Positions 1-64,000 of a stretch of 64,000 bases of DNA are shown piece by piece. Source of the stretch: Hyphomicrobiales bacterium (GTDB lineage: Bacteria > Pseudomonadota > Alphaproteobacteria > Rhizobiales > Rhizobiaceae); NCBI GenBank assembly GCA_900473685.1, contig UCNE01000005.1:62001-126000 (forward strand), in the 5' to 3' direction. Within the stretch, counting starts at the first letter, position 1. The number at the start of each line of letters is the position of its first letter. The translations under genes were made by a program, and so were the position numbers. The notes beneath the pieces were generated by a model. It did not search any database. It had not been told where the DNA came from and saw nothing but the letters and a program-made list of their open reading frames with translations.

Positions 1-1
1 G

Positions 2-259
2 CAGGCGAACCGCATCGTCGTGCGGCTGGGCGAGCAAATCGATGGCTTTTCCGTTGAAGTTTGTGACGACGGTGTTGGTATAGCCAAGCAGCGCCGGCGC
101 AACGGCGGCGGTATCGACAACATGAAAACCCGAGCGAGGCTGATTTCTGCTAGATTTTCAATCAGCGCTGGCCGAAACAATCTCGGGACCGCAATTGGTG
201 TTCACCTGCCACTGGAGGCAACGACGCCGCGCCAACCAAATCCTAGGAGCGACCGATGA
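2..259 (+). CDS. Sensor histidine kinase, C-terminal fragment (NarL/DegS-type partner)
   Basis: Only the last 85 or so codons are inside the window; the reading frame is open to the left edge. The sequence shows the G1 box of a GHKL ATPase (CDDGVGI), then a Gly-rich GGGIDNMKTRA segment typical of the short ATP-binding domains of NarX/DegS/UhpB-type kinases. Its stop overlaps the start of the following response regulator (ATGA), so the two are translationally coupled and should form one two-component system. The signal sensed cannot be judged because the input domain lies outside. Confidence 0.8.
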   Translation, partial: QANRIVVRLGEQIDGFSVEVCDDGVGIAKQRRRNGGGIDNMKTRARLISARFSISAGRNNLGTAIGVHLPLEATTPRQPNPRSDR

Positions 260-978
260 AGGTTCTGATCGTCGAAGACGACCCCTTGCACCGCTCCTAC
301 CTGCACGAAGCTGTTAGTGCGGCGCTGCCGGAATGCGAAACCGTGATCGAGGCGGAAAACGGCACGATGGGGGAAAAGCTCGCCCGTGACCATCGTTCGG
401 CTCATGTTGTCATGGACCTGCAGATGAATAATCGAAACGGGATCGAGGCCGCCCGCACGATTTGGAAAGAGCGGCCGGATACACGTATTCTCTTTTGGTC
501 CAACTATTCCGATGAGGCCTATGTGCGAGGCGTTTCGCGTATCGTTCCGGACGGTGCTGCCTATGGATATGTACTCAAGTCCGCCTCCGACGAGCGGCTG
601 AAACTGGCTTTGCGCAGTATTTTTGTCGAGGCGCAATGCGTTATCGATCGGGAAGTGCGCGGGATGCAGCAGAAGAGCCTCGGCCAAACAAGAGGTTTCA
701 GCGACACAGAATATGAAATCCTAATCGATATCGCCTTGGGTCTGACGGATCGGGCTATTGCGAGAAGGCGCAACCTCTCCCTTCGTAGCGTCCAGAACCG
801 ACTGCAGCAACTTTATGAAAAACTCGATGTCTATCAAACCGCATCAGACGACCACGAAGACAGTCGCTTCAATCTTCGAGCAAGGGCGGTGACCATTGCT
901 ATGCTGCGCAAGCTTCTCAACTACAGCGCTTTGGAACGGGCTGAGAGCGAGCTGGCTGAATGGTTGAAAGTAGTTTGA
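256..978 (+). CDS. NarL/LuxR-type response regulator
   Basis: A 240-residue two-domain regulator. The receiver domain (about 1-125) has the acidic pocket E7/D8/D9, phospho-acceptor D54 (VVMDLQM) and the conserved Lys K108 (GYVLKS). The C-terminal part (about 145-200) is a LuxR-type helix-turn-helix (FSDTEYEILIDIALG, then RSVQNRLQQLYEKL). It is longer than the usual 210-220 residues because of an extra segment after the helix-turn-helix. It overlaps the upstream kinase gene by four bases. It presumably binds DNA after phosphorylation by that kinase; targets are unknown. Confidence 0.88.
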   Translation: MKVLIVEDDPLHRSYLHEAVSAALPECETVIEAENGTMGEKLARDHRSAHVVMDLQMNNRNGIEAARTIWKERPDTRILFWSNYSDEAYVRGVSRIVPDGAAYGYVLKSASDERLKLALRSIFVEAQCVIDREVRGMQQKSLGQTRGFSDTEYEILIDIALGLTDRAIARRRNLSLRSVQNRLQQLYEKLDVYQTASDDHEDSRFNLRARAVTIAMLRKLLNYSALERAESELAEWLKVV

Positions 979-1238
979 GCGGCATTGCAACGTTGGCGCC
1001 GCGCAGCCAAGTACGAGTTGGCGGTGTGGTCCAGAAGGCCCGAATGCGTTCCCAAATCAGTTATGATGTGATTCAAGATGCTGGCTGGAAGGAGGCCAGC
1101 ATCGGATAACGCAGCCTTTTCGAATGACCTTCGCGAGCGCGTTGTTGCCGCTGTTTTAAGTGTCGAAAGGGCGATGTCACGTTGTTTAATCAACGTTGGA
1201 GCAAGGCGTCTGTCTGAGACGTCAGGCGGTTGCGCCGG

Positions 1239-1926
1239 TCACGGCTTTCCACTGCGCCATTGCGCGGATCCGGTGGATGTGGATGGCGAGGGCTGAGCTT
1301 TTCTGGTCGGGGGAACGAAGAGATTTCGGAGTGCCGAAAAGATAAATAGGAACCGCTGCAAGTCGCCGACGGATCAAAATCCCTGCATCATTTGCTCCCG
1401 TTTTCGAAGCGGCACGTGAGAATTCTCGGCTCGATTGTTCAGGCCCTTTTGCGATCAATGTTCGACAGCGGGCATCACTTCCCGTCTTGCAGCACCATAT
1501 GAGCGCAATTTGTCGGTGACGATCCGCTTCGGCGTCAGGCCTTGCTTCTTCAGCAGTCTGACCAGCAATCGCCTGGCGGCTTGGGTATTGCGGTGGGCTT
1601 GAACGATTTCGTCGAGAACGTACCCGTCTTGGTCAACGGCACGCCAGAGCCAATGTTTGCGGCCGCCGATGGAAATCACCACCTCGTCCAGATGCCAGAT
1701 ATCCTTTCGCGAAGTCCTCTTTCTACACAATTGCCTGGCATAAGCCGTTCCGAACTTGCGACCCCATCTCCGGATTGTTTCATGGGAGACGACGATACCG
1801 CGTTCCAGCAGCATCTCCTCCACCATCCTCAAGCTCAAAGGGAACCGAAAAATACAGCCAGACCGCACGGGCAATGATCTGCGGTGGAAAGCGGTGGTTC
1901 TTGTAGCTTACGGTCGGACTGTTCAT
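1239..1926 (-). pseudogene. IS6-family transposase, decayed
   Basis: Reading the minus strand from an ATG at 1926, one finds the IS6 N-terminus (YKNHRFPPQIIARAVWLYF). One extra T in a T-run near 1853 shifts the frame into RFPLSLRMVEEMLLERGI and the DDE core (WHLDEVVISIGGRKHWLWRA, then IVTDKLRSY). A TGA follows VEH near 1455, and the rest (KGLNNRAENSHVPLRKRE, then LQRFLFIFSALRNLF) continues in the same frame past a second TGA. With one frameshift and two stops it is not functional. Terminal repeats could not be defined by eye. Confidence 0.85.
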
Positions 1927-2057
1927 CCCAACCCATTATCCGCAACCGTTAAGCCGCAGACAACGTGGCATCACCGGCCTCAGCCCTGACAACAATGGGC
2001 TATAAGGGGCCGCGAAGCCGAGTGTTGAAGCAACGCAGCCCGCGATGTCGTCCGATG

Positions 2058-3245
2058 TCACGAGATTTCGGACCCAAGAGCGTAGAGGATACCCCTCAAT
2101 TCAGCCAGTCCGCGCAGGCGGCCGATGGCCGGGTAGCCTGGTGTGACGACTTTGCTCAGATCGTCCAGCATGCGGTGGCCGTGGTCGGAGCGGAAGACGA
2201 TCTTTTCGTCTGATGTCCGCCGACGATCCTCGGCAACCAACTCTTTCAGCACTGCCAGCATATCGACATCACCTACGAGATGCGCGCTCTCATGGAACGT
2301 TCTGCCGTCGCCCTCGCGGGTCGTGGCGCGCAGGTGGGCGAAATGGATGCGGGATGCAAAACGGCGGGCAATGGCCGGCAGGTCGTTGTCGGCGCGCACG
2401 CCAAGGCTGCCGGTGCAAAAGCACATGCCGTTGGCTGGCGAGGGTACCGCATTGAACAGGGCGGCGTAGTCGTCAGCGGTCGAGGCGATGCGCGGCAGGC
2501 CGAAAAGCGGGCGTGGCGGATCGTCCGGATGCAGGGTGAGTTTGACGCCCCGTGCTTCGGCCGCAGGTGTGACGGCTTCCAGGAACTCGATCAGATGCTG
2601 GCGAAAACGGTTTGCATCGATGCCGCTATAGGCGGCGAGCCGTTCGCGAAAGCCGGGCACGGTCATCGGTTCGGTGGTGGAACCGGGCAGGGCGGAGGTA
2701 ATGATGCGGGTGATCTCGGCCATTTCGGCTTCGGGCATCGCCTCAAACACGGTTTTGGCGCGCAGGCGGTCTTCTTCTGAATAATCGTTTTCAGCGCCGG
2801 GGCGCTTGAGGACGAACAGATCGAAGGCGGCGAAGCGCTCATGATCGAAGCGCATGGCGGTGGCGCCGGTTGGGGTGATGAAGTCCAGCTCCGTGCGCGT
2901 CCAATCGACCACCGGCATGAAATTGTAGCAGATGACGTTGATACCACAGGCGGCGACGGCTTCCAGGCTGGCAATCCAGGCTTCGATCTCGGCCTTGGCC
3001 TTGGCCCCGCTGCGCTTGACGGCATCGGGGATGGGGATGCTTTCGACCACGGACCACGTGAGGGGCGAGCGCCCAACGGGCGTGGTTTCGATCAAAGTCT
3101 GGCGCTCGCGGACTTCGCTTTCCGTCCAGGCGCGGCCGATCGGTACCTGATGCAGTGCCGAAACGATATTGGTCGCCCCGGTCTGGCGCACATCGTCCAG
3201 CGTTACCGGCGCATCCGGCCCGAACCATCTCCATCCCTGACGCAT
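2058..3245 (-). CDS. uxuA: Mannonate dehydratase
   Basis: A 395-residue UxuA that dehydrates D-mannonate to 2-keto-3-deoxygluconate in the cytoplasmic hexuronate pathway. The start MRQGWRWFGPDAPVTL is preceded by GAGGAAGAAGC at good spacing; an upstream in-frame start would add 26 unrelated residues. Family hallmarks include ICYNFMPVVDWTRT, LHPDDPP, the CFCTGSLG metal-site segment and HFAHLRA. Length matches the family. It lies 37 bases downstream of the GntR-type regulator gene in the same direction, so the two probably share a transcript that diverges from uxaC. Confidence 0.95.
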   Translation of the reverse strand: MRQGWRWFGPDAPVTLDDVRQTGATNIVSALHQVPIGRAWTESEVRERQTLIETTPVGRSPLTWSVVESIPIPDAVKRSGAKAKAEIEAWIASLEAVAACGINVICYNFMPVVDWTRTELDFITPTGATAMRFDHERFAAFDLFVLKRPGAENDYSEEDRLRAKTVFEAMPEAEMAEITRIITSALPGSTTEPMTVPGFRERLAAYSGIDANRFRQHLIEFLEAVTPAAEARGVKLTLHPDDPPRPLFGLPRIASTADDYAALFNAVPSPANGMCFCTGSLGVRADNDLPAIARRFASRIHFAHLRATTREGDGRTFHESAHLVGDVDMLAVLKELVAEDRRRTSDEKIVFRSDHGHRMLDDLSKVVTPGYPAIGRLRGLAELRGILYALGSEIS

Positions 3246-3282
3246 GCCTGCTTCTTCCTCCGGTTCATTCAGTTGTTGTTGT

Positions 3283-4005
3283 TCAGCAAAAATAATCGGG
3301 GTGCATGACCCGCAATTCGGCAACGTCGGGAATGACGGCGCTCAAATGGTGCATCATCGCAGCCCGGGCGCTTTCGACGTCATGGGCGGCGATGGCATTG
3401 CGGATCGTCACATGCTCTTCGATCACGTTCTCCATGCGGCCGAGCGCCGGCAGGGTCAGACGCCGGGCGCGGTCGATCTGGATTTTTACGGTTTTCAGGA
3501 TGGCCCAGATGCCGGGATAACCGGCAATACCGGCGATCGCCTCGTGAAAGGCTTCATCCTGTTCGTGAAACAGGGATGTTTCGTTATGGGCGGCATGGAG
3601 GCGCTGACGAGCGATGATGGCGTCCAGCTTGGCAATGTCGGCGAGGGTCGCAATCGCCGTTGCCGATTCCACGGTTGTTCCCTCCAGCGACTTGCGGATG
3701 ACCACAGCCTCGGGAATGGCGGCGACCGGAACCAGCGACACGAAGGTGCCGGACTGGGGGAAGATGTCGACAAGTCCGGCTTCCGCCAGCCGCAGCAGCG
3801 CTTCGCGCACCGGTGTGCGGCTGACGCCGAATTCCTCGGCGATCTTTTTCTCCTGCAACGGCATGCCGGGCGGCATCTGCAGCGATGTGATCGCTAAATG
3901 CAGCCGCTCATAGATTGCCGAACCGGCCGTGACGCGCCGGAGCTTTGCAGTTGCCGGTTCTGCAAGGAAGGGCGCGACGGCGCTGTTTTGTGGCGATGAC
4001 GGCAT
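3283..4005 (-). CDS. GntR-family transcriptional regulator with FCD domain (UxuR/ExuR-like role)
   Basis: A 240-residue FadR-type regulator. A winged helix-turn-helix spans about 30-95 (QEKKIAEEFGVSRTPVREAL) and an all-helical FCD ligand domain spans about 100-230, with the metal/ligand histidines expected in H-x(n)-EEH-type positions (QDEAFHEAI, VIEEHVTIRNAI, MMHHLSAV). It is encoded head-to-tail with uxuA and divergently from uxaC. This gives the inference that it represses both transcripts until a hexuronate or pathway intermediate binds. A perfect palindrome at 4037-4046 is a likely operator. Confidence 0.9.
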   Translation of the reverse strand: MPSSPQNSAVAPFLAEPATAKLRRVTAGSAIYERLHLAITSLQMPPGMPLQEKKIAEEFGVSRTPVREALLRLAEAGLVDIFPQSGTFVSLVPVAAIPEAVVIRKSLEGTTVESATAIATLADIAKLDAIIARQRLHAAHNETSLFHEQDEAFHEAIAGIAGYPGIWAILKTVKIQIDRARRLTLPALGRMENVIEEHVTIRNAIAAHDVESARAAMMHHLSAVIPDVAELRVMHPDYFC

Positions 4006-4021
4006 GAGGTTTCTCGAGGCG

Positions 4022-4049
4022 TTGACACTGTTGTGAATACTAGTATATC
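4022..4049 (+). promoter_or_regulatory. Candidate uxaC promoter with embedded operator palindrome
   Basis: TTGACA (4022-4027) and TATATC (4044-4049) are separated by 16 bases, a good sigma-70-like promoter pointing to uxaC. The perfect 10-base palindrome ATACTAGTAT (4037-4046) sits between and over these elements, where binding of a repressor would block RNA polymerase. The divergent GntR/FCD gene starts 32 bases away. That this palindrome is its operator is an inference from position and symmetry. Confidence 0.6.
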
Positions 4050-4095
4050 AGTTTGCTCACGTTGCCAAGACGTGAAGCGGGAGGAGCGACAAGGA

Positions 4096-5496
4096 ATGGC
4101 ATTGCACCCCGACAGGCTGTTTCCTGCCGATCCCGGTACGCGGGCGATCGCAAGGCAGCTTTACGAAGCCGTTGCAGGACTGCCGATCGTATCGCCGCAT
4201 GGCCATACGGACCCGTCCTGGTATGCGGAAGACAAGCCGTTTCAAGACCCCGCAGCATTGTTCATCACCCCGGACCATTATGCGACGCGCATGCTTTATT
4301 CGCAGGGTGTGCGGCTGGAGGATCTGGGTGTTGCGCGGCGTGACGGGGCGGCGGTCGAGGCGGACCCCCGCAAAATATGGCGGCTGTTTGCCGCGCATTT
4401 TCATCTTTTCGCCGGAACGCCGACGCGCATCTGGTTCGAGCATTCGATGGAGACTGTGTTCGGGATCACCGAGCGCCTGTCGCCAAAGACGGCAGACGCC
4501 TTGTTCGACCGGATCGAGGCGGCGATCCCGACGCCGGAGATGCGGCCGCGTGCCCTGTTTGACCGGTTCGGTATTGAGGTGATCGCCACGACGGACAGTG
4601 CGCTTGATGATCTCAGGCATCACGACACCGTGCGCAATTCGGGATGGCATGGCCGTGTGGTGCCGACATACAGGCCGGATGCGGTGGTCGATCCGCAGGT
4701 GCTCGGATTTGCCGGAAACCTCGACCGATTTTTGGCGATGACCGGTGAGGCGGCAACATGGACCGGCTACCTGGATGCGCACCGGGCGCGGCGTGCCTTC
4801 TTCAAACAACGCGGAGCAACGGCGACGGATCACGGTCATGCCACCGCGCGGACCGAGAATCTGTCTTCCGACGACGCGGCCCGGCTGTTTGATAAAGTGC
4901 TTGCCGGCAAGGCGGATGCCGGCGAAGCGGACGCCTTCCGCGGCCAGATGCTGACGGAAATGGCGCGGATGAGCAGGGATGACGGGCTGGTGATGCAGCT
5001 CCATCCGGGCTCCTACCGCAACCACAATCCGTCGCTGTTTGTGGATTTCGGTCCCGACAAGGGCGCGGATATTCCGCAGTCAACCAACTATGTGCAAGCG
5101 CTGAAGCCGCTGCTCGACGCCGTCGGGAACGATCCGGCGCTGACGGTGATCCTCTTCACGCTCGACGAAACGGCCTATTCACGCGAACTGGCACCGCTTG
5201 CCGGCCATTATCCGGCCCTGAAGCTCGGACCCGCCTGGTGGTTCTTCGACAGTCCGGAAGGCATGCGCCGCTACCGCGAAACGGTGACGGAGACCGCCGG
5301 GTTCTACAACACGGTTGGCTTCAACGACGACACCCGCGCCTATCTGTCGATCCCGGCCCGCCACGACATGGCGCGGCGGGTGGACTGCGCCTATCTCGCC
5401 CGGCTCGTGGCAGACCACCGCATCGATGAAGAAGAGGCTTCCGGTCTGGCGCATGAGCTCGCCTACGGGCTGGCGAAAAGAGCCTATCGACTGTGA
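4096..5496 (+). CDS. uxaC: Glucuronate (uronate) isomerase
   Basis: A 466-residue UxaC that converts D-glucuronate to D-fructuronate (and galacturonate to tagaturonate). The start MALHPDRLFP follows GGGAGGAGCGACAAGGA; an upstream ATG would add a non-homologous stretch. Visible hallmarks are PIVSPHGHTDPSWYA (metal-binding His region near the N-terminus), ATTDSALDDL, MQLHPGSYRNHN and the C-terminal YNTVGFNDDTRAYLSIPARHD. It is the first gene of an operon with an ABC importer and uxuB, and is divergent from the regulator and uxuA. Together these make the set for hexuronate to keto-deoxygluconate. Confidence 0.95.
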   Translation: MALHPDRLFPADPGTRAIARQLYEAVAGLPIVSPHGHTDPSWYAEDKPFQDPAALFITPDHYATRMLYSQGVRLEDLGVARRDGAAVEADPRKIWRLFAAHFHLFAGTPTRIWFEHSMETVFGITERLSPKTADALFDRIEAAIPTPEMRPRALFDRFGIEVIATTDSALDDLRHHDTVRNSGWHGRVVPTYRPDAVVDPQVLGFAGNLDRFLAMTGEAATWTGYLDAHRARRAFFKQRGATATDHGHATARTENLSSDDAARLFDKVLAGKADAGEADAFRGQMLTEMARMSRDDGLVMQLHPGSYRNHNPSLFVDFGPDKGADIPQSTNYVQALKPLLDAVGNDPALTVILFTLDETAYSRELAPLAGHYPALKLGPAWWFFDSPEGMRRYRETVTETAGFYNTVGFNDDTRAYLSIPARHDMARRVDCAYLARLVADHRIDEEEASGLAHELAYGLAKRAYRL

Positions 5497-5555
5497 CCAT
5501 CTGGCAGACGGGCGGCTGAGGAGGCGTCCGCTGCACAACAAGGGAGGAGAACGAC

Positions 5556-6731
5556 ATGAACGTTACACGCAGGACCTTTGTCGGCGGAGTTGCCGGCCTG
5601 ACCGGCCTGGGGCTTTTGCCCGGCCGTCTTTTTGCGCAGCTGAAGGCTCCGGCAAGCCCCGTCACCATCACGGTGGTGGATGTTGCCGGCAATCTCGCCC
5701 TGACGCAGGGCATGCTTGAGGCCTATGCGGCGGCAAAGCCGGAATGGGTCTCGAGCTTCGCCTTCACCAAGGCGCCGGCGCCGGAACTGCCGGCCAAGAT
5801 CAAGGCGCAGCAGGCCGCCGGCAAGGTCGATATCGATCTCGTCCTGACGGGCACCGACGTGCTTGCGGCTGGTCTCGACCAGAGCCTTTGGGTCGATCTT
5901 GCCGCTCACAAGGGCGACCTGCCCAATCTGGAGAGCATTCTTCTGCCGCAGGCATTCAAGATGCAGGCGCTCGCCAAGGAGCAGGGCGTTGTCGTCACCT
6001 ATTATCCATCGGGCCCGCTGATCGAATATATGCCGGACCGGGTTCCGACACCGCCGAAGACCGCGGCGGAACTGCTGGAATGGTCGAAGGCCAATCCGAA
6101 GAAATTCATGTATGCCCGCCCGGCCAATTCCGGCCCCGGCCGCACCTTCCTGATGGGGCTTCCCTATATTCTCGGCGACAGCGATCCGCGCGATCCGGTG
6201 AAGGGCTGGACGAAGACCTGGGAATATCTGAAGGCTCTGGGTGAAAACGTCGAATATTATGGTACCGGCACGACCCAGACGATGAAGGAACTGGGCGAGG
6301 GCACCCGCGATATCGTCGTTTCGACGACCGGCTGGGATATCAACCCGCGTGCGCTCGGCATTGTTCCGGCCGAGGCCAAGGTCGGCAAGCTCGACGGTTT
6401 CCATTGGGTGACGGATGCGCATTATGCGGTCATTCCGAAGGGCGTTTCAGACGAGAAGGTCGCCGTTCTGCTCGACATCATCAACTTCATGCTGCAACCG
6501 CAACAGCAGGCCATCGCCTACGACCAGGGTTATTTCTACCCGGGTCCGGCGGTCAAGGACGTGACGATCGAGATGGCGCCGCAGGAAAGCCAGGACGCCA
6601 TCAAGGAATTCGGCCGCCCGGAATATGCCGATTGGATCGCCAACAATCCGCTGGAAGTGCCGCTGGAGCCGGCGCAGATCGTCGATGCGTTCCGTATCTG
6701 GGACGAACAGATCGGCGCATCCAAGGGCTGA
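5556..6731 (+). CDS. ABC transporter substrate-binding protein, Tat-exported
   Basis: A 391-residue family 1 type periplasmic binding protein. The N-terminus NVTRRTFVGGVAGLTGLG has a twin-arginine motif and hydrophobic core, with probable cleavage after LFA near residue 27, so it should be exported folded. A strong GGGAGGAGAACGAC ribosome site precedes the ATG. It lies between uxaC and the ATPase/permease genes, which argues that its ligand is a hexuronate or an oligogalacturonide/glucuronide. The exact sugar cannot be told from sequence. A hairpin follows the stop codon. Confidence 0.88.
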   Translation: MNVTRRTFVGGVAGLTGLGLLPGRLFAQLKAPASPVTITVVDVAGNLALTQGMLEAYAAAKPEWVSSFAFTKAPAPELPAKIKAQQAAGKVDIDLVLTGTDVLAAGLDQSLWVDLAAHKGDLPNLESILLPQAFKMQALAKEQGVVVTYYPSGPLIEYMPDRVPTPPKTAAELLEWSKANPKKFMYARPANSGPGRTFLMGLPYILGDSDPRDPVKGWTKTWEYLKALGENVEYYGTGTTQTMKELGEGTRDIVVSTTGWDINPRALGIVPAEAKVGKLDGFHWVTDAHYAVIPKGVSDEKVAVLLDIINFMLQPQQQAIAYDQGYFYPGPAVKDVTIEMAPQESQDAIKEFGRPEYADWIANNPLEVPLEPAQIVDAFRIWDEQIGASKG

Positions 6732-6734
6732 GCC

Positions 6735-6764
6735 TGAAACGGCGGCGGTTTTGCCGCCGTTTCA
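6735..6764 (+). promoter_or_regulatory. Intercistronic hairpin after the binding-protein gene
   Basis: A perfect 12-base stem (6735-6746 with 6753-6764) around a six-base loop starts four bases after the stop codon and is not followed by a T-run. Such hairpins in ABC operons commonly stabilise the upstream binding-protein message or attenuate read-through so that the binding protein is made in excess. That role here is inference. Confidence 0.65.
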
Positions 6765-6793
6765 AATTGCCTATCGACGTGGAGGAAACGACC

Positions 6794-7894
6794 TTGAATT
6801 TGCCGGTTCAGAACGCAGCGGCGGTGCTTTCGCCCAAACAGTCGGCCCGCCTCGAGCTGGATGGCCTGCGCCGATCGTTCGGTGCCTATACCGCGCTCGA
6901 CGGCATCGATCTTGCAATCGAGCCTGGCGAGTTCATCGCGCTTCTCGGGCCGTCCGGTTGCGGCAAATCGACGGCGCTGAATTGCGTGGCTGGGCTTCTT
7001 GCGCTGTCGGGCGGCGAAATCCGGCTCGGCGGCAACCGCATCGATCAGCTGGAGCCGGAAAAGCGCGGCTTCGGCATGGTGTTCCAGAGCTACGCCCTGT
7101 TTCCCCATATGAGCGTGCGCCGCAATGTCGGCTTCGGACTGACCATGCAGGGTATTCGCGGCGCGGAAGCTGACCGGCGCATCGAGCAGGCCTTGGCGCT
7201 GGTCCGGCTGGAAAGCCAGATCGACAAGCTGCCGGGGCAGCTTTCCGGCGGTCAACAGCAGCGCGTGGCGATTGCCCGCGCCATCGTCATCCGGCCGCCG
7301 GTGGTGCTGATGGACGAGCCGCTGTCCAATCTCGATGCCAAGCTGAGGCTGGAGATGCGCGCCGAAATCCGCGGCATCCATGACCAGATCGGCTCGACGA
7401 CAATCTACGTGACACATGACCAAGACGAGGCGCTTTCGCTTGCCGACCGGATTGTCGTCATGAGCCAGGGGCGGATCATGCAGATCGGCTCGCCGCAGGA
7501 TCTCTACCAGCGGCCCAATCATATCGACGTCGCCGATTTCATGGGTTTTCGCACGCGCATTGCCGGGCGGGTGATTGGCATATCCGGTGACGAAGCCCGC
7601 ATTGAAGTGGCCGGGGCGCAGCTGACGGGCACGATGCGCGAGCCGCTTGCCATTGGCGATCAGGCCGTGCTGTCGGTGCGGCCGGAGGATCTGGTTGCCG
7701 TCGAGGATGGCAACGGCATGCCCGCCACGGTCGTCAACATGGAATATCGCGGCCGTGCCTTTTTCGGGCTGGCCAAGTCCGCCGATGGTTCCGATCTCTA
7801 TTTCCGCGCCGAGCAGGCTCTGCCACGCGGTGCGTCGGCAACGCTGCAACCGGCGCAAGGCCGAGCGCTATTGTTCAAGGGGAAGGGCGCATGA
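6794..7894 (+). CDS. ABC transporter ATP-binding protein (MalK/PotA type, TOBE domain)
   Basis: A 366-residue ATPase for the hexuronate-locus importer. Walker A is GPSGCGKST (52-60), the signature is LSGGQQQR and Walker B is VVLMDEP followed by LSNLDAKLR; the last 110 residues form a TOBE-type regulatory domain. I chose a TTG start because it follows GGAGGAAACGACC at ideal spacing and begins just before the conserved domain; no ATG fits better. It overlaps the next permease gene by four bases. It energises uptake together with the two following permeases. Confidence 0.93.
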   Translation: MNLPVQNAAAVLSPKQSARLELDGLRRSFGAYTALDGIDLAIEPGEFIALLGPSGCGKSTALNCVAGLLALSGGEIRLGGNRIDQLEPEKRGFGMVFQSYALFPHMSVRRNVGFGLTMQGIRGAEADRRIEQALALVRLESQIDKLPGQLSGGQQQRVAIARAIVIRPPVVLMDEPLSNLDAKLRLEMRAEIRGIHDQIGSTTIYVTHDQDEALSLADRIVVMSQGRIMQIGSPQDLYQRPNHIDVADFMGFRTRIAGRVIGISGDEARIEVAGAQLTGTMREPLAIGDQAVLSVRPEDLVAVEDGNGMPATVVNMEYRGRAFFGLAKSADGSDLYFRAEQALPRGASATLQPAQGRALLFKGKGA

Positions 7895-8769
7895 GCACGC
7901 CGTCGCTTCGCTATCGGCTTGCCGCGCGCGGTTTCGATGGCACGACGCTTCTGGTCCTGCCGGGGCTTGCCGTCATGCTCGGGCTGTTCATCTATCCGTT
8001 CTTTTATGGTCTTGCCGACTCGGTAATGCCGAAGGAGGGCGCCTGGTATGCCAATTATGTGACCTTCTTCAGCGATCCCTTCCAATATCGCACCATTGCA
8101 TCGACCCTCTGGCTGGCGCTGCCGGTGACGATCGTCAATCTCGCCTTTGCCGTGCCGATTGCCTTCAGAGTCCGGCTGATGACGCGGCAACGGCTGCTGA
8201 CGACGATCCTCGTCCTGCCGATTACGCTTGGCACGGTATTCGTTGCCGACGGACTTTTGACGTTTCTCGGGCCGCAGGGCTGGTTCAACCGCGTGCTGGT
8301 GCTTGTTGGGTTGCTGGATGCACCCGTGAAGCTCACCAACAACTATTGGGGTGTGTTCGCCTCGCTGGTGATCACCGGTTTCCCCTTCGCTTTCCTGTTG
8401 ACGCTGTCCTACGTGACCGGCATCGACCCGGCGATCGAACAGGCAGCGGCAACGCTTGGTGCCAATGCCCGCCAGCGCTTCATGAAAGTGTTCCTGCCGC
8501 TTTTGGTGCCGGGGCTTGCGGTGACCTTCTGCCTGGCTTTCGTCCAGGCCTTCGCCGTCTTTCCCTCCGCCGTCCTGCTGGGTGCTCCGGCTGGCCCGAC
8601 GCGGGTGATCTCTATTGCCGCCTATCAGGCCGCCTTCGAGCAATATGATCATTCGCTGGGAACGGCGATCGCCATGGTCATGGGCGCGGTGGAACTGGTC
8701 GTCGTGTTGATCGTGCTCGGCGCACGCTCGATGTTTTATCGTGGCCCGACCGGGGGAACGAAGGGATGA
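7891..8769 (+). CDS. ABC transporter permease (first)
   Basis: A 292-residue inner-membrane permease with about six hydrophobic segments, beginning with LVLPGLAVMLGLFIYPFFYG. The cytoplasmic EAA-type loop (EQAAATLGANARQRFMKVFLPLL) that docks on the ATPase is clear at about 184-206. It is coupled to the ATPase gene through an ATGA overlap and pairs with the second permease to form the channel. Spermidine/iron/sugar type-I importers share this architecture; the operon context points to a uronate. Confidence 0.92.
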   Translation: MSTPSLRYRLAARGFDGTTLLVLPGLAVMLGLFIYPFFYGLADSVMPKEGAWYANYVTFFSDPFQYRTIASTLWLALPVTIVNLAFAVPIAFRVRLMTRQRLLTTILVLPITLGTVFVADGLLTFLGPQGWFNRVLVLVGLLDAPVKLTNNYWGVFASLVITGFPFAFLLTLSYVTGIDPAIEQAAATLGANARQRFMKVFLPLLVPGLAVTFCLAFVQAFAVFPSAVLLGAPAGPTRVISIAAYQAAFEQYDHSLGTAIAMVMGAVELVVVLIVLGARSMFYRGPTGGTKG

Positions 8770-8825
8770 TGACCATGACAAAGCCTGTGCCTCATCACGC
8801 ATTTTTCCGGGAGATGCCGCTATGA
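8766..8825 (+). other. 19-codon bridging ORF between the two permease genes
   Basis: An ATG at 8766 overlaps the stop of the first permease (ATGA), runs 19 codons (MMTMTKPVPHHAFFREMPL) and stops with a TGA that overlaps the ATG of the second permease at 8822. It would let ribosomes pass continuously from one permease to the next. A coding function for the peptide is not supported. Confidence 0.35.
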
Positions 8826-9664
8826 TCCGTGATCAGGGCCTCGTGTCGAAAATCTGGCGTTTTGCTGTCTGGGCAGTCGCCGGGCTGTTCATTATCAATC
8901 TTATCGGCGTCATTGCGGCCGTCGTGGTCAATTCCTTTGCCACCCGCTGGCTCGGCACCTGGCTGCCGGTTGGCCTGACGACGAAGTGGTATTTCAGCGC
9001 CTGGAAGGAGTTCCAGCTGTCGAGCGTCGTGTTCGTGACGTTCCAGATCGTCTTCACCGTGGTGCTGATTTCCGGGGTTCTTGGGGTGACCACAGCTTAT
9101 GCGCTGGCGCGGCGGGATTTTCCGGGCAAGCGCCTCGTCGTCTTGCTTTTTCTGCTACCCTTGCTCATTCCGCCGCTGACCTACGGCATTCCATTGGCGA
9201 CGGTGCTCTACCAGATTGGCCTCGGCGGTTCCTTCTGGGGCGTCGTGCTGATCAATCTCGTCCCCTCGCTGCCCTTCGTCGTTCTGGTGATGATCCCGTT
9301 CATCGAGCAGATCGACCCGCGCATCGAGGCCGCGGCCCGTGTCTTTGGGGCAGGCACCGGCAGCCTGTTTCTGCGTATCCTCCTGCCGCTTCTGCTGCCC
9401 GGCATGCTGGCGGCGCTGCTTCTGGTGCTGGTGCGGACCATCGCCATGTTCGAGCTGACCTTCCTGATTGCCGGGCCGACAAGCCAGACGCTGGTCGTTT
9501 CGCTCTACTACGCGGTCTTTGCCGCCGGTGTGCGGGCCGGGCAATCGATCGACGCCATGGCGGTGATCTATATGGTGACGACCCTGTTCTGGCTGATCCT
9601 TGCCCTGCAATTCGTCAACCCGTCGCAGATTGTCGCCCGCGCCAAACAACAGCCGGCCGAATGA
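8822..9664 (+). CDS. ABC transporter permease (second)
   Basis: A 280-residue inner-membrane permease, partner of the preceding one. It has six hydrophobic segments and an EAA-type loop (EAAARVFGAGTGSLFLRILLPLL, about 163-185). The start MIRDQGLVSK follows GGGAGATGCCGCT; the frame is open further upstream but that would overlap the preceding gene with unrelated sequence. Its stop is separated from the uxuB start by one base, so transport and catabolism are co-expressed. Confidence 0.92.
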   Translation: MIRDQGLVSKIWRFAVWAVAGLFIINLIGVIAAVVVNSFATRWLGTWLPVGLTTKWYFSAWKEFQLSSVVFVTFQIVFTVVLISGVLGVTTAYALARRDFPGKRLVVLLFLLPLLIPPLTYGIPLATVLYQIGLGGSFWGVVLINLVPSLPFVVLVMIPFIEQIDPRIEAAARVFGAGTGSLFLRILLPLLLPGMLAALLLVLVRTIAMFELTFLIAGPTSQTLVVSLYYAVFAAGVRAGQSIDAMAVIYMVTTLFWLILALQFVNPSQIVARAKQQPAE

Positions 9665-9665
9665 C

Positions 9666-11144
9666 ATGACCAGACTTTCCAGACAGAGCCTCCCCTCCCT
9701 GCCGCCTGCAATCCGCAGACCCGGCTATGATGCAAGTGGTGTCTCCATCGGTATCGTCCATCTCGGCATCGGTGCCTTTCACCGCGCCCATCAGGCCGTC
9801 TATACCGACGGTGTGCTGGCGCGCGATCCCTCCTGGGGCATCTGCGGCGTCTCGCTGCGCAGTGCCGACACCCGCGACGCGCTTGGCCCCCAGGACGATC
9901 TATACACACTGAAGGTTCAGGACGGCAGCGGCGAGCAGTTGCGCGTCATCGCCAGCGTCGTCGAAATGCTCGTTGCGCCGGAAAGTCCGGAAGCGGTTCT
10001 GGCCCGCATGGCGGATCCCGCAACGCGGATTGTTTCGCTGACGATCACGGAAAAGGGCTATTGCCACAATCCGGCAACCGGCGCACTGGATGAAAACCAC
10101 CCAAGCGTCCTCCACGATCTGCAGAACCCTGGCCGTCCAAAATCTGCACCCGGCTTCATCGTCGAGGCGCTGGCCCGCAGGCGGGCGGCGGGCGTGCCGC
10201 CGTTTACACTGCTGTCCTGCGACAACCTTCCATCGAACGGCCATGTACTCAAGCGCGTGATTGTCCGCTTTGCGCAATTGCGCAGCAAGGAGCTGGGCGA
10301 CTTTGTCCGCGGCGTTTCCGCGCCCTCGACGATGGTCGATCGCATCGTGCCCGCCACGACGGACCGCGACCGCGAAGCGGTTGCCGCTGCGCTTGGCGTG
10401 ACCGATGCCTGGCCGGTGGTCACCGAGCCGTTTTCCCAATGGGTGATCGAGGATGACTTCCCGCTCGGCCGGCCGGCATGGGACGCTGCAGGCGCCGTTT
10501 TCGTTACCGACGTCTCCGTCTACGAGAACATGAAGCTGCGGCTCCTCAACGGCAGCCATTCCACGCTCGCCTATCTCGGCTTCCTCGCGGGTGCCGAAAC
10601 GGTAGCCGAGGCCATGACGCTCGATGGCATGCAGGACCTGATTGAAGGCCTGATGCGCGACGAGGCGAGCCCGACACTGCCGGTGCTATCCGGGTTCGAT
10701 CTCCCTGCCTATCGCCGCGACCTGATCGCCCGTTTCAACAATCCGGCCCTGCGCCACAAAATCATGCAGATTGCCATGGACGGCTCCCAAAAGCTTCCCC
10801 AACGGCTCCTGAACACGATCCGCGACAGGATCGCAACGGGCCAACCTTATCCGGCACTGGCGCTCGGGGTTGCCGCATGGATCGGCTATGTAAGCCGGCG
10901 CGATCAGAATGGCGATATCATCAAGGTCAACGATCCACTCGCGGACAGGATCGCATCAAACCTGCAGGCGACGACTTCGCCCAGCGAGCGTGTCGATGCC
11001 ATATTGGGTCTATCAGATGTCTTCGGGCAGGACCTGCCACACAATGCGGCCTTCAGGAAAAGCTTGATCCAGTCCCTAAGTGCCGTCGAATTCGAAGGTG
11101 CATCCCGCGCGGTTAAATCACACCGCGCCCTTTTTGATTTATAG
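9666..11144 (+). CDS. uxuB: Fructuronate reductase / mannitol dehydrogenase family
   Basis: A 492-residue polyol-specific long-chain dehydrogenase. The NAD-binding start shows IVHLGIGAFHRAHQA (about 30-44), typical of UxuB/MtlK. Other marks are SLTITEKGYC, LSCDNLPSNG, and MKLRLLNGSHS with the catalytic Lys-Asn-His region. Within a cluster that has uxaC and uxuA the likely reaction is NADH-dependent reduction of fructuronate to mannonate. Mannitol or tagaturonate specificity cannot be excluded from sequence alone. It is the last gene of the uxaC operon. Confidence 0.88.
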   Translation: MTRLSRQSLPSLPPAIRRPGYDASGVSIGIVHLGIGAFHRAHQAVYTDGVLARDPSWGICGVSLRSADTRDALGPQDDLYTLKVQDGSGEQLRVIASVVEMLVAPESPEAVLARMADPATRIVSLTITEKGYCHNPATGALDENHPSVLHDLQNPGRPKSAPGFIVEALARRRAAGVPPFTLLSCDNLPSNGHVLKRVIVRFAQLRSKELGDFVRGVSAPSTMVDRIVPATTDRDREAVAAALGVTDAWPVVTEPFSQWVIEDDFPLGRPAWDAAGAVFVTDVSVYENMKLRLLNGSHSTLAYLGFLAGAETVAEAMTLDGMQDLIEGLMRDEASPTLPVLSGFDLPAYRRDLIARFNNPALRHKIMQIAMDGSQKLPQRLLNTIRDRIATGQPYPALALGVAAWIGYVSRRDQNGDIIKVNDPLADRIASNLQATTSPSERVDAILGLSDVFGQDLPHNAAFRKSLIQSLSAVEFEGASRAVKSHRALFDL

Positions 11145-11182
11145 GGAGTTGCCCCACGGCATTGGTGGGCGGATCACTCCCT
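11143..11182. terminator. Hairpin between convergent genes
   Basis: AGGGAGT (11143-11149) and ACTCCCT (11176-11182) pair perfectly around an inner GC-rich stem (GCCCCAC with GTGGGC, one bulge). It starts inside the uxuB stop codon and lies before the end of the convergent small gene at 11189, so it could stop transcription from both sides. There is no T-run, so Rho-independent action is uncertain. Confidence 0.4.
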
Positions 11183-11188
11183 CCTGCG

Positions 11189-11494
11189 TTAAATTCCCGA
11201 TCCTCCAAACTGTGGAGCGTCGTTACCTTCCCATGGTGAGGGCATCGAGGCGCGACCGAGATTGGCGGCGGGCATCGGCATCCAGCATTTCAGCTCCGGT
11301 TCGGCATATTCTATAATGCAGCCTGGAGAAGAATCAGCAGCTCGCCAACCCTCTACGCCGAATCGATCACCATGCGACCAGTAGGCGAGATCAACATCCG
11401 CTGGACCCTGTTCGGACGGGCGAACCGTGACCAGGATCCGGCTGCCATCCTTGGGCGCGCTTGCCATTGGTCGCCACTGGTCTGAATGGTTCAT
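11189..11494 (-). CDS. Small DUF551-like protein
   Basis: A 101-residue soluble protein starting MNHSDQWRPMASAPKDGS after a strong AAGGGAGG ribosome site. The pattern W-P-x-x-x-A-P-K-D-G-x-R-I-L, an internal DLAYWSHGD and the later ELKCWMPMP is that of the small DUF551-like proteins common in rhizobia and phages. No catalytic residues are evident and the function is unknown. It stands alone, convergent with uxuB. Confidence 0.7.
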   Translation of the reverse strand: MNHSDQWRPMASAPKDGSRILVTVRPSEQGPADVDLAYWSHGDRFGVEGWRAADSSPGCIIEYAEPELKCWMPMPAANLGRASMPSPWEGNDAPQFGGSGI

Positions 11495-11724
11495 CGTTTT
11501 TTCCTCCCTTGTTGCGGCTGGAAGTGTCCTCCTGCCATCGTGAACGGTCAACCCAAACTCTGCAGGATCGCCACAACGTGCATGACTTCGGTTCGTCCGG
11601 CAATCAGGAACGTTTCCTTCAGGTCCGGGCAAGCTTCGCCGTGAAACCTGCGAACCAGATTCGCCCTCAATGGCCGTCCATCACGATCAGGTTGACCTGA
11701 CATTACGCCTAATTCGGAGAGCCA

Positions 11725-12159
11725 ATGGCCATCTTCTTTCGCACCTTCATAGATGCAGATGTCGCGTTCGAGAAAATCGAAACGTCTCTATCGGAAACTC
11801 CGGCATTCGACGGCTACTTCAGTGTCCACGGCGGCCATACCTTCTCACGGCCGAATGATATGGGCGCAGAAGAATTCAAACAGGAAGTCGTCGATGCGTT
11901 GCGTAGCATCTGGGAGAAGGCGCAGTTTTGGGCCGTATATCTATGCGAGGATCAGCAGAACGGATTGACTCTCAATGAGATCACCGCGGCGGCGATCCAG
12001 CTTGGCTCAAATTATCCTGGCGCGGTCGTTATTACGCTGAGCATTCTCGGGCGTGTCGATAGCGATTCCGATCTCGAGTTGATTTTCGTGTGCTTTGTGC
12101 AGGATTCCGAACGCCGGAACTTCCGCGCACGCTACGAGGGGAAATTCGTTTCGAGGTAG
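11725..12159 (+). CDS. Hypothetical protein, 144 residues
   Basis: A complete ORF with GGAGAGCC before the ATG. The product is mixed alpha/beta with alternating hydrophobic strands (AQFWAVYLCED, AVVITLSILG, LELIFVCFVQD) and no membrane segment or signal peptide. It shows no motif I recognise. Size and composition resemble immunity- or contact-system-type small proteins, but there is no toxin gene beside it, so this is only a passing resemblance. It lies next to an IS6 remnant, which suggests acquisition. Confidence 0.6.
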   Translation: MAIFFRTFIDADVAFEKIETSLSETPAFDGYFSVHGGHTFSRPNDMGAEEFKQEVVDALRSIWEKAQFWAVYLCEDQQNGLTLNEITAAAIQLGSNYPGAVVITLSILGRVDSDSDLELIFVCFVQDSERRNFRARYEGKFVSR

Positions 12160-12197
12160 AAGCCACCAGGCAAAATGGTGAAAGTTCCGCTGGATTG

Positions 12198-12302
12198 CCT
12201 GATGAGCAATCGCTTGGCGGCCTTCGTGTCACGCCGGCTCTGAACAACCTCGTCGAGACCATAGCCTTCTTGATCAAGGGCGCGCCAGAGCCAGTGCTCT
12301 CT
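12198..12302 (-). mobile_element. IS6-family transposase scrap
   Basis: On the minus strand one frame reads REHWLWRALDQEGYGLDE, VVQSRRDTKAAKRLL and IR. This matches the second-catalytic-Asp region of IS6 transposases and the equivalent segment of the broken copy at 1.2-1.9 kb. Both ends are missing. It is a different copy by its residues. Together with the 1.2 kb copy, in the same orientation, it brackets the hexuronate island. Confidence 0.75.
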
Positions 12303-12416
12303 GCCTGTTCACCGATGCCGCGTTTATGTGACAACGCCAGTCTGTAATAAAAAGCGCGGTCGTGCAGCCCCCACGAACAAGCGGGCCGCAGATGCGCCTG
12401 CTCTCGCGCCGGAGCT

Positions 12417-13112
12417 TCATTGCAAGACTGTCGGGGCTGTGAACGTATAACCAACGCCATAGACCACCTTTATTGGCACTTCCAGGTTGGTCTGCTCGCC
12501 TATCTTGCGGCGAAGGCGACTTACGACTGCATCCAGGTGCCGGTTGTCGAAATGGGTTTTGGGGCGGGCAATGGTTTCCACCAGCTCCTTGCGTTCGCAA
12601 ACACCACCGTCATGTTTGCAGAGCGTCCTGACAAGCGCGAACTCAGTTGCTGTTAGCTTGAGTGAGCGCTGGTTCGGCGCAGTGAGGGTCCAGTTTCTGC
12701 TGTCCAGTGCCCATTTGCCCGCGGCGTTGTCCGCAAAATCAGCGTGATCCCCTGTTCGCCGCAGCAGGCTACGGATCGCTGCTTCGATCTCCCGCAAGGT
12801 GCTGTGCTTGACGAGATAAATGTCAGCGCCACTTTCAAAGCCTCGAATACGGTCGTCGCCGTCGCCAAGAGCTGTCAACATGATGATTCCGCAACGATAG
12901 GTTCCGCGGATTTCGCTGGCCAGATCGAACCCATTGCCATCAGGCAGCCCGACATCGAGGATGATGACATCAGGTGGCTCATCATTGACCAGTGCCCGGC
13001 GCAAGCCTTCTGCTGTCGCAGTCCCTTCGGCCGTGAAACCGCACAATCCCAGGAAATCAACCAGATCCTTGCGGAGCCGCTGTTCGTCCTCGACGATCAA
13101 AATGCGGGTCAA
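12417..13112 (-). CDS. OmpR-family response regulator
   Basis: A 231-residue regulator with receiver (1-120) and winged-helix Trans_reg_C domain (about 135-225). The acidic pair is E8/D9, phospho-acceptor D53 (VIILDVGLPDGNG), switch Thr T80 and conserved Lys K102 (LVKHST). The output domain shows LTATEFALVRTLCKHDG and HLDAVVSRLRRKIG. It shares an ATGA overlap with the downstream-encoded sensor kinase gene. The pair diverges from the giant autotransporter gene, the obvious candidate target. Confidence 0.93.
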   Translation of the reverse strand: MTRILIVEDEQRLRKDLVDFLGLCGFTAEGTATAEGLRRALVNDEPPDVIILDVGLPDGNGFDLASEIRGTYRCGIIMLTALGDGDDRIRGFESGADIYLVKHSTLREIEAAIRSLLRRTGDHADFADNAAGKWALDSRNWTLTAPNQRSLKLTATEFALVRTLCKHDGGVCERKELVETIARPKTHFDNRHLDAVVSRLRRKIGEQTNLEVPIKVVYGVGYTFTAPTVLQ

Positions 13113-14557
13113 GTCATCAACTCCTCTTGCAGGGCGGGCTCTGTCGCTCCGCTCAACACAGGCAAACGCGCCACAGCCGCCGTTCCCCCTCCTTCGCGGG
13201 GGTGCAGCTCCAATGTGCCGCCATGATAGGCCAGAAGCTTACGGGAAGAGTAAAGACCAAGTCCGGTCCCGCTTCCGGCCTTGGCGTTCGAGGCTCGAAA
13301 GAAGCGGCGGCCAATCTTGTGCAACTCTGCTTTCGGTATGCCGATACCGCGATCAGACACCTGGATAACGACGGAGCCATGTGCCGACAGGGTATCAATG
13401 TGAATGGGTTGGGTCTCGGGTGAATATTTGAGCGCGTTGTCGATGAGATTGATGACGACGGTCGCCAGCATATCGGGATCGACGAAAATCGAAGTTGCTT
13501 CGCCGCCCGTCTTGAAATGCAATCGTTCACCTCGCCCGGTCATGTCGAAATGCAACTGCACATCGGCCATGAGAGATCCGATCTGCATCGATTGCGGCCG
13601 AAAGCCATTGTCCCGGTCGTTCGTCATGAAGCGATCAATCAGGGAGAACAGCCGGTCCAGCGCCTCGCCGATCCCGGAAAGCCGTTCCATCGTTGCTTCA
13701 CGCGATCTGTCGCCGACAAGGCCGATCATGTCGGCGGCATTTCGGATAACCGCCAGAGGCGTCCGAAACTCGTGGCCAACAATGCGCATGAAGTCGGCCT
13801 GTTCCTCACGAAGGGCGCGTTCGGTTTCAAGGCTGGTACTCAATTGGTTTTCAAGGTTCTTGCGTTCCACCACTTCCCGGGACAACGCGTCGTTCTTCTC
13901 GCGCAGGGCCGCTGATAGTCGCGAACTGACCATGAAGAGGAGGCAGGCGAACAGAGCGATCAGAAATAGAACGCCCTGCAACAGGTACCACGCGTTGCGA
14001 TTGTCGAGGACCGTGATGTCTTGCGCCGCCACCGGATTCCAATACTCGATGGCGCTGTGAACTATACTGGCTGCGATATATTCGCCCAGTACCGCCATCG
14101 TAAACCATCGTAAAAGCCAAGGCTGTGTCCGGTCACGCAGGAGCGCCAGGCACATCACGGACATCATGATGATCGTGAAAAGGGTCGATGAGTGGATGCG
14201 GAGGGCAAGGTTTCCCGGATCGACGGCGAGGGCGATGCTCCAGACCACGACCTGAAAAATCAGCAGCGAAATACCGATCCAAGTGTGGCGGGGTTGGCCT
14301 AGGAAGCGCGCCAGCCCTTCGGCGAGCAGAACTAGACCAAGTTTGATAACAGTGTTGTGCAGCACGATGGACCATGCTGCCGGCTGCTCGGCCCTCAAAA
14401 TCATCAAGAGAAGCCCTATGGCAATTGCGGTAAACCCCGCCGCGAGAAGCTTGAGTTCGTAGAGATGCCGCCAAGCAAGCCAGACGAAAATCCAGACGAC
14501 CGCTTGCAGGCTGGCAGTCGCCAGATTAACGACCAGGATTGTCTTGAGATCAAGCAT
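13109..14557 (-). CDS. Membrane sensor histidine kinase, seven predicted TM segments
   Basis: A 482-residue kinase. Seven hydrophobic segments fill residues 7-212 (for example 7-29, 35-54, 62-83, 92-111, 123-140, 150-169, 189-212), with no large periplasmic domain, as in 7TM-type sensors. A coiled-coil (213-250) leads to HisKA with phospho-acceptor H262 (GHEFRTPLAV). The N box has N374, the G1 box DRGIGIP starts at D402, and the G2 box is GSGTGLGL. It is translated just before its response regulator. The signal is unknown; membrane-state or small hydrophobic ligands are typical for this layout. Confidence 0.92.
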   Translation of the reverse strand: MLDLKTILVVNLATASLQAVVWIFVWLAWRHLYELKLLAAGFTAIAIGLLLMILRAEQPAAWSIVLHNTVIKLGLVLLAEGLARFLGQPRHTWIGISLLIFQVVVWSIALAVDPGNLALRIHSSTLFTIIMMSVMCLALLRDRTQPWLLRWFTMAVLGEYIAASIVHSAIEYWNPVAAQDITVLDNRNAWYLLQGVLFLIALFACLLFMVSSRLSAALREKNDALSREVVERKNLENQLSTSLETERALREEQADFMRIVGHEFRTPLAVIRNAADMIGLVGDRSREATMERLSGIGEALDRLFSLIDRFMTNDRDNGFRPQSMQIGSLMADVQLHFDMTGRGERLHFKTGGEATSIFVDPDMLATVVINLIDNALKYSPETQPIHIDTLSAHGSVVIQVSDRGIGIPKAELHKIGRRFFRASNAKAGSGTGLGLYSSRKLLAYHGGTLELHPREGGGTAAVARLPVLSGATEPALQEELMT

Positions 14558-14663
14558 TCTTGAGCATTTTTACAGTGGCTCCTGCTGCTGCAAGTCACAA
14601 CATATAGCTGGCAGGAGACGAGCTCGGACGCAAGAATAATCAAGTGATGTAAGAATTTGTAGG

Positions 14664-14677
14664 AATTCAGCTGAATT
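14664..14677. promoter_or_regulatory. Perfect 14-base palindrome in the kinase/autotransporter divergent region
   Basis: AATTCAGCTGAATT is a perfect palindrome in the roughly 280-base region between the divergent kinase gene and the autotransporter start. Position and symmetry fit a regulator-binding site controlling one or both transcripts. OmpR-type regulators more often bind direct repeats, so a third regulator is possible. Confidence 0.45.
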
Positions 14678-14834
14678 GATCGGGTGATGTTTTGGTCGTC
14701 ATCGACTGGCAAATCTCAACGAACGTACACCGAGCGTCGCATGCAGGATTTGGTCAGAATTGAATCGTTTTGTTCGGTTGAATCTTCTGTGCTTGGCGCC
14801 TTATCGTTCGCTTCACTTTTGGGGGGCTCATCGC

Positions 14835-17800
14835 ATGAGGCATGTTGTACGCACCGGAAAGACCCGTCACAGATCATCCCTTCCTTCATCCAGGCGTAGC
14901 GACCAGGCTGCAGTCCTGTCCGATCGAAACACATCGCGTCTGCTGATGGTGCTGGCCTTGGGTCTCGGCGGGGCAACCGTAGCCGGCAATGCGGATGCGG
15001 GCTGCACCGGGGCCGCCACCCAGACAATCGGCCAGGCCGACTATGGATATACGTGGTCCGCCTGCTGGGGCGACAGCGGTGCTGATCAAGACGATAAGAG
15101 GGACGGCGAGCCAGGAGCGAACATAACGATCGACACCCAGGCCTCGTATACAGCCGGCGCAAGCCTGCCTTACACAGTGCCGTGGGAATCCGTTGGCGGC
15201 GTCATCATGACCTATACAATGGGTGGCGCAGGCGTCGACGAGGGAAGCGCTGGCGCAGGCGGTTCCGTGACGATCACCAATTCCGGCCCCATAACCCTGA
15301 CGAACTCGACAGATCCAGGCTCGATCGGCAGCTTGATTTCGGCGACGAGCTTCGGCGGCGATGGAGATTGGGATAACGACAACTACAAATCCAACGGCGG
15401 GGCTGGCGGGGCTGGAGGCGCGATAACGATCACTAACTACGGGGCGCTGGCCGTAGAATCTCTCAACTCGAACACGGCCAGAGGTATGACCGGCATTTTT
15501 GCCGTAAGCAAGGGCGGCGCCGGCGGCGAACAGAATAGTGGTGCGGCGGGCGAACAGTCGGGTGGTGCCGGCGGCAGCGGCGGTACCATCAACATCACCA
15601 ACACCGGGCAGGTGAATCTCGGCAGTGGGACCACCCCATTGAACGGACTGGACTATGTCTGGGGCCTTGCCGCCGAATCCACCGGCCAAGCAGGCGGTGA
15701 CGACAACGGCGCGGGCGGCGTGGGCGGCTCCATCGATATCGCGAACGGTTCGTCCGGCAATGCATCCGCCGGCGCGATCGGCATCTACGCGAACGACGCG
15801 GGCAGCGTGCGCGGCATCTATGCGCTGAGCCAGGGCGGTGACGGCACGGATTCTCATGACTCGTCTGACAATGGCGGCGGCGGCGCAGACGGTGATCAGA
15901 TCAATATCAGCACATATTCCGATATAACCGTGGTTGCCACCGGTGTCGGCATGAACGAACTGTCAGGCGGCATCGTTGCAATCAGTCAGGGTGGTGACGG
16001 CGGCGACGGTACGAAGTCAACGACCGGAGGCCACGGTGGGAACGGCTCTGCCTTCGGCTCGACACTGACCCTCCAGTCGGGCGCCACGGTTTCGACCCAA
16101 GGTGACAATGTCGTCGGCATAGCCGCGCTGGCTCTGGGCGGGCGTGGTGGTGACGGCGCAAACGGCGAGAAGGACAGCTCGGGCGGTAACGGCGGTGCCG
16201 TCGGTGAGATTCAGATGAACGTCCACGGCGCCATCAAGACCGATGGCGACCAGGCCTACGGCGTGCTGGGTGGGAGCATCGGCGGTCAGGGCGGCAACGG
16301 CGGCGATGACACGGCCGTTGTCGGCACGAGCGGCGGTGGCGGCTACGGTGGCGATGCCGGTTCCGTCGGCGCGTATATGACGAGTGGCTCCAAGATCACG
16401 ACAGTCGGGGATTTTTCGGCTGCAGTCACCTTGCATTCGATCGGCGGTGGGGGCGGCACCGGCGGCAACTTCACCGACGTGCTCGGCGGCGGCGCGGGCA
16501 ATGGCGGTAACGGCGGCAGTGGCAACACCGCTACCATCAACAATGCCGGCGGAACGATCAACACCTCAGGTGAACATTCCTACGGCATCCTGGTGCAGTC
16601 GATCGGCGGCAGCGGCGGCACTGGCGGAATCGCCGACGGGCTGACGCTCGAGCTGGGTGGTGATGGTGGCGACGGTGGGGAGGCCGAGACTGCCAGTGTC
16701 CAGAATTCCGGCGTGATCACCACTTCCGGCTATTCGGCGCACGGCATCATTGCGCAGTCGATCAGCGGCGGCGGCGGCGCTGCCGGTATGGCAGGCGGCA
16801 TCCTGTCGATCGGCGGTTCCGGCGGCAGCGGCAACTATGCAGGCACTGCCGAGGTCGAGAGTTCGGGCGTCATCAGCACGGCCGGCGATGCGGCGATCGG
16901 TATCATGGCACAGTCGATCGGCGGCGGCGGTGGTTCGGGTGGCGGAGCGAAGGGCATAGCGACCGTCGGAGGTTCGGGCGGGGCTGGTGGCTCCGGCAGT
17001 CATGCAAACGTATTGCTGACTGGCGGCTCGGTTACCACGCAGGGTGAGATGTCGCATGCGATCATGGCGCAATCAATCGGCGGGGGCGGCGGCAATGGCG
17101 GCAATGTGATCGACCTGTCGGTGGGTGTTCCGGCACTGGGTGTCGGCGGCACCGCCTCGGGCGGCGGTAGCGGCGGGTGGGTTTGCGTCACCAATGAAAA
17201 TGCCGGTGGCGATTGCCCCACAGTCTCTGGAGCGCCGCAGGCCGTCACAGTGGCGACCGCAGGTTCCGGTGCGGTCGGCATACTCGCGCAGTCGATCGGC
17301 GGCGGCGGCGGCAATGGCGGTAACGCCACGGGCGGCGATGCCGGGCTCGGTAGCTTCCAGATCGGCGGCGGTGGTGGTGGTGGCGGCTACGCAAACACCG
17401 TGAATGTCGCCTTCCAGGGCCTGTACCTGACGACCCAGGGTTCGCACGCCGCGGGCATACTCGCGCAGTCGATCGGCGGCGGCGGTGGCACTGGCGGTTC
17501 CGCCAGCTCCTATGCCGCCGATATAGGCTTCACGGCGTCTGTGGCAGTGGGCGGCACCGGTGGTTCCGGCGGCTACAGCCAAGAAGTTGGCGTGCACCTG
17601 ACTGATAGCGTCATCAAGACCGGCCAGGACGGCGGCGACGTGACTGACGCGATCGGCGTGCTGGCGCAGTCTATCAGCGGTGGTGGCGGCAATGGCGGCT
17701 CCTCGGTTGCCGATGCGCTGACCGTGGCGGTGCCGACCGGCGAAGACGTCTCACTAGCGATGAGCGTGGCCACGGCCGTCGGCGGCAGCGGCGGATCGAC

Positions 17801-20800
17801 CCATACCGGTGGCGACGTGTCGCTGATACTGGATGGCAACACCGGGATCTCTACAAAAGGCGCGTCGTCGCATGGCCTCGTGGCGCAATCGATCGGGGGA
17901 GGCGGCGGCAATGGCGGCAGTGCGTCATCGATGGCTGCGACCGCCGGCACGGTGGACACGATCAGCGCCGATATCGGGGTCTCGGTCGGCGGCTCGGGCA
18001 GTGGCGGCGGCGACGGCGGTACTGCCATAGTTGATCTCAACGACACCGCCTGGGTGGCGACTGCCGACGACTATGCCAATGCGGTCGTGGTGCAGTCGAT
18101 CGGCGGCGGCGGCGGCAATGGTGGTGTTGGCAGCGTCAACAGCAAGCAGATCGGCAGCGGCTTCAACCTCACGGCAAATGTCGGGGTCGGCGGCTCGGGC
18201 GGTGGCGGCGGCGCCGGCGGGGAAGCGACCGTGCAGTTCGAGAATGGCACCAACGTGCAGACCAACGGTTCCGGCGCGCGCGGCCTGCTCATCCAGTCGA
18301 TCGGCGGCGGTGGCGGAACATCGCAAGGCGTCAGTGTCGGCCTGTCGGGCAGCGCCAGCCTGCCCGGGGGCGAAGAGGAAGAGGCTGATCCGGAAGCACC
18401 CGACGGTGAGATTTCCGCCAGTGTCACGGTTTCCGTCGGTCGTACCGGCGGTGGCGGCGGCGACGGGGGCATCATCAACGTCAAAACAGCGGGTAATATC
18501 GCTACTTTCGGTGGCGATGCCGACGGGGTGCTGGCTCAGTCCATTGGCGGCGGCGGCGGGCTCGGAGGCTCGATGGCGTCCGCCACGTCCGACGATGCGG
18601 ACGCGCCCGATGACGAAGACAGCAAATACAATTTCTCAGTTGGCGTGGGTGGAGCAGGCGGTACTGCCGCCAATGGCAACACGGTTACACTGACACATGC
18701 AGGCCACATCACCACCACTGGCGACTGGGCTGACGGCATCGTCGCACAATCAATCGGCGGCGGCGGCGGCACAGCCGGCACCTCCAGCATGTCCGGCAGC
18801 AAGGCGACCGCAAGCATTGACGTGGGCGTCGGTGGTCACGGCGGCGGCGGCGGCAATGGTGGTGCGGTCACGATCGCCTTCGACAGTGACCAGGGCACCG
18901 CTGGCATCTCTACCGCTGGGTATAGCGCTCACGGCGTGCTGCTGCAGTCGATCGGCGGCGGCGGCGGCCAGGGTGGCGATGGTTCCGATCAGGCAGCCGG
19001 CGGGATCACCGTCGGCGGCGGCATCGGCGGTAGCGGCGGTGCTGGTGGCGATGGCGGCTCAATTACGACCGGTGTGGGAAGCTGGCTCGCCCTGCAGACC
19101 AACGGCGACGATTCGATTGGCTTCCTGGCCCAATCGATCGGCGGTGGCGGCGGTGTCGGCGGCGCCGGAAGCAGCAACGCGGCCGACGACGACGATAGCC
19201 ACGCGATCGATCTTGTTGTCGGCGGTAGCGGTGGTGTTGGCGGCAGCGGTGGCGAAATCGATCTGAACTACGGCGGCAGCGTGGACACCTATGGTGACCG
19301 GGCCCATGGCATTGTCGCGCAGTCGATCGGCGGTGGTGGCGGCATCGGTGGTGCCGGCGAGGCCGATAGCATCGGCTCGATCGTGGTTGGGGGTTCGGGT
19401 GGCAGTGGAACAACAAACGGCGGCGCCGTCACGGTCAACCTGACGAGTCAGAGTTCGATCGAGACGTGGGGTGTTGCCGCCCATGGCCTTGTTGCCCAGT
19501 CGATTGGCGGCGGCGGCGGCATTGGCGGCAGCGCCTCGGGTGCTCCGCTCTCCTTCAAGGGAATGAGCCCGAGCAGCTACGGTGACGGCAACGACGTCAC
19601 CGTCATGATCGACGGTGGTATCATCACGAACGGCGACTATGCCTTCGGCGTCCTGGCGCAGTCGATCGGCGGCGGCGGCGGTTTCGGCGGTAACGCGAGC
19701 GGCGCCTTCATCGGCTCCAACGGCAATCTCTCGTCGAGCGGCAAAAGTGGCGATGTGACGGTGACCCTTGATGCCGGCAGGAGCATCCAGACGACCGGCA
19801 AGGATTCGATCGGCATATTCGCACAGAGCGATGCCGGGACGAACAATAACGGCAAGATAAATGTGACCGTCGATGGTTCCGTGACCGGCGGTTCCGGCGA
19901 CAACGGCGCCGGCGTTTTGGTCTCGGGAGGCAAGAACAACCTGCTGACTGTCAATGCCGGAGGCAGTGTCTCGGCTGCTTCAGGGATCGCCGTCAAATAT
20001 ACCCCCGGTAGAACGTCGCCAGCGGGCAGCACCCTGACCGCTTATAACTACGGCACGATCAGCGGCAGCGTGAACCAAGTGAGCGTCGAGGGTGACGCGC
20101 CGACCGGCAAGATATCGACCGGCGGCACCATGCCGAAGGCGGGCCGCGTCAGCCGAGACATGGCCGTCTCCATCGTCAATGGGACAGGGGGCCTGTTGAC
20201 GGATGCGGAGATTTACGAGGCTGACGTGATGAATCGCGGCCGGCTGATGATCGGTCATTCTGATGGCATCGACGCCACCAGGATCACAGGCGACCTCACA
20301 CAGGACACAGGTGGCATACTGGCGCTCACCGCCGACTTCGCCGGCTCCCGCATGGATCGCCTGACCATCGAGGGTGACGCGACGCTGGACGGCAAGTTCG
20401 CGGTGAACGCCATCAGCGTCCTGCCCGATATCAGTCTGCCGTTCCTTACCGTCGCAGGTACCCTGGACCATTCGCTGAGCGCCCAGTCGGCACTCTTCGG
20501 CTACGCCATCACCCAGGCAGGAAACGAGCTGTCGGTTTCGGCGGAGTCAGCCCACTTCGCCGAACCCGGCTTTACGCTGAACGAAGACCAGAGCAACGTC
20601 GCCGATCACCTGCAGGAGATCTGGGATATGGGCGGAGGTTCCTTCGGCACGCTATTTGGCACGCTCGGCTCCCTTGCCGATGACACTTCCGCTAGCTACC
20701 GATCGGCCCTTTCCGACATATCGCCCGGTATTTCGGGGGCGGCCGCCGCAGGCAGCATCGCCTTGACGCAGCAACGCCTCGACCTGCTGCTGAGCTGCCC

Positions 20801-21668
20801 GATGTTTGCCCCCGGCACCTTGTTCCTGACCGAGACGAGCTGCGCATGGAGCCAGGCAGGTGCCCAGACACTCGATCAGAAGGCTATGGATGGGACGTCG
20901 GGCTTCAATACCAAGACGTATGCAATGCAAGCCGGGGTCCAGGTCGAGGTATCGCCCGACTGGTTCGTCGGTATTGCCGGCGGCTACGACCGCAGCGCCA
21001 TCCGCGGTGATGACGGCAGGGTCAGTGCCGACGGTGATATTGTCTATGCCGGTGCCTCGCTCAAGCATCAGGCTGGCCCCTGGCTGTTGTCGGGTGCCAT
21101 CGCCGGCAGTTACGGCTGGTACGACAACACTCGCGCGATCCGTATCCCGGGCTTCGCCGGTCAGGCCGAGGGCGATCCGAATATCTACAATGTCAGCGCC
21201 CGTGTGCGTGCGGCCTACACCTTTGCGCAGGGCTCGTACTATGTGCGGCCATTGGTGGATCTCGACCTGATCTATTCTCATGTTGACGGTTATCGCGAGT
21301 CGGGAGCCGGCGCACTTGATCTGCTGGTCGACGGCGCTGGTCAATGGAGTTTCCACGCGACTCCGGCCATTGAGGTCGGCACACAGGTGGAGGTCAGCGA
21401 GGCGACGTCTATGCGGGCGTTCGCGGCCGCAGGGGTGAGTTTCAGCAGCGTCGATAGCTGGGATACGTCTGCGCGGCTGGCCAATGCACCGGCCGGGATC
21501 GGCACCTTCGACAGCGCAGTGCCGCTGGCCAATGTGGTGGGCCGGCTGACTGCAGGCATCGATCTGACGAGTGATGACGGGCTTAGTTTACGCATGAGTT
21601 ACCAGGGCTCGTTTTCCGACACCTACACGAGCCACGGCGGCACGCTACGCCTGGGCTACAAATTCTGA
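14835..21668 (+). CDS. Giant Gly-rich repeat autotransporter (type Va secretion)
   Basis: A surface protein of about 2,277 residues from ATG 14835 (GGGGGG upstream); an in-frame ATG at 14760 would add 25 residues. A signal peptide (LLMVLALGLGGATVAGNADA) has an extended charged N-region. The passenger carries at least 18 clear copies of a unit built on AQSIGGGGGxGG, 50-80 residues apart, that should form a beta-solenoid; early copies are degenerate, later ones nearly uniform. Near the C-terminus are a helical linker (YRSALSDISPGISGAAAA) and a beta-barrel of about 250 residues ending in Phe (LRLGYKF). Role is inferred: adhesion or biofilm. It diverges from a two-component system. Confidence 0.9.
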   Translation: MRHVVRTGKTRHRSSLPSSRRSDQAAVLSDRNTSRLLMVLALGLGGATVAGNADAGCTGAATQTIGQADYGYTWSACWGDSGADQDDKRDGEPGANITIDTQASYTAGASLPYTVPWESVGGVIMTYTMGGAGVDEGSAGAGGSVTITNSGPITLTNSTDPGSIGSLISATSFGGDGDWDNDNYKSNGGAGGAGGAITITNYGALAVESLNSNTARGMTGIFAVSKGGAGGEQNSGAAGEQSGGAGGSGGTINITNTGQVNLGSGTTPLNGLDYVWGLAAESTGQAGGDDNGAGGVGGSIDIANGSSGNASAGAIGIYANDAGSVRGIYALSQGGDGTDSHDSSDNGGGGADGDQINISTYSDITVVATGVGMNELSGGIVAISQGGDGGDGTKSTTGGHGGNGSAFGSTLTLQSGATVSTQGDNVVGIAALALGGRGGDGANGEKDSSGGNGGAVGEIQMNVHGAIKTDGDQAYGVLGGSIGGQGGNGGDDTAVVGTSGGGGYGGDAGSVGAYMTSGSKITTVGDFSAAVTLHSIGGGGGTGGNFTDVLGGGAGNGGNGGSGNTATINNAGGTINTSGEHSYGILVQSIGGSGGTGGIADGLTLELGGDGGDGGEAETASVQNSGVITTSGYSAHGIIAQSISGGGGAAGMAGGILSIGGSGGSGNYAGTAEVESSGVISTAGDAAIGIMAQSIGGGGGSGGGAKGIATVGGSGGAGGSGSHANVLLTGGSVTTQGEMSHAIMAQSIGGGGGNGGNVIDLSVGVPALGVGGTASGGGSGGWVCVTNENAGGDCPTVSGAPQAVTVATAGSGAVGILAQSIGGGGGNGGNATGGDAGLGSFQIGGGGGGGGYANTVNVAFQGLYLTTQGSHAAGILAQSIGGGGGTGGSASSYAADIGFTASVAVGGTGGSGGYSQEVGVHLTDSVIKTGQDGGDVTDAIGVLAQSISGGGGNGGSSVADALTVAVPTGEDVSLAMSVATAVGGSGGSTHTGGDVSLILDGNTGISTKGASSHGLVAQSIGGGGGNGGSASSMAATAGTVDTISADIGVSVGGSGSGGGDGGTAIVDLNDTAWVATADDYANAVVVQSIGGGGGNGGVGSVNSKQIGSGFNLTANVGVGGSGGGGGAGGEATVQFENGTNVQTNGSGARGLLIQSIGGGGGTSQGVSVGLSGSASLPGGEEEEADPEAPDGEISASVTVSVGRTGGGGGDGGIINVKTAGNIATFGGDADGVLAQSIGGGGGLGGSMASATSDDADAPDDEDSKYNFSVGVGGAGGTAANGNTVTLTHAGHITTTGDWADGIVAQSIGGGGGTAGTSSMSGSKATASIDVGVGGHGGGGGNGGAVTIAFDSDQGTAGISTAGYSAHGVLLQSIGGGGGQGGDGSDQAAGGITVGGGIGGSGGAGGDGGSITTGVGSWLALQTNGDDSIGFLAQSIGGGGGVGGAGSSNAADDDDSHAIDLVVGGSGGVGGSGGEIDLNYGGSVDTYGDRAHGIVAQSIGGGGGIGGAGEADSIGSIVVGGSGGSGTTNGGAVTVNLTSQSSIETWGVAAHGLVAQSIGGGGGIGGSASGAPLSFKGMSPSSYGDGNDVTVMIDGGIITNGDYAFGVLAQSIGGGGGFGGNASGAFIGSNGNLSSSGKSGDVTVTLDAGRSIQTTGKDSIGIFAQSDAGTNNNGKINVTVDGSVTGGSGDNGAGVLVSGGKNNLLTVNAGGSVSAASGIAVKYTPGRTSPAGSTLTAYNYGTISGSVNQVSVEGDAPTGKISTGGTMPKAGRVSRDMAVSIVNGTGGLLTDAEIYEADVMNRGRLMIGHSDGIDATRITGDLTQDTGGILALTADFAGSRMDRLTIEGDATLDGKFAVNAISVLPDISLPFLTVAGTLDHSLSAQSALFGYAITQAGNELSVSAESAHFAEPGFTLNEDQSNVADHLQEIWDMGGGSFGTLFGTLGSLADDTSASYRSALSDISPGISGAAAAGSIALTQQRLDLLLSCPMFAPGTLFLTETSCAWSQAGAQTLDQKAMDGTSGFNTKTYAMQAGVQVEVSPDWFVGIAGGYDRSAIRGDDGRVSADGDIVYAGASLKHQAGPWLLSGAIAGSYGWYDNTRAIRIPGFAGQAEGDPNIYNVSARVRAAYTFAQGSYYVRPLVDLDLIYSHVDGYRESGAGALDLLVDGAGQWSFHATPAIEVGTQVEVSEATSMRAFAAAGVSFSSVDSWDTSARLANAPAGIGTFDSAVPLANVVGRLTAGIDLTSDDGLSLRMSYQGSFSDTYTSHGGTLRLGYKF
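16431..19692 (+). repeat. Coding tandem repeats of the autotransporter passenger
   Basis: About eighteen copies of a core CAGTCGATCGGCGGCGG-like DNA motif, encoding QSIGGGGG, recur every 155-245 bases. Copies differ mainly at third positions and in the variable spacer. The near-identity of the cores makes the region prone to slippage and recombination, and to assembly error in short-read data. Confidence 0.85.
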
Positions 21669-21853
21669 CGGGAGACAGGGCTGTTGCGACTTTCGCCGGG
21701 GATGGCGCATCCACAATGCAGAATTCGAAAGGCGAGGAAGTATGCGATGGAAAGAGCCTGGAAGCTTTGGATCCGGCTGCCGTCGGCCGCTCTTGTGAAG
21801 GTCCGCCCATTGCCCTTCGCCTAACTTTTCCTCCAACCGTCCGGCGGATAACG

Positions 21854-22276
21854 ATGTGCACTTTGGATACCTTCATTGCCAAAACCATCAAATGGTTTCT
21901 CATTGTTTTCGGTTTGGCGACCTGTGGGACATTGCCGTTTGCGCTCGACATCAAACTCATCACACCGATGCTCGGTGGACTTGTCGATTTCACGTCTTCC
22001 AGCGTACCGGCCCTGCGACACTGGGGAATCATGATCTTCGGAATTGGCGTGCTGATGGTGGTCGCGGGGTTCCGTCCGTGGTTACGATTTGAGACCATGG
22101 TATTCAGCACCCTCGAGAAGGCATTCATGGTCTATCTGTACTTAAGTAATCTCGGGGAGCCTTGGATAGCGGGTTATTTTGCGGCCTTCCTTATCGATTC
22201 CACGATCGTCGCATATGGTGTCCTATACTTCATCAGTTCCAAGGGCCGGCCCAGCCGTTGGGCCGTGTTGGACTGA
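21854..22276 (+). CDS. Small integral membrane protein, four TM segments
   Basis: About 140 residues from MCTLDTFIAKTIKWFL. Four hydrophobic stretches are visible (IKWFLIVFGLATCGTLPF, WGIMIFGIGVLMVVAGF, TLEKAFMVYLYLSNL, AAFLIDSTIVAYGVLYFI). An upstream in-frame ATG at 21716 would add a non-hydrophobic 46-residue extension with no support. I do not recognise the family; size and topology resemble DoxX/DUF4345-like small membrane proteins. It follows the autotransporter in the same direction but with a gap of 185 bases. Confidence 0.6.
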   Translation: MCTLDTFIAKTIKWFLIVFGLATCGTLPFALDIKLITPMLGGLVDFTSSSVPALRHWGIMIFGIGVLMVVAGFRPWLRFETMVFSTLEKAFMVYLYLSNLGEPWIAGYFAAFLIDSTIVAYGVLYFISSKGRPSRWAVLD

Positions 22277-22397
22277 GACCTGAAAAATGGCCCGTCCTGA
22301 AGGGTGCCTATGAGCCACTCAGCAGCGATGAAATGGCAGCAAAAACACATGGCGCAAGTGATCGTCGTGACGCTTCGTCAGGCTGACGGGTTGAAAT

Positions 22398-22760
22398 GCA
22401 CAGGAGGGCGATCAGGGCAAGCGCCTGAAAGAGTTGGAGACCGAGAATGCTTGTCTCTGGCGTGCGGTTTCCGATCTGGCATTGGGCAAGATAATGCTTT
22501 CGGAGGTTGCCAGGGCCTTCTTAGCCTTCTCGCCGCCGAGCTTGTGGTTCGTGTTATCGAGGAACGTGGTGCATCAGAACGATGAGTATGCACTGTTCTT
22601 GGTCAGCATCGCTCCACACAGCGTAAAGTCGTCAAGCCACTGGATAATGAGGCAGCATTGACCGGCGCCCAAAGTGGTCGATAGGCTATCGATGCAAGGC
22701 TGCTTCAAGCGGGCTGGATTGTGAATGCCAAGCGGGTCGGGCGGACTGACGGTTCCGGCA
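22398..22760 (+). mobile_element. IS3-family element remnant (end of OrfA, start of OrfB)
   Basis: One frame gives the OrfA leucine-zipper tail (GDQGKRLKELETENACLWRA, VSDLALGKIMLSEVA). A second frame gives the OrfB start (LAAELVVRVIEERGASER, an in-frame TGA where Trp is usual, then VCTVLGQHRSTQRKV). Later RLLQAGWIVNAKRV matches the OrfB helix that follows. Large internal deletions and stops make it dead. Confidence 0.75.
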
Positions 22761-22848
22761 GGCCTCATGATACGCGCTACGTCGTGGACCACATCTACTG
22801 ATGCCAACGCTTGTCGCATGGCCGTCAATTTGTTTCTAAGAGGTACTC

Positions 22849-23295
22849 ATGCACACGCCGCCTGTCGTCAACGACCTTGCCTCTGTCATACAGACATCCC
22901 TTGCACCGGTTTTTTTGCTTGCTGGTACCGCAGGTTTTGTCAGCATCTACACGACTCGCCTCGGGAGAGTATCGGACCGGCTGAACGAGGTTGCAGAGAG
23001 GGGCAAGCAGGGCGAGGTGTCCCGCATGCAGCTCGCGTATCTGCGGCGACGGGCACTTGCACTTGAGGTTGCGGTCGTGCTTGGAGTGATGGCCGGCATT
23101 TGCACCGGCGGCGCAATCCTGAACCTACTCGCCGGCGCTCTTGCAATGGGACTGCGCCAAGAAAATCTCTTTTGGTTCTTTGGTGGTGCGATCATCTCGC
23201 TCATTGGATCGCTCGTTGCATTCTTGTTTGAGTTGCTTACCGCCGGACGGAACATGTTACGGCAGATCCGCATGGACCGAGTGCTCAAGGAATAA
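22849..23295 (+). CDS. DUF2721 membrane protein
   Basis: A 148-residue protein with three hydrophobic segments (N-terminal TSLAPVFLLAGTAGFVSIYT; LALEVAVVLGVMAGICTGGAI; WFFGGAIISLIGSLVAFLF). The intervening TTRLGRVSDRLNEVAER is the DUF2721 signature (R-x-x-R-x-R-L-N type). GAGG precedes the ATG at good spacing. The family is widespread but has no assigned function. It is intact despite lying among IS relics, and is followed by a strong terminator-like hairpin. Confidence 0.85.
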   Translation: MHTPPVVNDLASVIQTSLAPVFLLAGTAGFVSIYTTRLGRVSDRLNEVAERGKQGEVSRMQLAYLRRRALALEVAVVLGVMAGICTGGAILNLLAGALAMGLRQENLFWFFGGAIISLIGSLVAFLFELLTAGRNMLRQIRMDRVLKE

Positions 23296-23340
23296 GATGG
23301 ACTACGTCTGACCAGCTTCTGCGCAGCACCCTTAGTTGAT

Positions 23341-23369
23341 GACAAGTCCGGCCTCAAGCCGGGCTTGTC
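23341..23369 (+). terminator. Hairpin terminator after the DUF2721 gene
   Basis: GACAAGTCCGGC and GCCGGGCTTGTC form a 12-pair stem with one G-T wobble and a five-base loop, 46 bases after the stop. The following bases are only moderately T-rich, so efficiency is uncertain. Confidence 0.55.
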
Positions 23370-23593
23370 GTAAATCTTCTTGGTTGACCGTATCCGTATG
23401 TTGATCCTCTCAGGAGAAATCCGCGCTCCAACAATTGTGGAGCGGGCTGATAATTCTGAATGGCATTGCCGAAAAGCTGAAACGTCAGTCGAGACTCGGC
23501 TCAGTTCCGCGCGGAAATCAACACTCGGGCTTTTTAAGATCCTTCGTAAAGTCGCAGAGATCCCGCTTATTTGGGCGATCTCCTCGAAAAAAG

Positions 23594-24347
23594 CGCCAGC
23601 GCCAGCGCATCATGATCGCCTCGGCGATTGCGCTCGAACCCAATTTGCTGATTGCCGATGAACCGACCAGCGCGCTTGACGTGACGGTCCAGGCGCAGGT
23701 CCTTAGATCTTCTGAAGTCACTGCAGGCGGAAAGCGGGATGGGGCTCGTTCTGATCACGCACGATCTCGGTGTTGTCGAGAAGATCGCCGATCGTGTCGT
23801 CGTCATGCAGAACGGCCGGGTCGTGGAGACAGGTGCGGCGTCCGCCATCATGACATCGCCGTCGCATCCCTACACGCGCAAGCTTCTGGACGCCATGCCG
23901 GGGCGGCATGGCTTTGAAACCCAGCCGTCGAGCGTCGAGACGAGCCGGACGTTGCTTGCGGTCGAAGATGTCTCGCGCATCTACGGCGTGCAGCCCGGCA
24001 AAGCGGCGGAGGCCGGACCGAACGCGGTCCGTGCGGTCGACAATGCAAGCTTCGTGCTCCGCAGCGGCGAAACGCTCGGCATTGCCGGCGAGTCGGGTTC
24101 TGGGAAGCCGACGCTGGCGCGCATGCTCCTTGGCCTGGAGCCGCCGACCAGCGGCACGATCCGGTGCGACGCAAGGATATGAACGGCATGTCAGCGGCCG
24201 AAACCTTCAAGGTCAGGCGTCAGATGCAGTTCGTTTTCCAGGACCCGGCCGCATCGCTCAACCCGCGCATAACCGTCGGACAGATTGTCTCAGAACCTTG
24301 GGCCATTCACGCCGTGTCTTGCCGAAAGACAAATGGCGGGGAAGGGT
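23594..24347 (+). pseudogene. Dpp/Opp-type double ABC ATPase, internal fragment
   Basis: The fragment starts inside the first ATPase domain just after its signature ([28 protein letters not shown]), shifts frame near 23705 ([20 protein letters not shown]) and crosses the linker into the second ATPase domain. There the Walker A reads GESGSGKPTLAR, with Pro where Ser is obligatory. It shifts frame again near 24175 and stops after VFQDPAASLNPRITVGQIVSEPW. With two frameshifts, both ends missing and a broken P-loop it is clearly dead. It is a relic of a peptide/oligosaccharide importer (DppDF/YejF type). Confidence 0.85.
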
Positions 24348-24890
24348 GGTGATATTAGCCTAGCTAATCTTTCGTTCGATTCCGTTCAAGACGTGGGCTG
24401 ACTTACTATCCTGTAGTGCAGGGGCTTTGCATCTGCATGTTCGCTCGGTATCTCGATGGACATGTCTCAACCAAGGATGATTTGTTGGCGTTCGCCTGAA
24501 CAGACGCACCGTGCGCAGGAACCAGGAACGCTGCGCGAAGGCCGGCATGGACTACGGCTCACAATTCCGCTGGAACGAGCCGCGTTCAGAGTAGAAAAGC
24601 CGGCCAGCTGCGACTTTTATAAGTCCCGGCATTTGAGGTGGAGGCTGACGTCTGGCCTTTACCATGCCGATCTCAATGCCTTGCCCTATTGAGCGGCGCG
24701 GGGTGGGTCTGAGGGGGCCCTGGCTCGCCCGTGAAAAGCGGAGCGCAAGGAATGGATGCAGTTGGTCCCGCTTCCCCTTCGGGCCACTATGCTGAAGCGC
24801 CAGCGGCTGCCCATCTTCCACTCCTTGCGCGGCGAGAATTCCCGAAATCCCGGCCGGAAGCCGACGCTATGATGATTTCTGCGATGCTCT
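24348..24890. other. Non-coding stretch, no gene recognised
   Basis: About 540 bases between the ATPase relic and clpP. Six-frame reading gives only short, low-quality ORFs without family features. The one structured element is an inverted repeat ATTAGC-CTA-GCTAAT at 24354-24368. It probably holds decayed mobile DNA. Confidence 0.5.
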
Positions 24891-25544
24891 TCAGTGTTTG
24901 TGGATTGCGCCGGGCTCGTCTCCCGTTGCGCCGGCGTGGTCGCTGACATCTTCCCGAACCTGCAGAATGCGGTCGATAAGGCCCCATTCCAATGCCTCTT
25001 CCGCCGTCATGAAGCGGTCGCGATCCATCGCTTGCTCGAATTCTTCGTAGGTGCGGCCACAATGCTCGGCGTAGAGCCGTGTCATGCGATGCTTGGTCTT
25101 CTGCATTTCCTCGGCATGGATCAACATGTCCGATGCCTGCCCCTGGAATCCGCCCAGCGGCTGGTGAATATGGATGCTGGCATTGGGAAGCGCAGTGCGT
25201 TCACCTGGCTGGCCGGACATCAACAGGAACGAGCCCATCGAGCGAGCGGTTCCCATGCACAGCGTATGCACCGGGGCGTGAATGTAACGCATCGTATCGT
25301 ACATCGCGAGACCGCTGGTTATGACGCCACCTGGCGAATTGATGTAGAGATGGATCGGCCTTGTGGGGTTTTCGGCTTCGAGAAACAACAATTGTGCGCA
25401 GACAAGCGCCGAGATCGTGTCGTTTACCTCCCCGTTGAGGAAGATGATCCTCTCACGAAGCAGGCGGGAATAGATGTCAAAAGACCGCTCTCCTCTGCTG
25501 GATTGTTCGACGACCATAGGGACGAGTTGCATCGTTTCGCGCAT
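24891..25544 (-). CDS. clpP: ATP-dependent Clp protease proteolytic subunit (accessory paralogue)
   Basis: A 217-residue ClpP with the complete serine-protease triad: S102 ([10 protein letters not shown]), H127 (IHIHQPLGG) and D176 (DRDRFMT). The substrate-binding Gly-rich loop INSPGG is present. It would assemble into the tetradecameric chamber with ClpA/ClpX in the cytoplasm. It stands alone, without clpX or tig beside it, and the active-site neighbourhood ([10 protein letters not shown] instead of the usual GQAASMGS) is atypical. It is therefore probably one of the extra clpP copies that rhizobia carry rather than the housekeeping gene. Confidence 0.92.
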
Positions 25545-25588
25545 CGGCGAACTCCAATCGTTCGAGATTTTCGGGAAGGTTTGCTGCG

Positions 25589-25960
25589 TCAGGCGGCGAG
25601 CATGAGGGTCGGGCCGTTGCCGTTGGCGACCGTTTTCGCCAGCCGCTCGAAGGTCGCGCCGTTCAGCTCGTGCACGATCCGCAGGCTGGTTCCGCCTGTT
25701 TCATTCGGGGTGATCGTGAAGGTCACGGTGCTCTCGAGATGGGGCGGGGTATCGTCGCGCAATTTGTAGCGGATTTCCTCGCCCGACGTTTCGCAGAGCG
25801 GCTGTGGATCGGCAAGCGCCTCCCTCGGTAGCCACTTCTCCCGGAATTCCGTGATGCTGATCGCCCGCCAGACCTTCTCCGGCGCCGCGTCCAGTTCGTA
25901 TCTCTGCTCAAAACCGCTTTCCTGTGCTTTCGCCTGCACCGCGGCCTTTACATCGTTCAT
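25589..25960 (-). CDS. SRPBCC (AHSA1/CalC-like) domain protein
   Basis: A 123-residue helix-grip protein. Starts [16 protein letters not shown] after GAAGGATATGGATC. The core shows [24 protein letters not shown] and [23 protein letters not shown], typical of AHSA1-type ligand-binding folds. The four-base overlap with the ArsR gene upstream makes a regulator/SRPBCC pair, a very common two-gene unit. Such pairs often respond to lipophilic or toxic small molecules; the ligand here is unknown. Confidence 0.85.
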
Positions 25961-26271
25961 TGATCCATATCCTTCAGCAAGAGCTTGAGAGCATCGATGC
26001 GAGCCGGCCAGTAGGCGCGATATTTCGCCAGCCATTGCGCGATAAGGGCTAGCCCGTCCGGATCGACTTCATAGTTTACGAAGCGGCCCTCCTTTTGTTC
26101 ACGCACCAGCCTTGCCGCTCGCAATACGGCGAGATGCTGGGACATCGCCGGCTGGCTGATATCCATGCCTTGGCGCAGCATGCTGGCATTCATGCTGCCG
26201 TTCGCCAACTTTTCGAAAATTGTGCGGCGGGTCGAATCCGCCAGAGCGCGGAAAATATCATGTTCGATCAT
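25957..26271 (-). CDS. ArsR-family transcriptional regulator (SdpR-like)
   Basis: A 104-residue winged-helix repressor from MIEHDIFRALADSTRR. It has the ArsR signature (IFEKLANGSMN, then MDISQPAMSQHLAVLRAARLV) and a wing (REQKEGRFVNYEVD). No cysteine metal site is present, so it is not an arsenic sensor. A longer ORF exists upstream but has no homologous content. It is co-transcribed with the SRPBCC gene and probably autoregulated through the palindrome just upstream of its start. Confidence 0.9.
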   Translation of the reverse strand: MIEHDIFRALADSTRRTIFEKLANGSMNASMLRQGMDISQPAMSQHLAVLRAARLVREQKEGRFVNYEVDPDGLALIAQWLAKYRAYWPARIDALKLLLKDMDQ

Positions 26272-26277
26272 GACAAG

Positions 26278-26297
26278 ACATAAGCATACACTTATGT
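26278..26297. promoter_or_regulatory. Likely ArsR operator
   Basis: ACATAAG (26278-26284) and CTTATGT (26291-26297) are perfect inverted arms with a six-base spacer, 7 bases upstream of the regulator's start codon. Size and location fit autoregulation by a dimeric ArsR protein. Confidence 0.6.
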
Positions 26298-26544
26298 GAT
26301 TCGCAAGCCCTCTTGGAATCGGACCGGAATTTCGTGGTGGCTGGATTGCGATACTGCAATCGTGGAGCGCGACGCACAGCTGATCACCCAACGCCTCCTG
26401 GAGTTTACGAACGAGACGGGGGGAAATGTGTTTTGGTGGGCAGGGCGGTGACAAAGTCTACCAGTGAACGCCGTCATATTGCCTGGCGGGGCGGAGTAAA
26501 ATCCGGCCAGTGGTAGGCTGTCCTCTTTTTGAGAATGGCCGGGG

Positions 26545-26818
26545 ATGTTTGTCGTGGAGAGTTACGCCCCCGTACGCCGTTTTGTCTTCGTTGAGGATCA
26601 TAGTTGCCGGGAGGTATCTCGGGCTTTCGGTCTAAGCCATGAGACGGTTTCGAAGATGTGCCGCCTTTCGCTTCCGCCGGGCTACACGCGCACGAAGCCT
26701 GTTGGCAAGCCGAAGCTTGGAGCATTGCCGCCTGTCATTCATGAGATACCGATGTCGGATCAGGCCGGACCGATAAAGCAGCGTGACAGCGCCAAGCGGA
26801 TATTTGAACGTTTGCGTG
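26545..26818 (+). mobile_element. IS21-family IstA, N-terminal fragment
   Basis: About 91 codons match the start of IS21-type IstA: MFVVESYAPVRRFVFVEDHS, FGLSHETVSKMC, then PPGYTRTKPVGKPKLG, a segment rich in helix-turn-helix character, ending at KRIFERLRE. The sequence then switches abruptly to a Tn3 transposase segment on the other strand. Catalytic domain and IstB are absent. The first 60 bases upstream probably contain the element's end. Confidence 0.8.
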
Positions 26819-26819
26819 A

Positions 26820-27570
26820 ACCGTTTGTCGAGCAGGGCGACCAGTGCAAAGACGTTATCACTGGCGCCACCGGTATCGGTAAAATGCTCTTTGGTGTCGA
26901 GTGCCGCCTCTGATCGAACAGGCCGCCGAGAACTTGGGCTGCCTCGGAAAGATAGGCTGCGCCATCGGATTGGACACCAAGTCCAAGATCGCCGTCTCCC
27001 TTAAGCGTTCTAAATGCCGGCATCGGAATAAGTTCCTCCATGGGTCGGTACGATCGACTGCCTTCGGCCAGACGTCCGCGGAGCGCAATCGATCCCGAAA
27101 TACCAGCCAAGGTTGCGATCTCGTAGAGACGGCGATCGGGTTTGTCCTGCCCAGAGATCACCCTGCGTGTCTGCTCCCGCAGGTGGCCGACTGGAAACCG
27201 CGCGGGTGGCGCGCGCCGCCCGTCCTTTGAAAGCAACTTCAGCACGTCGAGAGCAGCAAGCAGGGAATCATGCCGACGCGCCGAGTGAAATCTGCACGCT
27301 TGCAGGAACATGGGAGCATATTTGCGTACACTGCCATAACGCTCGACCGCCAGCAAAAGCGGATCTGGATCAGCGTCCTCCACCATCGCCTCAACAAGAG
27401 GCTTTGTTTGCAGCAACTTGTACCATCCGACCTGCCGGTCGATCATGTCCAACGCATCCGCTCCGGTCTGGTCGGCGGCGACGAGAGCACACAGCGTGTC
27501 GCGAAACAGCCGGAGCGCCTTTGCCGTTTCCTGATGTGCGTCGGTGTGGCGCTACTTTTTCCTGTTGTTC
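26820..27570 (-). mobile_element. Tn3-family transposase (TnpA) remnant with internal deletion
   Basis: Minus strand from about 27570: HQETAKALRLFRDTLCALVA, DMIDRQVGWYKLLQTKPL, then ERYGSVRKYAPMFLQACRF, VGHLREQTRRVI, PDRRLYEIATLA and SRSYRPMEELIPMPAFRTL. All are typical of the middle of Tn3-family TnpA. After about 26915 the frame switches to the distal catalytic segment (LDTKEHFTDTGGASDNVFAL, ALLDKRF), so a large piece between them is deleted. Ends and resolvase are missing. Confidence 0.8.
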
Positions 27571-27592
27571 GCCTGAGAAAACAACCACCCTA

Positions 27593-28626
27593 AAGCGTGT
27601 CGCCTTTCATCGCATTCCTATCCCGCTGGTTTGAAGTAATTTCTACATTCTGTAACGGAGATGAGATTGCAGATTTCGCCGAGGGCGTGGGTGATGGCGT
27701 CGAAGCTGCGGGCCGCCCGCTTTCGCAGCAGCGTCTTGAGCTTTGAAAAAGCCATCTCGATGGGATTGAGGTCCGGACTTATGGGGTGGCAGAAACAGCA
27801 TCCAGGTTCCTTTTGCTTTGAGCAGTTCTTGGGCGCGCTCGCTTTTATGGAAGGTGACATTGTCGAGGATGACGACGTCGCCTGGCGACAGCGTCGGCGC
27901 GAGTTGGGTGTCTATCCAAGCCTCGAAGATACAGGCATTCATCGGCCTGTCGATGATCCAGGGGGCGACCATGCCATGGGATCGCAGCCCGGCAATGAAG
28001 GTTTGGGATTTCCATGAACCGAAGGGTGAGTACGTTCGATGGCGCTGGCCTCGCGCAGACCATCCAGACCGCTTCGTCAGCTTTGCATTTGTCGATGTCT
28101 CGTCGATAAAAACCAGCCGCGCCAATGCTTTGTTGAAGAATGGCCTGCGCCGTCCGGTCCACAGTTCACGCGCGATCCCCGGGCGCTGCGGCTCGCTTGC
28201 CATCAGGCTTTTTTATGGCTCAGCCCGAGCCGATGGAGAAGCCGTCCGACACTGGAGCGGTGGACGATGACGCCACGTCCGGAGAGTTCCACGCAAAGTT
28301 CGTTCAGCGTCAGTTCGCCATTCTGCGCCAGCCGCTTTCCAATCCACGCGTGATGCGTCGAAAGCTTGCCGCCGCCAACATGCCCTGCTGGCGCGGGACA
28401 AGCGAATCTGTCTCGCATTTGAGGATCACAAGATCGTTCACGAAACGCGGCGAGACCCGAAAACGCCGGGCGGCCTCCCATTGGCCATGACCTTCTTCAA
28501 CAAACGATATAACAGCTCACGCAACGCAATCGGATGTGACTTGCCCATGGCGATCTCCCTTCACTCAAGGGGAATCACGGATCGCGTGATTTGAGAACTA
28601 TCAATCGTAAAAATAGCGACACGCTT
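27593..28626 (-). mobile_element. IS630-family insertion sequence, nearly full length
   Basis: Bounded by 11-base perfect inverted repeats AAGCGTGTCGC (27593-27603) and GCGACACGCTT (28616-28626), about 1.03 kb apart. It contains one transposase region on the minus strand, as usual for this family. A TA target duplication is not clearly seen on both sides. The right end is followed directly by an inverted copy of part of the repeat (see 28618-28635). Confidence 0.8.
27618..28548 (-). pseudogene. IS630 transposase, degenerate two-frame gene
   Basis: Starts MGKSHPIALREL at 28548. A small deletion near 28510 breaks the frame (the alternative frame continues FVEEGHG, EAARRFRVSPRFVNDLVILK). ORF A then runs to SSVGRLLHRLGLSHKKA and ends at an AAAAAAG run. 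ORF B begins in the -1 frame (MASEPQRPGIAREL) with the catalytic segments LVFIDETSTNAKLTK and VVILDNVTFHKS. One extra base near 27790 throws the last part (SPDLNPIEMAFSKLK, containing the third acidic residue) out of frame. The A-run may be a natural frameshift site; the other two lesions are inactivating. Confidence 0.82.
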
Positions 28627-28635
28627 GAGCGTGTC
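28618..28635. repeat. 18-base palindrome at the IS630 right end
   Basis: GACACGCT-TG-AGCGTGTC is perfect. It consists of the IS630 terminal sequence joined to an inverted copy of itself, as expected if a second, now lost, IS630-type end abutted the first. Confidence 0.6.
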
Positions 28636-28656
28636 TATGAAACTCGGGGGTATTCA

Positions 28657-29682
28657 CTATCCACTGTGATGGGCGCCCACTTTCCGCAATTCTTCTAGAT
28701 TCAGGAGGATAGCCTCAAAGCTCGAGGGCGCTCCAGATGTCGGGTCAAAATAACGGGAATATAGCAGATAGCTCCCAGCAAAAATTTCTCTTACGCTCAA
28801 CTTTCTGCTGCGTCTTTCGCATGTCTGACGATCATCAGTGACCCCCCATCCGGCATAGAACGGCAATCCATAACAGGTAACTGGGATACCACGTAACAAT
28901 GCTTCGAATCCCATAAGAGAGGTGATAGTATAAACGTGATCAACAGCATCCAACACGTCCGCCGGCGAAATATCTTGCCTTAGTATATGGCAGATGGAAG
29001 CTACGTCTTGCGGATCGGATACTCCAGGCCGCGTGCCGTGTAAAACCTCTGGATGTGGCTTGTAGATCACCTGAGCACCAGGATTCTCGTCGTACGCCAA
29101 TCGCACAAGATCGTTATTTGTGACTACCCTCTTGCACCCTAAATGAATGGAAGCGTCTGTTTCAACCTGTCCAACCACGAGGACTCGCTTCTTCCCCTTA
29201 ACGTCCTGGAGTATGCTATTTCCGCTTTTCCCAAGATTATACTTGCTGATTCGGTTTAAAAGAAGGAGCTGAATGCATCGCTCAGCCCTCATCATAAGCT
29301 GTTTATCTCCGTCGAAGTCATAGCCGCTTAGAATCGTTTCGAGATCGGAAGGCCTGGTGGCGTCGAAGTATAAGGTCTTTGTGTCTATGGTCAGCGAAGC
29401 AGGCGCGCTCCCGTGTGCACCGAGACTAATAGAACGAACAAAGCCATCTTCAATGTGGTGAAACGGGATGCCGAAGACTTTACAAAAGGTTTTCAAAAAT
29501 TTCGGATATTTAAAGCCCCAGACGTAGACCTCCGAATTCCGCGTCATAAGGATTCGGAACAGAAGCCACTCACGAATAATATCTTTGGCCTTTCGGCCAA
29601 CTATAATGCAACGGCGATCCGGAAACCACGCCCGCAGATAGCTCTTCCAAGGGCCAAAGCCAACGAAAAATGCATTGATCAT
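28657..29682 (-). CDS. KpsC/LipB-like capsule glycosyltransferase, single domain
   Basis: A 341-residue cytoplasmic protein resembling one half of KpsC, the beta-Kdo transferase that builds the poly-Kdo linker of group 2-type capsules. Motifs: FHHIEDGFVRSISLG, SLTIDTKTLYFDATRPSDLE, VIYKPHPEV, TSLMGFEALLRG and YGLPFYAGWGVTDDR. KpsC normally carries two such domains in about 650-700 residues; here only one is present, so it either adds one Kdo type or works with another protein. It is the last gene of the minus-strand polysaccharide locus and abuts the IS630 element. Confidence 0.82.
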   Translation of the reverse strand: MINAFFVGFGPWKSYLRAWFPDRRCIIVGRKAKDIIREWLLFRILMTRNSEVYVWGFKYPKFLKTFCKVFGIPFHHIEDGFVRSISLGAHGSAPASLTIDTKTLYFDATRPSDLETILSGYDFDGDKQLMMRAERCIQLLLLNRISKYNLGKSGNSILQDVKGKKRVLVVGQVETDASIHLGCKRVVTNNDLVRLAYDENPGAQVIYKPHPEVLHGTRPGVSDPQDVASICHILRQDISPADVLDAVDHVYTITSLMGFEALLRGIPVTCYGLPFYAGWGVTDDRQTCERRSRKLSVREIFAGSYLLYSRYFDPTSGAPSSFEAILLNLEELRKVGAHHSG

Positions 29683-29864
29683 AGGCGAGCGTAAAGCCCC
29701 GCAGCTGTGGATGTCAATTGCGGCCAGTTGTTTATCTCACTGCCTCGTGGCGATACAAATCGACCAATGCGCGGTTGAGGGCGGCTTTGCTATTCAAGGG
29801 GTTGTTTCGGGTCTCAGAAAGGATCAAACTAGGGTGTGGTCTTTCAACTAAACGGCTATCATAT

Positions 29865-30509
29865 TCACCTGTTCGCATACAACGCCTTGGCAATTACGAG
29901 ATCGGTCGATGTGTCAATATCGATGGACCTGTCTGCCGGCATTAAATAGGGAACGGCTTCAAACCACCATTGCCTGCCCGACCGTGCATAGTCTGCGCTG
30001 AACACGTAAATGGCCCCGTTTGGAGTAACGTACTCGGCATCCTGCCGACGGGCGGCAAAATCGAAAGCCGGTGCCAGGCTGTTTCCGGCCTTTGCGAACA
30101 CCCAAGGTTTTGCTTCAGTAACTGATACCACAGTCTTTCCTGACTCGCGGTGCATTTCGACGCAAATACGAATGTCTTCTGCGGTGCGGAGCGGTGACGT
30201 TGGTTGAAGCACAACGACGGTATCTGCCGGCAAGTTGTCAAGCGCATGAAGAACCGCATCCATTGTCGTCGCCTCGTCGGTGCAGAGATGAGCAGGACGA
30301 AGCCACGGCACTTTCGCCCCGCTGGCGGCCGCTATGTCTGCAATTTGTTGACTATCCGTCGATACAAGGACTTTATCAAAGCAAAGGCTGTCAAGCGCGG
30401 CCGCTATTGTGTAGTTTATCAGCGGCTTCCCGTGAAAATCTATAATGTTTTTTCCTGGTAGGCCCTTAGACCCCCCCCGTGCTGGGATAAAGGCGATAGT
30501 TTTCGTCAC
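29865..30509 (-). CDS. legF: CMP-nonulosonate (legionaminate-type) cytidylyltransferase
   Basis: A 214-residue NeuA-type enzyme that activates a nonulosonic acid with CTP to the CMP-sugar. The nucleotide loop IPARGGSKGLPGKN (about 8-21), VSTDSQQIADIA, LQPTSPLRT and RSIDIDTSTDLVIAK are all family hallmarks. The start is GTG, preceded by GAGGGATCAATT. Specificity for Leg, Neu5Ac or Pse cannot be read from the sequence; presence of LegB, LegC, LegG and LegI homologues upstream supports legionaminic acid or a derivative. Confidence 0.85.
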   Translation of the reverse strand: MTKTIAFIPARGGSKGLPGKNIIDFHGKPLINYTIAAALDSLCFDKVLVSTDSQQIADIAAASGAKVPWLRPAHLCTDEATTMDAVLHALDNLPADTVVVLQPTSPLRTAEDIRICVEMHRESGKTVVSVTEAKPWVFAKAGNSLAPAFDFAARRQDAEYVTPNGAIYVFSADYARSGRQWWFEAVPYLMPADRSIDIDTSTDLVIAKALYANR

Positions 30510-30651
30510 AATTGATCCCTCATCCTCACAGCGAACGCTATTTCGTTGCTCATATTACGTCATTTTGAATAACGTCGGGAGAATTATCGTCGATGAGCCT
30601 CGAAGCGGTAACAACCCCCATCGCGACGCGTTAAACGATTCAATATGACGG

Positions 30652-31467
30652 CTACAGCCGTTCCTCGCGGAGCATCCTAGACCCCGTGAATAAGCTAAGT
30701 CCGAAAAAGATCAAGATGATTACGGTTTTGACAACGAACATTTTATCGAGGCCAATGGCTCCGTACTCTGGATAAATGGCGCTCCTAAACCACATGATCA
30801 CATGAACAAGTGGATTCCACATCATGTAATCGTAGATGGGATGTGGCATCGAATCCGGCACAAGGATAACCCCGGAAACCATGAAGAGCGGTCGGTTGAC
30901 CATGTTGAAAATTTGTTCGTACAACGGGAAGGCGCCAAACAGCGCAATATTGGCCATGCCGAGACCTAGCCCCATCAACGATGCCAAGGTGGACGCTTGG
31001 ATGGCTGTCCACAAATCCAAGTCGCCGATATGACGTATCTCGGTTGTGCAGATCGCAAGAACAACAATTGTGACAGCGATCGAGGTCATCAATTGAAGAA
31101 TGTATCTGGCAGTCACCGCGTCAATTGGAGAAACGATAGGGTAAGAAAAAAGCTGTTTGTTGGCCTTTACGGTTGCGGCGACATAGCTCGTCATAGCTTG
31201 ATAAAACGCGAACGGCAAATAACCGGACGCGAAAAATAACGCAAAGTCGGTTCCCAGCGCGGGCACACGTGCGAGGATTGAAAAAAGGGCTGTCATTGTC
31301 ATCACATGCGCAAGCGGGTCCGCGATAGCCCATATGTAACCACCGGGCTTGCTGCCAAACCGCGCCTCCATCTCACGAATAACCAGCGCCGAGGTCACAC
31401 GAAAATGCTGCCTAAGGAAATACATGCGGAACCCCATAACCCGGATACTTAATCTTGGCAATTCCAC
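30652..31467 (-). CDS. kpsM: Polysaccharide ABC exporter permease, KpsM/RkpT-like
   Basis: An inner-membrane ABC-2 type permease of about 260-271 residues with six hydrophobic segments. Family features are LVIREMEARFGSKPGGYIWAI near the N-terminus, ASGYLPFAFYQ and PLMWNPLVHVI-like residues (YMMWNPLVHVIMWFRSAIYP). The exact start is uncertain (GTG 31467 or ATG 31425). It should export the finished chain across the inner membrane with a KpsT-type ATPase, but no such ATPase, nor KpsE/KpsD-like partners, are encoded in this window. Confidence 0.88.
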   Translation of the reverse strand: MELPRLSIRVMGFRMYFLRQHFRVTSALVIREMEARFGSKPGGYIWAIADPLAHVMTMTALFSILARVPALGTDFALFFASGYLPFAFYQAMTSYVAATVKANKQLFSYPIVSPIDAVTARYILQLMTSIAVTIVVLAICTTEIRHIGDLDLWTAIQASTLASLMGLGLGMANIALFGAFPLYEQIFNMVNRPLFMVSGVILVPDSMPHPIYDYMMWNPLVHVIMWFRSAIYPEYGAIGLDKMFVVKTVIILIFFGLSLFTGSRMLREERL

Positions 31468-31518
31468 ATTGCCGCATGAGAGAGGATATGAGAGCGAGTT
31501 GCCCGTGAGCTTTAGGCT

Positions 31519-32469
31519 CTAACAATCGCCGATTGCTTTCACGTATGCATCGGCCATCAGGCGATGGCCGGCTGCAGAAAGGTGCATGCCATCGCTACCT
31601 AAAGCCTCAGAAGTCCCGTGCTCCCAGCAAAGCCGGTCGATGTCTATTAGATGGCAGTTTAACGATTTTGCCAGATCGTAGATCACCATGTTGTAACGTG
31701 TGAAGTTCCACGCCATTTGGGGCGTACTGGCGCCGAATTTAATTGGAGGCAGGACAATGGTTGCGAAGCTGACGGAGCGAGCGCCTTTTGATAAAGCCAA
31801 AGTAGCTGCTTCTTCGAGTCTTTCACGAAATAATAGCAATGAAGTATAGGTATGATCGAAGTCACTATTGATGATTGCGCTTCGATACACTTGCGAGAAT
31901 CGGAGAATTTTTTGCCGTAGGTCTGGCAACAAAGTACCTAGTGCGATCCGCTGTTTTTCTTGAAACATGCGAACCGCGCAATCGTTGAGGCCAACATGGA
32001 TCAGAAGGTCTTCACGATCGCACGCCACCCGCGTGGAAACAGCGTCTACAACGTACTCCGAGGTTGCGTAGCGTCTGCAAAGTGGACGAACTGAGGCCGA
32101 ACCTCGCGACTGGAAGTATGCTAGAATAAGACCGGAATATGTTGTCTCAAACTTTGTAGCCTCTCCATCTCCGGTTCTCGGTAGGCCAAGAGAATCGCTG
32201 ATGAGCACCAACTTGCGCTCGGGAGCAGATGAAGAAATCTTCAGCGCAGCTTTCTCAAAAGAGACTGCTTCGCGGTCTAAATTTCCTCGCTCTTTGTCAG
32301 TCGCGTTGCTAACCCTGACCGGATCGTAGTCAGATAGCAAACGCCGCACATGCTTGAACTGTTCTACACCTTCCTGGAGGCTCTTCCGGGACAAAACGTG
32401 GGCCAAATCGATCTGCCTTTCAATTTCGACCACGCTCACGTCACCTTGCTGACGTACTCCGCCATTCAC
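31519..32469 (-). CDS. SGNH/GDSL-type hydrolase
   Basis: About 316 residues from a GTG start that follows AGGAGGAGAATAC; a longer ORF would place this ribosome site inside the gene. Block I reads VLISDSLGLPR (Ser nucleophile), block III HVGLNDCA (Gly and Asn), block V SDGMHLSAAGH (catalytic Asp and His). The N-terminal 90 residues are extra and unassigned. No signal peptide is visible, so it probably acts in the cytoplasm, for instance removing or transferring acyl groups on a sugar precursor. Its presence in the polysaccharide operon is the only hint to substrate. Confidence 0.75.
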   Translation of the reverse strand: MNGGVRQQGDVSVVEIERQIDLAHVLSRKSLQEGVEQFKHVRRLLSDYDPVRVSNATDKERGNLDREAVSFEKAALKISSSAPERKLVLISDSLGLPRTGDGEATKFETTYSGLILAYFQSRGSASVRPLCRRYATSEYVVDAVSTRVACDREDLLIHVGLNDCAVRMFQEKQRIALGTLLPDLRQKILRFSQVYRSAIINSDFDHTYTSLLLFRERLEEAATLALSKGARSVSFATIVLPPIKFGASTPQMAWNFTRYNMVIYDLAKSLNCHLIDIDRLCWEHGTSEALGSDGMHLSAAGHRLMADAYVKAIGDC

Positions 32470-32750
32470 TACGTATTCTCCTCCTAATAAGCAGGACATT
32501 GCCCCTAAAGTGCTTTCGATGCCCAGTCAGCATCATACGAGATGCAAGTCAATATCCGGAAACAGTCAAGGCAATGCACCGCTAAGCGATTAGCGGTGAC
32601 TGCAGGAGCAAGAAATCCCGCGCCCCGTTTGGCGAAAAAAGAATTGGATGCTTGATTTCTTCAGCAATTCCCGATGCCTCCCGGAGTACGTCACCAAAGC
32701 GATTGCGATGGAAATTTATCGTATCCGCAACCGATAGCATGCGCGATGCC

Positions 32751-33917
32751 TTAGTCCAGAGCAAGGACAGCGCTGCTCGGGATGCTGACCAGCCGTTGCT
32801 CGATTTCCCGGGCGACCGGCAGGGGCATGGAGGGACTCCCTTTATACATCGGTAGGTCACACATAAGCGTCCAGCAGGGACGCGTCATCAGACCTGCATC
32901 ATTCGTTGCAGTAAGGAAATCGTCACGATCCCTGGCCTCGTCGAGTATGACCGAGTTAAGCCAATAATTACTCTGCGTATCAGTCGGTTCGACGAAGAAA
33001 TATAGGCCTTCGACCGTCGCGAACGCATCCTGATAGCGCGCCGCCAAGCGTCGCTTGGCAGTGACGAAGGTGGGTAGCTGTTGCAATTGAGCACAGCCTA
33101 ACGCTGCATTGAGATTGGGCAGACGGTAGTTGTAGCCGAGTTCGTCGTGCCAAAAAGTCCAACGATGTGGCCGCTTGGCTGTTGTGGTCAGGTATTTCGC
33201 ACGATCACCCAGGTATTCGTCGTTCGTCAGGATGGCACCACCGCCGCCTGTCGTGATGATTTTGTTGCCGTTGAAGCTGGTAATACCGATCATGCCCCTG
33301 CCGCCAAGCGGGCGTCCATTGGATAAGCTACCAAGCGATTCCGCGGCATCCTCCACGACAGGGAGGCCCCATTTTTCCGTCACTTCGAGCAGTCGGTCGA
33401 TAGCCACTGGGTGCCCGAAGGTGTGCATCGGCACGACAGCTGCCAACCGGCGGCCCGTATTGCGGTTGCGTGGCCCCTGTTCGCCTGGTTCGGCGATCTG
33501 TGTAAGCCATGCGTCGAGCGCGTCCGGATCGAGTCCAAGCGTCTCCATAGAGCTGTCGACGAAATGGGGAATGGCACCGCAATAGGCAACGGCATTTGCA
33601 GTCGCGGCGAACGTCAGCGCCGGTACAAGGACTTCGTCTCCAGGTTTCACCCCCGCAAGCATCAGGGCGATGTGCAGGGCTGCAGTACCGTTGACAGCCG
33701 CAATCGCACGCCGAACCCCGAAAGCCTCTGCCAGCTCTTTCTCAAAACGATCGACGTAGGCGCCGACCGATGAGACCCAGCCAGTATCCAGGCAGTCCTT
33801 GACATATTCCCATTCCAAGCCGGCAAAGCGCGGTTCATGCAGTACAATCGATTTGCCATCAGGCGCCGCAGCCTCGCGTAGAGTTTGCACGGCGTGTGTG
33901 ATATCCAGTTTTGCCAT
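32751..33917 (-). CDS. legC: LegC-type sugar-nucleotide aminotransferase (DegT/DnrJ/EryC1 family)
   Basis: A 388-residue PLP enzyme that would aminate the C4 keto group made by LegB. The PLP lysine is K219 (SFNGNKIITTGGGG), preceded by VVEDAAESLGS (phosphate/pyridine-N Asp) and VPALTFAATANAVAYCGA. Sequence and its neighbour LegB fit the LegC subgroup. The start MAKLDITHAV lies 2 bases from the end of legB; the longer ORF upstream is an artefact overlapping legB. Confidence 0.9.
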   Translation of the reverse strand: MAKLDITHAVQTLREAAAPDGKSIVLHEPRFAGLEWEYVKDCLDTGWVSSVGAYVDRFEKELAEAFGVRRAIAAVNGTAALHIALMLAGVKPGDEVLVPALTFAATANAVAYCGAIPHFVDSSMETLGLDPDALDAWLTQIAEPGEQGPRNRNTGRRLAAVVPMHTFGHPVAIDRLLEVTEKWGLPVVEDAAESLGSLSNGRPLGGRGMIGITSFNGNKIITTGGGGAILTNDEYLGDRAKYLTTTAKRPHRWTFWHDELGYNYRLPNLNAALGCAQLQQLPTFVTAKRRLAARYQDAFATVEGLYFFVEPTDTQSNYWLNSVILDEARDRDDFLTATNDAGLMTRPCWTLMCDLPMYKGSPSMPLPVAREIEQRLVSIPSSAVLALD

Positions 33918-33919
33918 TT

Positions 33920-34933
33920 TCAGATACCGTAGGTTTCGGCTTTGTACAGCGCCAGGTTGCTTGGATCGCTGAACCATTCGATGGTTTCGCGAATGCCACG
34001 GGCGAAACCCTCGTGACCAGAATAGCCTGGTTTCCAATCGGTGAGCCGCTTGGCTTTGTCGATGCCCGCCCAAAGTCGATCGACTTCGCTTAATTCCGGG
34101 CGCTGCCTCTGCTCTTCAGAGACGATCTGGGCGTTTACGCCCATGATTTCGATGATGGTTTTGACGGCATCCTCGATCGAGACTTCAAAGCCGCTGCCAA
34201 AGTTGACCACTTCGCCCAGAACCTCGGGGCTTTCGGCCATCGCTTGGAACGCCTTGACAGTGTCCGCGACGTAAGTGAAATCCCGTGTCGGGCTGAGCTT
34301 GCCGAGGCGAACTTCCTGCTTGCCGGCCGCAAGCTGGGTGATGATGGTCGGCAGCACCGCGCGCGTTGACTGGCGTGGGCCAAAGGTGTTGAAGGGCCGG
34401 ATTACCGTCACCGGCGTGCCGAACGAACGATAGAACGACAGGGCCAGTTGATCAGCCCCGATCTTCGACGCCGAATAGGGAGACTGGCCAACCAGCGGGT
34501 GTTCTTCGGTGATCGGAACGAACTGGGCGGTGCCATAGACCTCGCTGGTCGAGGTGTGAACGACCCGTTCGGTTTCGAGCAGGCGCGCAGCCTGCAGCAC
34601 GTTCAGCGTGCCCTTGATGTTCGTATCGATATAGGTATCGGGCGAATGATAGGAGTAGGGGATCGCGATCAATGCAGCCAGGTGCAGCACGACATCGCAA
34701 CCGCGCATGGCCGTCGCAACCCCGTTTGGATCGCGAATGTCGCCGCTAAACACCTCGAACGAATTCTTGACTTCGGGAGAAACGCGGTCAAGCCAGCCCC
34801 AGGTGCCGAAGCTGTTGTAGAGGGAGAAAGCCCGTACTTTCAGGCCTTGGCGCACGAGGTGCTCGACCAAGTGCGAGCCAATAAAGCCATCGGCGCCAGT
34901 CACAAGAATGGTCTTTCCTGACAAGTTGGTCAC
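33920..34933 (-). CDS. legB: LegB-type NAD-dependent nucleotide-sugar 4,6-dehydratase
   Basis: A 337-residue extended SDR. The Rossmann loop is TGADGFIGSH (12-21), the active site has TSTSEVYG (126-134 region) and the Y153-x-x-x-K157 pair (SPYSASK). RPFNTFGPRQSTRAV and RDFTYVADT complete the 4,6-dehydratase pattern. In Campylobacter LegB acts on GDP-GlcNAc, starting the GDP route to legionaminic acid; the PtmE-like enzyme at 45-46 kb fits that route. It is coupled by an ATGA overlap to the oxidoreductase gene upstream. Confidence 0.9.
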   Translation of the reverse strand: MTNLSGKTILVTGADGFIGSHLVEHLVRQGLKVRAFSLYNSFGTWGWLDRVSPEVKNSFEVFSGDIRDPNGVATAMRGCDVVLHLAALIAIPYSYHSPDTYIDTNIKGTLNVLQAARLLETERVVHTSTSEVYGTAQFVPITEEHPLVGQSPYSASKIGADQLALSFYRSFGTPVTVIRPFNTFGPRQSTRAVLPTIITQLAAGKQEVRLGKLSPTRDFTYVADTVKAFQAMAESPEVLGEVVNFGSGFEVSIEDAVKTIIEIMGVNAQIVSEEQRQRPELSEVDRLWAGIDKAKRLTDWKPGYSGHEGFARGIRETIEWFSDPSNLALYKAETYGI

Positions 34934-35919
34934 GACCGGTTTTCTCCTTCGAAGTTCGAGCGGTTGCCGTCTCGGATGACGGTATAGTTCTTGAAAGCCT
35001 CTGCCTGAGCCGAGAGGCCAACCAGGCGGAGATCGGCATCACCTGACAAGAACGCCTCGGTTTGCCGGTAGAGGCCGGGCTTGAATTCTTTGTCGAGGGT
35101 GTCGTCTATGGCTACCGGTTCCAGCGCAAAACTCTGCTGGTTCTGACGGAACAACTGTTCCATGGGCTGCAGGACAAGGCGGCTCTTCGCCGTCATGACC
35201 TCGACACCCCAGCGCCCCGGCGCGAGCCAGTTGGAATGGTAGGAAAAATCAGCCCCGGTGTCGGTCGTGCCGCAACCGGTGAAGATGGCGCCGGCGGGGT
35301 GCCAGCCTAGGCCTCCACGGCTTTGAGCGACGATCGTCTTCGGATGGCCGCCGAGGAAGAATGCCAGGTCGATCACGTGGGTTGAATTGCCGAAAAGCCA
35401 GCCCTCAAGCTCGGCCGGGTCTTTGTCGAGTGCTTCGATCCGGGTGCGTGCCTCGGTGAAGTCGAACTTGACCGACAGCACGCCGCCATCGGCGTCGATG
35501 ATCTTGCGGGCAGCCTCGACCGATGCATAGAAACGACGGTTGTAGGCGACATACACTTCAGCCCCGGCGTTTCTCGCCACGATGTCCAGCTTTTTGGCAT
35601 CGGCTTGGTTGAGAGCGACCGGTTTTTCCACCAGCAACCGACGCACGCCAGCCTCGATCAACTGCTCAGCGACTTCGGCAAGATTTGTGGCACTGACGGC
35701 GACGATCGCGGTTTCGGGTACGGCATCGAACCGGGAAAGCTGCTCACGCAACGGGCCGTGGCCCGTTTCGATGCTCCATTCTCTGGCGAAAGCCTCGGCT
35801 CGTTCCGTACCGCGTCCAGCGGCCAGGAACGGTTGCCCAAGCGCTTTCAGCACCTTGGCGTAGGCAGCCGACATTGCACCGGTGCCGACAAGGAGCAGGG
35901 GTGTTAGCTGATCGGGCAA
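34930..35919 (-). CDS. Gfo/Idh/MocA-family oxidoreductase (first)
   Basis: A 329-residue NAD(P)-dependent oxidoreductase. A TTG start after GGAGGACGTCCC fits best; longer versions would run into the preceding gene. It has the Rossmann segment LLLVGTGAMSAAYAKVL, the family Lys-Pro motif LLVEKPVALN, and YNRRFYASVEAARKII. It overlaps the end of the second Gfo/Idh gene by 16 bases. Such enzymes oxidise sugar-nucleotides or free sugars at C3 or C2; the substrate here is not known. It may make a second sugar of the repeat unit or modify the nonulosonate. Confidence 0.85.
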   Translation of the reverse strand: MPDQLTPLLLVGTGAMSAAYAKVLKALGQPFLAAGRGTERAEAFAREWSIETGHGPLREQLSRFDAVPETAIVAVSATNLAEVAEQLIEAGVRRLLVEKPVALNQADAKKLDIVARNAGAEVYVAYNRRFYASVEAARKIIDADGGVLSVKFDFTEARTRIEALDKDPAELEGWLFGNSTHVIDLAFFLGGHPKTIVAQSRGGLGWHPAGAIFTGCGTTDTGADFSYHSNWLAPGRWGVEVMTAKSRLVLQPMEQLFRQNQQSFALEPVAIDDTLDKEFKPGLYRQTEAFLSGDADLRLVGLSAQAEAFKNYTVIRDGNRSNFEGENRS

Positions 35920-36857
35920 GGGACGTCCTCCGAATTGGAAAGGTTCAGTCTTCGACGGAAGGCATCGAGGAACAGTACATGCTGTGCCGATGACTGCTCG
36001 TAGGGTGTCAGGCGGCATCCCTTGCCATCGATGATTTCGGTATAAAGATATGGCATGCCGCTGACGAACAGCGTTTCGAATGTCTGTTCGGTCTCTTCTC
36101 CGGCGGCATTGCGGTAGACGAGCTTTTTGGCTCCTTCCTCGACGCGCCAGCTTTGTCCATCACCAAAGAAGGTGATCGAAACCGGCTCGCCGGGCGCACG
36201 GTGTTGGGTGATCGCGATGGTGCCGCCGCCCGCCAGATTGCCGCGCAACGTACCAAACAGGTCGACACATCCTGGGATGCGAGCAGGCTGCGGACTGGGG
36301 TCCAGGCCGGCTTCGTCGAGTGCGACAACCCGGTCGCCCAGCACGTGTTCGGCCAGGTCAAGGAAATGTATAGCATTGGAACCGAGGTTCCATCCGGCCC
36401 CCTTGACTTCCATCGACAGACCGTTCTGCGTGGCCAGGAGGTCGCGCAGCCGGTCATAGGCGGGAAAGCCTCGACGACCGCAGTTGACATAAGCGGGGAT
36501 GCTGCGGTCCGTCAGGATCTCACCGACAGCGTCGAGATCGGCGCGCGTGGTGAACAGGACCTTCTCGAAGATGACGGCTTTCGGCGAGCAGCGAGAAAGC
36601 ATGTTTTCGAAGGCCGTACGGCGATGTGCCGCCGAGGTGGCGATGATCACCAAATCGGCAGTGTCTGGTACCTGATCCATATCGGCAAGCACTGTCGACC
36701 CGTTTGCAAAACTAGCAACGAGCGCCTCGGCCTGGGCCCGCGCCTCTGCGCCGGGCTCGATGCCGATGACGCGCATTGGAACTCCGGTAGCGGCGAGCGC
36801 CTCGATGTGTCGACGGCCAATATTGCCGCAGCCAACGACCATAATTGTTGGAATCAT
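35904..36857 (-). CDS. Gfo/Idh/MocA-family oxidoreductase (second)
   Basis: A 317-residue oxidoreductase with the Rossmann motif VVGCGNIGRRHIEAL (8-22). The usual EKP motif is replaced by VIFEKVLFTT, so the conserved Pro is lost while Lys remains. NCGRRGFPAYDRLRDLL replaces the typical Y-N-R-R-F segment. It overlaps the GT29-like gene by four bases. It may work with the first Gfo/Idh protein; the two are only distantly alike. Substrate unknown. Confidence 0.82.
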   Translation of the reverse strand: MIPTIMVVGCGNIGRRHIEALAATGVPMRVIGIEPGAEARAQAEALVASFANGSTVLADMDQVPDTADLVIIATSAAHRRTAFENMLSRCSPKAVIFEKVLFTTRADLDAVGEILTDRSIPAYVNCGRRGFPAYDRLRDLLATQNGLSMEVKGAGWNLGSNAIHFLDLAEHVLGDRVVALDEAGLDPSPQPARIPGCVDLFGTLRGNLAGGGTIAITQHRAPGEPVSITFFGDGQSWRVEEGAKKLVYRNAAGEETEQTFETLFVSGMPYLYTEIIDGKGCRLTPYEQSSAQHVLFLDAFRRRLNLSNSEDVPCPIS

Positions 36858-38077
36858 GCGGATATGACCTCACTAATCAATGAATGGAAGAAAATTTGCT
36901 CGGCCTGCCAATTGTGGCGGCTAGGCCAGGATCCCGTATGGCGCTTACCATAATAATGCGACACCGCGGAAGTGTTGCGGTCCAGCGAATAGCCGAAAAC
37001 CTGTCTCGGTGACAACTTTTCTCCAATCTCGCTCTGTGCCCAGGCAAGGCCAACCAAGCCGGCGCTCGGCGAGGCATCCAGTGCCGCGAACATCCGTTCG
37101 TATAGTGACGTGGGCACCAGTTCAATGGCCCGGTCTTGATGCATGTAGGGTTCGAGAAGCTGCAGACCGTTTGAAAACCGGTTCCTGATGTTGCAGCCGG
37201 TCAGCGCCATGAGGATATTGGGCGGCGTTTCTCTCATGGGAATGTGCGTGAAATCGGTCGGACGGAACCAAATATCGGTTCGCTGCCCCTGGTCATCCGC
37301 CGCCGCTGCAGCGTGATTGTTGAAGCGGATCACCAGCTGGTGCGAATCGATGATGCTGCCGAGACCCCGCGCCTCAAGCGACGGGCCATTTGCGACGACC
37401 GCTACGTTGCCGATGGATTGCTTGACTAACTGCGTGAAGCAGCCTTCGAAGCGGGCCAGATGGCTGGCGACTGCGCGTGCACGCTCGGCCTGCGGAAGAA
37501 CAAGCGTGCCACTATCCGCTGCGGTCTCTAGGATCAGATTGAGATAACCCATTGAAGACAGTGCCGACGGCTTGCTTCGGCCAACCCGGACAAGAAGGTC
37601 GAATGCTTCCCTATGATAACCGGCATCGTTGGCTATCGCGGCGGCTCTCAGCAGGACGCGTGCCGATGTCTCCCCTTCGCGGACGAGGCGCGGAAAGCAT
37701 TCCATCGCCTCACCAGCGCCTTTGCGCTCCCATAGCAGGTTGACAAGATAGACGAGCGCCTTCTGCGCCAACGCCGGCGGCCCGTCAGACACGATTGTTC
37801 GCAGCAGCGGCAGCGCCTCCGCCAAGGGTAACAGCCCAAAACGCGAAAGGCCCGCCACCTGCATCATCAATTCGGGATCGTTCGGCGTGGACGTGAGTGC
37901 ATGCCGCAGCGCGAGCGCCGCTTCTTCGAACTCACCCTGCTCATAGAGCCGCAGGTATTTCTTACGTTCCTGCCGACCGGGCGCACCTTCCATCCACCAG
38001 CGAACGGTTTGACCGATCTTATGCAATCCATCTTCCAGACCAAGTCGGCCGAGAATATGTGGGTAAGTAGGAAACAT
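36854..38077 (-). CDS. GT29-like (sialyltransferase-type) glycosyltransferase with helical-repeat N-terminus
   Basis: A 407-residue two-part protein. Residues 35-215 are short helical pairs of TPR type (for example YLRLYEQGEFEEAALALRHA, then NDPELMMQVAGLSRFG). Residues 224-253 (NVAVVANGPSLEARG, SIIDSHQLVIRFNNH) closely resemble the sialylmotif L of family GT29, which binds CMP-sugar. RTDIWFRPT follows as in that family, and HNWQAEQIFF (from H388) resembles the downstream His motif. In a locus making a CMP-nonulosonate, it is the best candidate for the transferase that adds it. No signal peptide or TM segment is seen, so it should act in the cytoplasm. Confidence 0.72.
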   Translation of the reverse strand: MFPTYPHILGRLGLEDGLHKIGQTVRWWMEGAPGRQERKKYLRLYEQGEFEEAALALRHALTSTPNDPELMMQVAGLSRFGLLPLAEALPLLRTIVSDGPPALAQKALVYLVNLLWERKGAGEAMECFPRLVREGETSARVLLRAAAIANDAGYHREAFDLLVRVGRSKPSALSSMGYLNLILETAADSGTLVLPQAERARAVASHLARFEGCFTQLVKQSIGNVAVVANGPSLEARGLGSIIDSHQLVIRFNNHAAAAADDQGQRTDIWFRPTDFTHIPMRETPPNILMALTGCNIRNRFSNGLQLLEPYMHQDRAIELVPTSLYERMFAALDASPSAGLVGLAWAQSEIGEKLSPRQVFGYSLDRNTSAVSHYYGKRHTGSWPSRHNWQAEQIFFHSLISEVISA

Positions 38078-38223
38078 CTGGTTAGGCTATCCTGTTGCCG
38101 TCGCCATCGCCGAAATATCAGCTATTTCCGGCGCTGCGATATTGCACAGTGACTTAACGGATGCATGGTTGAGTAGCAAGACTTGGCACTTGCTGAAAGG
38201 AACATGCTGTCACCGTGTCTGCG

Positions 38224-38907
38224 TCAAAACCTACCACGCAGCAACATGAAGGCTTCGGCCGCCCGAGTACCGGCTGCGGCGCCGCGCGTCATGGCCAAGG
38301 CACGAAGCGCTTCCTCGCTGCGCGGAAACGGAAATTCGCCGATTTCATCTCCGAACATTGCCGTGATCCTCAGTTTTTCTTCAAGCTGTTCGCTGATGTC
38401 TATGAAGATGTTGGGATTGAAGACGTCGCTGAGGAACAACCCGGCGTCCGTCTCGGACAGCGTTTCGTAGACGAGGGTCCAGCGAACGGAAGGATAGCGG
38501 AACCATTTGGTGCACGCAGTTGCTGCAGCGTGCACGACGTGGTGATCGGAATGGGCATCCCCGCGATGGGGGATCAGGATCATTTCCGGCTGGATCTCTG
38601 TAACCACCTTGCCTATGCCACCAATAACGTCGCCGAGAGGAAGGGTTTCGAGTTTGGCCGAGGGTAGATTCAAACGATGAACCGCGGCGAAGCGATAGGC
38701 TTTGGCGACCTCATCGATTTCGGTTTCACGACGCATCACCTTTTCGGAAGGCCAGCCCTGCTCGGTTGTGATGCCGGTAACAATCAGCCAGTGGATCGGC
38801 CTTCCAGCCGCCTGCGCGCGCAGCAACAGTCCGCCGGCGCCGAGCGTCTCGTCGTCAGGATGAGGGGCTATGACCAGAATCGGGCCTTTTCCACTTTCCA
38901 GCAGCAT
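38224..38907 (-). CDS. PIG-L/LmbE-family deacetylase
   Basis: A 227-residue zinc-dependent N-deacetylase. The metal/catalytic motif APHPDDE occupies 14-20 and the second metal His lies in PHRGDAHSDHHVVHAA. Family members remove N-acetyl groups from GlcNAc-type sugars or conjugates. Its gene overlaps the legG stop by one base (TAATG), tying it to nonulosonate precursor metabolism. It could free an amine of the sugar for another acyl group, added by the GNAT protein encoded nearby; that is inference. Confidence 0.88.
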   Translation of the reverse strand: MLLESGKGPILVIAPHPDDETLGAGGLLLRAQAAGRPIHWLIVTGITTEQGWPSEKVMRRETEIDEVAKAYRFAAVHRLNLPSAKLETLPLGDVIGGIGKVVTEIQPEMILIPHRGDAHSDHHVVHAAATACTKWFRYPSVRWTLVYETLSETDAGLFLSDVFNPNIFIDISEQLEEKLRITAMFGDEIGEFPFPRSEEALRALAMTRGAAAGTRAAEAFMLLRGRF

Positions 38908-40076
38908 TATCGTACTCCCTCAACCCATTTCTTATCGAGCAGATGTTTCCCGAGCTCAACATTGCACAAGACCTCAGCTATGCGTTGCCCAGCCTTGCCG
39001 TCGCCATAGGGGGTCCGTTTTTTTGCGACCAGCGTACGAAAGCTCTCGTCCGTCGTCGCTCTGGTAATCGCTGCGGCGATTTCCTGCGAATCGTAATCCG
39101 TGAAAATCACATTGTCGCCGTGTTCCCGGCCTCTTTGGCGTATCCCGATATTGACCACCGGCAAGCCCATGCTGGGGGCTTCCAAGATTCCTGCAGAGGA
39201 ATTTCCGACCATCACACGCGCGTGACGGAGCATGTTGACGAAGGCCTTTCGTTCCAGAAACGTAAAAGCCTTGGCTTTCGGATAGCGCGCGATCAGTTCG
39301 TCGATTTCAAGGCTGATCGCTTTGTTGCCGGGATCGGTATTCGGGGCCATCACGGCAATGTTCAATCCGCTCGTTTCAAGCACGCGGGTGATCGACGCCA
39401 TATGCGCTCTGGCTTCAGAAAAATCGGTGATCGTCGGATGGTAGAGCAGGACCGCATAGGGTTCTCCATTCCACTCGACACCGAGCGCGGCTTCGACTTC
39501 GGTTCGCGACATGTTCGGCGTTGCGTGAATCCGATCGAGGCCCGATGCGCCGGTAACGTGAATGCGCCAAGGTTCTTCTCCGAGTTCGCGCAGTCGGCTG
39601 GCGCTGAGTTCGGTGGTTGCCATGTGGAGATGCGACATTTTGGAGACGGCGTGGCGGACGAGGTTGTCAACATTGCCGTCGTCGGCGTGATCCCCGCCGC
39701 CGACATGCACGACTGGAATGCGATGATAGATGGCAGCTAGCGCACCGGTCATAACCTCTTCCCGATCACCCATCACGACGAGGAAATCGGGTCTTTCGCG
39801 GGCGAAAAGATCAGTGAGACCCGCAAGCTGAAGGCCCATTCCCTTGACACGTCCACCGAGACCATCGGAGGCAAGAAGAGAGTCAATCCGAGCGGCGATG
39901 CGATAACCGTCAGCTTCAATTTGGCGAATGGAATGCCCATGTAGGCCAGTCAAATGCGCACCGGTAACGATGACACCTTCACTCAGGCCTGGCTGTTCGC
40001 GCACAGCTGCTATGATAGGTGCGAGAATATCGTATTCGGATCGAATCCCGGTCAGGAAGTGAACTGATCTTGTCAT
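38907..40076 (-). CDS. legG: Hydrolysing UDP/GDP-sugar 2-epimerase (LegG/NeuC family)
   Basis: A 389-residue NeuC-type enzyme that releases the nucleotide and inverts C2, giving the free 6-deoxy-mannose-type sugar for LegI. Hallmarks: FLTGIRSEYDILAPII at the N-terminus, VMGDREEVMTGALAA, VHVGGGDHADDGNVDNLVRHAVSKMSHLH and VGNSSAGILEAPSMGLPVVNIG. The start MTRSVHFLTG is 12 bases after the GNAT gene's stop. The longer ORF upstream overlaps that gene and lacks support. Confidence 0.9.
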   Translation of the reverse strand: MTRSVHFLTGIRSEYDILAPIIAAVREQPGLSEGVIVTGAHLTGLHGHSIRQIEADGYRIAARIDSLLASDGLGGRVKGMGLQLAGLTDLFARERPDFLVVMGDREEVMTGALAAIYHRIPVVHVGGGDHADDGNVDNLVRHAVSKMSHLHMATTELSASRLRELGEEPWRIHVTGASGLDRIHATPNMSRTEVEAALGVEWNGEPYAVLLYHPTITDFSEARAHMASITRVLETSGLNIAVMAPNTDPGNKAISLEIDELIARYPKAKAFTFLERKAFVNMLRHARVMVGNSSAGILEAPSMGLPVVNIGIRQRGREHGDNVIFTDYDSQEIAAAITRATTDESFRTLVAKKRTPYGDGKAGQRIAEVLCNVELGKHLLDKKWVEGVR

Positions 40077-40087
40077 TTTTCTTTCGC

Positions 40088-41038
40088 TCAGTAGAGATCG
40101 GAGTCTAGCATGGAAAGCCGCCATAGGCGTGCATCGGTCAAATCGGCTTGCATGGGGGCAAAGGTTCGTCCGCCGAAATAGGTGACGGGCGCGGAGGCCT
40201 TGAAGCCGGCCATTTCGAGAGCGACGCGATGATCGTCATGGGGCAGGCACCACGTGGAAATCTTGGTGCGGCCGAGAGCCGCAGCGTTTGCTATAATGGT
40301 ATTTATCAAGGCCCGCGCTGACGCTATTCCGCTGCAGCGTAGTTCAACGAGGTCAAGCATTTCCGCGCCGTAGGGCTTGGTCAGCGCGTAGCCTGCGATC
40401 TCGTCACCTTCCACCACTACAAAGCGGGTATAGGTATTCTCAGGGTTGCGGTCGATGCGCCAACTTAGAATGTTCGCATCGCGATGTCCCGAAATGGGAA
40501 GATTGGACGCGATATTGGTGAAGAAGCGTCCAAACCGTTTATCAATTTGCAACGCCGTTGTCACTGCAGGGTCCGCCTCCGGAACCGACTGGAGACTGCG
40601 GACGTCGAGTGTCAACGTTGCGACATCACAAAAATCATCCCATCCCACCTTATTTCTGCGCAGGGCATGGATTGCTGCGTTGGGAAACCCATAAACTGCA
40701 TTCCGGCCCCTTAAAGGGAGAGTTTCATACAATGCTTCCGCAGTTCGCTCGAACAGCTTCTGCCCTCTCCAGTCGGGATGGGTCATTGTTGCGACAGACA
40801 AACACGCTGGCTCAAGGACGCCACCAATATTGAGTGGGGCTTGGCTCGCTGCATAGTGTCCGACAAGTGTTTCCTCGTCGAAAGCCAGCATGATCATTGG
40901 ATCGGCAGATGGATGATCAAGGAACCGCCAGCGCCAAAAATTAAGGCTCAACGGCCGTCCGAATACCTGCGTGAAGAGCGTCGTTATTGCGGCCTCGTCT
41001 CCAGGCTTGTAGGGTCGAAAATAGATCACCGGCCTCAC
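40088..41038 (-). CDS. GNAT-family acyltransferase
   Basis: A 316-residue protein starting at a GTG that overlaps the stop of the NeuD-like gene. FRPYKPGDEAAITTLFTQVFG at the start and MTHPDWRGQKLFERTAEALYE (acetyl-CoA-binding loop of motif A) mark a GNAT domain. A second domain-like half (FVVVEGDEIAGYALTK, then GIASARALINTI) suggests a tandem GNAT arrangement. Length and the FWRWRFLDHPSA segment recall acyltransferases in sugar-modification loci. It may act as the LegH N-acetyltransferase or add a different acyl group; sequence cannot decide. Confidence 0.75.
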   Translation of the reverse strand: MRPVIYFRPYKPGDEAAITTLFTQVFGRPLSLNFWRWRFLDHPSADPMIMLAFDEETLVGHYAASQAPLNIGGVLEPACLSVATMTHPDWRGQKLFERTAEALYETLPLRGRNAVYGFPNAAIHALRRNKVGWDDFCDVATLTLDVRSLQSVPEADPAVTTALQIDKRFGRFFTNIASNLPISGHRDANILSWRIDRNPENTYTRFVVVEGDEIAGYALTKPYGAEMLDLVELRCSGIASARALINTIIANAAALGRTKISTWCLPHDDHRVALEMAGFKASAPVTYFGGRTFAPMQADLTDARLWRLSMLDSDLY

Positions 41039-41682
41039 TCCATCGCAGGAAATTGGGACAGGCGCCGCGTAGCCTTGAGATAGGAGCTGTCGGGCAAGTC
41101 TGTGACGACCACTGTTCCGGCTCCGACAAAGGCATTGCGTCCAATATGGATACTGGGCACGATGACGGCGCCCGCTCCGATAAAGGCATGCTCTCCGACA
41201 TGTACGTCGCCACAGAGGACTGCGCCGGGAGCGATCATTGTGCCTGCCCCGATCTGGCAGTCGTGGTCCAGCTGCGCTCCAGTATTGATGATAGCAGCGG
41301 GACCGACCACACAATCGGCCTGTATGATGGCACCCGCCATAACAACCGCTCCAGCTTCCACTTGGGCGGACGGGGAAACTACAGCAGCAGGGTGGATCAG
41401 CGATGGAACACGAGCGCCGGCGGCCGCCAGTCTAACGAACTCGCGCCATCGAATTTCGCCTTGGCCGATTGCGGGAAACATGTCGTTCTGCTCGATCCAA
41501 GAGGAATCCGCGCACAAATCGACTCCATCACCGAGTATCGGAGCGCCAAGATTTTCGGCGCCGCGCTGATCTGCGGGTGCCAGGAAACCGGTGATATGCC
41601 AGCCAACCGAGCGGGCAAGTTCGGCGATAACCTTGGCATGACCGCCTGCGCCCAAGATTATCAAACGGCCCGGATTAGTCAT
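41035..41682 (-). CDS. NeuD/PglD-like left-handed beta-helix acyltransferase
   Basis: A 215-residue protein: N-terminal PglD-type domain (RLIILGAGGHAKVIAELA, 6-23) and a hexapeptide-repeat beta-helix with the catalytic His in INTGAQLDHDCQIG. Relatives N-acetylate the 4-amino group of UDP-bacillosamine precursors (PglD) or O-acetylate sialic acid (NeuD). In this locus it could be the LegH step after LegC. It overlaps legI by four bases and the GNAT gene by four bases. Confidence 0.85.
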   Translation of the reverse strand: MTNPGRLIILGAGGHAKVIAELARSVGWHITGFLAPADQRGAENLGAPILGDGVDLCADSSWIEQNDMFPAIGQGEIRWREFVRLAAAGARVPSLIHPAAVVSPSAQVEAGAVVMAGAIIQADCVVGPAAIINTGAQLDHDCQIGAGTMIAPGAVLCGDVHVGEHAFIGAGAVIVPSIHIGRNAFVGAGTVVVTDLPDSSYLKATRRLSQFPAME

Positions 41683-42728
41683 GTTAGATCCTCGAGTGTA
41701 AGTAGGGTATTTGCAGCGACGGGCCGGCTCAAAACGCGGCCCCGGAGCAAGCTCTCCATGCGTGGGGGTAACCCCGTACCAGGTCGCAGCAAGATGAGAT
41801 CGTTTGCTGTTAATCGGTAGCCGGCAGCCAAGTCCCGGTTGACAGCGACGCTCCGCCGCCCGAGCTGCCGTGCTGAGGCCTCGCAAGGCTGGGGCGCTTT
41901 AATTGAGCTACCGAGCGCCTTTTCTACTCCTCGAATGCCAGCAACCATGGCTGCGAATTCCTGTGGCTCAAGCGAAGCTTTGTGATCAGGTCCCGGTAGA
42001 CTGCGATCTAGCGTAATATGTTTTTCGATTACGCTAGCGCCGAGCGCTACCGCCGCAATCGAAACAGCAATACCGTCAGAGTGATCAGAATACCCGACTG
42101 GCAACCCCATTATGCTGGAAAGCGTGGGAATGACCCGAAGATGAAGTTCATCCAAGGGTGCTGGATAACAACTCGTGCAGTGTAGGAGGGCAATATCCTC
42201 ACTCCCCGCCTTTCGAAGTGTGTCGACACCAAAAGCGACTTCTTCCATGTCGCACATGCCAGTCGACAAAATGACCGGCCGACCTTTCGCGCCCATATGA
42301 GAAAGATAGGACTCTGAAATGCAGTCAGGCGAGGGGACTTTAAAAGCCGGAACGCCAAGCCGGTCGAGCATGTCGATGCTTCCCAAATCAAAAGGCGAGG
42401 AGAGAAAGACTATACCCTCGGCGCGGCACTGTTCGAGAATGCGGAGGTGCGCTACTTCATCGAGCTCTAGTGCCGCCAACATGGCATGCTGGTCAGTCTG
42501 ATTCGTATTGGCTCTCTGGTATGCGGCTGTCGGGGTCGCACGAACAACTAACTGATCCGCGCGGAACGTTTGAAACTTCACCGCATCGGCACCGGCGGCT
42601 CGAGCGGCGCTTACGAGCCTAGCGGCCAATTCGGGGTCTCCATTGTGATTAACACCAACCTCGGCAATGATGAAACAGGGACTGTTTCCGCCGATTCTTC
42701 TATCGGCAATGGAAAATGTTTTCATCAT
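41679..42728 (-). CDS. legI: Legionaminate/N-acylneuraminate synthase (NeuB family)
   Basis: A 349-residue NeuB-type TIM barrel followed by a C-terminal SAF (antifreeze-like) domain, condensing the N-acyl sugar with phosphoenolpyruvate to the nonulosonate. Marks: FIIAEVGVNHNGDPELAARL, ADAVKFQTFRADQLV, FKVPSPDCISESYL, ILSTGMCDMEEV, LLHCTSCYPAP and VGYSDHSDGIAVSIAAVALGA. The SAF part starts around 280 (RRSVAVNRDLAAGYRL). The ATGA overlap with the 876-residue gene upstream couples synthesis to that protein. Confidence 0.92.
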   Translation of the reverse strand: MMKTFSIADRRIGGNSPCFIIAEVGVNHNGDPELAARLVSAARAAGADAVKFQTFRADQLVVRATPTAAYQRANTNQTDQHAMLAALELDEVAHLRILEQCRAEGIVFLSSPFDLGSIDMLDRLGVPAFKVPSPDCISESYLSHMGAKGRPVILSTGMCDMEEVAFGVDTLRKAGSEDIALLHCTSCYPAPLDELHLRVIPTLSSIMGLPVGYSDHSDGIAVSIAAVALGASVIEKHITLDRSLPGPDHKASLEPQEFAAMVAGIRGVEKALGSSIKAPQPCEASARQLGRRSVAVNRDLAAGYRLTANDLILLRPGTGLPPRMESLLRGRVLSRPVAANTLLTLEDLT

Positions 42729-45355
42729 ACAAGATACTCCCGGAATGGCGCGGTTACGAAAAGTGAGGACGGAAGTTCATCGCGCGACCTGATACCTTGG
42801 GGCCCTTTTGCAATGATATCTTCAATGATGGAGGTCAGGCGATCAAAGGTGGAATTGTCAAGGAGGTCCGCATTGTTTTGAATAAATTTTGCCGGCCATG
42901 TCGCGGCCTTCGGGCCTGCCGACAATGCTTCCGAGACTATCCTCGCAATATCGTCGCTACTTGTGGAAAGGGGAACTCCAAGTATGTCATGCCACGGCAC
43001 TGGATATTGAACGTCATTCGTACTAACGATGGCGACATTACGCTCCAATATTGCTGCCTCAATTGCGGTAACACTATAGCAAGTTAAAACAACTTCACTT
43101 GCAATGAGCAGGTCTTTGATATCGACGTCCGCTACGTAGCAGAGATGACCGGCATTTTCCTCGGCGATGATTTGCCGGTAGCGCTCAACGTGACCTGGCC
43201 CCTCTTCCGGATGTCTTTTCAGTATTACGCGCGCAGGCTTGTCTAATATCTTGAGCGCGCGGATAATCATACGCCAAACAGCTAAAATATGCTCCGCGGG
43301 CATTGGTTGGGTGGGGAAAGCAATAATTGGTGGGTCGCCTCGGTGTAGGCCTATGCGCTTGCGGGCCTCCGCACGCGAGCCTAGGGGGCTGTATCCAATA
43401 GGTCGCATAATTCGCGGCGAGCCAAAAGTATAGCAACGATCATATGAAATTCCAAAATAGCGACCATATTCTTCTGCAAAATAGTCAGAATAGACGGCGG
43501 CATAGTCGCTGAATACTGTGCCGTAGCGGCAATAGGCGGCATTGAGGCAGTGTGGCTCAACGGCGATTGATGGGATGCCATGGGCACGTGCTATTGTCGC
43601 GAATTGCGCACTGCGAGGTGAGCGGATGGGCGATATTGCGATCGCAGAGTAGTTTTCAACTTCGAGATGCGCGGCAATTGCGCGAGCATTGCCCAAAACG
43701 TTCAGGACCGCAGCAGGGAGGCCTTCAGTTAGCACGGAATCGAGCACGGTTTTAAAGCATATATCTTCGCTATGCGTTGCGAATAGCTTCCTCGTGGCAT
43801 CAGCCACCGCTAACAGGAATACATCGGAGAATTCCTTAGTGGCGGCTCTACCCGGTGTTGTCGCCGAGACTTTAACTAAGGTTGGACTCCCGTTTTTCCG
43901 TGATTCAGCTAAATAGGGATCTTTTTGGGCATGTTTGATGGCTTTCTGCAGATTGGCGGGGTTGCCCTGTGGGGTCAAAATGTCCACATCAAACTTCGCG
44001 TTTAGATGTGTCGCCAACTGTACAGAGGTAGCTGAGTAGGCGCGTGAATCATCTGCAACAAAGGCGATGCTTTTGCGAACGTTTGAGCGGTTCCTTGCGG
44101 TGCGTTTCGCGTAAGAGGAAGACAAATACGCTTTGACCATTGCTGGAGGTTCGGAAGGTCGCCCGCTTTCGAACAACTCTTCCAATGCGGCTATATCTCC
44201 GAGAATTGGTTCTGCACTTCCGACAACCGCGCGCCGCTGCATTTCTGCGATACGGGAAGCGAATTTAATAGCTGTCTTGATCTTCTGCGTCCGGCAACAT
44301 CCCTTAATGCGCGGATTCTGCCAGAGTTCAGGGCCGGAAAAAAAGAAACGAAACAGTTCGAAGCTTTCTCCGAAAGACACGATCACACTATCGAACGAAG
44401 AATCCAGGACGGCGCGATATACGGCCTCAACGCGGAGTGCTTTGAAAAAAAGCCTGTCACTAATTTCGAGCGCAAGATCCTTGTCGAAATCTGGCACGCT
44501 AACAATAAATTCTTCCATCCAGGGAGTTTGTTCAATGAAGCTTTTAGTTAGGGCCATGGCGGCCTCTAGCGTTTTCCGATGGATATTAAAGTATTGCTGT
44601 TGAAAGCGATCTATGCGCGAACGTCCATGCTCAATGGAAATCTCTCGACCGGGCAAGACCGCTTGAATCGCCTCAAGATCTATCTTGCCATACAAATCCC
44701 CGTACTGAAGGAGCGTGATTTTCTCCGCCCCCATCGCAAGCCCCTTGATTGCGGAAGGTGAAAGACGATCGTCCATCACTATCAGGCGATTTTTACACGG
44801 TGCCGGCTGCATCTCGGCTGCTGAGAATGTGCCAATAGGCGAGATAGGCTCGCTAAGAGGCCTTGGGGAAAGCGAGAAAACCAGCGAGTTCCAGTCCACA
44901 AGGGAAGCTGGGCGTATATTGTCTCTGTAGTAAGTAACTACTTGTAGCGCCAACTCGATGTCGCCGCGCTCGAGAAGAGCGGAAACGAGGGCGACGGACG
45001 TCTCGATCTTCTTTTTGGCTGTAGCAGAGATCGCAGGAATCGCGGCGGTCAAGGTCTCAGTATCTGGGCCGAGTGTTCCTGTCGCTACGAGGGTAATGCC
45101 ATAGTCCAAGGCTCTTGGCCTCGCCGAGAGGTAATCAACTACAAAACTATTCGCGGCCTTTTGTCCAAAACGAGCGAAAATCTGCTTGTGAATCCATAGT
45201 ATTCTCGCTTGGGTGCTTCTTACAATCGGAGAGTAGATAAAGTATTTATGGGCTACCCTTGGTCCTAGCAATCGTAACAAGAGATACAGTGTGATATGAG
45301 AAAAATTCCGCTCAATTTTCCCAATATAATTTATAATTTCTCGCATATAACGCAT
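42725..45355 (-). CDS. Large (876-residue) glycosyltransferase-like protein of unknown specificity
   Basis: A two-part protein. The C-terminal half (about 440-860) has a GT-B-like layout: SIAFVADDSRAYSATSVQLA (a start of a Rossmann half), IAVEPHCLNAAY, VYSDYFAEEYGRYFG, PIIAFPTQPMPAEHILAV, RVILKRHPEEG and a nucleotide-site-like VLTCYSVTAIEAAILERNVAIVS. This recalls KpsS and CDP-glycerol-type glycosyltransferases. The N-terminal half has a helical section and a second Rossmann-like stretch (KNRLIVMDDRLSPSAIKGLA). No membrane segments are evident. It lies between ptmE-like and legI genes, overlapping legI. A likely polymerising or nonulosonate-adding enzyme; I cannot assign the sugar. Confidence 0.6.
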   Translation of the reverse strand: MRYMREIINYIGKIERNFSHITLYLLLRLLGPRVAHKYFIYSPIVRSTQARILWIHKQIFARFGQKAANSFVVDYLSARPRALDYGITLVATGTLGPDTETLTAAIPAISATAKKKIETSVALVSALLERGDIELALQVVTYYRDNIRPASLVDWNSLVFSLSPRPLSEPISPIGTFSAAEMQPAPCKNRLIVMDDRLSPSAIKGLAMGAEKITLLQYGDLYGKIDLEAIQAVLPGREISIEHGRSRIDRFQQQYFNIHRKTLEAAMALTKSFIEQTPWMEEFIVSVPDFDKDLALEISDRLFFKALRVEAVYRAVLDSSFDSVIVSFGESFELFRFFFSGPELWQNPRIKGCCRTQKIKTAIKFASRIAEMQRRAVVGSAEPILGDIAALEELFESGRPSEPPAMVKAYLSSSYAKRTARNRSNVRKSIAFVADDSRAYSATSVQLATHLNAKFDVDILTPQGNPANLQKAIKHAQKDPYLAESRKNGSPTLVKVSATTPGRAATKEFSDVFLLAVADATRKLFATHSEDICFKTVLDSVLTEGLPAAVLNVLGNARAIAAHLEVENYSAIAISPIRSPRSAQFATIARAHGIPSIAVEPHCLNAAYCRYGTVFSDYAAVYSDYFAEEYGRYFGISYDRCYTFGSPRIMRPIGYSPLGSRAEARKRIGLHRGDPPIIAFPTQPMPAEHILAVWRMIIRALKILDKPARVILKRHPEEGPGHVERYRQIIAEENAGHLCYVADVDIKDLLIASEVVLTCYSVTAIEAAILERNVAIVSTNDVQYPVPWHDILGVPLSTSSDDIARIVSEALSAGPKAATWPAKFIQNNADLLDNSTFDRLTSIIEDIIAKGPQGIRSRDELPSSLFVTAPFREYLV

Positions 45356-45468
45356 TGCCTTTTACCAAATGTCGCGCGCAAAATTGCTCGAGATCCTGCC
45401 GTTGACAAAATGTAAACTAAATTTTGAACGCCAGGGCCGGGGTGGTGCGAGTAACAACGTGCGCATCG

Positions 45469-46560
45469 TTAGACAGTCGAAATCTTTGCTATCTCTCTCC
45501 GGGCACGTTCCAGATCGGCAATCTGCCCAATGTCGCACCAATATTCTCGCAGAGGAAACACCGCGGCGGCGCTCGGGTCCTTCTGCATCAAATTATCGAA
45601 TAGAGACGGCATATCGAAATATCCGCTCTCAGGTAACAATTTCAAAATTGATGCGTCGAGCACATATATTCCACTATTGACATAGTGCCGATGCATCGGT
45701 TTCTCTTCTATCCCAACAAAACGACCGTCTGATTGCGCGACCACACCGTATGGTACTTGCACGGTATATTCACGAAGGCACATCGTTGCCTCGGCACCTG
45801 TTTCGAGGTGGTAATCTGCAATAGCCGCAAAATTTGCAGCGGTAAGAAGGTCGCCGTTCATGACGATGAATGGTCCCTGGAAGTCCCTGGGCAGAAGGCG
45901 AAGGCTGCCAGCTGTTCCTAATCGCTCGGTTTCTTCGATGTATACAATTTCTGCGCCAAACGCCTCACCACCAGCAAAATGTTCCTTAATCACGTGAGCC
46001 ATGTAGTTCACGGAGATATAGAAATGTTTGAACCCTTGGCTAACAAAACGCCTGATGATGTGTTCTAGGATTGGTCGCCCACCGACATCGATCATGGGCT
46101 TGGGCAGTGTGTCAGTAAAAGGCCGTAGCCGGGTTCCGAGACCGCCAGCCATCAGCACAACAGGAATCTGGTGATGGAATGGATTGGCGACTAAGTCTTC
46201 AGTACGATAAAGTCCAACGACAACTCCCCGATCATCAACTACAGGTAAACGAGTAATTCGGTCATGACTGAGTAGAGTTCTTGCGATTTCTTCAAAAGTC
46301 GCTGAGCGCTTGCATACCTTTGGCGTAGGATTGAGGATTTGCGAGGCTAAGCCTGTCAGATCGACGCCCCTCATGATTGCCCTTCGCACATCGCCATCGG
46401 TTATGACTCCGAGCAGTCGCCTTTCGTCATCGACTGCAATTGTGATTTGCTGTGCCCCGGCATCGATGATGCGGATTGCATCAAGGATGCTGGCATTCTC
46501 AGTGACAAAGAGTGGCTCTACCGGATGCAAAACCGGTCTTTGAGAGATATCATCTCGCAT
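45469..46560 (-). CDS. ptmE: PtmE-like nucleotidyltransferase with CBS pair
   Basis: A 363-residue protein: two CBS motifs (about 12-128; VTENASILDAIRII, DRITRLPVVDDRGVV) followed by a sugar-1-phosphate nucleotidyltransferase with GGLGTRLRPFTDTLPKPMIDVGG (139-161) and FIVMNGDLLTAANF. This fusion matches PtmE, the glucosamine-1-phosphate guanylyltransferase that starts the GDP route to legionaminic acid in Campylobacter. The CBS pair may sense adenine nucleotides. SD GAGGATACGA precedes the ATG. It is the first gene of the sixteen-gene minus-strand locus. Confidence 0.85.
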   Translation of the reverse strand: MRDDISQRPVLHPVEPLFVTENASILDAIRIIDAGAQQITIAVDDERRLLGVITDGDVRRAIMRGVDLTGLASQILNPTPKVCKRSATFEEIARTLLSHDRITRLPVVDDRGVVVGLYRTEDLVANPFHHQIPVVLMAGGLGTRLRPFTDTLPKPMIDVGGRPILEHIIRRFVSQGFKHFYISVNYMAHVIKEHFAGGEAFGAEIVYIEETERLGTAGSLRLLPRDFQGPFIVMNGDLLTAANFAAIADYHLETGAEATMCLREYTVQVPYGVVAQSDGRFVGIEEKPMHRHYVNSGIYVLDASILKLLPESGYFDMPSLFDNLMQKDPSAAAVFPLREYWCDIGQIADLERARREIAKISTV

Positions 46561-46580
46561 TCGTATCCTCTGGAAAATCC

Positions 46581-46754
46581 GTGAATCGCACGAAAAACTG
46601 CACCTGCGGGTATTCGTCCGAAACTCTGGCCCTCTGGACTAGTTGGTTATTAGCTGTGGTCCTCGTGACAGTTCTGTCACTAGCGTTCGGTTTCGGAAGC
46701 AATCAGCTCTTCCGGCGGGAGTCATATGGCGAGAAACCGATAGATGCAAGCTAA
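46581..46754 (+). CDS. Possible small single-TM protein
   Basis: A 57-codon ORF from GTG 46581 with GGAAAA upstream, divergent from ptmE. The product has a Cys-containing N-terminus (NCTCGYSS), one clear hydrophobic helix (LLAVVLVTVLSLAFGFG) and a charged tail. Such composition is unusual for random sequence, but there is no family match I recognise and the start is a guess. Confidence 0.3.
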   Translation: MNRTKNCTCGYSSETLALWTSWLLAVVLVTVLSLAFGFGSNQLFRRESYGEKPIDAS

Positions 46755-46952
46755 AGCGGAAAACAAGCTGACCCTGCGTTCGGTGGCCGGGCCTGGAGAT
46801 TTAGCAGTCTTAAGCCGAACTGCCCTCACTTTCGACTGTTCGCGGGGCGGGTTTCTCGACCGGTTTTGTCGCTAGAAAGAGCGCTCCTTTAGGTTGAATA
46901 GCCCCGAGATTTGCAGGCGCCTTCTTTCCTAAATTTGAGGTGGGAGGCCGAT

Positions 46953-47021
46953 ATGGGCAAAGCTAATTTCAGCGAAGAGTTCAAGCGCGACGCGGCGCAT
47001 CAGCTTACCGAGCGAGGCTAG
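46953..47021 (+). mobile_element. IS3-family OrfA, N-terminal scrap
   Basis: A 22-codon ORF, MGKANFSEEFKRDAAHQLTE followed by Arg-Gly and a stop. It matches the start of IS3-type OrfA, which normally continues as a helix-turn-helix. A good GGGAGG ribosome site and the preceding GC-rich sequence look like the left end of such an element. It separates the polysaccharide locus from the hyf operon. Confidence 0.7.
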
Positions 47022-47194
47022 GGTGAGAACCCTATCTTACGAGCATGTCATGTGAGTTATTGGCATGACGGCATCGGGATCACCGGGAGGGCACGAATAT
47101 GGTTGGGCGCTCCCGAATCAATCTCAACCTACGCCCAGCCATCACATGTTAGCAAGCGACGATGCGCGTCAAAAACGTGCCGACACATCAGAAT

Positions 47195-47213
47195 ATTGAT
47201 TTCAGACATCAAT
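47195..47213. promoter_or_regulatory. Inverted repeat upstream of the XRE regulator
   Basis: ATTGAT-TTCAGAC-ATCAAT: six-base perfect arms, seven-base spacer, 58 bases before the XRE start codon. This would suit autoregulation by a small dimeric HTH protein. Evidence is position only. Confidence 0.35.
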
Positions 47214-47270
47214 AGGCACATCATAGACCTCAATTATCAGGGTCTGTGCAAGATAAGCGATGGTTTAATC

Positions 47271-47585
47271 GTGATTACTGCCGCTCAGATGCGGGCCGCT
47301 CGGGCCCTCCTCGGTATCGACCAGCGCCAGTTGGCCGAATTGGCGGGAATTTCTGTTCCGACGGTCCAGCGAATGGAGGCAAGCCCCGATGTGGTGCGCG
47401 GTAATGTCGATACCCTGATGCGTCTGCTGGCCGCCCTCGACGGAGCGGGTATCGAGGTGATCAACGAGAGCGCAACAAGTGTGGACGGCGGGCGGGGGGT
47501 CAGGCTCAAGTCGAAGACGAAAACCCCGGAAAGCGGAACGGCCGAACCATCAGCGTCCTTGCCAGCAGCGAGGACGAACTCGTGA
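47271..47585 (+). CDS. XRE-family HTH regulator overlapping hyfB
   Basis: A 104-residue protein from GTG 47271. The helix-turn-helix spans about 5-60: ITAAQMRAARALLGIDQRQL, AELAGISVPTVQRMEASPDV. It ends in a basic, Pro/Ser-rich tail (LKSKTKTPESGTAEPSAS). Its TGA overlaps the GTG of hyfB, so the regulator is translated as the first gene of the complex's operon and probably controls it. An in-frame extension upstream has no HTH homology and a poor start. Confidence 0.8.
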   Translation: MITAAQMRAARALLGIDQRQLAELAGISVPTVQRMEASPDVVRGNVDTLMRLLAALDGAGIEVINESATSVDGGRGVRLKSKTKTPESGTAEPSASLPAARTNS

Positions 47586-49603
47586 CACCGATTTCCATCC
47601 TATTGGTATGTGTGGCCGCATTGCTTGGGACGGCGGTTTTGGCGGTATTGCTCGTCCATTCGAGCCGATCAACGCCGGTTGTCTACGGCGCCGGCCTGGT
47701 GTTCTCCGCCATCGCCTTTTTCACCGCGCTCGCATATCTTGCGGCTGGCCTTCCCTCCGCCGAGGCGCCGATGCTTACCCTTCCTTTCGGCCTGCCGTGG
47801 CTGGGAAGTCATTTCCGGCTCGATACGCTCGCGGCCTTCTTCCTGATGGTCGTCAATCTCGGTGGCGCCCTTTCGGCTCTCTACGCCCTTGGTTACGGCC
47901 GTCACGAACATGCGCCGCATCGCGTGCTGCCGTTCTTTCCCGCCTTTCTCGCCGGCATGAACTTGGTGATCCTGGCAGACGACGCCTTTACCTTCCTCAT
48001 CGCCTGGGAGTTCATGTCGCTTGCGTCCTGGGCGCTGGTGATGGCCCACCATCGCGGCGCCGATAACCGGAAGGCCGGCTACGTCTACATCGTCATGGCA
48101 AGCTTCGGTACGCTGGCACTGTTGCTCGCCTTCGGCCTGCTTGCAGGAACGGGCGGCGATTACGGTTTCGCTGCCATGCGGGTGTCGGAGCGCACGCCGC
48201 TTGTGGCCGGTCTCACACTCGTCCTGCTTTTGCTCGGCGCCGGTTCCAAAGCCGGTCTTGTGCCGCTGCATGTCTGGTTGCCGCTAGCGCATCCGGCCGC
48301 CCCAAGCCATGTCTCCGCCTTGATGAGCGGCGTCATGACCAAGGTCGCGGTCTATGGTTTCATCCGGGTAGTCTTCGACCTGCTCGGCATGCCGACATGG
48401 TGGTCGGGTATCGTCGTGCTGACCATCGGCAGCGCAACCGCTGTGCTCGGCATCCTGCAGGCGTTGATGGAGAGCGATCTCAAACGGCTGCTCGCCTACA
48501 GCACTATCGAAAATATCGGGGTGATCTTCCTCAGCCTCGGGCTGGCGCTTGCCTTCAAGGCGAACGGCATGGGGCTGGCGGCGGCGTTGGCGCTCACCGC
48601 CGCACTGTTTCATGTCCTCAATCATTCCTTCTTCAAGAGCCTGCTCTTCTTCGGCGCCGGCGCCGTGCTGACCGCGACGGGTGAGCGGGATATGGACAAG
48701 CTCGGCGGCCTCATCCATCGCATGCCGGTCACCAGCGTCTTCTTCCTCGCCGGCTGCGTCGCGATCTCGGCCTTGCCGCCGTTCAACGGTTTCGTGTCAG
48801 AATGGCTGGCGTTCCAGGCCATCCTGCAAAGCCCCGCGGTGCCCCAATGGGGCTTGAAGATCCTGGTGCCGGCTGTGGGTGGTTTACTGGCCTTGTCGGC
48901 GGCGCTGGCGGCTGCCTGTTTCGTCAAGGCATTCGGTGTGACCTTCCTCGGCCGTCCTCGTAGCGCCGTGGCCGGACAGGCTCTGGAGGTCGACTGTTTC
49001 TCACTTTCGGCGATGTCTATACTGGCTGCGCTGTGCCTTCTCGCCGGCATTCTGCCGGGGATCGTCATCGACGCGCTTGCGCCCATAACGCTGTCGCTGA
49101 TCGGCGAGCGGATGCCGCTGCAGACGGATATTCCATGGCTGTCGATCGTGCCGGTTACCGAAAGCCGCAGCTCCTACAACGGTCTTCTGGTATTGCTGTT
49201 CACCCTCTTCTCGGCGTTGTTGACTGCCTATCTCATCCGCCGCTTTGCCTCACGGGTGTTGCGCCGGGTACCTTCCTGGGATTGCGGCTTTCCCGAGGCC
49301 AGTCCGGTAACGCAATATACGGCGGACAGCTTCGCCCAGCCCGTGCGGCGTGTTTTCGGAACGCTGGTTTTCCGCGCCCGTGAGAGGGTCGACATGCCGG
49401 CGCCCGGCGATCTCCGCCCTGCGCGTTTTGCAGTCGAGATACACGATTTGATCTGGGAAGGGCTCTACCTGCCGATCACGGGCGCCGTCGGCTTCGTTGC
49501 CGGAAAGCTCGACCATATGCAATTCCTGACGATCCGGCGTTATCTGAGCCTGGTTTTCCTGGCACTCGTCTTCCTGCTTCTGGTGCTGGCGCTATGGTCG
49601 TGA
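47582..49603 (+). CDS. hyfB: HyfB/HycC-like proton-translocating membrane subunit
   Basis: A 673-residue antiporter-like subunit of the NuoL/MrpA family with about 15 hydrophobic segments. The conserved core shows FAFLIAWEFMSLASWALV-like residues (TFLIAWEFMSLASW, with the key Glu), LLLLGAGSKAGLVPLHVWLP (Lys of the channel), ESDLKRLLAYSTIENIGVIF and HVLNHSFFKSLLFFGAGAV. A long C-terminal tail with an extra helix matches HyfB. Start is GTG. It would couple redox chemistry of the peripheral subunits to proton or sodium movement. Confidence 0.93.
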   Translation: MTPISILLVCVAALLGTAVLAVLLVHSSRSTPVVYGAGLVFSAIAFFTALAYLAAGLPSAEAPMLTLPFGLPWLGSHFRLDTLAAFFLMVVNLGGALSALYALGYGRHEHAPHRVLPFFPAFLAGMNLVILADDAFTFLIAWEFMSLASWALVMAHHRGADNRKAGYVYIVMASFGTLALLLAFGLLAGTGGDYGFAAMRVSERTPLVAGLTLVLLLLGAGSKAGLVPLHVWLPLAHPAAPSHVSALMSGVMTKVAVYGFIRVVFDLLGMPTWWSGIVVLTIGSATAVLGILQALMESDLKRLLAYSTIENIGVIFLSLGLALAFKANGMGLAAALALTAALFHVLNHSFFKSLLFFGAGAVLTATGERDMDKLGGLIHRMPVTSVFFLAGCVAISALPPFNGFVSEWLAFQAILQSPAVPQWGLKILVPAVGGLLALSAALAAACFVKAFGVTFLGRPRSAVAGQALEVDCFSLSAMSILAALCLLAGILPGIVIDALAPITLSLIGERMPLQTDIPWLSIVPVTESRSSYNGLLVLLFTLFSALLTAYLIRRFASRVLRRVPSWDCGFPEASPVTQYTADSFAQPVRRVFGTLVFRARERVDMPAPGDLRPARFAVEIHDLIWEGLYLPITGAVGFVAGKLDHMQFLTIRRYLSLVFLALVFLLLVLALWS

Positions 49604-50550
49604 TCTCCGCTCTGCTCGTCCAGACTTTTCAGATGGCGTTCGTCGTGCTGCTCGCGCCACTGCTGACCGGTTTCATCCGTGTGATCAAGGCGCGGTTGCT
49701 GCGCCGGCGGGGACCTCCCATGATCCAGCCCTACCGCGACATCCTGCGGCTCCTGCGCAAGGAAGTGGTGCTGGCCGAAAATGCGTCCTGGCTGTTCAGG
49801 GGGACACCCTATCTGATTTTCGCCGTCACCTGGGTTGCGGCTGCAATCATTCCGACCTTTGCCACCGGCCTCATCTTCAGTTGGACGGCGGATCTGATCG
49901 CCATCATCGCGCTGCTTGCCAGCGCGCGTTTCTTTCTGGCACTCGCCGGCATGGATGTCGGCACCAGCTTCGGCGGTATCGGATCGAGCCGCGAAGTGAT
50001 GATCGCAACGTTCGCAGAGCCGTCGATGCTGTTGATCATCTTCACGCTCGCCCTGATCGCGGGCTCGACCCAGCTTTCGAGCATCGCCGCTTTCATGACG
50101 TCCCCGCAGGTGGGGCTGCGGGTTTCGCTGGCGATCGCCTTGATCGCCCTCGTCATAGTTGCGATCGCCGAAAACGCCCGTATCCCCGTTGACAATCCCG
50201 CGACCCATCTTGAACTGACCATGGTGCATGAAGCCATGGTGCTTGAGTATTCCGGGCGGTACCTCGCGATGATCGAACTGGCAGCCTCCCTGAAACTTCT
50301 GCTCTACATCTCGCTGATCGCCTGTATGTTCGTTCCGTGGAAACTCGCCGTGCAGGGGGAGGGACTTACCGCCTATCTGGTGGGCCTGCTCGCCTATCTC
50401 ATCAAGCTTGCGGTTGCCGGCGCTCTCCTTGCCCTGTTCGAGACAGCGACCGCCAAGATGCGGGTCTTCCGGGTGCCCGAATTCCTGGGTGCAGCGCTTA
50501 TGCTCGGCCTGCTGGCAACCCTGCTGCGGTTCGTCTCGAGGAGCCTGTGA
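49594..50550 (+). CDS. hyfC: HyfC/HycD-like (NuoH-type) membrane anchor subunit
   Basis: A 318-residue eight-TM subunit of the NuoH family, which joins the membrane arm to the peripheral arm. Marks: GFIRVIKARLLRRRGPPMIQPYRDILRLLRKE near the N-terminus and the acidic loop IAENARIPVDNPATHLELTMVHEAM (about 185-210), characteristic of this family. Overlaps hyfB by 10 bases and hyfE by one base in a TGATG junction. Confidence 0.93.
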   Translation: MVVISALLVQTFQMAFVVLLAPLLTGFIRVIKARLLRRRGPPMIQPYRDILRLLRKEVVLAENASWLFRGTPYLIFAVTWVAAAIIPTFATGLIFSWTADLIAIIALLASARFFLALAGMDVGTSFGGIGSSREVMIATFAEPSMLLIIFTLALIAGSTQLSSIAAFMTSPQVGLRVSLAIALIALVIVAIAENARIPVDNPATHLELTMVHEAMVLEYSGRYLAMIELAASLKLLLYISLIACMFVPWKLAVQGEGLTAYLVGLLAYLIKLAVAGALLALFETATAKMRVFRVPEFLGAALMLGLLATLLRFVSRSL

Positions 50551-51215
50551 TGAACGGAGTGGTGTTCGACATCGCCCATATGCTCGCCGGCAGCCTGGTC
50601 TTGGTCAGCATGATGATGCTCTATCAGGATCGCCTCTACGCATTGCTCAATGTCTTTGCACTGCATTCGTTGATCTTGACCCTGTCTGTGGCCTGGCAAG
50701 CCTTTGTCCAGGACGCCCCACATCTGTATGTCACGGCGGCGATCGCTCTTGTCTTCAAAGCCATCGTTATCCCCGTAGTGCTTCATCGCATGATCCGCCA
50801 ACTCGGCATCCACCGCGAGATCGAGACCGTTGTCGGCATCGGCCCCACCATGCTTGCCGGCATCGGCCTCGTCGCGTTGGCAACGGTGGTGATGCTGCGG
50901 GTGACGCCGGAAGCGGATCCTTTGGCGCGGGAGGACCTCGCCTTCGCATTGTCGGTCCTGCTGTTGGGGCTGCTGATCATGGTTACGCGCCGCAACGCCG
51001 TCAGTCAGGTGGTGGGCTTCATGTCGCTCGAGAACGGGCTGGTGCTTGCCGCGACGGGTGCCAAAGGCATGCCGCTGGTCGTCGAGATCAGCGTCGCCTT
51101 CTCTATCCTGGTCGCCTTCATCGTTATCGGCGTTTTTCTGTTTCGCATCCGAGAGCGGTTCGACACGGTGGATGTTCGGGCGCTCGATGACTTCAAGGGG
51201 AGGAGGCGAAAATGA
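50550..51215 (+). CDS. hyfE: HyfE-like (NuoK-related) membrane subunit
   Basis: A 221-residue protein from MNGVVFDIAHML with six to seven hydrophobic segments. FKAIVIPVVLHRMIRQLGI and GFMSLENGLVLAATGAKGMPLVVEI match HyfE/NuoK-type proteins, including the Glu in the latter motif that lies in the proton path. Overlaps hyfC by one base and hyfF by four bases. The longer upstream reading of this frame is inside hyfC and not used. Confidence 0.9.
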   Translation: MNGVVFDIAHMLAGSLVLVSMMMLYQDRLYALLNVFALHSLILTLSVAWQAFVQDAPHLYVTAAIALVFKAIVIPVVLHRMIRQLGIHREIETVVGIGPTMLAGIGLVALATVVMLRVTPEADPLAREDLAFALSVLLLGLLIMVTRRNAVSQVVGFMSLENGLVLAATGAKGMPLVVEISVAFSILVAFIVIGVFLFRIRERFDTVDVRALDDFKGRRRK

Positions 51216-52675
51216 CCGCGGTTTCCTCTGTTCTGACTTTCGATGCCGTGACGGCCATTCTCGTGATACCGATCGTGGCAGCCATCTTCCTGGCGCTCTT
51301 GCCCGGCTATCGGATGACGGCACGGCTGAATGTGTTTACTAGCCTGCTGACATTGCTCGCCGCGCTCTCCTTGCTTGTGACCAAGCGGCCGATACCGGGG
51401 CAATATCTGCTCGTCGACGATCTCAATATCGTCTTCATCGTTCTCAATAGCTTCGTGGGCTTTACCACCAGCATATTCAGTGCCAGCTACATCGCGCATG
51501 AATTGGAAATCGGCCGGCTGACGCCTGCGAACCTTCGTTTCTACCATGCCATGTATCAGATCATGATGTTCGGCATGAACCTCGCTTTCGTGTCGAACAA
51601 TATCGGTCTGATGTGGGTCGCGGTCGAACTTGCAACGCTCACCACCGTCTTGATGGTCGGCATCTATCGCACCCACGAAGCACTGGAAGCTGCTTGGAAA
51701 TATTTCATTCTGGGAAGCGTCGGCATCGCATTTGCACTCTTCGGCACTATTCTCGTCTACTTGGCGGCCCAGCCTGTCGTCGGTGAAGGGTATGACGCCA
51801 TGGTCTGGACCATCCTGGTCGATCACGCCTCCGCCTTCGATCCGGCGCTTCTCAACGTCGCTTTCGTCTTTCTGCTGCTTGGCTATGGCACCAAGGTCGG
51901 TCTCGCGCCGCTGCATGCATGGCTGCCGGACGCGCATGCCGAGGGGCCGACACCGATCTCAGCGGTCCTGTCCGGCTTGCTCCTGAATGTCGCGCTCTAC
52001 GCGGTCCTGCGCTTCAAGATGCTGCTATCGGCCAATCCAGATGCTCTTGCGCCTGGACCGCTGATGATGACAATGGGACTCGCCTCGCTGATCTTCGCGG
52101 CTTTCATGCTTTACCGCCGCCGCGATATCAAACGCCTGTTCGCCTATTCTTCGATCGAGCACATGGGCATCATCGTCTTTGCCTTTGGCCTCGGCGGACC
52201 GATCGCCAATTTCGCCGGACTATTGCATATGGTCATGCATTCGCTGACTAAATCGGCGATCTTCTTCGCGGTTGGCCACATCGCTCAGATCAAGGGAACG
52301 CAAAGGCTCTCCGCCATCCGCGGCTTGAGCGAAACACATCCGGGGCTCGGCTGGGGCCTGCTGACCGGCGTCGTCGCCATTGCCGGCCTTCCGCCGGCGG
52401 GGATATTCATGAGCGAGTTCCTGATCGTCAGCTCAGCTTTTGCGCAACAACCGCTGCTTGCCGTTCCGCTCGTCTTAGGATTGTTTCTCGCTTTCGGCGC
52501 ACTGCTGCTGCGGCTGACGGGAGCGGTCTTCGGGCAGCCTCGCGGCAGCACTGCACCGGCCGAGGCATCCTATGTGCCTATGTATGCTCATCTCGCGCTG
52601 GTTCTTGTCGCAGGCGTCTATCTGCCGTCAGAGCTGGTCGCCTGGTTCCTGCATATCGCCAATCTCCTTCGATGA
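51212..52675 (+). CDS. hyfF: HyfF-like (NuoN/NuoM-type) membrane subunit
   Basis: A 487-residue second antiporter-like subunit. The core shows MWVAVELATLTTVLMVGIYR, LLGYGTKVGLAPLHAWLPDAHAEGP (channel Lys), RRRDIKRLFAYSSIEHMGII and HMVMHSLTKSAIFF. About 13-14 TM segments are expected. Together with HyfB it gives two proton-channel modules, as in the E. coli hydrogenase-4 complex. Confidence 0.93.
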   Translation: MTAVSSVLTFDAVTAILVIPIVAAIFLALLPGYRMTARLNVFTSLLTLLAALSLLVTKRPIPGQYLLVDDLNIVFIVLNSFVGFTTSIFSASYIAHELEIGRLTPANLRFYHAMYQIMMFGMNLAFVSNNIGLMWVAVELATLTTVLMVGIYRTHEALEAAWKYFILGSVGIAFALFGTILVYLAAQPVVGEGYDAMVWTILVDHASAFDPALLNVAFVFLLLGYGTKVGLAPLHAWLPDAHAEGPTPISAVLSGLLLNVALYAVLRFKMLLSANPDALAPGPLMMTMGLASLIFAAFMLYRRRDIKRLFAYSSIEHMGIIVFAFGLGGPIANFAGLLHMVMHSLTKSAIFFAVGHIAQIKGTQRLSAIRGLSETHPGLGWGLLTGVVAIAGLPPAGIFMSEFLIVSSAFAQQPLLAVPLVLGLFLAFGALLLRLTGAVFGQPRGSTAPAEASYVPMYAHLALVLVAGVYLPSELVAWFLHIANLLR

Positions 52676-52687
52676 TGCGGAGGGAAG

Positions 52688-54205
52688 ATGCCGACGCTCA
52701 GCGATATCCTCAAGAAAGGCCGTTCAGTTCCGCACCACGCTCCATGGCCGCGCGCAGTCGTCGATGCGGCAGTATGGACAGCGGCTGCATCGACCCTGCC
52801 CGAAGGACGCCTGACCCTGCTCGATCTATGGGGCGAGGCCAGCGCCGTTCACATGGCACTGCTCGACGAGCCGGCGGGCACAACCGCTGTCCTCAGCCTG
52901 GAAGGGCTGGCGGGCGGCGGCTATCCGTCCGTCGCGCAATTGCATCCCCCGGCACTACGGCTGGAGCGGGCGCTCCGCGACCTGACCCGGCTCGAACCGC
53001 GGGATTTGCCGGATAGGCGGCCGTGGCTTGATCACGGCCGCTGGGATCTGCGCCGCCCTCTCGGAGAGCGCGGGATTGCGTTGCCGGGGGTCGGCCCCTA
53101 TGCCTTTTTGCCCGCCGAAGGTGACGGTCTTCACCAGATTCCGGTTGGCCCGGTGCACGCCGGTATCATCGAGCCGGGACATTTCCGCTTTACAGCCAAT
53201 GGCGAGACGGTCGTCCGCCTTGAGGAACGGCTCGGCTATGTCCACAAGGGGATAGAGGCGCTGATGGCAGGCGCGGATTTGATCCGCGGAGCGCAGCTCG
53301 CCGGAAGAACGTCCGGCGACAGCACGGTCGCCTATGCCTATGCCTTTTCGCAGGCCGTTGAGGCCGCGCTAGGGCTCGTCGTTCCAATCCGGGCGGTTTG
53401 GTTGCGCGCGCTGATGGCCGAATTGGAACGGCTCGCCAACCATCTCGGCGATATCGGTGCCATCTGCAACGACGCCGCGTTTCCACTGATGTTGGCTCAT
53501 TGCGGCGTGCTGCGCGAGCGTGTGTTGCGTGCAGCCGATGCCGCCTTCGGTCACCGCCTGATGAGAGACCGTATCGTGCCGGGCGGCGTCACCAGCGATC
53601 TGAATGGCGACGGAGCGGGCGGCTTGCGAAGCCTGCTTGCCGAGATCCGCCGTCGGTTTCCGGCCCTAATCGAGCTCTACGACAATACCGCCTCGCTGCA
53701 GGATCGGACAGTCGGCACCGGCAGGCTGGGCGCCGCACTGGCGCGCGAGTACGGAGCAGGCGGCTATGTCGGGCGGGCTTCCGGACGCGCTTTCGATGTC
53801 CGGCAGGTCCTGCGCTACCCGCCCTACGATAGTCTGGTCTTTGATGTTCCTGTGCTGAACGACGGCGATGTCAACGCCCGCGTCTGGATCCGTATTCGCG
53901 AGATCGAGCAGAGTCTGTTGCTCATCGAGCAGATAATCGACCGTCTACCGATGGGGCCGATCTTCAGCGGGATCCCTTCCGTCGGTGAACGCCGGGAAGG
54001 CATGGCGCTTATCGAGGGTTTTCGTGGTGACATACTGGTCTGGCTGCGGATTGCACCGGGGGGCGGGATCGAACGCTGCCATCTGCGTGATCCATCCTGG
54101 TTTCAGTGGCCGCTGCTGGAAGCGGCGATCGAAGGCAATATCGTTGCCGACTTCCCGCTCTGCAACAAGTCGTTCAATTGTTCCTACTCCGGTCATGATC
54201 TTTGA
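52688..54205 (+). CDS. hyfG: HyfG/HycE-like large subunit (NuoCD-type) lacking Ni-binding cysteines
   Basis: A 505-residue fusion: an N-terminal NuoC-like part (1-140) and NuoD/hydrogenase-large-subunit-like part (150-505) with VGPVHAGIIEPGHFRF. In a true NiFe hydrogenase an Arg-x-Cys-Gly-x-Cys motif follows; here the aligned segment (207-213) is RTSGDST, with no Cys. At the C-terminus DPCxxC is replaced by a segment with C492 and C498 in a different spacing. So the NiFe site cannot form as in hydrogenases. SD GGAGGGAAG precedes the ATG. Confidence 0.9.
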   Translation: MPTLSDILKKGRSVPHHAPWPRAVVDAAVWTAAASTLPEGRLTLLDLWGEASAVHMALLDEPAGTTAVLSLEGLAGGGYPSVAQLHPPALRLERALRDLTRLEPRDLPDRRPWLDHGRWDLRRPLGERGIALPGVGPYAFLPAEGDGLHQIPVGPVHAGIIEPGHFRFTANGETVVRLEERLGYVHKGIEALMAGADLIRGAQLAGRTSGDSTVAYAYAFSQAVEAALGLVVPIRAVWLRALMAELERLANHLGDIGAICNDAAFPLMLAHCGVLRERVLRAADAAFGHRLMRDRIVPGGVTSDLNGDGAGGLRSLLAEIRRRFPALIELYDNTASLQDRTVGTGRLGAALAREYGAGGYVGRASGRAFDVRQVLRYPPYDSLVFDVPVLNDGDVNARVWIRIREIEQSLLLIEQIIDRLPMGPIFSGIPSVGERREGMALIEGFRGDILVWLRIAPGGGIERCHLRDPSWFQWPLLEAAIEGNIVADFPLCNKSFNCSYSGHDL

Positions 54206-54217
54206 AGGCAGGGTCAC

Positions 54218-54751
54218 ATGCGAAAGCTTCTCTTCGAAAACCTGATCCGCCTGCCACTGACGGAACCACCACCACCGCCTTCCGATGCGGCGATGGAGGA
54301 ACTCGCCGCCGGCATCGGCGCCGCATCCCGCCGGCGGCTTGGCCGCAGCCTGTCGATCCGCGCCGTCGATGCCGGTTCCTGCAACGGCTGCGAGATGGAA
54401 ATGCATGCGCTAAGCAACGCCTTTTACGATATAGAGCGCTTCGGCATCCGTTTCGTTGCCTCGCCACGCCATGCCGATGTCCTGCTCGTGACCGGGCCAG
54501 TGACAAAGAACATGCAGGAAGCCCTGGAGCGGACGTACAACGCCACGCCTGCTCCCAAATGGGTCGTAGCACTCGGCGGCTGCGCCCGCGACGGCGGATG
54601 TTTTGCCGGCAGCTATGCCGTCATCGGCGGAGTTTCGATGGTCGTGCCAGTCGATCTCCATATTCCAGGATGCCCGCCATCGCCGACGGACATCCTTAGA
54701 GGTCTTCTTGCTTTGCTTGAACATGTGAACGAGGGAGGCCGCGCTTCGTGA
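54218..54751 (+). CDS. hyfI: HyfI/HycG-like (NuoB-type) iron-sulfur small subunit
   Basis: A 177-residue protein with a NuoB-type fold and all four cluster cysteines: C55 and C58 (GSCNGCEMEMHA), C122 (ALGGCARDGG) and C152 (HIPGCPPSP), which bind the proximal [4Fe-4S] cluster. Thus the electron-transfer subunit stays complete although its partner lost the Ni ligands. It is the last gene of the operon; HyfA/HyfH-type ferredoxin subunits and hyp maturation genes are not in the window. Confidence 0.92.
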   Translation: MRKLLFENLIRLPLTEPPPPPSDAAMEELAAGIGAASRRRLGRSLSIRAVDAGSCNGCEMEMHALSNAFYDIERFGIRFVASPRHADVLLVTGPVTKNMQEALERTYNATPAPKWVVALGGCARDGGCFAGSYAVIGGVSMVVPVDLHIPGCPPSPTDILRGLLALLEHVNEGGRAS

Positions 54752-54910
54752 CGGTGAGTTTCCATGGTTCGACTTCTCCAGGCTGGACTTATCGCAATAT
54801 GTAGACGGGTTACGGCGGCACTCGAGCTCCTCGCTGCCGGTCAGCGCCGGATTCTTTCACCAGAACCGCGATCGCGGCAGTTGCGGCCTCGAAAACCCGA
54901 TATCCATCAA

Positions 54911-55797
54911 ATGGATCCGGCCACCCGCCTTGCCATTGAACTGGTCGAGAAGGTTTTCGTCCGGGATTTCAGATGGTCTTTCCGCAGGCTGCCGGGATTG
55001 AATATCGGTATCGACGCTCGCGCTGAAGTCCTCGAAAATGGGTGGCCAACATGCCAGCTTCTGCCACTGCAAATCCGGCCGATATCATTCCTGAAGGAAA
55101 ACGAAGGGCATTTCGTCTATCGCGGTGAAAAACACCATCTGGACTGTTGGGCGAGGCATTCGCTACCCGTTTGCGTCATCGTCGTTGACACCGAGACCGG
55201 GCTGATGTTGTGGCAACGAATAGAGAAGCAGCTATGCGAGGAAGTGGGCGTGGAATGGTCTATTGCTATCCATGCAACCAGCTTGCTCGACGCCTCCGCC
55301 AGGCTTTCCTTCGAAGGGGCAATACCGACCGATCCGGAATCCCTGATGCGCGCGGCGTTTGCGCTCGATCTCGCTTTGATGGAGCAAATACAAGATCAGG
55401 CAACGTTTTTGTATGGGACGAGTGGGGCGATACGACTGCGATCTTTTGCAATCTGCGCATCTACATCGGGGAAGGCCAGGAGGCAGAGCCGGATCTGCAG
55501 ATCGATTATCATCTCCGATCTCACAATCTTCACGACATCATGGTCAAGCTTTTCCCCTGGGCAACCTATTCGTATGCCGAACCTATTTCGGAATATTTCG
55601 GCGAGGTTGCGGTACATATTCTGGAAGTCGAACTGCGGCCCGAAGCGCGTGCCTATTTGGAAGCCGAGAGTTTTCTGGCAGCAGGTTATCCCGAGGATGA
55701 GGCGCCAATGGCCCCGGAACCCCAGGACTTCATCACCGAGGAAGAAGAAAGGGAGTTTTGGAGCAGCCGGGGAACACCTCGCGATAGGCACGATTAG
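54911..55797 (+). pseudogene. DUF4365-type protein, frameshifted
   Basis: The first frame (from about 54911) reads MDPATRLAIELVEKVFVRDF, LNIGIDARAEVLENG, VYRGEKHHLDCWARHSLPVC and VIVVDTETGLMLWQRIEKQL, the layout of DUF4365 nuclease-fold proteins (Asp, Glu and a Q-x-K position, here Q-I-R). Near a T5 run at 55406-55410 the sense passes to the -1 frame (VFVWDEWGDTTAIFCNLRI), which runs on to a Glu-rich tail. A single-base loss in the T-run explains it. It may be a true pseudogene or a sequencing error. Confidence 0.7.
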
Positions 55798-55940
55798 GTT
55801 GGCAGCGGATTCCGGTCTCAAATATCCGCTGAGATCGTTCTGAACGACAGCGCGGTCGTGATTGCACTTGAAATCGCCGATCGGCTTCCAACAGCCCCCA
55901 AGAAGCGGACCCTTCATGCCGAAGGGTCATCTCGGGCCGA

Positions 55941-56246
55941 TTAACGCTTCCGCACGAATTCCGTGCGCAGGACGAGCCCCTTGATCGCTTCATGACGGCA
56001 GTCGATCTCCTCGATATTATCCGTAAGGCGGATCGACTTGATGACCGTACCCTGCTTCAGGGTTTGATTGGCCCCTTTCACCTTGAGATCTTTGATGAGG
56101 GTGACCGAATCGCCATCGACGAGGACGTTTCCGGCTGCATCGCGGACAAGGGCCTGGCTGGCGCCGGCCGACGCAGCAAGCTCTGAAGCGGGACGCCATT
56201 CACCGGTCGCCTCATCGTAGACATATTCGTCGTTTTCGTGTGCCAT
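55941..56246 (-). CDS. PhnA/YjdM-like small protein without zinc ribbon
   Basis: A 101-residue protein starting MAHENDEYVYDEATGEW after AAAGGAGCCGGG. The C-terminal two-thirds match the PhnA/YjdM core (VRDAAGNVLVDGDSVTLIKD, LKVKG, LKQGTVIKSIRL). YjdM normally begins with a four-Cys zinc ribbon; here that part has no Cys pairs. The function of the family is not established despite the phosphonate name. Confidence 0.85.
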   Translation of the reverse strand: MAHENDEYVYDEATGEWRPASELAASAGASQALVRDAAGNVLVDGDSVTLIKDLKVKGANQTLKQGTVIKSIRLTDNIEEIDCRHEAIKGLVLRTEFVRKR

Positions 56247-56793
56247 CCCGGCTCCTTTTGCAAAAATTGCTTTCCCTAATCGATCCAATGCAGGACTGCT
56301 TTGCGGCTTTTCCCGTATTTGTCGTTCGAAGGTTGCCGATTACAGCACCTGGTTGACCGGCGCAATATCCGTGGTGTAGGCCATTCCTCGCTCACACAGT
56401 TGCTCATGCAACACTGCGCTCAGTTTTTGTCCACCAGCATCCGCTCGCTAACGCAGGTGGTTTGGACTGTCGGTCCCAGGTAGCTCTTGAAGACCATTCC
56501 GAGCAACCGCGGGGGCATGCACTGCTTTTGGCAGCTAGAATTACATCGCGAGACAAAAAGAAGGACAATTCTTGTGGCCGAAGAAAATGGACATCTCATC
56601 GATGCTGCCTTGTCGCTGGACAGCAAGCTTCGCACAAAAAACCTGACGAGAGGTCTACTGGATATTAGGGTCGATAGCGATCTCCCGGATAATGCGACAG
56701 AGCTACCCGCTGATCGGAAAACCGGCCAAGGGCATTTCACGCGATCAGAAATCTAAAAATAATCAGCCATCGAAAACCGTCATTGCCGGTGAC
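56247..56793. other. Stretch without a recognisable gene
   Basis: About 550 bases of short overlapping ORFs on both strands, lower in GC than the neighbourhood, with no family feature I recognise. It runs into a broken PAP2 gene and is probably decayed. Confidence 0.5.
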
Positions 56794-56946
56794 CTATAGG
56801 ACGCTGGTGATCAGGCGGTCGGCCTTCGTGCCCTCCCGATATACCGAACGGACGATCAGTGCTGGGATAATTCCCGTCATCGCTCCGCCGAGAACGTTGC
56901 AGGCGTAATGGGTCCCGATATAAACACGGGAGAAGGTGATCGATAG
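56794..56946 (-). pseudogene. PAP2-family phosphatase, C-terminal scrap
   Basis: The minus strand reads SITFSRVYIGTHYACNVLGG, AMTGIIPALIVRSVYREGTK, ADRLITSVL then stop. SRVYIGTHYxxDVLGG is the last motif of PAP2 phosphatases (the catalytic Asp position is Asn here). The rest of the gene is missing and an in-frame stop lies just before the fragment. Confidence 0.7.
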
Positions 56947-57061
56947 TTACACTATACCCTGCTAATCCGTTGATGGCGTGCGTTGCAGCTCGTCAAGTTC
57001 ATACATTGGCACTCTCCAGTTCGACCCTTGCAGCCTCAGAGGCGCAGCCTTTGTTTGATGC

Positions 57062-58321
57062 TCAACTGACGCTCGTATATTGGTTCGACGTTCTCAGCCG
57101 CCCGCGGATGAAAAACAATCCCGCAAGCGTGACAGTCGCGAACGCAGCACCAGCCAAAAACGTTGCCTGCGGCCCGCTGACGTCCCAAAGAGCGCCAGCG
57201 ATGACGCTCGCCGCGAGCAGCGCGATTCCTGTCACCAAGTTGAACATGCCGAAGGCAGTCCCCCGCAGTTCCGCCGGCGCGCTCTCGGCAATCAGGGTTG
57301 CGAGCAGTCCTTGCGTGAAGCCCATGTGAAGGCCCCAGAGCACGACGCCAACGCCTACCCCGACAATATCAGACGCAAAGGCAAGCACGATATCGGCCAC
57401 AAGAAGCAGCACCAGACCGAGAGCCAAAATGGTCAGGCGGTTGACGCGATCGGAGATTACGCCGATTGGATAGGCCGACACGGAATAGGCGAGGCTCATG
57501 ATCACGAGGACAATCGGGATCAGAGCCAGCGGCAAGCCGATCGATTGAGCCCGCAAGATGAGAAATGCCTCGCTGAAGCGGGCGAGCGTGAATACCGCCG
57601 CAACCGCCACGACCCACCAATAAGCTCCGCCCAGACGGCGGAGCTCGTCGCGATGCAACGGCATACGGACACGACGCTGCTCTTTTGGCCGAACCGGCTC
57701 CTTTACGGCAAGGAGCATCAGCCCAACGGACAGGAATGCCGGTATGACGGCGATCCAGAATACCATCAGAAAATGGTTGGCCGTCATCCACATTAAGCCA
57801 ATCGCGATCAGGGGGCCGAGGAAAGCGCCGACCGTGTCGAGCGATTGGCGCAGGCCGAAGCTCGCGCCGCGCAGGTGCGGCGGCGCGATATCGGCGACGA
57901 GGGCGTCACGCGGAGCGCCTCGAATCCCCTTGCCGATACGATCGACGAAGCGGGCGGCGATGAGCCATTCGATCGACGACGCCAATGGAAAGACAGGCTT
58001 GGTGAACGCCGCCAGTCCATAGCCAGCGGCAGCAAGCAGTTTGCGTTTTCCCAACCAGTCGCTCAGAGCACCGGAGAAGACTTTTGTAATCGAGGCCGTC
58101 GCTTCGGCGATCCCTTCGATGATGCCGACGCTTAAGGCTGAAGTTCCAAGCACCGTTACCATATAGATGGGTAACAGGGCGTGGATCATCTCGGACGAAA
58201 TGTCCATGAACATGGAGACGAAACCCAGCGCCCAGATACCTGCAGGGAGGCCGGATCCGCGTCTAAGCCAGTTGTCGCTCTTGCTCGCGTCGGTACTTGA
58301 TCCGTCAGGTTGAGCGCTCAT
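57062..58321 (-). CDS. MFS transporter, associated with ChrB
   Basis: A 419-residue, 12-TM major facilitator. The start MSAQPDGSST directly follows the stop of the ChrB-like gene; an upstream ATG would overlap it. MFS loop motifs are visible: GALSDWLGKRKLL (motif A), RFVDRIGKGIRGAPRDAL, and its repeat in the second half YPIGVISDRVNRLTIL. The gene pair suggests that the ChrB-like protein controls it; the substrate may be a toxic anion or another inhibitor. The canonical chromate carrier ChrA is not present here. Confidence 0.88.
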   Translation of the reverse strand: MSAQPDGSSTDASKSDNWLRRGSGLPAGIWALGFVSMFMDISSEMIHALLPIYMVTVLGTSALSVGIIEGIAEATASITKVFSGALSDWLGKRKLLAAAGYGLAAFTKPVFPLASSIEWLIAARFVDRIGKGIRGAPRDALVADIAPPHLRGASFGLRQSLDTVGAFLGPLIAIGLMWMTANHFLMVFWIAVIPAFLSVGLMLLAVKEPVRPKEQRRVRMPLHRDELRRLGGAYWWVVAVAAVFTLARFSEAFLILRAQSIGLPLALIPIVLVIMSLAYSVSAYPIGVISDRVNRLTILALGLVLLLVADIVLAFASDIVGVGVGVVLWGLHMGFTQGLLATLIAESAPAELRGTAFGMFNLVTGIALLAASVIAGALWDVSGPQATFLAGAAFATVTLAGLFFIRGRLRTSNQYTSVS

Positions 58322-58322
58322 C

Positions 58323-58853
58323 TCAGCGATTCTCATCATGGGCATCGAAAACACGCCGAGCGTAACTGTCGAGCAAAGCTTCGCAGCCTCTCAGCCGCTC
58401 TGTCGCTTCCCCGGCCAACGTCGCGCCGTAGAAATCGAGCTTCGTGATCTTTTCCAGCCAGCCCTGGAGCTTCTTCAAGTCGGTGTCTTCCTCTTCAAGC
58501 TCCGCATAGGTGAACTTGTTGATGGCGATCTCCTTCTCAAAGTCGGCACAGCGACCGAGGAATTCCCGATATTGGTCGTCACGATCGGCCTTGAAACGGG
58601 ATACGACCTTATCCTCTTGCGCACGATCAAGGGCGACTGTCTCCAGGATGACAGATTCGCCCTTCATCTCGGAAATATCATTCTCCAACATCTTCAGCCG
58701 CCGGATATGATCGCCGGTTTTCGGCAACAGGCAGACGCCGTTCTGCAGATAGACGGCGCCCATACCCTTCAACCGGCGCCAGAGCGCGATGCGCTTGGTG
58801 GCGGGGTCAGGGGGCACTTTGTAAGTGAGAAGTAGCCAAGCGAAATCTGCCAT
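58323..58853 (-). CDS. ChrB-like regulator, N-terminal domain only
   Basis: A 176-residue protein with the ChrB N-terminal domain: WLLLTYKVPPDPATKRIALW, RRLKGMGAVYLQNGVCLLP and a long helical stretch. Full-length ChrB adds a second (C-terminal) domain; here the protein stops after the first plus a coiled helical tail (FEKEIAINKFTYAELEEEDT). It is encoded before the MFS gene and likely senses a toxic ion or compound to control it. An AT-rich promoter and a 12-base palindrome precede it. Confidence 0.85.
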   Translation of the reverse strand: MADFAWLLLTYKVPPDPATKRIALWRRLKGMGAVYLQNGVCLLPKTGDHIRRLKMLENDISEMKGESVILETVALDRAQEDKVVSRFKADRDDQYREFLGRCADFEKEIAINKFTYAELEEEDTDLKKLQGWLEKITKLDFYGATLAGEATERLRGCEALLDSYARRVFDAHDENR

Positions 58854-58869
58854 GTAATGTTTATAATAT

Positions 58870-58881
58870 AACGATCGTTAC
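58870..58881. promoter_or_regulatory. Palindromic operator candidate upstream of the ChrB-like gene
   Basis: TAACGATCGTTA is a perfect 12-base palindrome 17 bases before the ATG. It is flanked by AT-rich sequence with a TATAAT-like box on the minus strand, so a bound regulator would cover the promoter. Confidence 0.55.
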
Positions 58882-58958
58882 ATCACAATAGCGCGATCCT
58901 GTGCTTTAAGACTCCGCGAGCGCGAATAGGCTCTGTTCATCACAGAAGGGGCATCCGC

Positions 58959-59135
58959 ATGAACGAAATATCGCCCGTGCCGGCCTACGGCTACGTCAAA
59001 GCTTTCCTCAATCGTCTGAGAGACGAGCAGCACGCTAAACCACGTGAATGGCACGTGGAAAACACGAAATCGTGGAAAACAACTTCGCTCTTGACAATAC
59101 ACAACTCTATTTGGCAAATGTCATTATCGGTATGA
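58959..59135 (+). CDS. Possible small protein, 58 residues
   Basis: ATG with AAGGGG ribosome site at good distance; the product starts MNEISPVPAYGYVKAFLNRL and has a basic, hydrophilic middle. No motif known to me. It is divergent from the ChrB-like gene and 128 bases before the next transporter operon. It could also be chance. Confidence 0.25.
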   Translation: MNEISPVPAYGYVKAFLNRLRDEQHAKPREWHVENTKSWKTTSLLTIHNSIWQMSLSV

Positions 59136-59263
59136 ACGTGCCGGTGGTCGCGGGGTAGGGTCTGGAGGATCTGCCTGAAATTGTCGTCTACAGCCGTCCG
59201 ATCGGCGTTGTCGGGCGCTGTAGGTGCCGGTCTGCGGCCTCGCCACGAGGGGAGGGGTTTGCC

Positions 59264-60250
59264 TTGCAGTTTCGCGTTGACCGCCAATTGGGCTTTTTGG
59301 CCACCGTCAATATTGCTGTTCTGGTGGGTGGTGGTGTTCTCGTGGGGGCAAGCTTCCTCGACATCTACAATCTCCAGTCCATGGCTTCGCAGGTTCCTGA
59401 ACTCGGCCTTCTGGCGCTCGGCGTCATGCTGGCAATGATGTCCGGCAACGGCGGCATCGATCTGTCGGGCATCGCTCTCGCCAACCTGTCGGGTGTTTTT
59501 GCCTATATTGTTGTTCGTGACCACGTTTCCGCCGATGATACGCCACTGCTGTTCAGCTGGGCTTTCGCTGGTGTCGCTCTGTTGGTCGGGCTTGCCGGGG
59601 GTATGCTCAATGGCCTGCTGGTGGCACGCGCCGGGCTCACGCCGATCATCGCAACGCTTGGCACGCAGCTGTTCTTTACTGGCCTCGCGGTCGCTCTGAC
59701 CAATGGCTCCGCGGTCAGTCTTGGTTATGTCGAGCCGCTCGACAATTTTGGCAATACGCCGATGCTGGGTGTGCCGCAGTGTTTTGCGCTGTTCCTGGCC
59801 GTCGCGCTGGTTCTCGGCGTTGTCCTGCGTTTCAGCCCATTCGGCCTGCGGCTGCGGCTCCTGGGAAGCAATGCCAAGGCGGCACGGTTTGCGGGTATCC
59901 CGGAAAAACGCATTCTGTTCCTGACCTACACGGCCTGTGGGGTGCTTGCTTCCGTGGCCGGTATCGTCATTGCAGCCCGGTCATCAAGCGTGAAGTGGGA
60001 CTACGGCAGTTCGTATGTCCTCATCGCCATTCTGATCGCCGTCATGGCCGGGGTCCGCCCGGAAGGCGGCTACGGCCGGGTCATCTGCGTGGTCCTATCG
60101 GCCACGGCACTGCAGATGCTGTCGAGCCTGTTCAACTTCATGGATATTTCCAACTTCTTCCGCGACCTCGCCTGGGGTGTCCTGCTTCTCGCCTTTCTCG
60201 CCCAGTCGCAGTTCGATCCGCGGGCCTGGTTCAAGGCCTTACGCCGCTAG
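59264..60250 (+). CDS. Sugar ABC importer permease (RbsC family, first)
   Basis: A 328-residue permease starting at TTG behind GGGGAGGGGTTTGCC. Eight to ten hydrophobic segments, the MMSGNGGIDLSGIALANLSG motif in TM2-3, and LLGSNAKAARFAGI in the cytoplasmic coupling loop identify the ribose/rhamnose/AI-2-type family. It is the first gene of a four-gene importer with two different permeases, as in LsrCD and RhaPQ-type systems. Confidence 0.9.
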   Translation: MQFRVDRQLGFLATVNIAVLVGGGVLVGASFLDIYNLQSMASQVPELGLLALGVMLAMMSGNGGIDLSGIALANLSGVFAYIVVRDHVSADDTPLLFSWAFAGVALLVGLAGGMLNGLLVARAGLTPIIATLGTQLFFTGLAVALTNGSAVSLGYVEPLDNFGNTPMLGVPQCFALFLAVALVLGVVLRFSPFGLRLRLLGSNAKAARFAGIPEKRILFLTYTACGVLASVAGIVIAARSSSVKWDYGSSYVLIAILIAVMAGVRPEGGYGRVICVVLSATALQMLSSLFNFMDISNFFRDLAWGVLLLAFLAQSQFDPRAWFKALRR

Positions 60251-60324
60251 TTCACGCTTTGGCGCCTGCGCGACACCTTCGCGCGCTGGCTACAGCCATG
60301 TCCGAAGGTTCTTTGGGAGGAATA

Positions 60325-61326
60325 ATGACTATCATTCGCAAGTTTGCTGCCTGCGCGGTCGCACTGGGCGCTTTGGGAACGGCGACCGCCGTTATCGCCG
60401 AAGAAAAGCCGACCATCGTCACCGTGGTGAAGGTCACGGGTGAAAACTGGTTTACCCGCATGGAAGAGGGCGTTGTTGCCTATGGCAAGGACAATGCCGG
60501 CGTCGTCACGAGCCAGATCGGACCGGCGAAGGCGGACGCCGCCCAGCAGGCCCGCCTGATCGAGGATCTGGTTGCCAAGAAGGTCAGCGCCATCGCCGTT
60601 GTGCCGATGGATGCCTCAGCGCTTGAAGGTGTGCTGAAGCGCGCCGCCCAGCGTGGCATCAAGGTCATCACCCACGAAGCTGACAGCATGAAGAACACGA
60701 TGGTCGACATCGAAGCCTTCGACAACAAGGTGTTCGGTGCGCGTTTCAACGAAAAGATCGCCGAATGCATGGGCAAGTCCGGCAAGTGGACGTCCTTCGT
60801 GGGTTCGCTCGGCAGCCTGACCCACGTTCAGTGGGCTGATGGCGGCGCCGAGAACGCGCAGAAATATCCGGAAATGGAACTGGTTTCCGAGAAGAACGAA
60901 TCCTTCAACGATGCCAACAAGGCTTATGAAAAGGCGCGCGAAATCCTGCGGAAATACCCGGATATCAAGGGCTTCCAGGGCGGATCGGCTGTCGACGTGA
61001 TCGGCATTGGCCGCGCCGTCGAAGAAGCCGGCCTGCAGGACAAGACCTGCGTGTTCGGTATCGGTCTGCCGAAGGACACCGGTTCCTACCTCGAATCCGG
61101 CGCCGTCGATGGCATCAGCTTCTGGGATCCGAAGGACGCCGGCTTTGTCATGAACAAGGTCGCCGACATGGTCCTGAAGGGCGAAGAGATCAAGGATGGC
61201 ATGGACCTCGGCGTTCCCGGCTATGAGAAGGTTAGCGTCAAGAAGGGCGCCGGCGAAGGCGTGATCCTGGTCGGCCAGGCCTGGGTTGACGTCAACAAGT
61301 CCAACTATTCGCAGTATCCGTTCTGA
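60325..61326 (+). CDS. Sugar ABC importer substrate-binding protein (Peripla_BP_4)
   Basis: A 333-residue periplasmic protein starting MTIIRKFAACAVALGALG with a Sec signal (cleavage likely after VIA, residue 25). The ligand fold shows VTVVKVTGENWFTRMEEGV, ADAAQQARLIEDLVAKKVSA and IAVVPMDASALEGVLKRAA, as in RbsB/LsrB-type proteins. GGGAGGAATA precedes the ATG. LsrB/RhaS-like features suggest a deoxy or rare sugar or AI-2, but the ligand is not decidable. Confidence 0.9.
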   Translation: MTIIRKFAACAVALGALGTATAVIAEEKPTIVTVVKVTGENWFTRMEEGVVAYGKDNAGVVTSQIGPAKADAAQQARLIEDLVAKKVSAIAVVPMDASALEGVLKRAAQRGIKVITHEADSMKNTMVDIEAFDNKVFGARFNEKIAECMGKSGKWTSFVGSLGSLTHVQWADGGAENAQKYPEMELVSEKNESFNDANKAYEKAREILRKYPDIKGFQGGSAVDVIGIGRAVEEAGLQDKTCVFGIGLPKDTGSYLESGAVDGISFWDPKDAGFVMNKVADMVLKGEEIKDGMDLGVPGYEKVSVKKGAGEGVILVGQAWVDVNKSNYSQYPF

Positions 61327-61340
61327 TCGAACGGTGATGA

Positions 61341-61374
61341 GCTCCGCCGGTTTCATGATGAAGTCCGGCGGAGC
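61341..61374 (+). promoter_or_regulatory. Intercistronic hairpin after the binding-protein gene
   Basis: GCTCCGCCGG (61341-61350) and CCGGCGGAGC (61365-61374) form a perfect ten-base stem with a 14-base loop, between the binding-protein stop and the ATPase start. As at 6735-6764, no T-run follows; a role in message stability or attenuation is likely. Confidence 0.6.
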
Positions 61375-61414
61375 ACATCCATGTTCAGGAATGCCTCTTC
61401 AGCAGGATCGTGCC

Positions 61415-62998
61415 ATGCAGCCCAAGTCCACGGACGCCTCTCATCCCGATACCGGGCCATCGAAAGCCGTTGTTCCCTTTCTGGAAATCCGCGACGTCCA
61501 GAAAAGCTTTGGCGGTGTCAGAGCCTTGAAAGGTGTCAGCTTTGCCATTGAACCGGGCCAGATCTACCATCTCATGGGTGAGAATGGCTGCGGCAAGAGC
61601 ACGCTGATCAAAATTCTCTCCGGCGCGCAGCCGGCTGATACAGGCGAATTGCTGATCGACGGCAAGCCGGTTGGCAAGCTGACGCCGGTCGCGGCACTGG
61701 CAGCCGGTATCGAGACGGTCTATCAGGACCTGTCACTGCTTCCCAATCTTTCCGTTGCCGAAAATGTCGGTCTCACCCAGCAGCTTGTCGCTTCCGCCGG
61801 AAAACTCGCGCGCCGCCTCGATCTGGGCAGGATGCGTGAGACCGCAACGCAGGCATTGACTGCGGTCAACCTGCCGACCGACCGGCTGTTTCTGTCAACG
61901 CGCACCGACGAACTGCCGATTGCAACCCGTCAGCTGATCGCCATCGCCCGCGCCATCGCATCGGATGCGCGGCTTGTTATTATGGACGAACCGACAACAG
62001 CGTTGACCAAGCGCGAAGTCGACAATCTAATCGGCGTGGTTGACCGCCTGCGCGCCAAGGGCGTTGCGGTATTGTTCGTCACCCACAAGCTGGATGAGTG
62101 CAAATCGATCGGAGGCCGCGCCGTGATCATGCGCGACGGCCTGAAGGTCGCCGAATGCGACGTTGCCGGACACAGCAAGACCGAACTGGCCTTCTGGATG
62201 ACCGGAAAGGTGCTGGACGAGGCGCGCTATCGCGACAATCCCGTATTCGGAGACGATCTCCTTTCCGTCGACAACCTTTCACGGCGCAATGCTTTCGCTG
62301 ATGTCTCGTTTTCCATGCGGCGTGGAGAAATCATTGGCATCACGGGCCTTCTGGACTCTGGACGCAACGAGCTTGCGCTGGCCATGGCCGGCGTCATCCC
62401 CGCCGATACCGGCCGCATTCGCCTGAATAGCGCTGATGTGACGCCGAAGACGCCTGCCGATGCGATTGCCGCGGGCATCGGCTATGTGCCGGAAGACCGG
62501 TTGTCGGAAGGGTTGTTTCTGGAAAAATCGATCCAGGAAAACATCGTCATGCCGGTCCTTGACCGGCTGCGCAACGCATTCGGCATCGTTGATGGCCGCC
62601 GCAGCCGCGCACTGGCGGAGCGCACGATCGCCGATCTGCAGGTGGCGACGCCGGATGTTGCCAATCGGGTTCAGTCTTTGTCCGGCGGCAACCAGCAACG
62701 CGTCTTGATCGGCCGGTGGCTGACGATCAACCCGAAGCTGTTGATCCTGCACGGGCCGACCGTCGGTGTCGATGTCGGATCAAAGGATACGATTTTCCGG
62801 ATCATTCAGCGGCTCGCGGATGAAGGCATGGGCGTCGTGATCATCAGCGACGACCTGCCGGAGCTGCTGCAGAACTGCGACCGCATCATGGTGATGCGCA
62901 AGGGTAGCGTGGTCGAGACCTTCCAGGCGGAGGGGCTGGCCGAGGAGACGCTTTACCGCGCGCTGGTTCAAGAGACGACTGCAAGGACAGGGCAATGA
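61415..62998 (+). CDS. Sugar ABC importer ATPase, two nucleotide-binding domains (RbsA family)
   Basis: A 527-residue double ATPase from MQPKSTDASH. First domain: Walker A GENGCGKST, Walker B LVIMDEPTT with D191 and E192. Second domain: the usual degenerate P-loop (LLDSGRNELALA), signature LSGGNQQRVLIGRW. Its Walker B reads LLILHGPTVGVDVG, where Asp-Glu are replaced by H446-G447. The second site is therefore catalytically dead, while the first is intact. ATGA overlap couples it to the next permease. Confidence 0.92.
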   Translation: MQPKSTDASHPDTGPSKAVVPFLEIRDVQKSFGGVRALKGVSFAIEPGQIYHLMGENGCGKSTLIKILSGAQPADTGELLIDGKPVGKLTPVAALAAGIETVYQDLSLLPNLSVAENVGLTQQLVASAGKLARRLDLGRMRETATQALTAVNLPTDRLFLSTRTDELPIATRQLIAIARAIASDARLVIMDEPTTALTKREVDNLIGVVDRLRAKGVAVLFVTHKLDECKSIGGRAVIMRDGLKVAECDVAGHSKTELAFWMTGKVLDEARYRDNPVFGDDLLSVDNLSRRNAFADVSFSMRRGEIIGITGLLDSGRNELALAMAGVIPADTGRIRLNSADVTPKTPADAIAAGIGYVPEDRLSEGLFLEKSIQENIVMPVLDRLRNAFGIVDGRRSRALAERTIADLQVATPDVANRVQSLSGGNQQRVLIGRWLTINPKLLILHGPTVGVDVGSKDTIFRIIQRLADEGMGVVIISDDLPELLQNCDRIMVMRKGSVVETFQAEGLAEETLYRALVQETTARTGQ

Positions 62999-64000
62999 CG
63001 GACATGACTTCACCTGCAACCGCTCCGGCGCCGCTCGACAAGCCGTCCGCCGCCCGCATCTGGCATTGGCTGCTGCGTCATCCGCCGGTCTTCACCTTGA
63101 TCATGATCGTGCTGGTCTGCGCGGTGGTCGGCTCCATCAATCCGGACTTCTGGCAGGTCGCAAACCTGTTCGACATCCTGCGCGCATCCACAGTACGCGG
63201 CCTGTTCGCGCTGGGCGTTCTGGTGGTGCTGGCATCGGGCGGGATCGATGTTTCTTTCACCGCCATTGCCGCTTTCGTGATGTATTCCATCACCATGCTG
63301 GTGACCAACTGGATGCCGGACATGCCGATGCCGGTCATCCTGGTGCTGGCGGCCGCCGGTGGCGCCTGCTTTGGCGCTCTCAATGGCCTTCTAATTCATT
63401 CGCTGCGGGCGCCGTCTCTGATCGTCACCATCGGCACGCAATATGTGATCCGCAGTTTCCTGCTGACCTTTGTCGGTACGGCATTGTTCATGAACATTCC
63501 GGTTTCGATGGAATCGTTTGGCAAGCTGGCATTGTTTACCCATCATAGCGCCAATGGCACGATTTCCGTGCTGCCAGCTTCGGTGCTCGTCTTGGCTGTC
63601 GCGGCGGTGCTTACCTGGTGGATTCTGCAGCGAACCCTGATCGGCCGCGCCGTTTATGCCGTTGGCGGCAATCCCGGTATTGCGGAGCGTCTCGGTTACA
63701 ATCTGCGCGTCGTTCACGTCTTCGTCTTCGCCTATGCGGGCCTTTTGGCGGGTATTGCCGGCATCATGCACGTTTCCAGCAACCGTCTTGCAAATCCTTT
63801 CGACCTTGCCGGAACGGAACTTGAAATCATTGCGGCGGTCGTCCTGGGCGGAGCGCGGATTACCGGCGGCTCGGGAAGCGTGATCGGCACGATGCTGGGT
63901 GTTGTGCTCATTACTCTGGTGAGCAATGTCCTCATTCTCGTCGGCATCCCCAGCACATGGCAGCTTGCGATCGTCGGCGTCTTCATCGTTCTCGCCGGAG
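62995..64000 (+). CDS. Sugar ABC importer permease (RbsC family, second), cut by window end
   Basis: 335 codons are visible from MTDMTSPATAPAPLDK and the frame is open at the right edge. LVVLASGGIDVSFTAIAAFV is the family motif; later RAVYAVGGNPGIAERLGYN is the coupling loop and LGGARITGGSGSVIGTMLG the penultimate motif, so the gene is nearly complete. The ORF does not appear broken. It is the partner of the permease at 59.3 kb. Confidence 0.9.
   Translation, partial: MTDMTSPATAPAPLDKPSAARIWHWLLRHPPVFTLIMIVLVCAVVGSINPDFWQVANLFDILRASTVRGLFALGVLVVLASGGIDVSFTAIAAFVMYSITMLVTNWMPDMPMPVILVLAAAGGACFGALNGLLIHSLRAPSLIVTIGTQYVIRSFLLTFVGTALFMNIPVSMESFGKLALFTHHSANGTISVLPASVLVLAVAAVLTWWILQRTLIGRAVYAVGGNPGIAERLGYNLRVVHVFVFAYAGLLAGIAGIMHVSSNRLANPFDLAGTELEIIAAVVLGGARITGGSGSVIGTMLGVVLITLVSNVLILVGIPSTWQLAIVGVFIVLAG

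Follow-up and report, generated by a model that had tools for sequence, protein, structure and literature searches.

A protein encoded in the window, the stretch of 64,000 nucleotides analysed here, joins a TPR-like helical half to a catalytic domain of glycosyltransferase family 29 (GT29), and by annotation its gene sits within a complete legionaminate-type CMP-sugar pathway together with capsule genes (Table 1). The protein, called TPR-GT29 below, is a TPR-fused bacterial cousin of the animal sialic acid enzymes and may attach a sialic-acid-like sugar to capsule. Our preferred reading, to which we give a probability of roughly 0.55, is that it is a cytosolic inverting GT29 enzyme that would take the CMP-nonulosonate of its own locus, which is most likely derived from legionaminic acid, and attach the sugar by an alpha linkage, either to a capsular polysaccharide or to the linker of that polysaccharide. 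A Kps/Rkp-type ABC transporter would then export the capsule product. What was computed directly is the domain make-up, the fold family, the degree to which the motifs are conserved, the gene context and the synteny.

Table 1. Features of the TPR-GT29 protein and of the surrounding genes (window coordinates)
Feature	Position	Strand	Remarks
Single-module KpsC-like Capsule_synth protein	28657..29682	-	PF05159 124.5 bits, cut-off 20; KPHP at residue 208
CMP-nonulosonate synthetase-like CTP_transf_3	29865..30509	-	PF02348 above cut-off; best NCBIfam PseF 147 bits, below cut-off 205.7
KpsM-like capsule ABC permease	30652..31467	-	PF01061 48.3 bits, cut-off 26.9; NF050053 98.1, below cut-off 300
GDSL/SGNH protein, possible acyl modification	31519..32499	-	PF13472 39.6 bits, cut-off 32.9
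LegC aminotransferase	32751..34073	-	TIGR04181 519.2 bits, cut-off 420
LegB 4,6-dehydratase	33920..34933	-	TIGR04180 510.4 bits, cut-off 475
Gfo/Idh/MocA oxidoreductase 1	34930..36018	-	PF01408 above cut-off
Gfo/Idh/MocA oxidoreductase 2	35904..36857	-	PF01408 above cut-off; start overlaps GT29 stop by 4 bases
TPR-GT29 protein (studied feature)	36854..38077	-	407 aa, ATG start
GT29 catalytic domain, residues 215-407	36857..37435	-	Pfam, AlphaFold fold, profile against PDB
Sialylmotif VS (HxxxxE), residues 388-393	36899..36916	-	HNWQAE, contains His388
Sialylmotif III (HYYG), residues 374-377	36947..36958	-	Model confidence low here
Sialylmotif S, residues 335-365	36983..37075	-	SPSAGL 336-341 to GYSL 362-365
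Sialylmotif L, residues 223-254	37316..37411	-	GNVAVVANGPSL...VIRFNN
TPR-like helical region, residues 31-190	37508..37987	-	AlphaFold helices, TPR structure matches; Pfam TPR below cut-off
PIG-L type deacetylase	38224..38907	-	PF02585 81.1 bits, cut-off 28.2
NeuC/LegG type hydrolysing 2-epimerase	38907..40124	-	TIGR03568 370.6 bits, cut-off 235.9
GNAT acetyltransferase	40088..41314	-	PF13527 above cut-off, residues 99-216; listed start probably too far upstream
NeuD/PglD-like hexapeptide acyltransferase, LegH candidate	41035..41682	-	PF17836 and PF00132 above cut-off
NeuB/LegI nonulosonate synthase	41679..42728	-	PF03102 301.7 bits; NCBIfam NnaB 388.0, below cut-off 399.65
ORF876, 876 aa, C-terminal GT-B-like part and invariant KxHP	42725..45355	-	Rival or partner transferase
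CBS + nucleotidyltransferase, PtmE/LegX-like candidate (name inferred)	45469..46560	-	PF00483 and PF00571 above cut-off

Domain make-up and fold of TPR-GT29

The ORF matches the Pfam model Glyco_transf_29 (PF00777) with E 1.2e-9 and 38.4 bits, above the cut-off of 23, the best stretch being residues 217-270. It is the only match of this model in its own genome, and the ring of 14 control genomes gave none; a second, short GT29-like protein elsewhere in the same genome is found by the alignment profile (E 5.7e-6). Neither GT42 nor Maf models are among the Pfam matches of TPR-GT29 up to E 1, and in PHROGs both TPR-GT29 and ORF876 are without a match up to E 0.01.

All four sialylmotifs, L, S, III and VS, are found. 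The preliminary description had placed motif L at residues 224-253 and a downstream His motif at 388, and both assignments hold: the former, now set at 223-254, is GT29 by Pfam, profile and fold, and the latter is the HxxxxE of motif VS. Motifs S and III, which it had named neither of, are also present. In 13 bacterial or viral GT29 rows V228, N230, G240, I243, D244, V249, R251, N253, G264, G340, G362 and E393 are invariant and H388 is conserved almost without exception; the same pattern is seen in a set of 20 rows that partly overlaps the 13. The motif L Asn and the downstream His, whose variation among relatives was to count against the original proposal, are thus both conserved.

The AlphaFold model (pLDDT 81.8, pTM 0.79) is weak at residues 1-30 and 368-382, the latter including motif III, where pLDDT is about 50 or lower. 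In structure comparison, the best 14 rows are all mammalian GT29 sialyltransferases (Z 12.8-10.6, 194-219 residues aligned), the first row from outside GT29 has Z 9.9, and a CstII (GT42) chain is absent among the best 50 matches listed. The C-terminal half of the predicted model has the GT29 fold, a modified GT-A sialyltransferase fold. A profile of bacterial GT29 relatives searched against PDB sequences gave eight matches at E <= 0.01, all eight of them GT29 sialyltransferases (E 9e-20 to 1e-12), and the best aligns across L, S, III and VS. This sequence link required the profile; with the single sequence, phmmer found ST6Gal1 at E 0.18 and 0.23, and a receptor fragment without relation to it ranked higher, at 0.17. 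Both of the computational checks that had been proposed, profile search and structure prediction, therefore point to GT29. In a viral structure library, viral proteins named as GT29 stood at ranks 4 and 6, and the first rank went to a DUF4214 protein.

The fusion to TPR-like helical pairs, also part of the preliminary description, is borne out by helix pairs spanning residues 15-187 of the model and by TPR proteins that align with about residues 30-190 (Z <= 9.9, middling for helical repeats). The Pfam TPR matches, at residues 43-74, stay below their cut-offs (TPR_14 21.4 against 23.5).

Animal Golgi sialyltransferases, a subset of GT29, carry a membrane anchor at the N-terminus, and a Cys pair links their motifs L and S, which is not a trait of all GT29 enzymes. 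No N-terminal anchor is seen in TPR-GT29, where the highest 19-residue Kyte-Doolittle mean is 1.38 and the N-terminal half consists of helical repeats; the hydropathy maximum is consistent with a cytosolic enzyme. Its Cys residues are at 127, 213 and 295 only, and since motifs L and S are without Cys, there would be no L-S disulphide.

The locus and its relatives

That the locus makes a nonulosonate, and that TPR-GT29 is a candidate transferase for its CMP-sugar, as had been proposed, is supported by the legionaminate-type pathway genes. The exact sugar can be named only as probable, because NeuB and the CMP-sugar synthetase score below their NCBIfam cut-offs. NeuB is the only PF03102 match of the whole genome, and the NeuD/PglD-like protein shares 55% identity over 176 residues with its S. 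mexicanum homologue. The protein that we name KpsC-like, a candidate ulosonate transferase, matches two stretches of a capsule protein (1315-3342) of locus L010, at 35% and 40%. SIS/CBS, Capsule_synth and ABC_tran genes on another contig of the genome (C6) can be read as KpsF, KpsC, KpsS and KpsT, which suggests that the window holds a strain-specific capsule region.

The arrangement is found again in two more Rhizobiales genomes, in S. mexicanum and in an Arenimonas MAG. GT29 lies among legionaminate-pathway genes in the window and in five related loci (L008/L097, L017, L018, L019 and a degraded copy, L014). Gene order is conserved in L017, L018 and L019, and S. mexicanum has the same gene set. 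The 4-base overlap of GT29 with the next gene recurs in L003 and L008, and L019 is spaced alike. A KpsC-like gene is retained beside GT29 in L008/L097, L017, L018 and L019; L097 and L018 also retain a KpsM-like gene. However, ORF876 and the KpsC-like gene are retained in the same relatives, so that synteny does not single out GT29.

A neighbourhood survey covered 49 GT29-like rows, several loci being represented by two rows, with L014 (degraded) and L018 (broken frames) dropped. The label of a row comes from homologues of marker genes within 10.5 kb of it, so that mislabelling is possible where a contig end truncates the locus (L080, L082); the counts claim no enrichment over background. In 35 of the 49 neither a nonulosonate nor a Kdo activation gene lies within that distance, and in L010, L020 and L077 the GT29 gene is near a KdsB-type gene. 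GT29 membership alone thus does not fix the donor and, as judged from these neighbourhoods, does not imply legionaminate. On a quick tree of 43 of the 49 rows, nonulosonate labels cluster (5 changes against a shuffled mean of 9.1, 1 of 500 shuffles as low), an effect driven by close relatives; those for Kdo show no clustering (3 changes against a mean of 3.0).

Among plasmid records, 77 have a NeuB relative and 4 a GT29 relative, and S. mexicanum alone is in both sets among the best 40 of the 77. The near-absence of GT29 from the NeuB records listed argues against a general nonulosonate transferase. Viral contigs gave no match to the TPR-GT29 sequence alone; with the GT29 alignment they gave 20 stretches, of which one was confirmed (L022), and genome contigs gave 61, of which five were confirmed. 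These contig searches used only two narrow patterns and therefore under-sample how widely the family occurs. The Pfam model detects bacterial relatives poorly, with matches in 2 of 385 genomes of the class; the alignment profile found 21 of 398 and 17 of 249 genomes, with weak rows near E 1e-3 and several short proteins of about 200-280 aa.

Donor, acceptor and competing readings

From context we infer the donor, the capsule acceptor and the role of the TPR half. The inverting chemistry, the CMP donor and the roles of individual residues are taken over, as our assumption, from what is known of the GT29 family: His388 would be the general base, and CMP would be held by two residues of motif L, Asn230 and Asn253, together with the motif S loop PSxG. 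The TPR half may serve for docking, whether on the polymer as it grows, on its linker or on partner enzymes. Porcine ST3Gal1, a GT29 enzyme, is listed among sialyltransferases accepting CMP-Leg5Ac7Ac (PMC6388019), and nonulosonates are described in rhizobial capsules, that of S. fredii HH103 being an alpha-linked homopolymer (PMC4881576). The capsule polymerase CpsD is reported to need its TPR domain to elongate a poly(glycerol-phosphate) linker (PMC11666461). A more specific proposal, possible though doubtful, makes TPR-GT29 a transition transferase or co-polymerase dedicated to legionaminate, whose TPR half holds the linker or growing capsule and which builds an acidic nonulosonate capsule with the KpsC-like module or ORF876. 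If true, this would make the protein a bacterial GT29 enzyme whose native donor is a nonulosonate, and the counterpart, for this class of sugar, of the TPR-bearing transition transferases.

ORF876 was weighed as the main nonulosonate transferase and is retained as a rival or partner of GT29. It has no relative among PDB sequences (best E 0.29), and its C-terminal part is poorly modelled (pLDDT 67.4, pTM 0.53), with matches spread over GT-B enzymes and UDP-GlcNAc 2-epimerases at large. A (K/R)xHP motif is given for CMP-ulosonate transferases, with GT29 named among the families (PMC12887879). ORF876 has the motif in 4 of 4 rows, and it is present in the KpsC-like protein too, but not in TPR-GT29, which has no HP anywhere, nor in 19 of the 20 rows of the bacterial-relative GT29 profile. 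We do not take it as defining GT29, the comparison here being one of bacterial rows. The distribution of the motif would also fit a CMP-Kdo transferase, that is, GT29 adding alpha-Kdo to a capsule linker or to LPS while ORF876 or the KpsC-like module transfers the nonulosonate. This reading, which we consider unlikely, draws on the three loci with KdsB-type genes, on the plant GT29 protein MGP2/RCKT1, described as required for Kdo in RG-II (PMC11288761), and on a GT29-GT107 protein of E. coli K6 with a putative poly-Kdo capsule (PMC13171606). However, a Kdo-only role would not need linkage to legionaminate genes, so that the linkage in the window and five related loci counts against it, one of these, the degraded L014 copy, being off the tree.

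The two-part architecture recalls Caulobacter FlmG, in which an N-terminal TPR half is described as binding flagellin and a C-terminal transferase as adding pseudaminic acid (PMC7591256). By analogy, the TPR half here could bind an acceptor protein, flagellin for example, on whose Ser/Thr residues the GT29 half would put the nonulosonate. In Foldseek searches with the whole model, SPY and OGT, TPR-fused protein glycosyltransferases, indeed rank above GT29, but the matches listed have query TM-scores of about 0.2-0.33 and rmsd of about 12-18 and thus mostly reflect the TPR part. Moreover, the transferase half of FlmG is described as GT-B (PMC7591256), whereas that of TPR-GT29 has the GT29 fold, and the locus contains capsule genes; protein O-glycosylation therefore seems improbable. 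We attach similarly little weight to an acceptor in the LPS core or O-chain, instead of or besides capsule. In S. fredii HH103 the LPS is reported to have the capsule nonulosonate as well, and rkp-3 mutants to alter LPS (PMC4881576), but in the loci related to the window it is KpsC-like and KpsM-like genes that are retained with GT29.

Known systems and significance

TPR-GT29 resembles the mammalian GT29 enzymes ST3Gal1, ST6Gal1, ST6GalNAc2 and ST8SiaIII in its four sialylmotifs and fold, but identity in structural alignments is 14-20%, and the TPR fusion, the lack of a visible anchor and of an L-S disulphide set it apart. The preliminary description had called it a new type of transferase. 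This went too far, since bacterial GT29-like genes with motifs L, S, III and VS were in print in 2018 (19 of 23 alphaproteobacterial; PMC5811610), a GT29 domain is described in E. coli K6 (PMC13171606), and plasmid records label such genes 'glycosyltransferase family 29 protein'. According to the 2018 study, by Petit et al., the function of the bacterial genes could not be predicted from trees (PMC5811610); the present analysis links one clade with a locus of legionaminate type. The E. coli K6 protein is likewise placed in an ABC-transporter capsule locus, but with a GT107 fusion and Kdo (PMC13171606) where TPR-GT29 has a TPR fusion and a legionaminate-type pathway.

The layout is also that of Cps7C of Actinobacillus pleuropneumoniae (378 aa), with TPR at residues 1-190 and a C-terminal transferase; that transferase is, however, described as having a nucleotidyltransferase fold and the catalytic parts of CpsD as having others, neither being GT29, and the linker is poly(glycerol-phosphate) (PMC11666461). 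The GT29 fold of TPR-GT29 thus separates it from Cps7C-like transition transferases, the enzymes that join a capsule polymer to its Kdo glycolipid. FlmG shares with our proposal a TPR-fused transferase working with a nonulosonate, but its GT-B half and flagellin acceptor (PMC7591256) differ, and TPR-GT29, with no C-terminal GT-B domain, falls outside the FlmG type.

Bacterial enzymes that move nonulosonates are poorly known. A 2019 review states that before the Tannerella enzymes no nonulosonate transferase had experimental support, and that no legionaminate transferase predictions were then available (PMC6388019); Maf4 of Campylobacter was later described as a putative legionaminyl transferase (PMC9298399). 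If native to CMP-Leg, TPR-GT29 would be a candidate from another family, in a group that includes plant symbionts with nonulosonate-capable capsules, and would bear on the proposed proteobacterial origin of eukaryotic sialyltransferases (PMC5811610). A GT29 enzyme without the motif L-S disulphide may also be easy to express.

Sialylmotifs and fold of the TPR-GT29 protein

The proposed CMP-nonulosonate transferase of the window, the TPR-GT29 protein P0001, matches Pfam Glyco_transf_29 at 38.4 bits (cut-off 23). The preliminary description had read a sialylmotif L and a downstream motif VS His in it; both are present, and motifs S and III are found in addition. Neither motif L nor motif S of P0001 contains Cys. 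Twelve positions, including N230, N253, G340, and E393, are invariant in 13 aligned rows and again in 20 partly overlapping rows, and H388 is nearly invariant in both sets. Against all PDB sequences, the profile of the bacterial rows gives eight matches at E <= 0.01, all eight GT29 sialyltransferases, and the best alignment spans L, S, III, and VS.

Features of the GT29 gene, its product, and the surrounding locus
Feature	Position	Strand	Basis
TPR-GT29 protein P0001	36854-38077	-	ORF, 407 aa
Sialylmotif L	P0001 residues 223-254		sequence reading
Sialylmotif S	P0001 residues ~335-365		sequence reading
Sialylmotif III, HYYG	P0001 residues 374-377		sequence reading
Sialylmotif VS, HNWQAE (HxxxxE)	P0001 residues 388-393		sequence reading
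LegC, LegB, NeuC	around GT29 gene	-	each above NCBIfam cut-off
NeuB; CMP-synthetase; CBS-nucleotidyltransferase	around GT29 gene	-	profile matches
NeuD/PglD-like acyltransferase	around GT29 gene	-	
PIG-L; GNAT; two Gfo/Idh/MocA oxidoreductases; GDSL	around GT29 gene	-	profile matches
KpsM-like permease; single-module KpsC-like protein	around GT29 gene	-	
ORF876, 876 aa	42725-45355	-	

The AlphaFold model of P0001 (pLDDT 81.8, pTM 0.79; 20-row alignment as input) comprises a TPR-like half, with helices from 15 to 187, and a catalytic half (215-407); confidence is low for residues 1-30 and 368-382. Among the VIA-align matches listed, GT29 sialyltransferases fill the top 14 rows, including ST6GalNAc2 (Z 12.8, rmsd 4.2, 201 aligned), ST6Gal1 with CMP-sialic acid (Z 12.4, rmsd 3.5, 200 aligned), ST3Gal1 (Z 12.2, rmsd 4.0, 200 aligned), and ST8SiaIII (Z 11.8, rmsd 3.6, 200 aligned); the best non-GT29 row has Z 9.9. 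Foldseek ranks SPY and OGT first, through the TPR part, and ST6GalNAc2 twelfth (E 1.5e-3). Conservation of the TPR half is only slightly lower than that of the catalytic half, at 67% vs 72% against the Arenimonas MAG relative (L019) and 36% vs 44% against a Sinorhizobium mexicanum relative (L008). Its nearest parallels include CpsD and Cps7C, from an excerpt of PMC11666461, and FlmG, from a portion of PMC7591256.

The legionaminate-type locus and its recurrence

All the neighbouring locus genes share the strand of the GT29 gene. For NeuB and the CMP-synthetase, the best NCBIfam model scores below its cut-off (388.0 vs 399.65 and 147 vs 205.7), so the label "legionaminate-type" rests on LegB, LegC, and NeuC. 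The presence of the oxidoreductases, deacetylase, and GNAT suggests that the sugar is modified. Four bases are shared between the GT29 stop and the start of the following gene in the window, L003, and L008, and the spacing in L019 is identical. GC content is 0.50-0.55 at window 28001-34000 and 42001-46000 vs 0.57-0.60 at 34001-42000, and a DDE_3 transposase is encoded at 27643-28203; these features could reflect a mosaic region assembled from acquired segments. A 2302-aa open frame at 14760-21668 of the window, in a GC-rich stretch, has no Pfam match up to E 0.01.

Relatives of P0001 at 86% identity occur in two same-genus genomes (G012, G013), at loci L017 (Rhizobiales AFS086343) and L018 (Rhizobium sp. 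RCAM05350, where the assembly breaks the frames). The gene order of the window locus recurs in both and in L019, whose GT29 relative is 69% identical and where transfer and binning error are indistinguishable. The S. mexicanum plasmid pEmeITTGR7c carries a 40% identical relative and the same gene set, plus one KpsT-like gene and an additional KpsC-like one. A further legionaminate-type locus contains a degraded GT29 remnant (L014:9569-10389), where none of the open frames listed has motif L.

In the window's own genome NeuB occurs once. CTP_transf_3 is found three times: in the window locus, on contig C27 (presumably KdsB), and as a weak match on contig C24, in an ORF that reads as GlmU. Capsule_synth is also found three times, in the window locus and as a pair on contig C6 beside SIS/CBS and ABC_tran genes. 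Because of these counts and the capsule and export genes on C6, the window locus looks like a strain-specific region separate from the export genes. A comparable separation exists in Sinorhizobium, where rkp-1 and rkp-3 are separate regions according to an excerpt of PMC4881576.

Proposed mechanism and possible rival transferases

The donor, a CMP-beta-nonulosonate, would be held by Asn230 and Asn253 of motif L together with motif S; His388 would deprotonate the acceptor, and the product would be alpha-linked. In S. fredii HH103 the capsule consists of a homopolymer of alpha-linked nonulosonate (PMC4881576, in part), and porcine ST3Gal1, a GT29, is among the sialyltransferases listed as accepting CMP-Leg5Ac7Ac in a section of PMC6388019. 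By tblastn with P0001, GT29 relatives are found in 4 of 72,556 plasmid records. The S. meliloti Rm41 and NGR234 plasmid records with NeuB relatives are not among the four, so GT29 is probably not the enzyme serving the pseudaminate capsules.

Any of three proteins, P0001, ORF876, or the KpsC-like protein, could carry the nonulosonate. An excerpt of PMC12887879 names (K/R)XHP as a conserved motif, both of retaining Kdo transferases and of sialyltransferase families that include GT29. The motif favors the rivals: ORF876 has KxHP in all four aligned rows and the KpsC-like protein bears KPHP, whereas P0001 lacks (K/R)XHP, as do 19 of the 20 rows of bacterial GT29 relatives (P0001 counted). The C-terminal model of ORF876 is GT-B-like and of low quality, and sequence search found no solved relative of this protein. 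The case for GT29 is the linkage of its gene to the nonulosonate pathway throughout its clade, although ORF876 and the KpsC-like gene are likewise kept in that clade. L017, L019, and S. mexicanum each retain ORF876 together with GT29.

GT29 genes in other bacteria and viruses

Bacterial GT29 genes have been in print since 2018 (PMC5811610, in part); no enzyme assay of one was found in the open-access literature searched, which is no proof of absence. What is new is a clade associated with a capsule locus of legionaminate type, and the TPR architecture of that clade. Among 49 GT29-like rows from bacteria or viruses, 11 have a NeuB or nonulosonate-type CMP-synthetase homologue within 10.5 kb, 3 have a KdsB-type homologue, and 35 have neither type. 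Since neighbouring genes differ in this way, it is the gene context that has to indicate which donor a bacterial GT29 uses; the context of the window gene is a nonulosonate one, as it is for all four members of its clade (window, L008, L017, L019; SH-aLRT 99, quick tree). GT29 genes lie near KdsB-type genes at L010 (E. coli, where the GT29 gene is present in 7 of 5426 genomes), L020 (Alkalihalobacillus), and L077. The GT29 protein of L080 has a TPR match above cut-off and adjoins NeuB and CMP-synthetase homologues; those of L076 and L086 have TPR matches below cut-off only, and L086 is also below the GT29 cut-off.

At L020:8447-10948, an 833-aa protein has a GT29 domain fused to a KpsC-like module, and its gene adjoins a KdsB-like and another KpsC-like gene. 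A viral contig (L022:2738-4816) carries a pair of GT29 genes, with homologues of CMP-synthetase, NeuB, and NeuC next to them; the N-terminal part of one GT29 product reads, by eye, like a sulfotransferase. The window's own genome has a second GT29-like protein, a mini form of 218 aa (L071:9404-10060, minus strand; contig C20, match 78404-78553), with no Pfam match up to E 0.01 and with the motifs VGNGP, ID..DLVIRFN, PSSG, and HPFAAE. Further genomes of the family encode similar short proteins (L088, L090, L094, L096).
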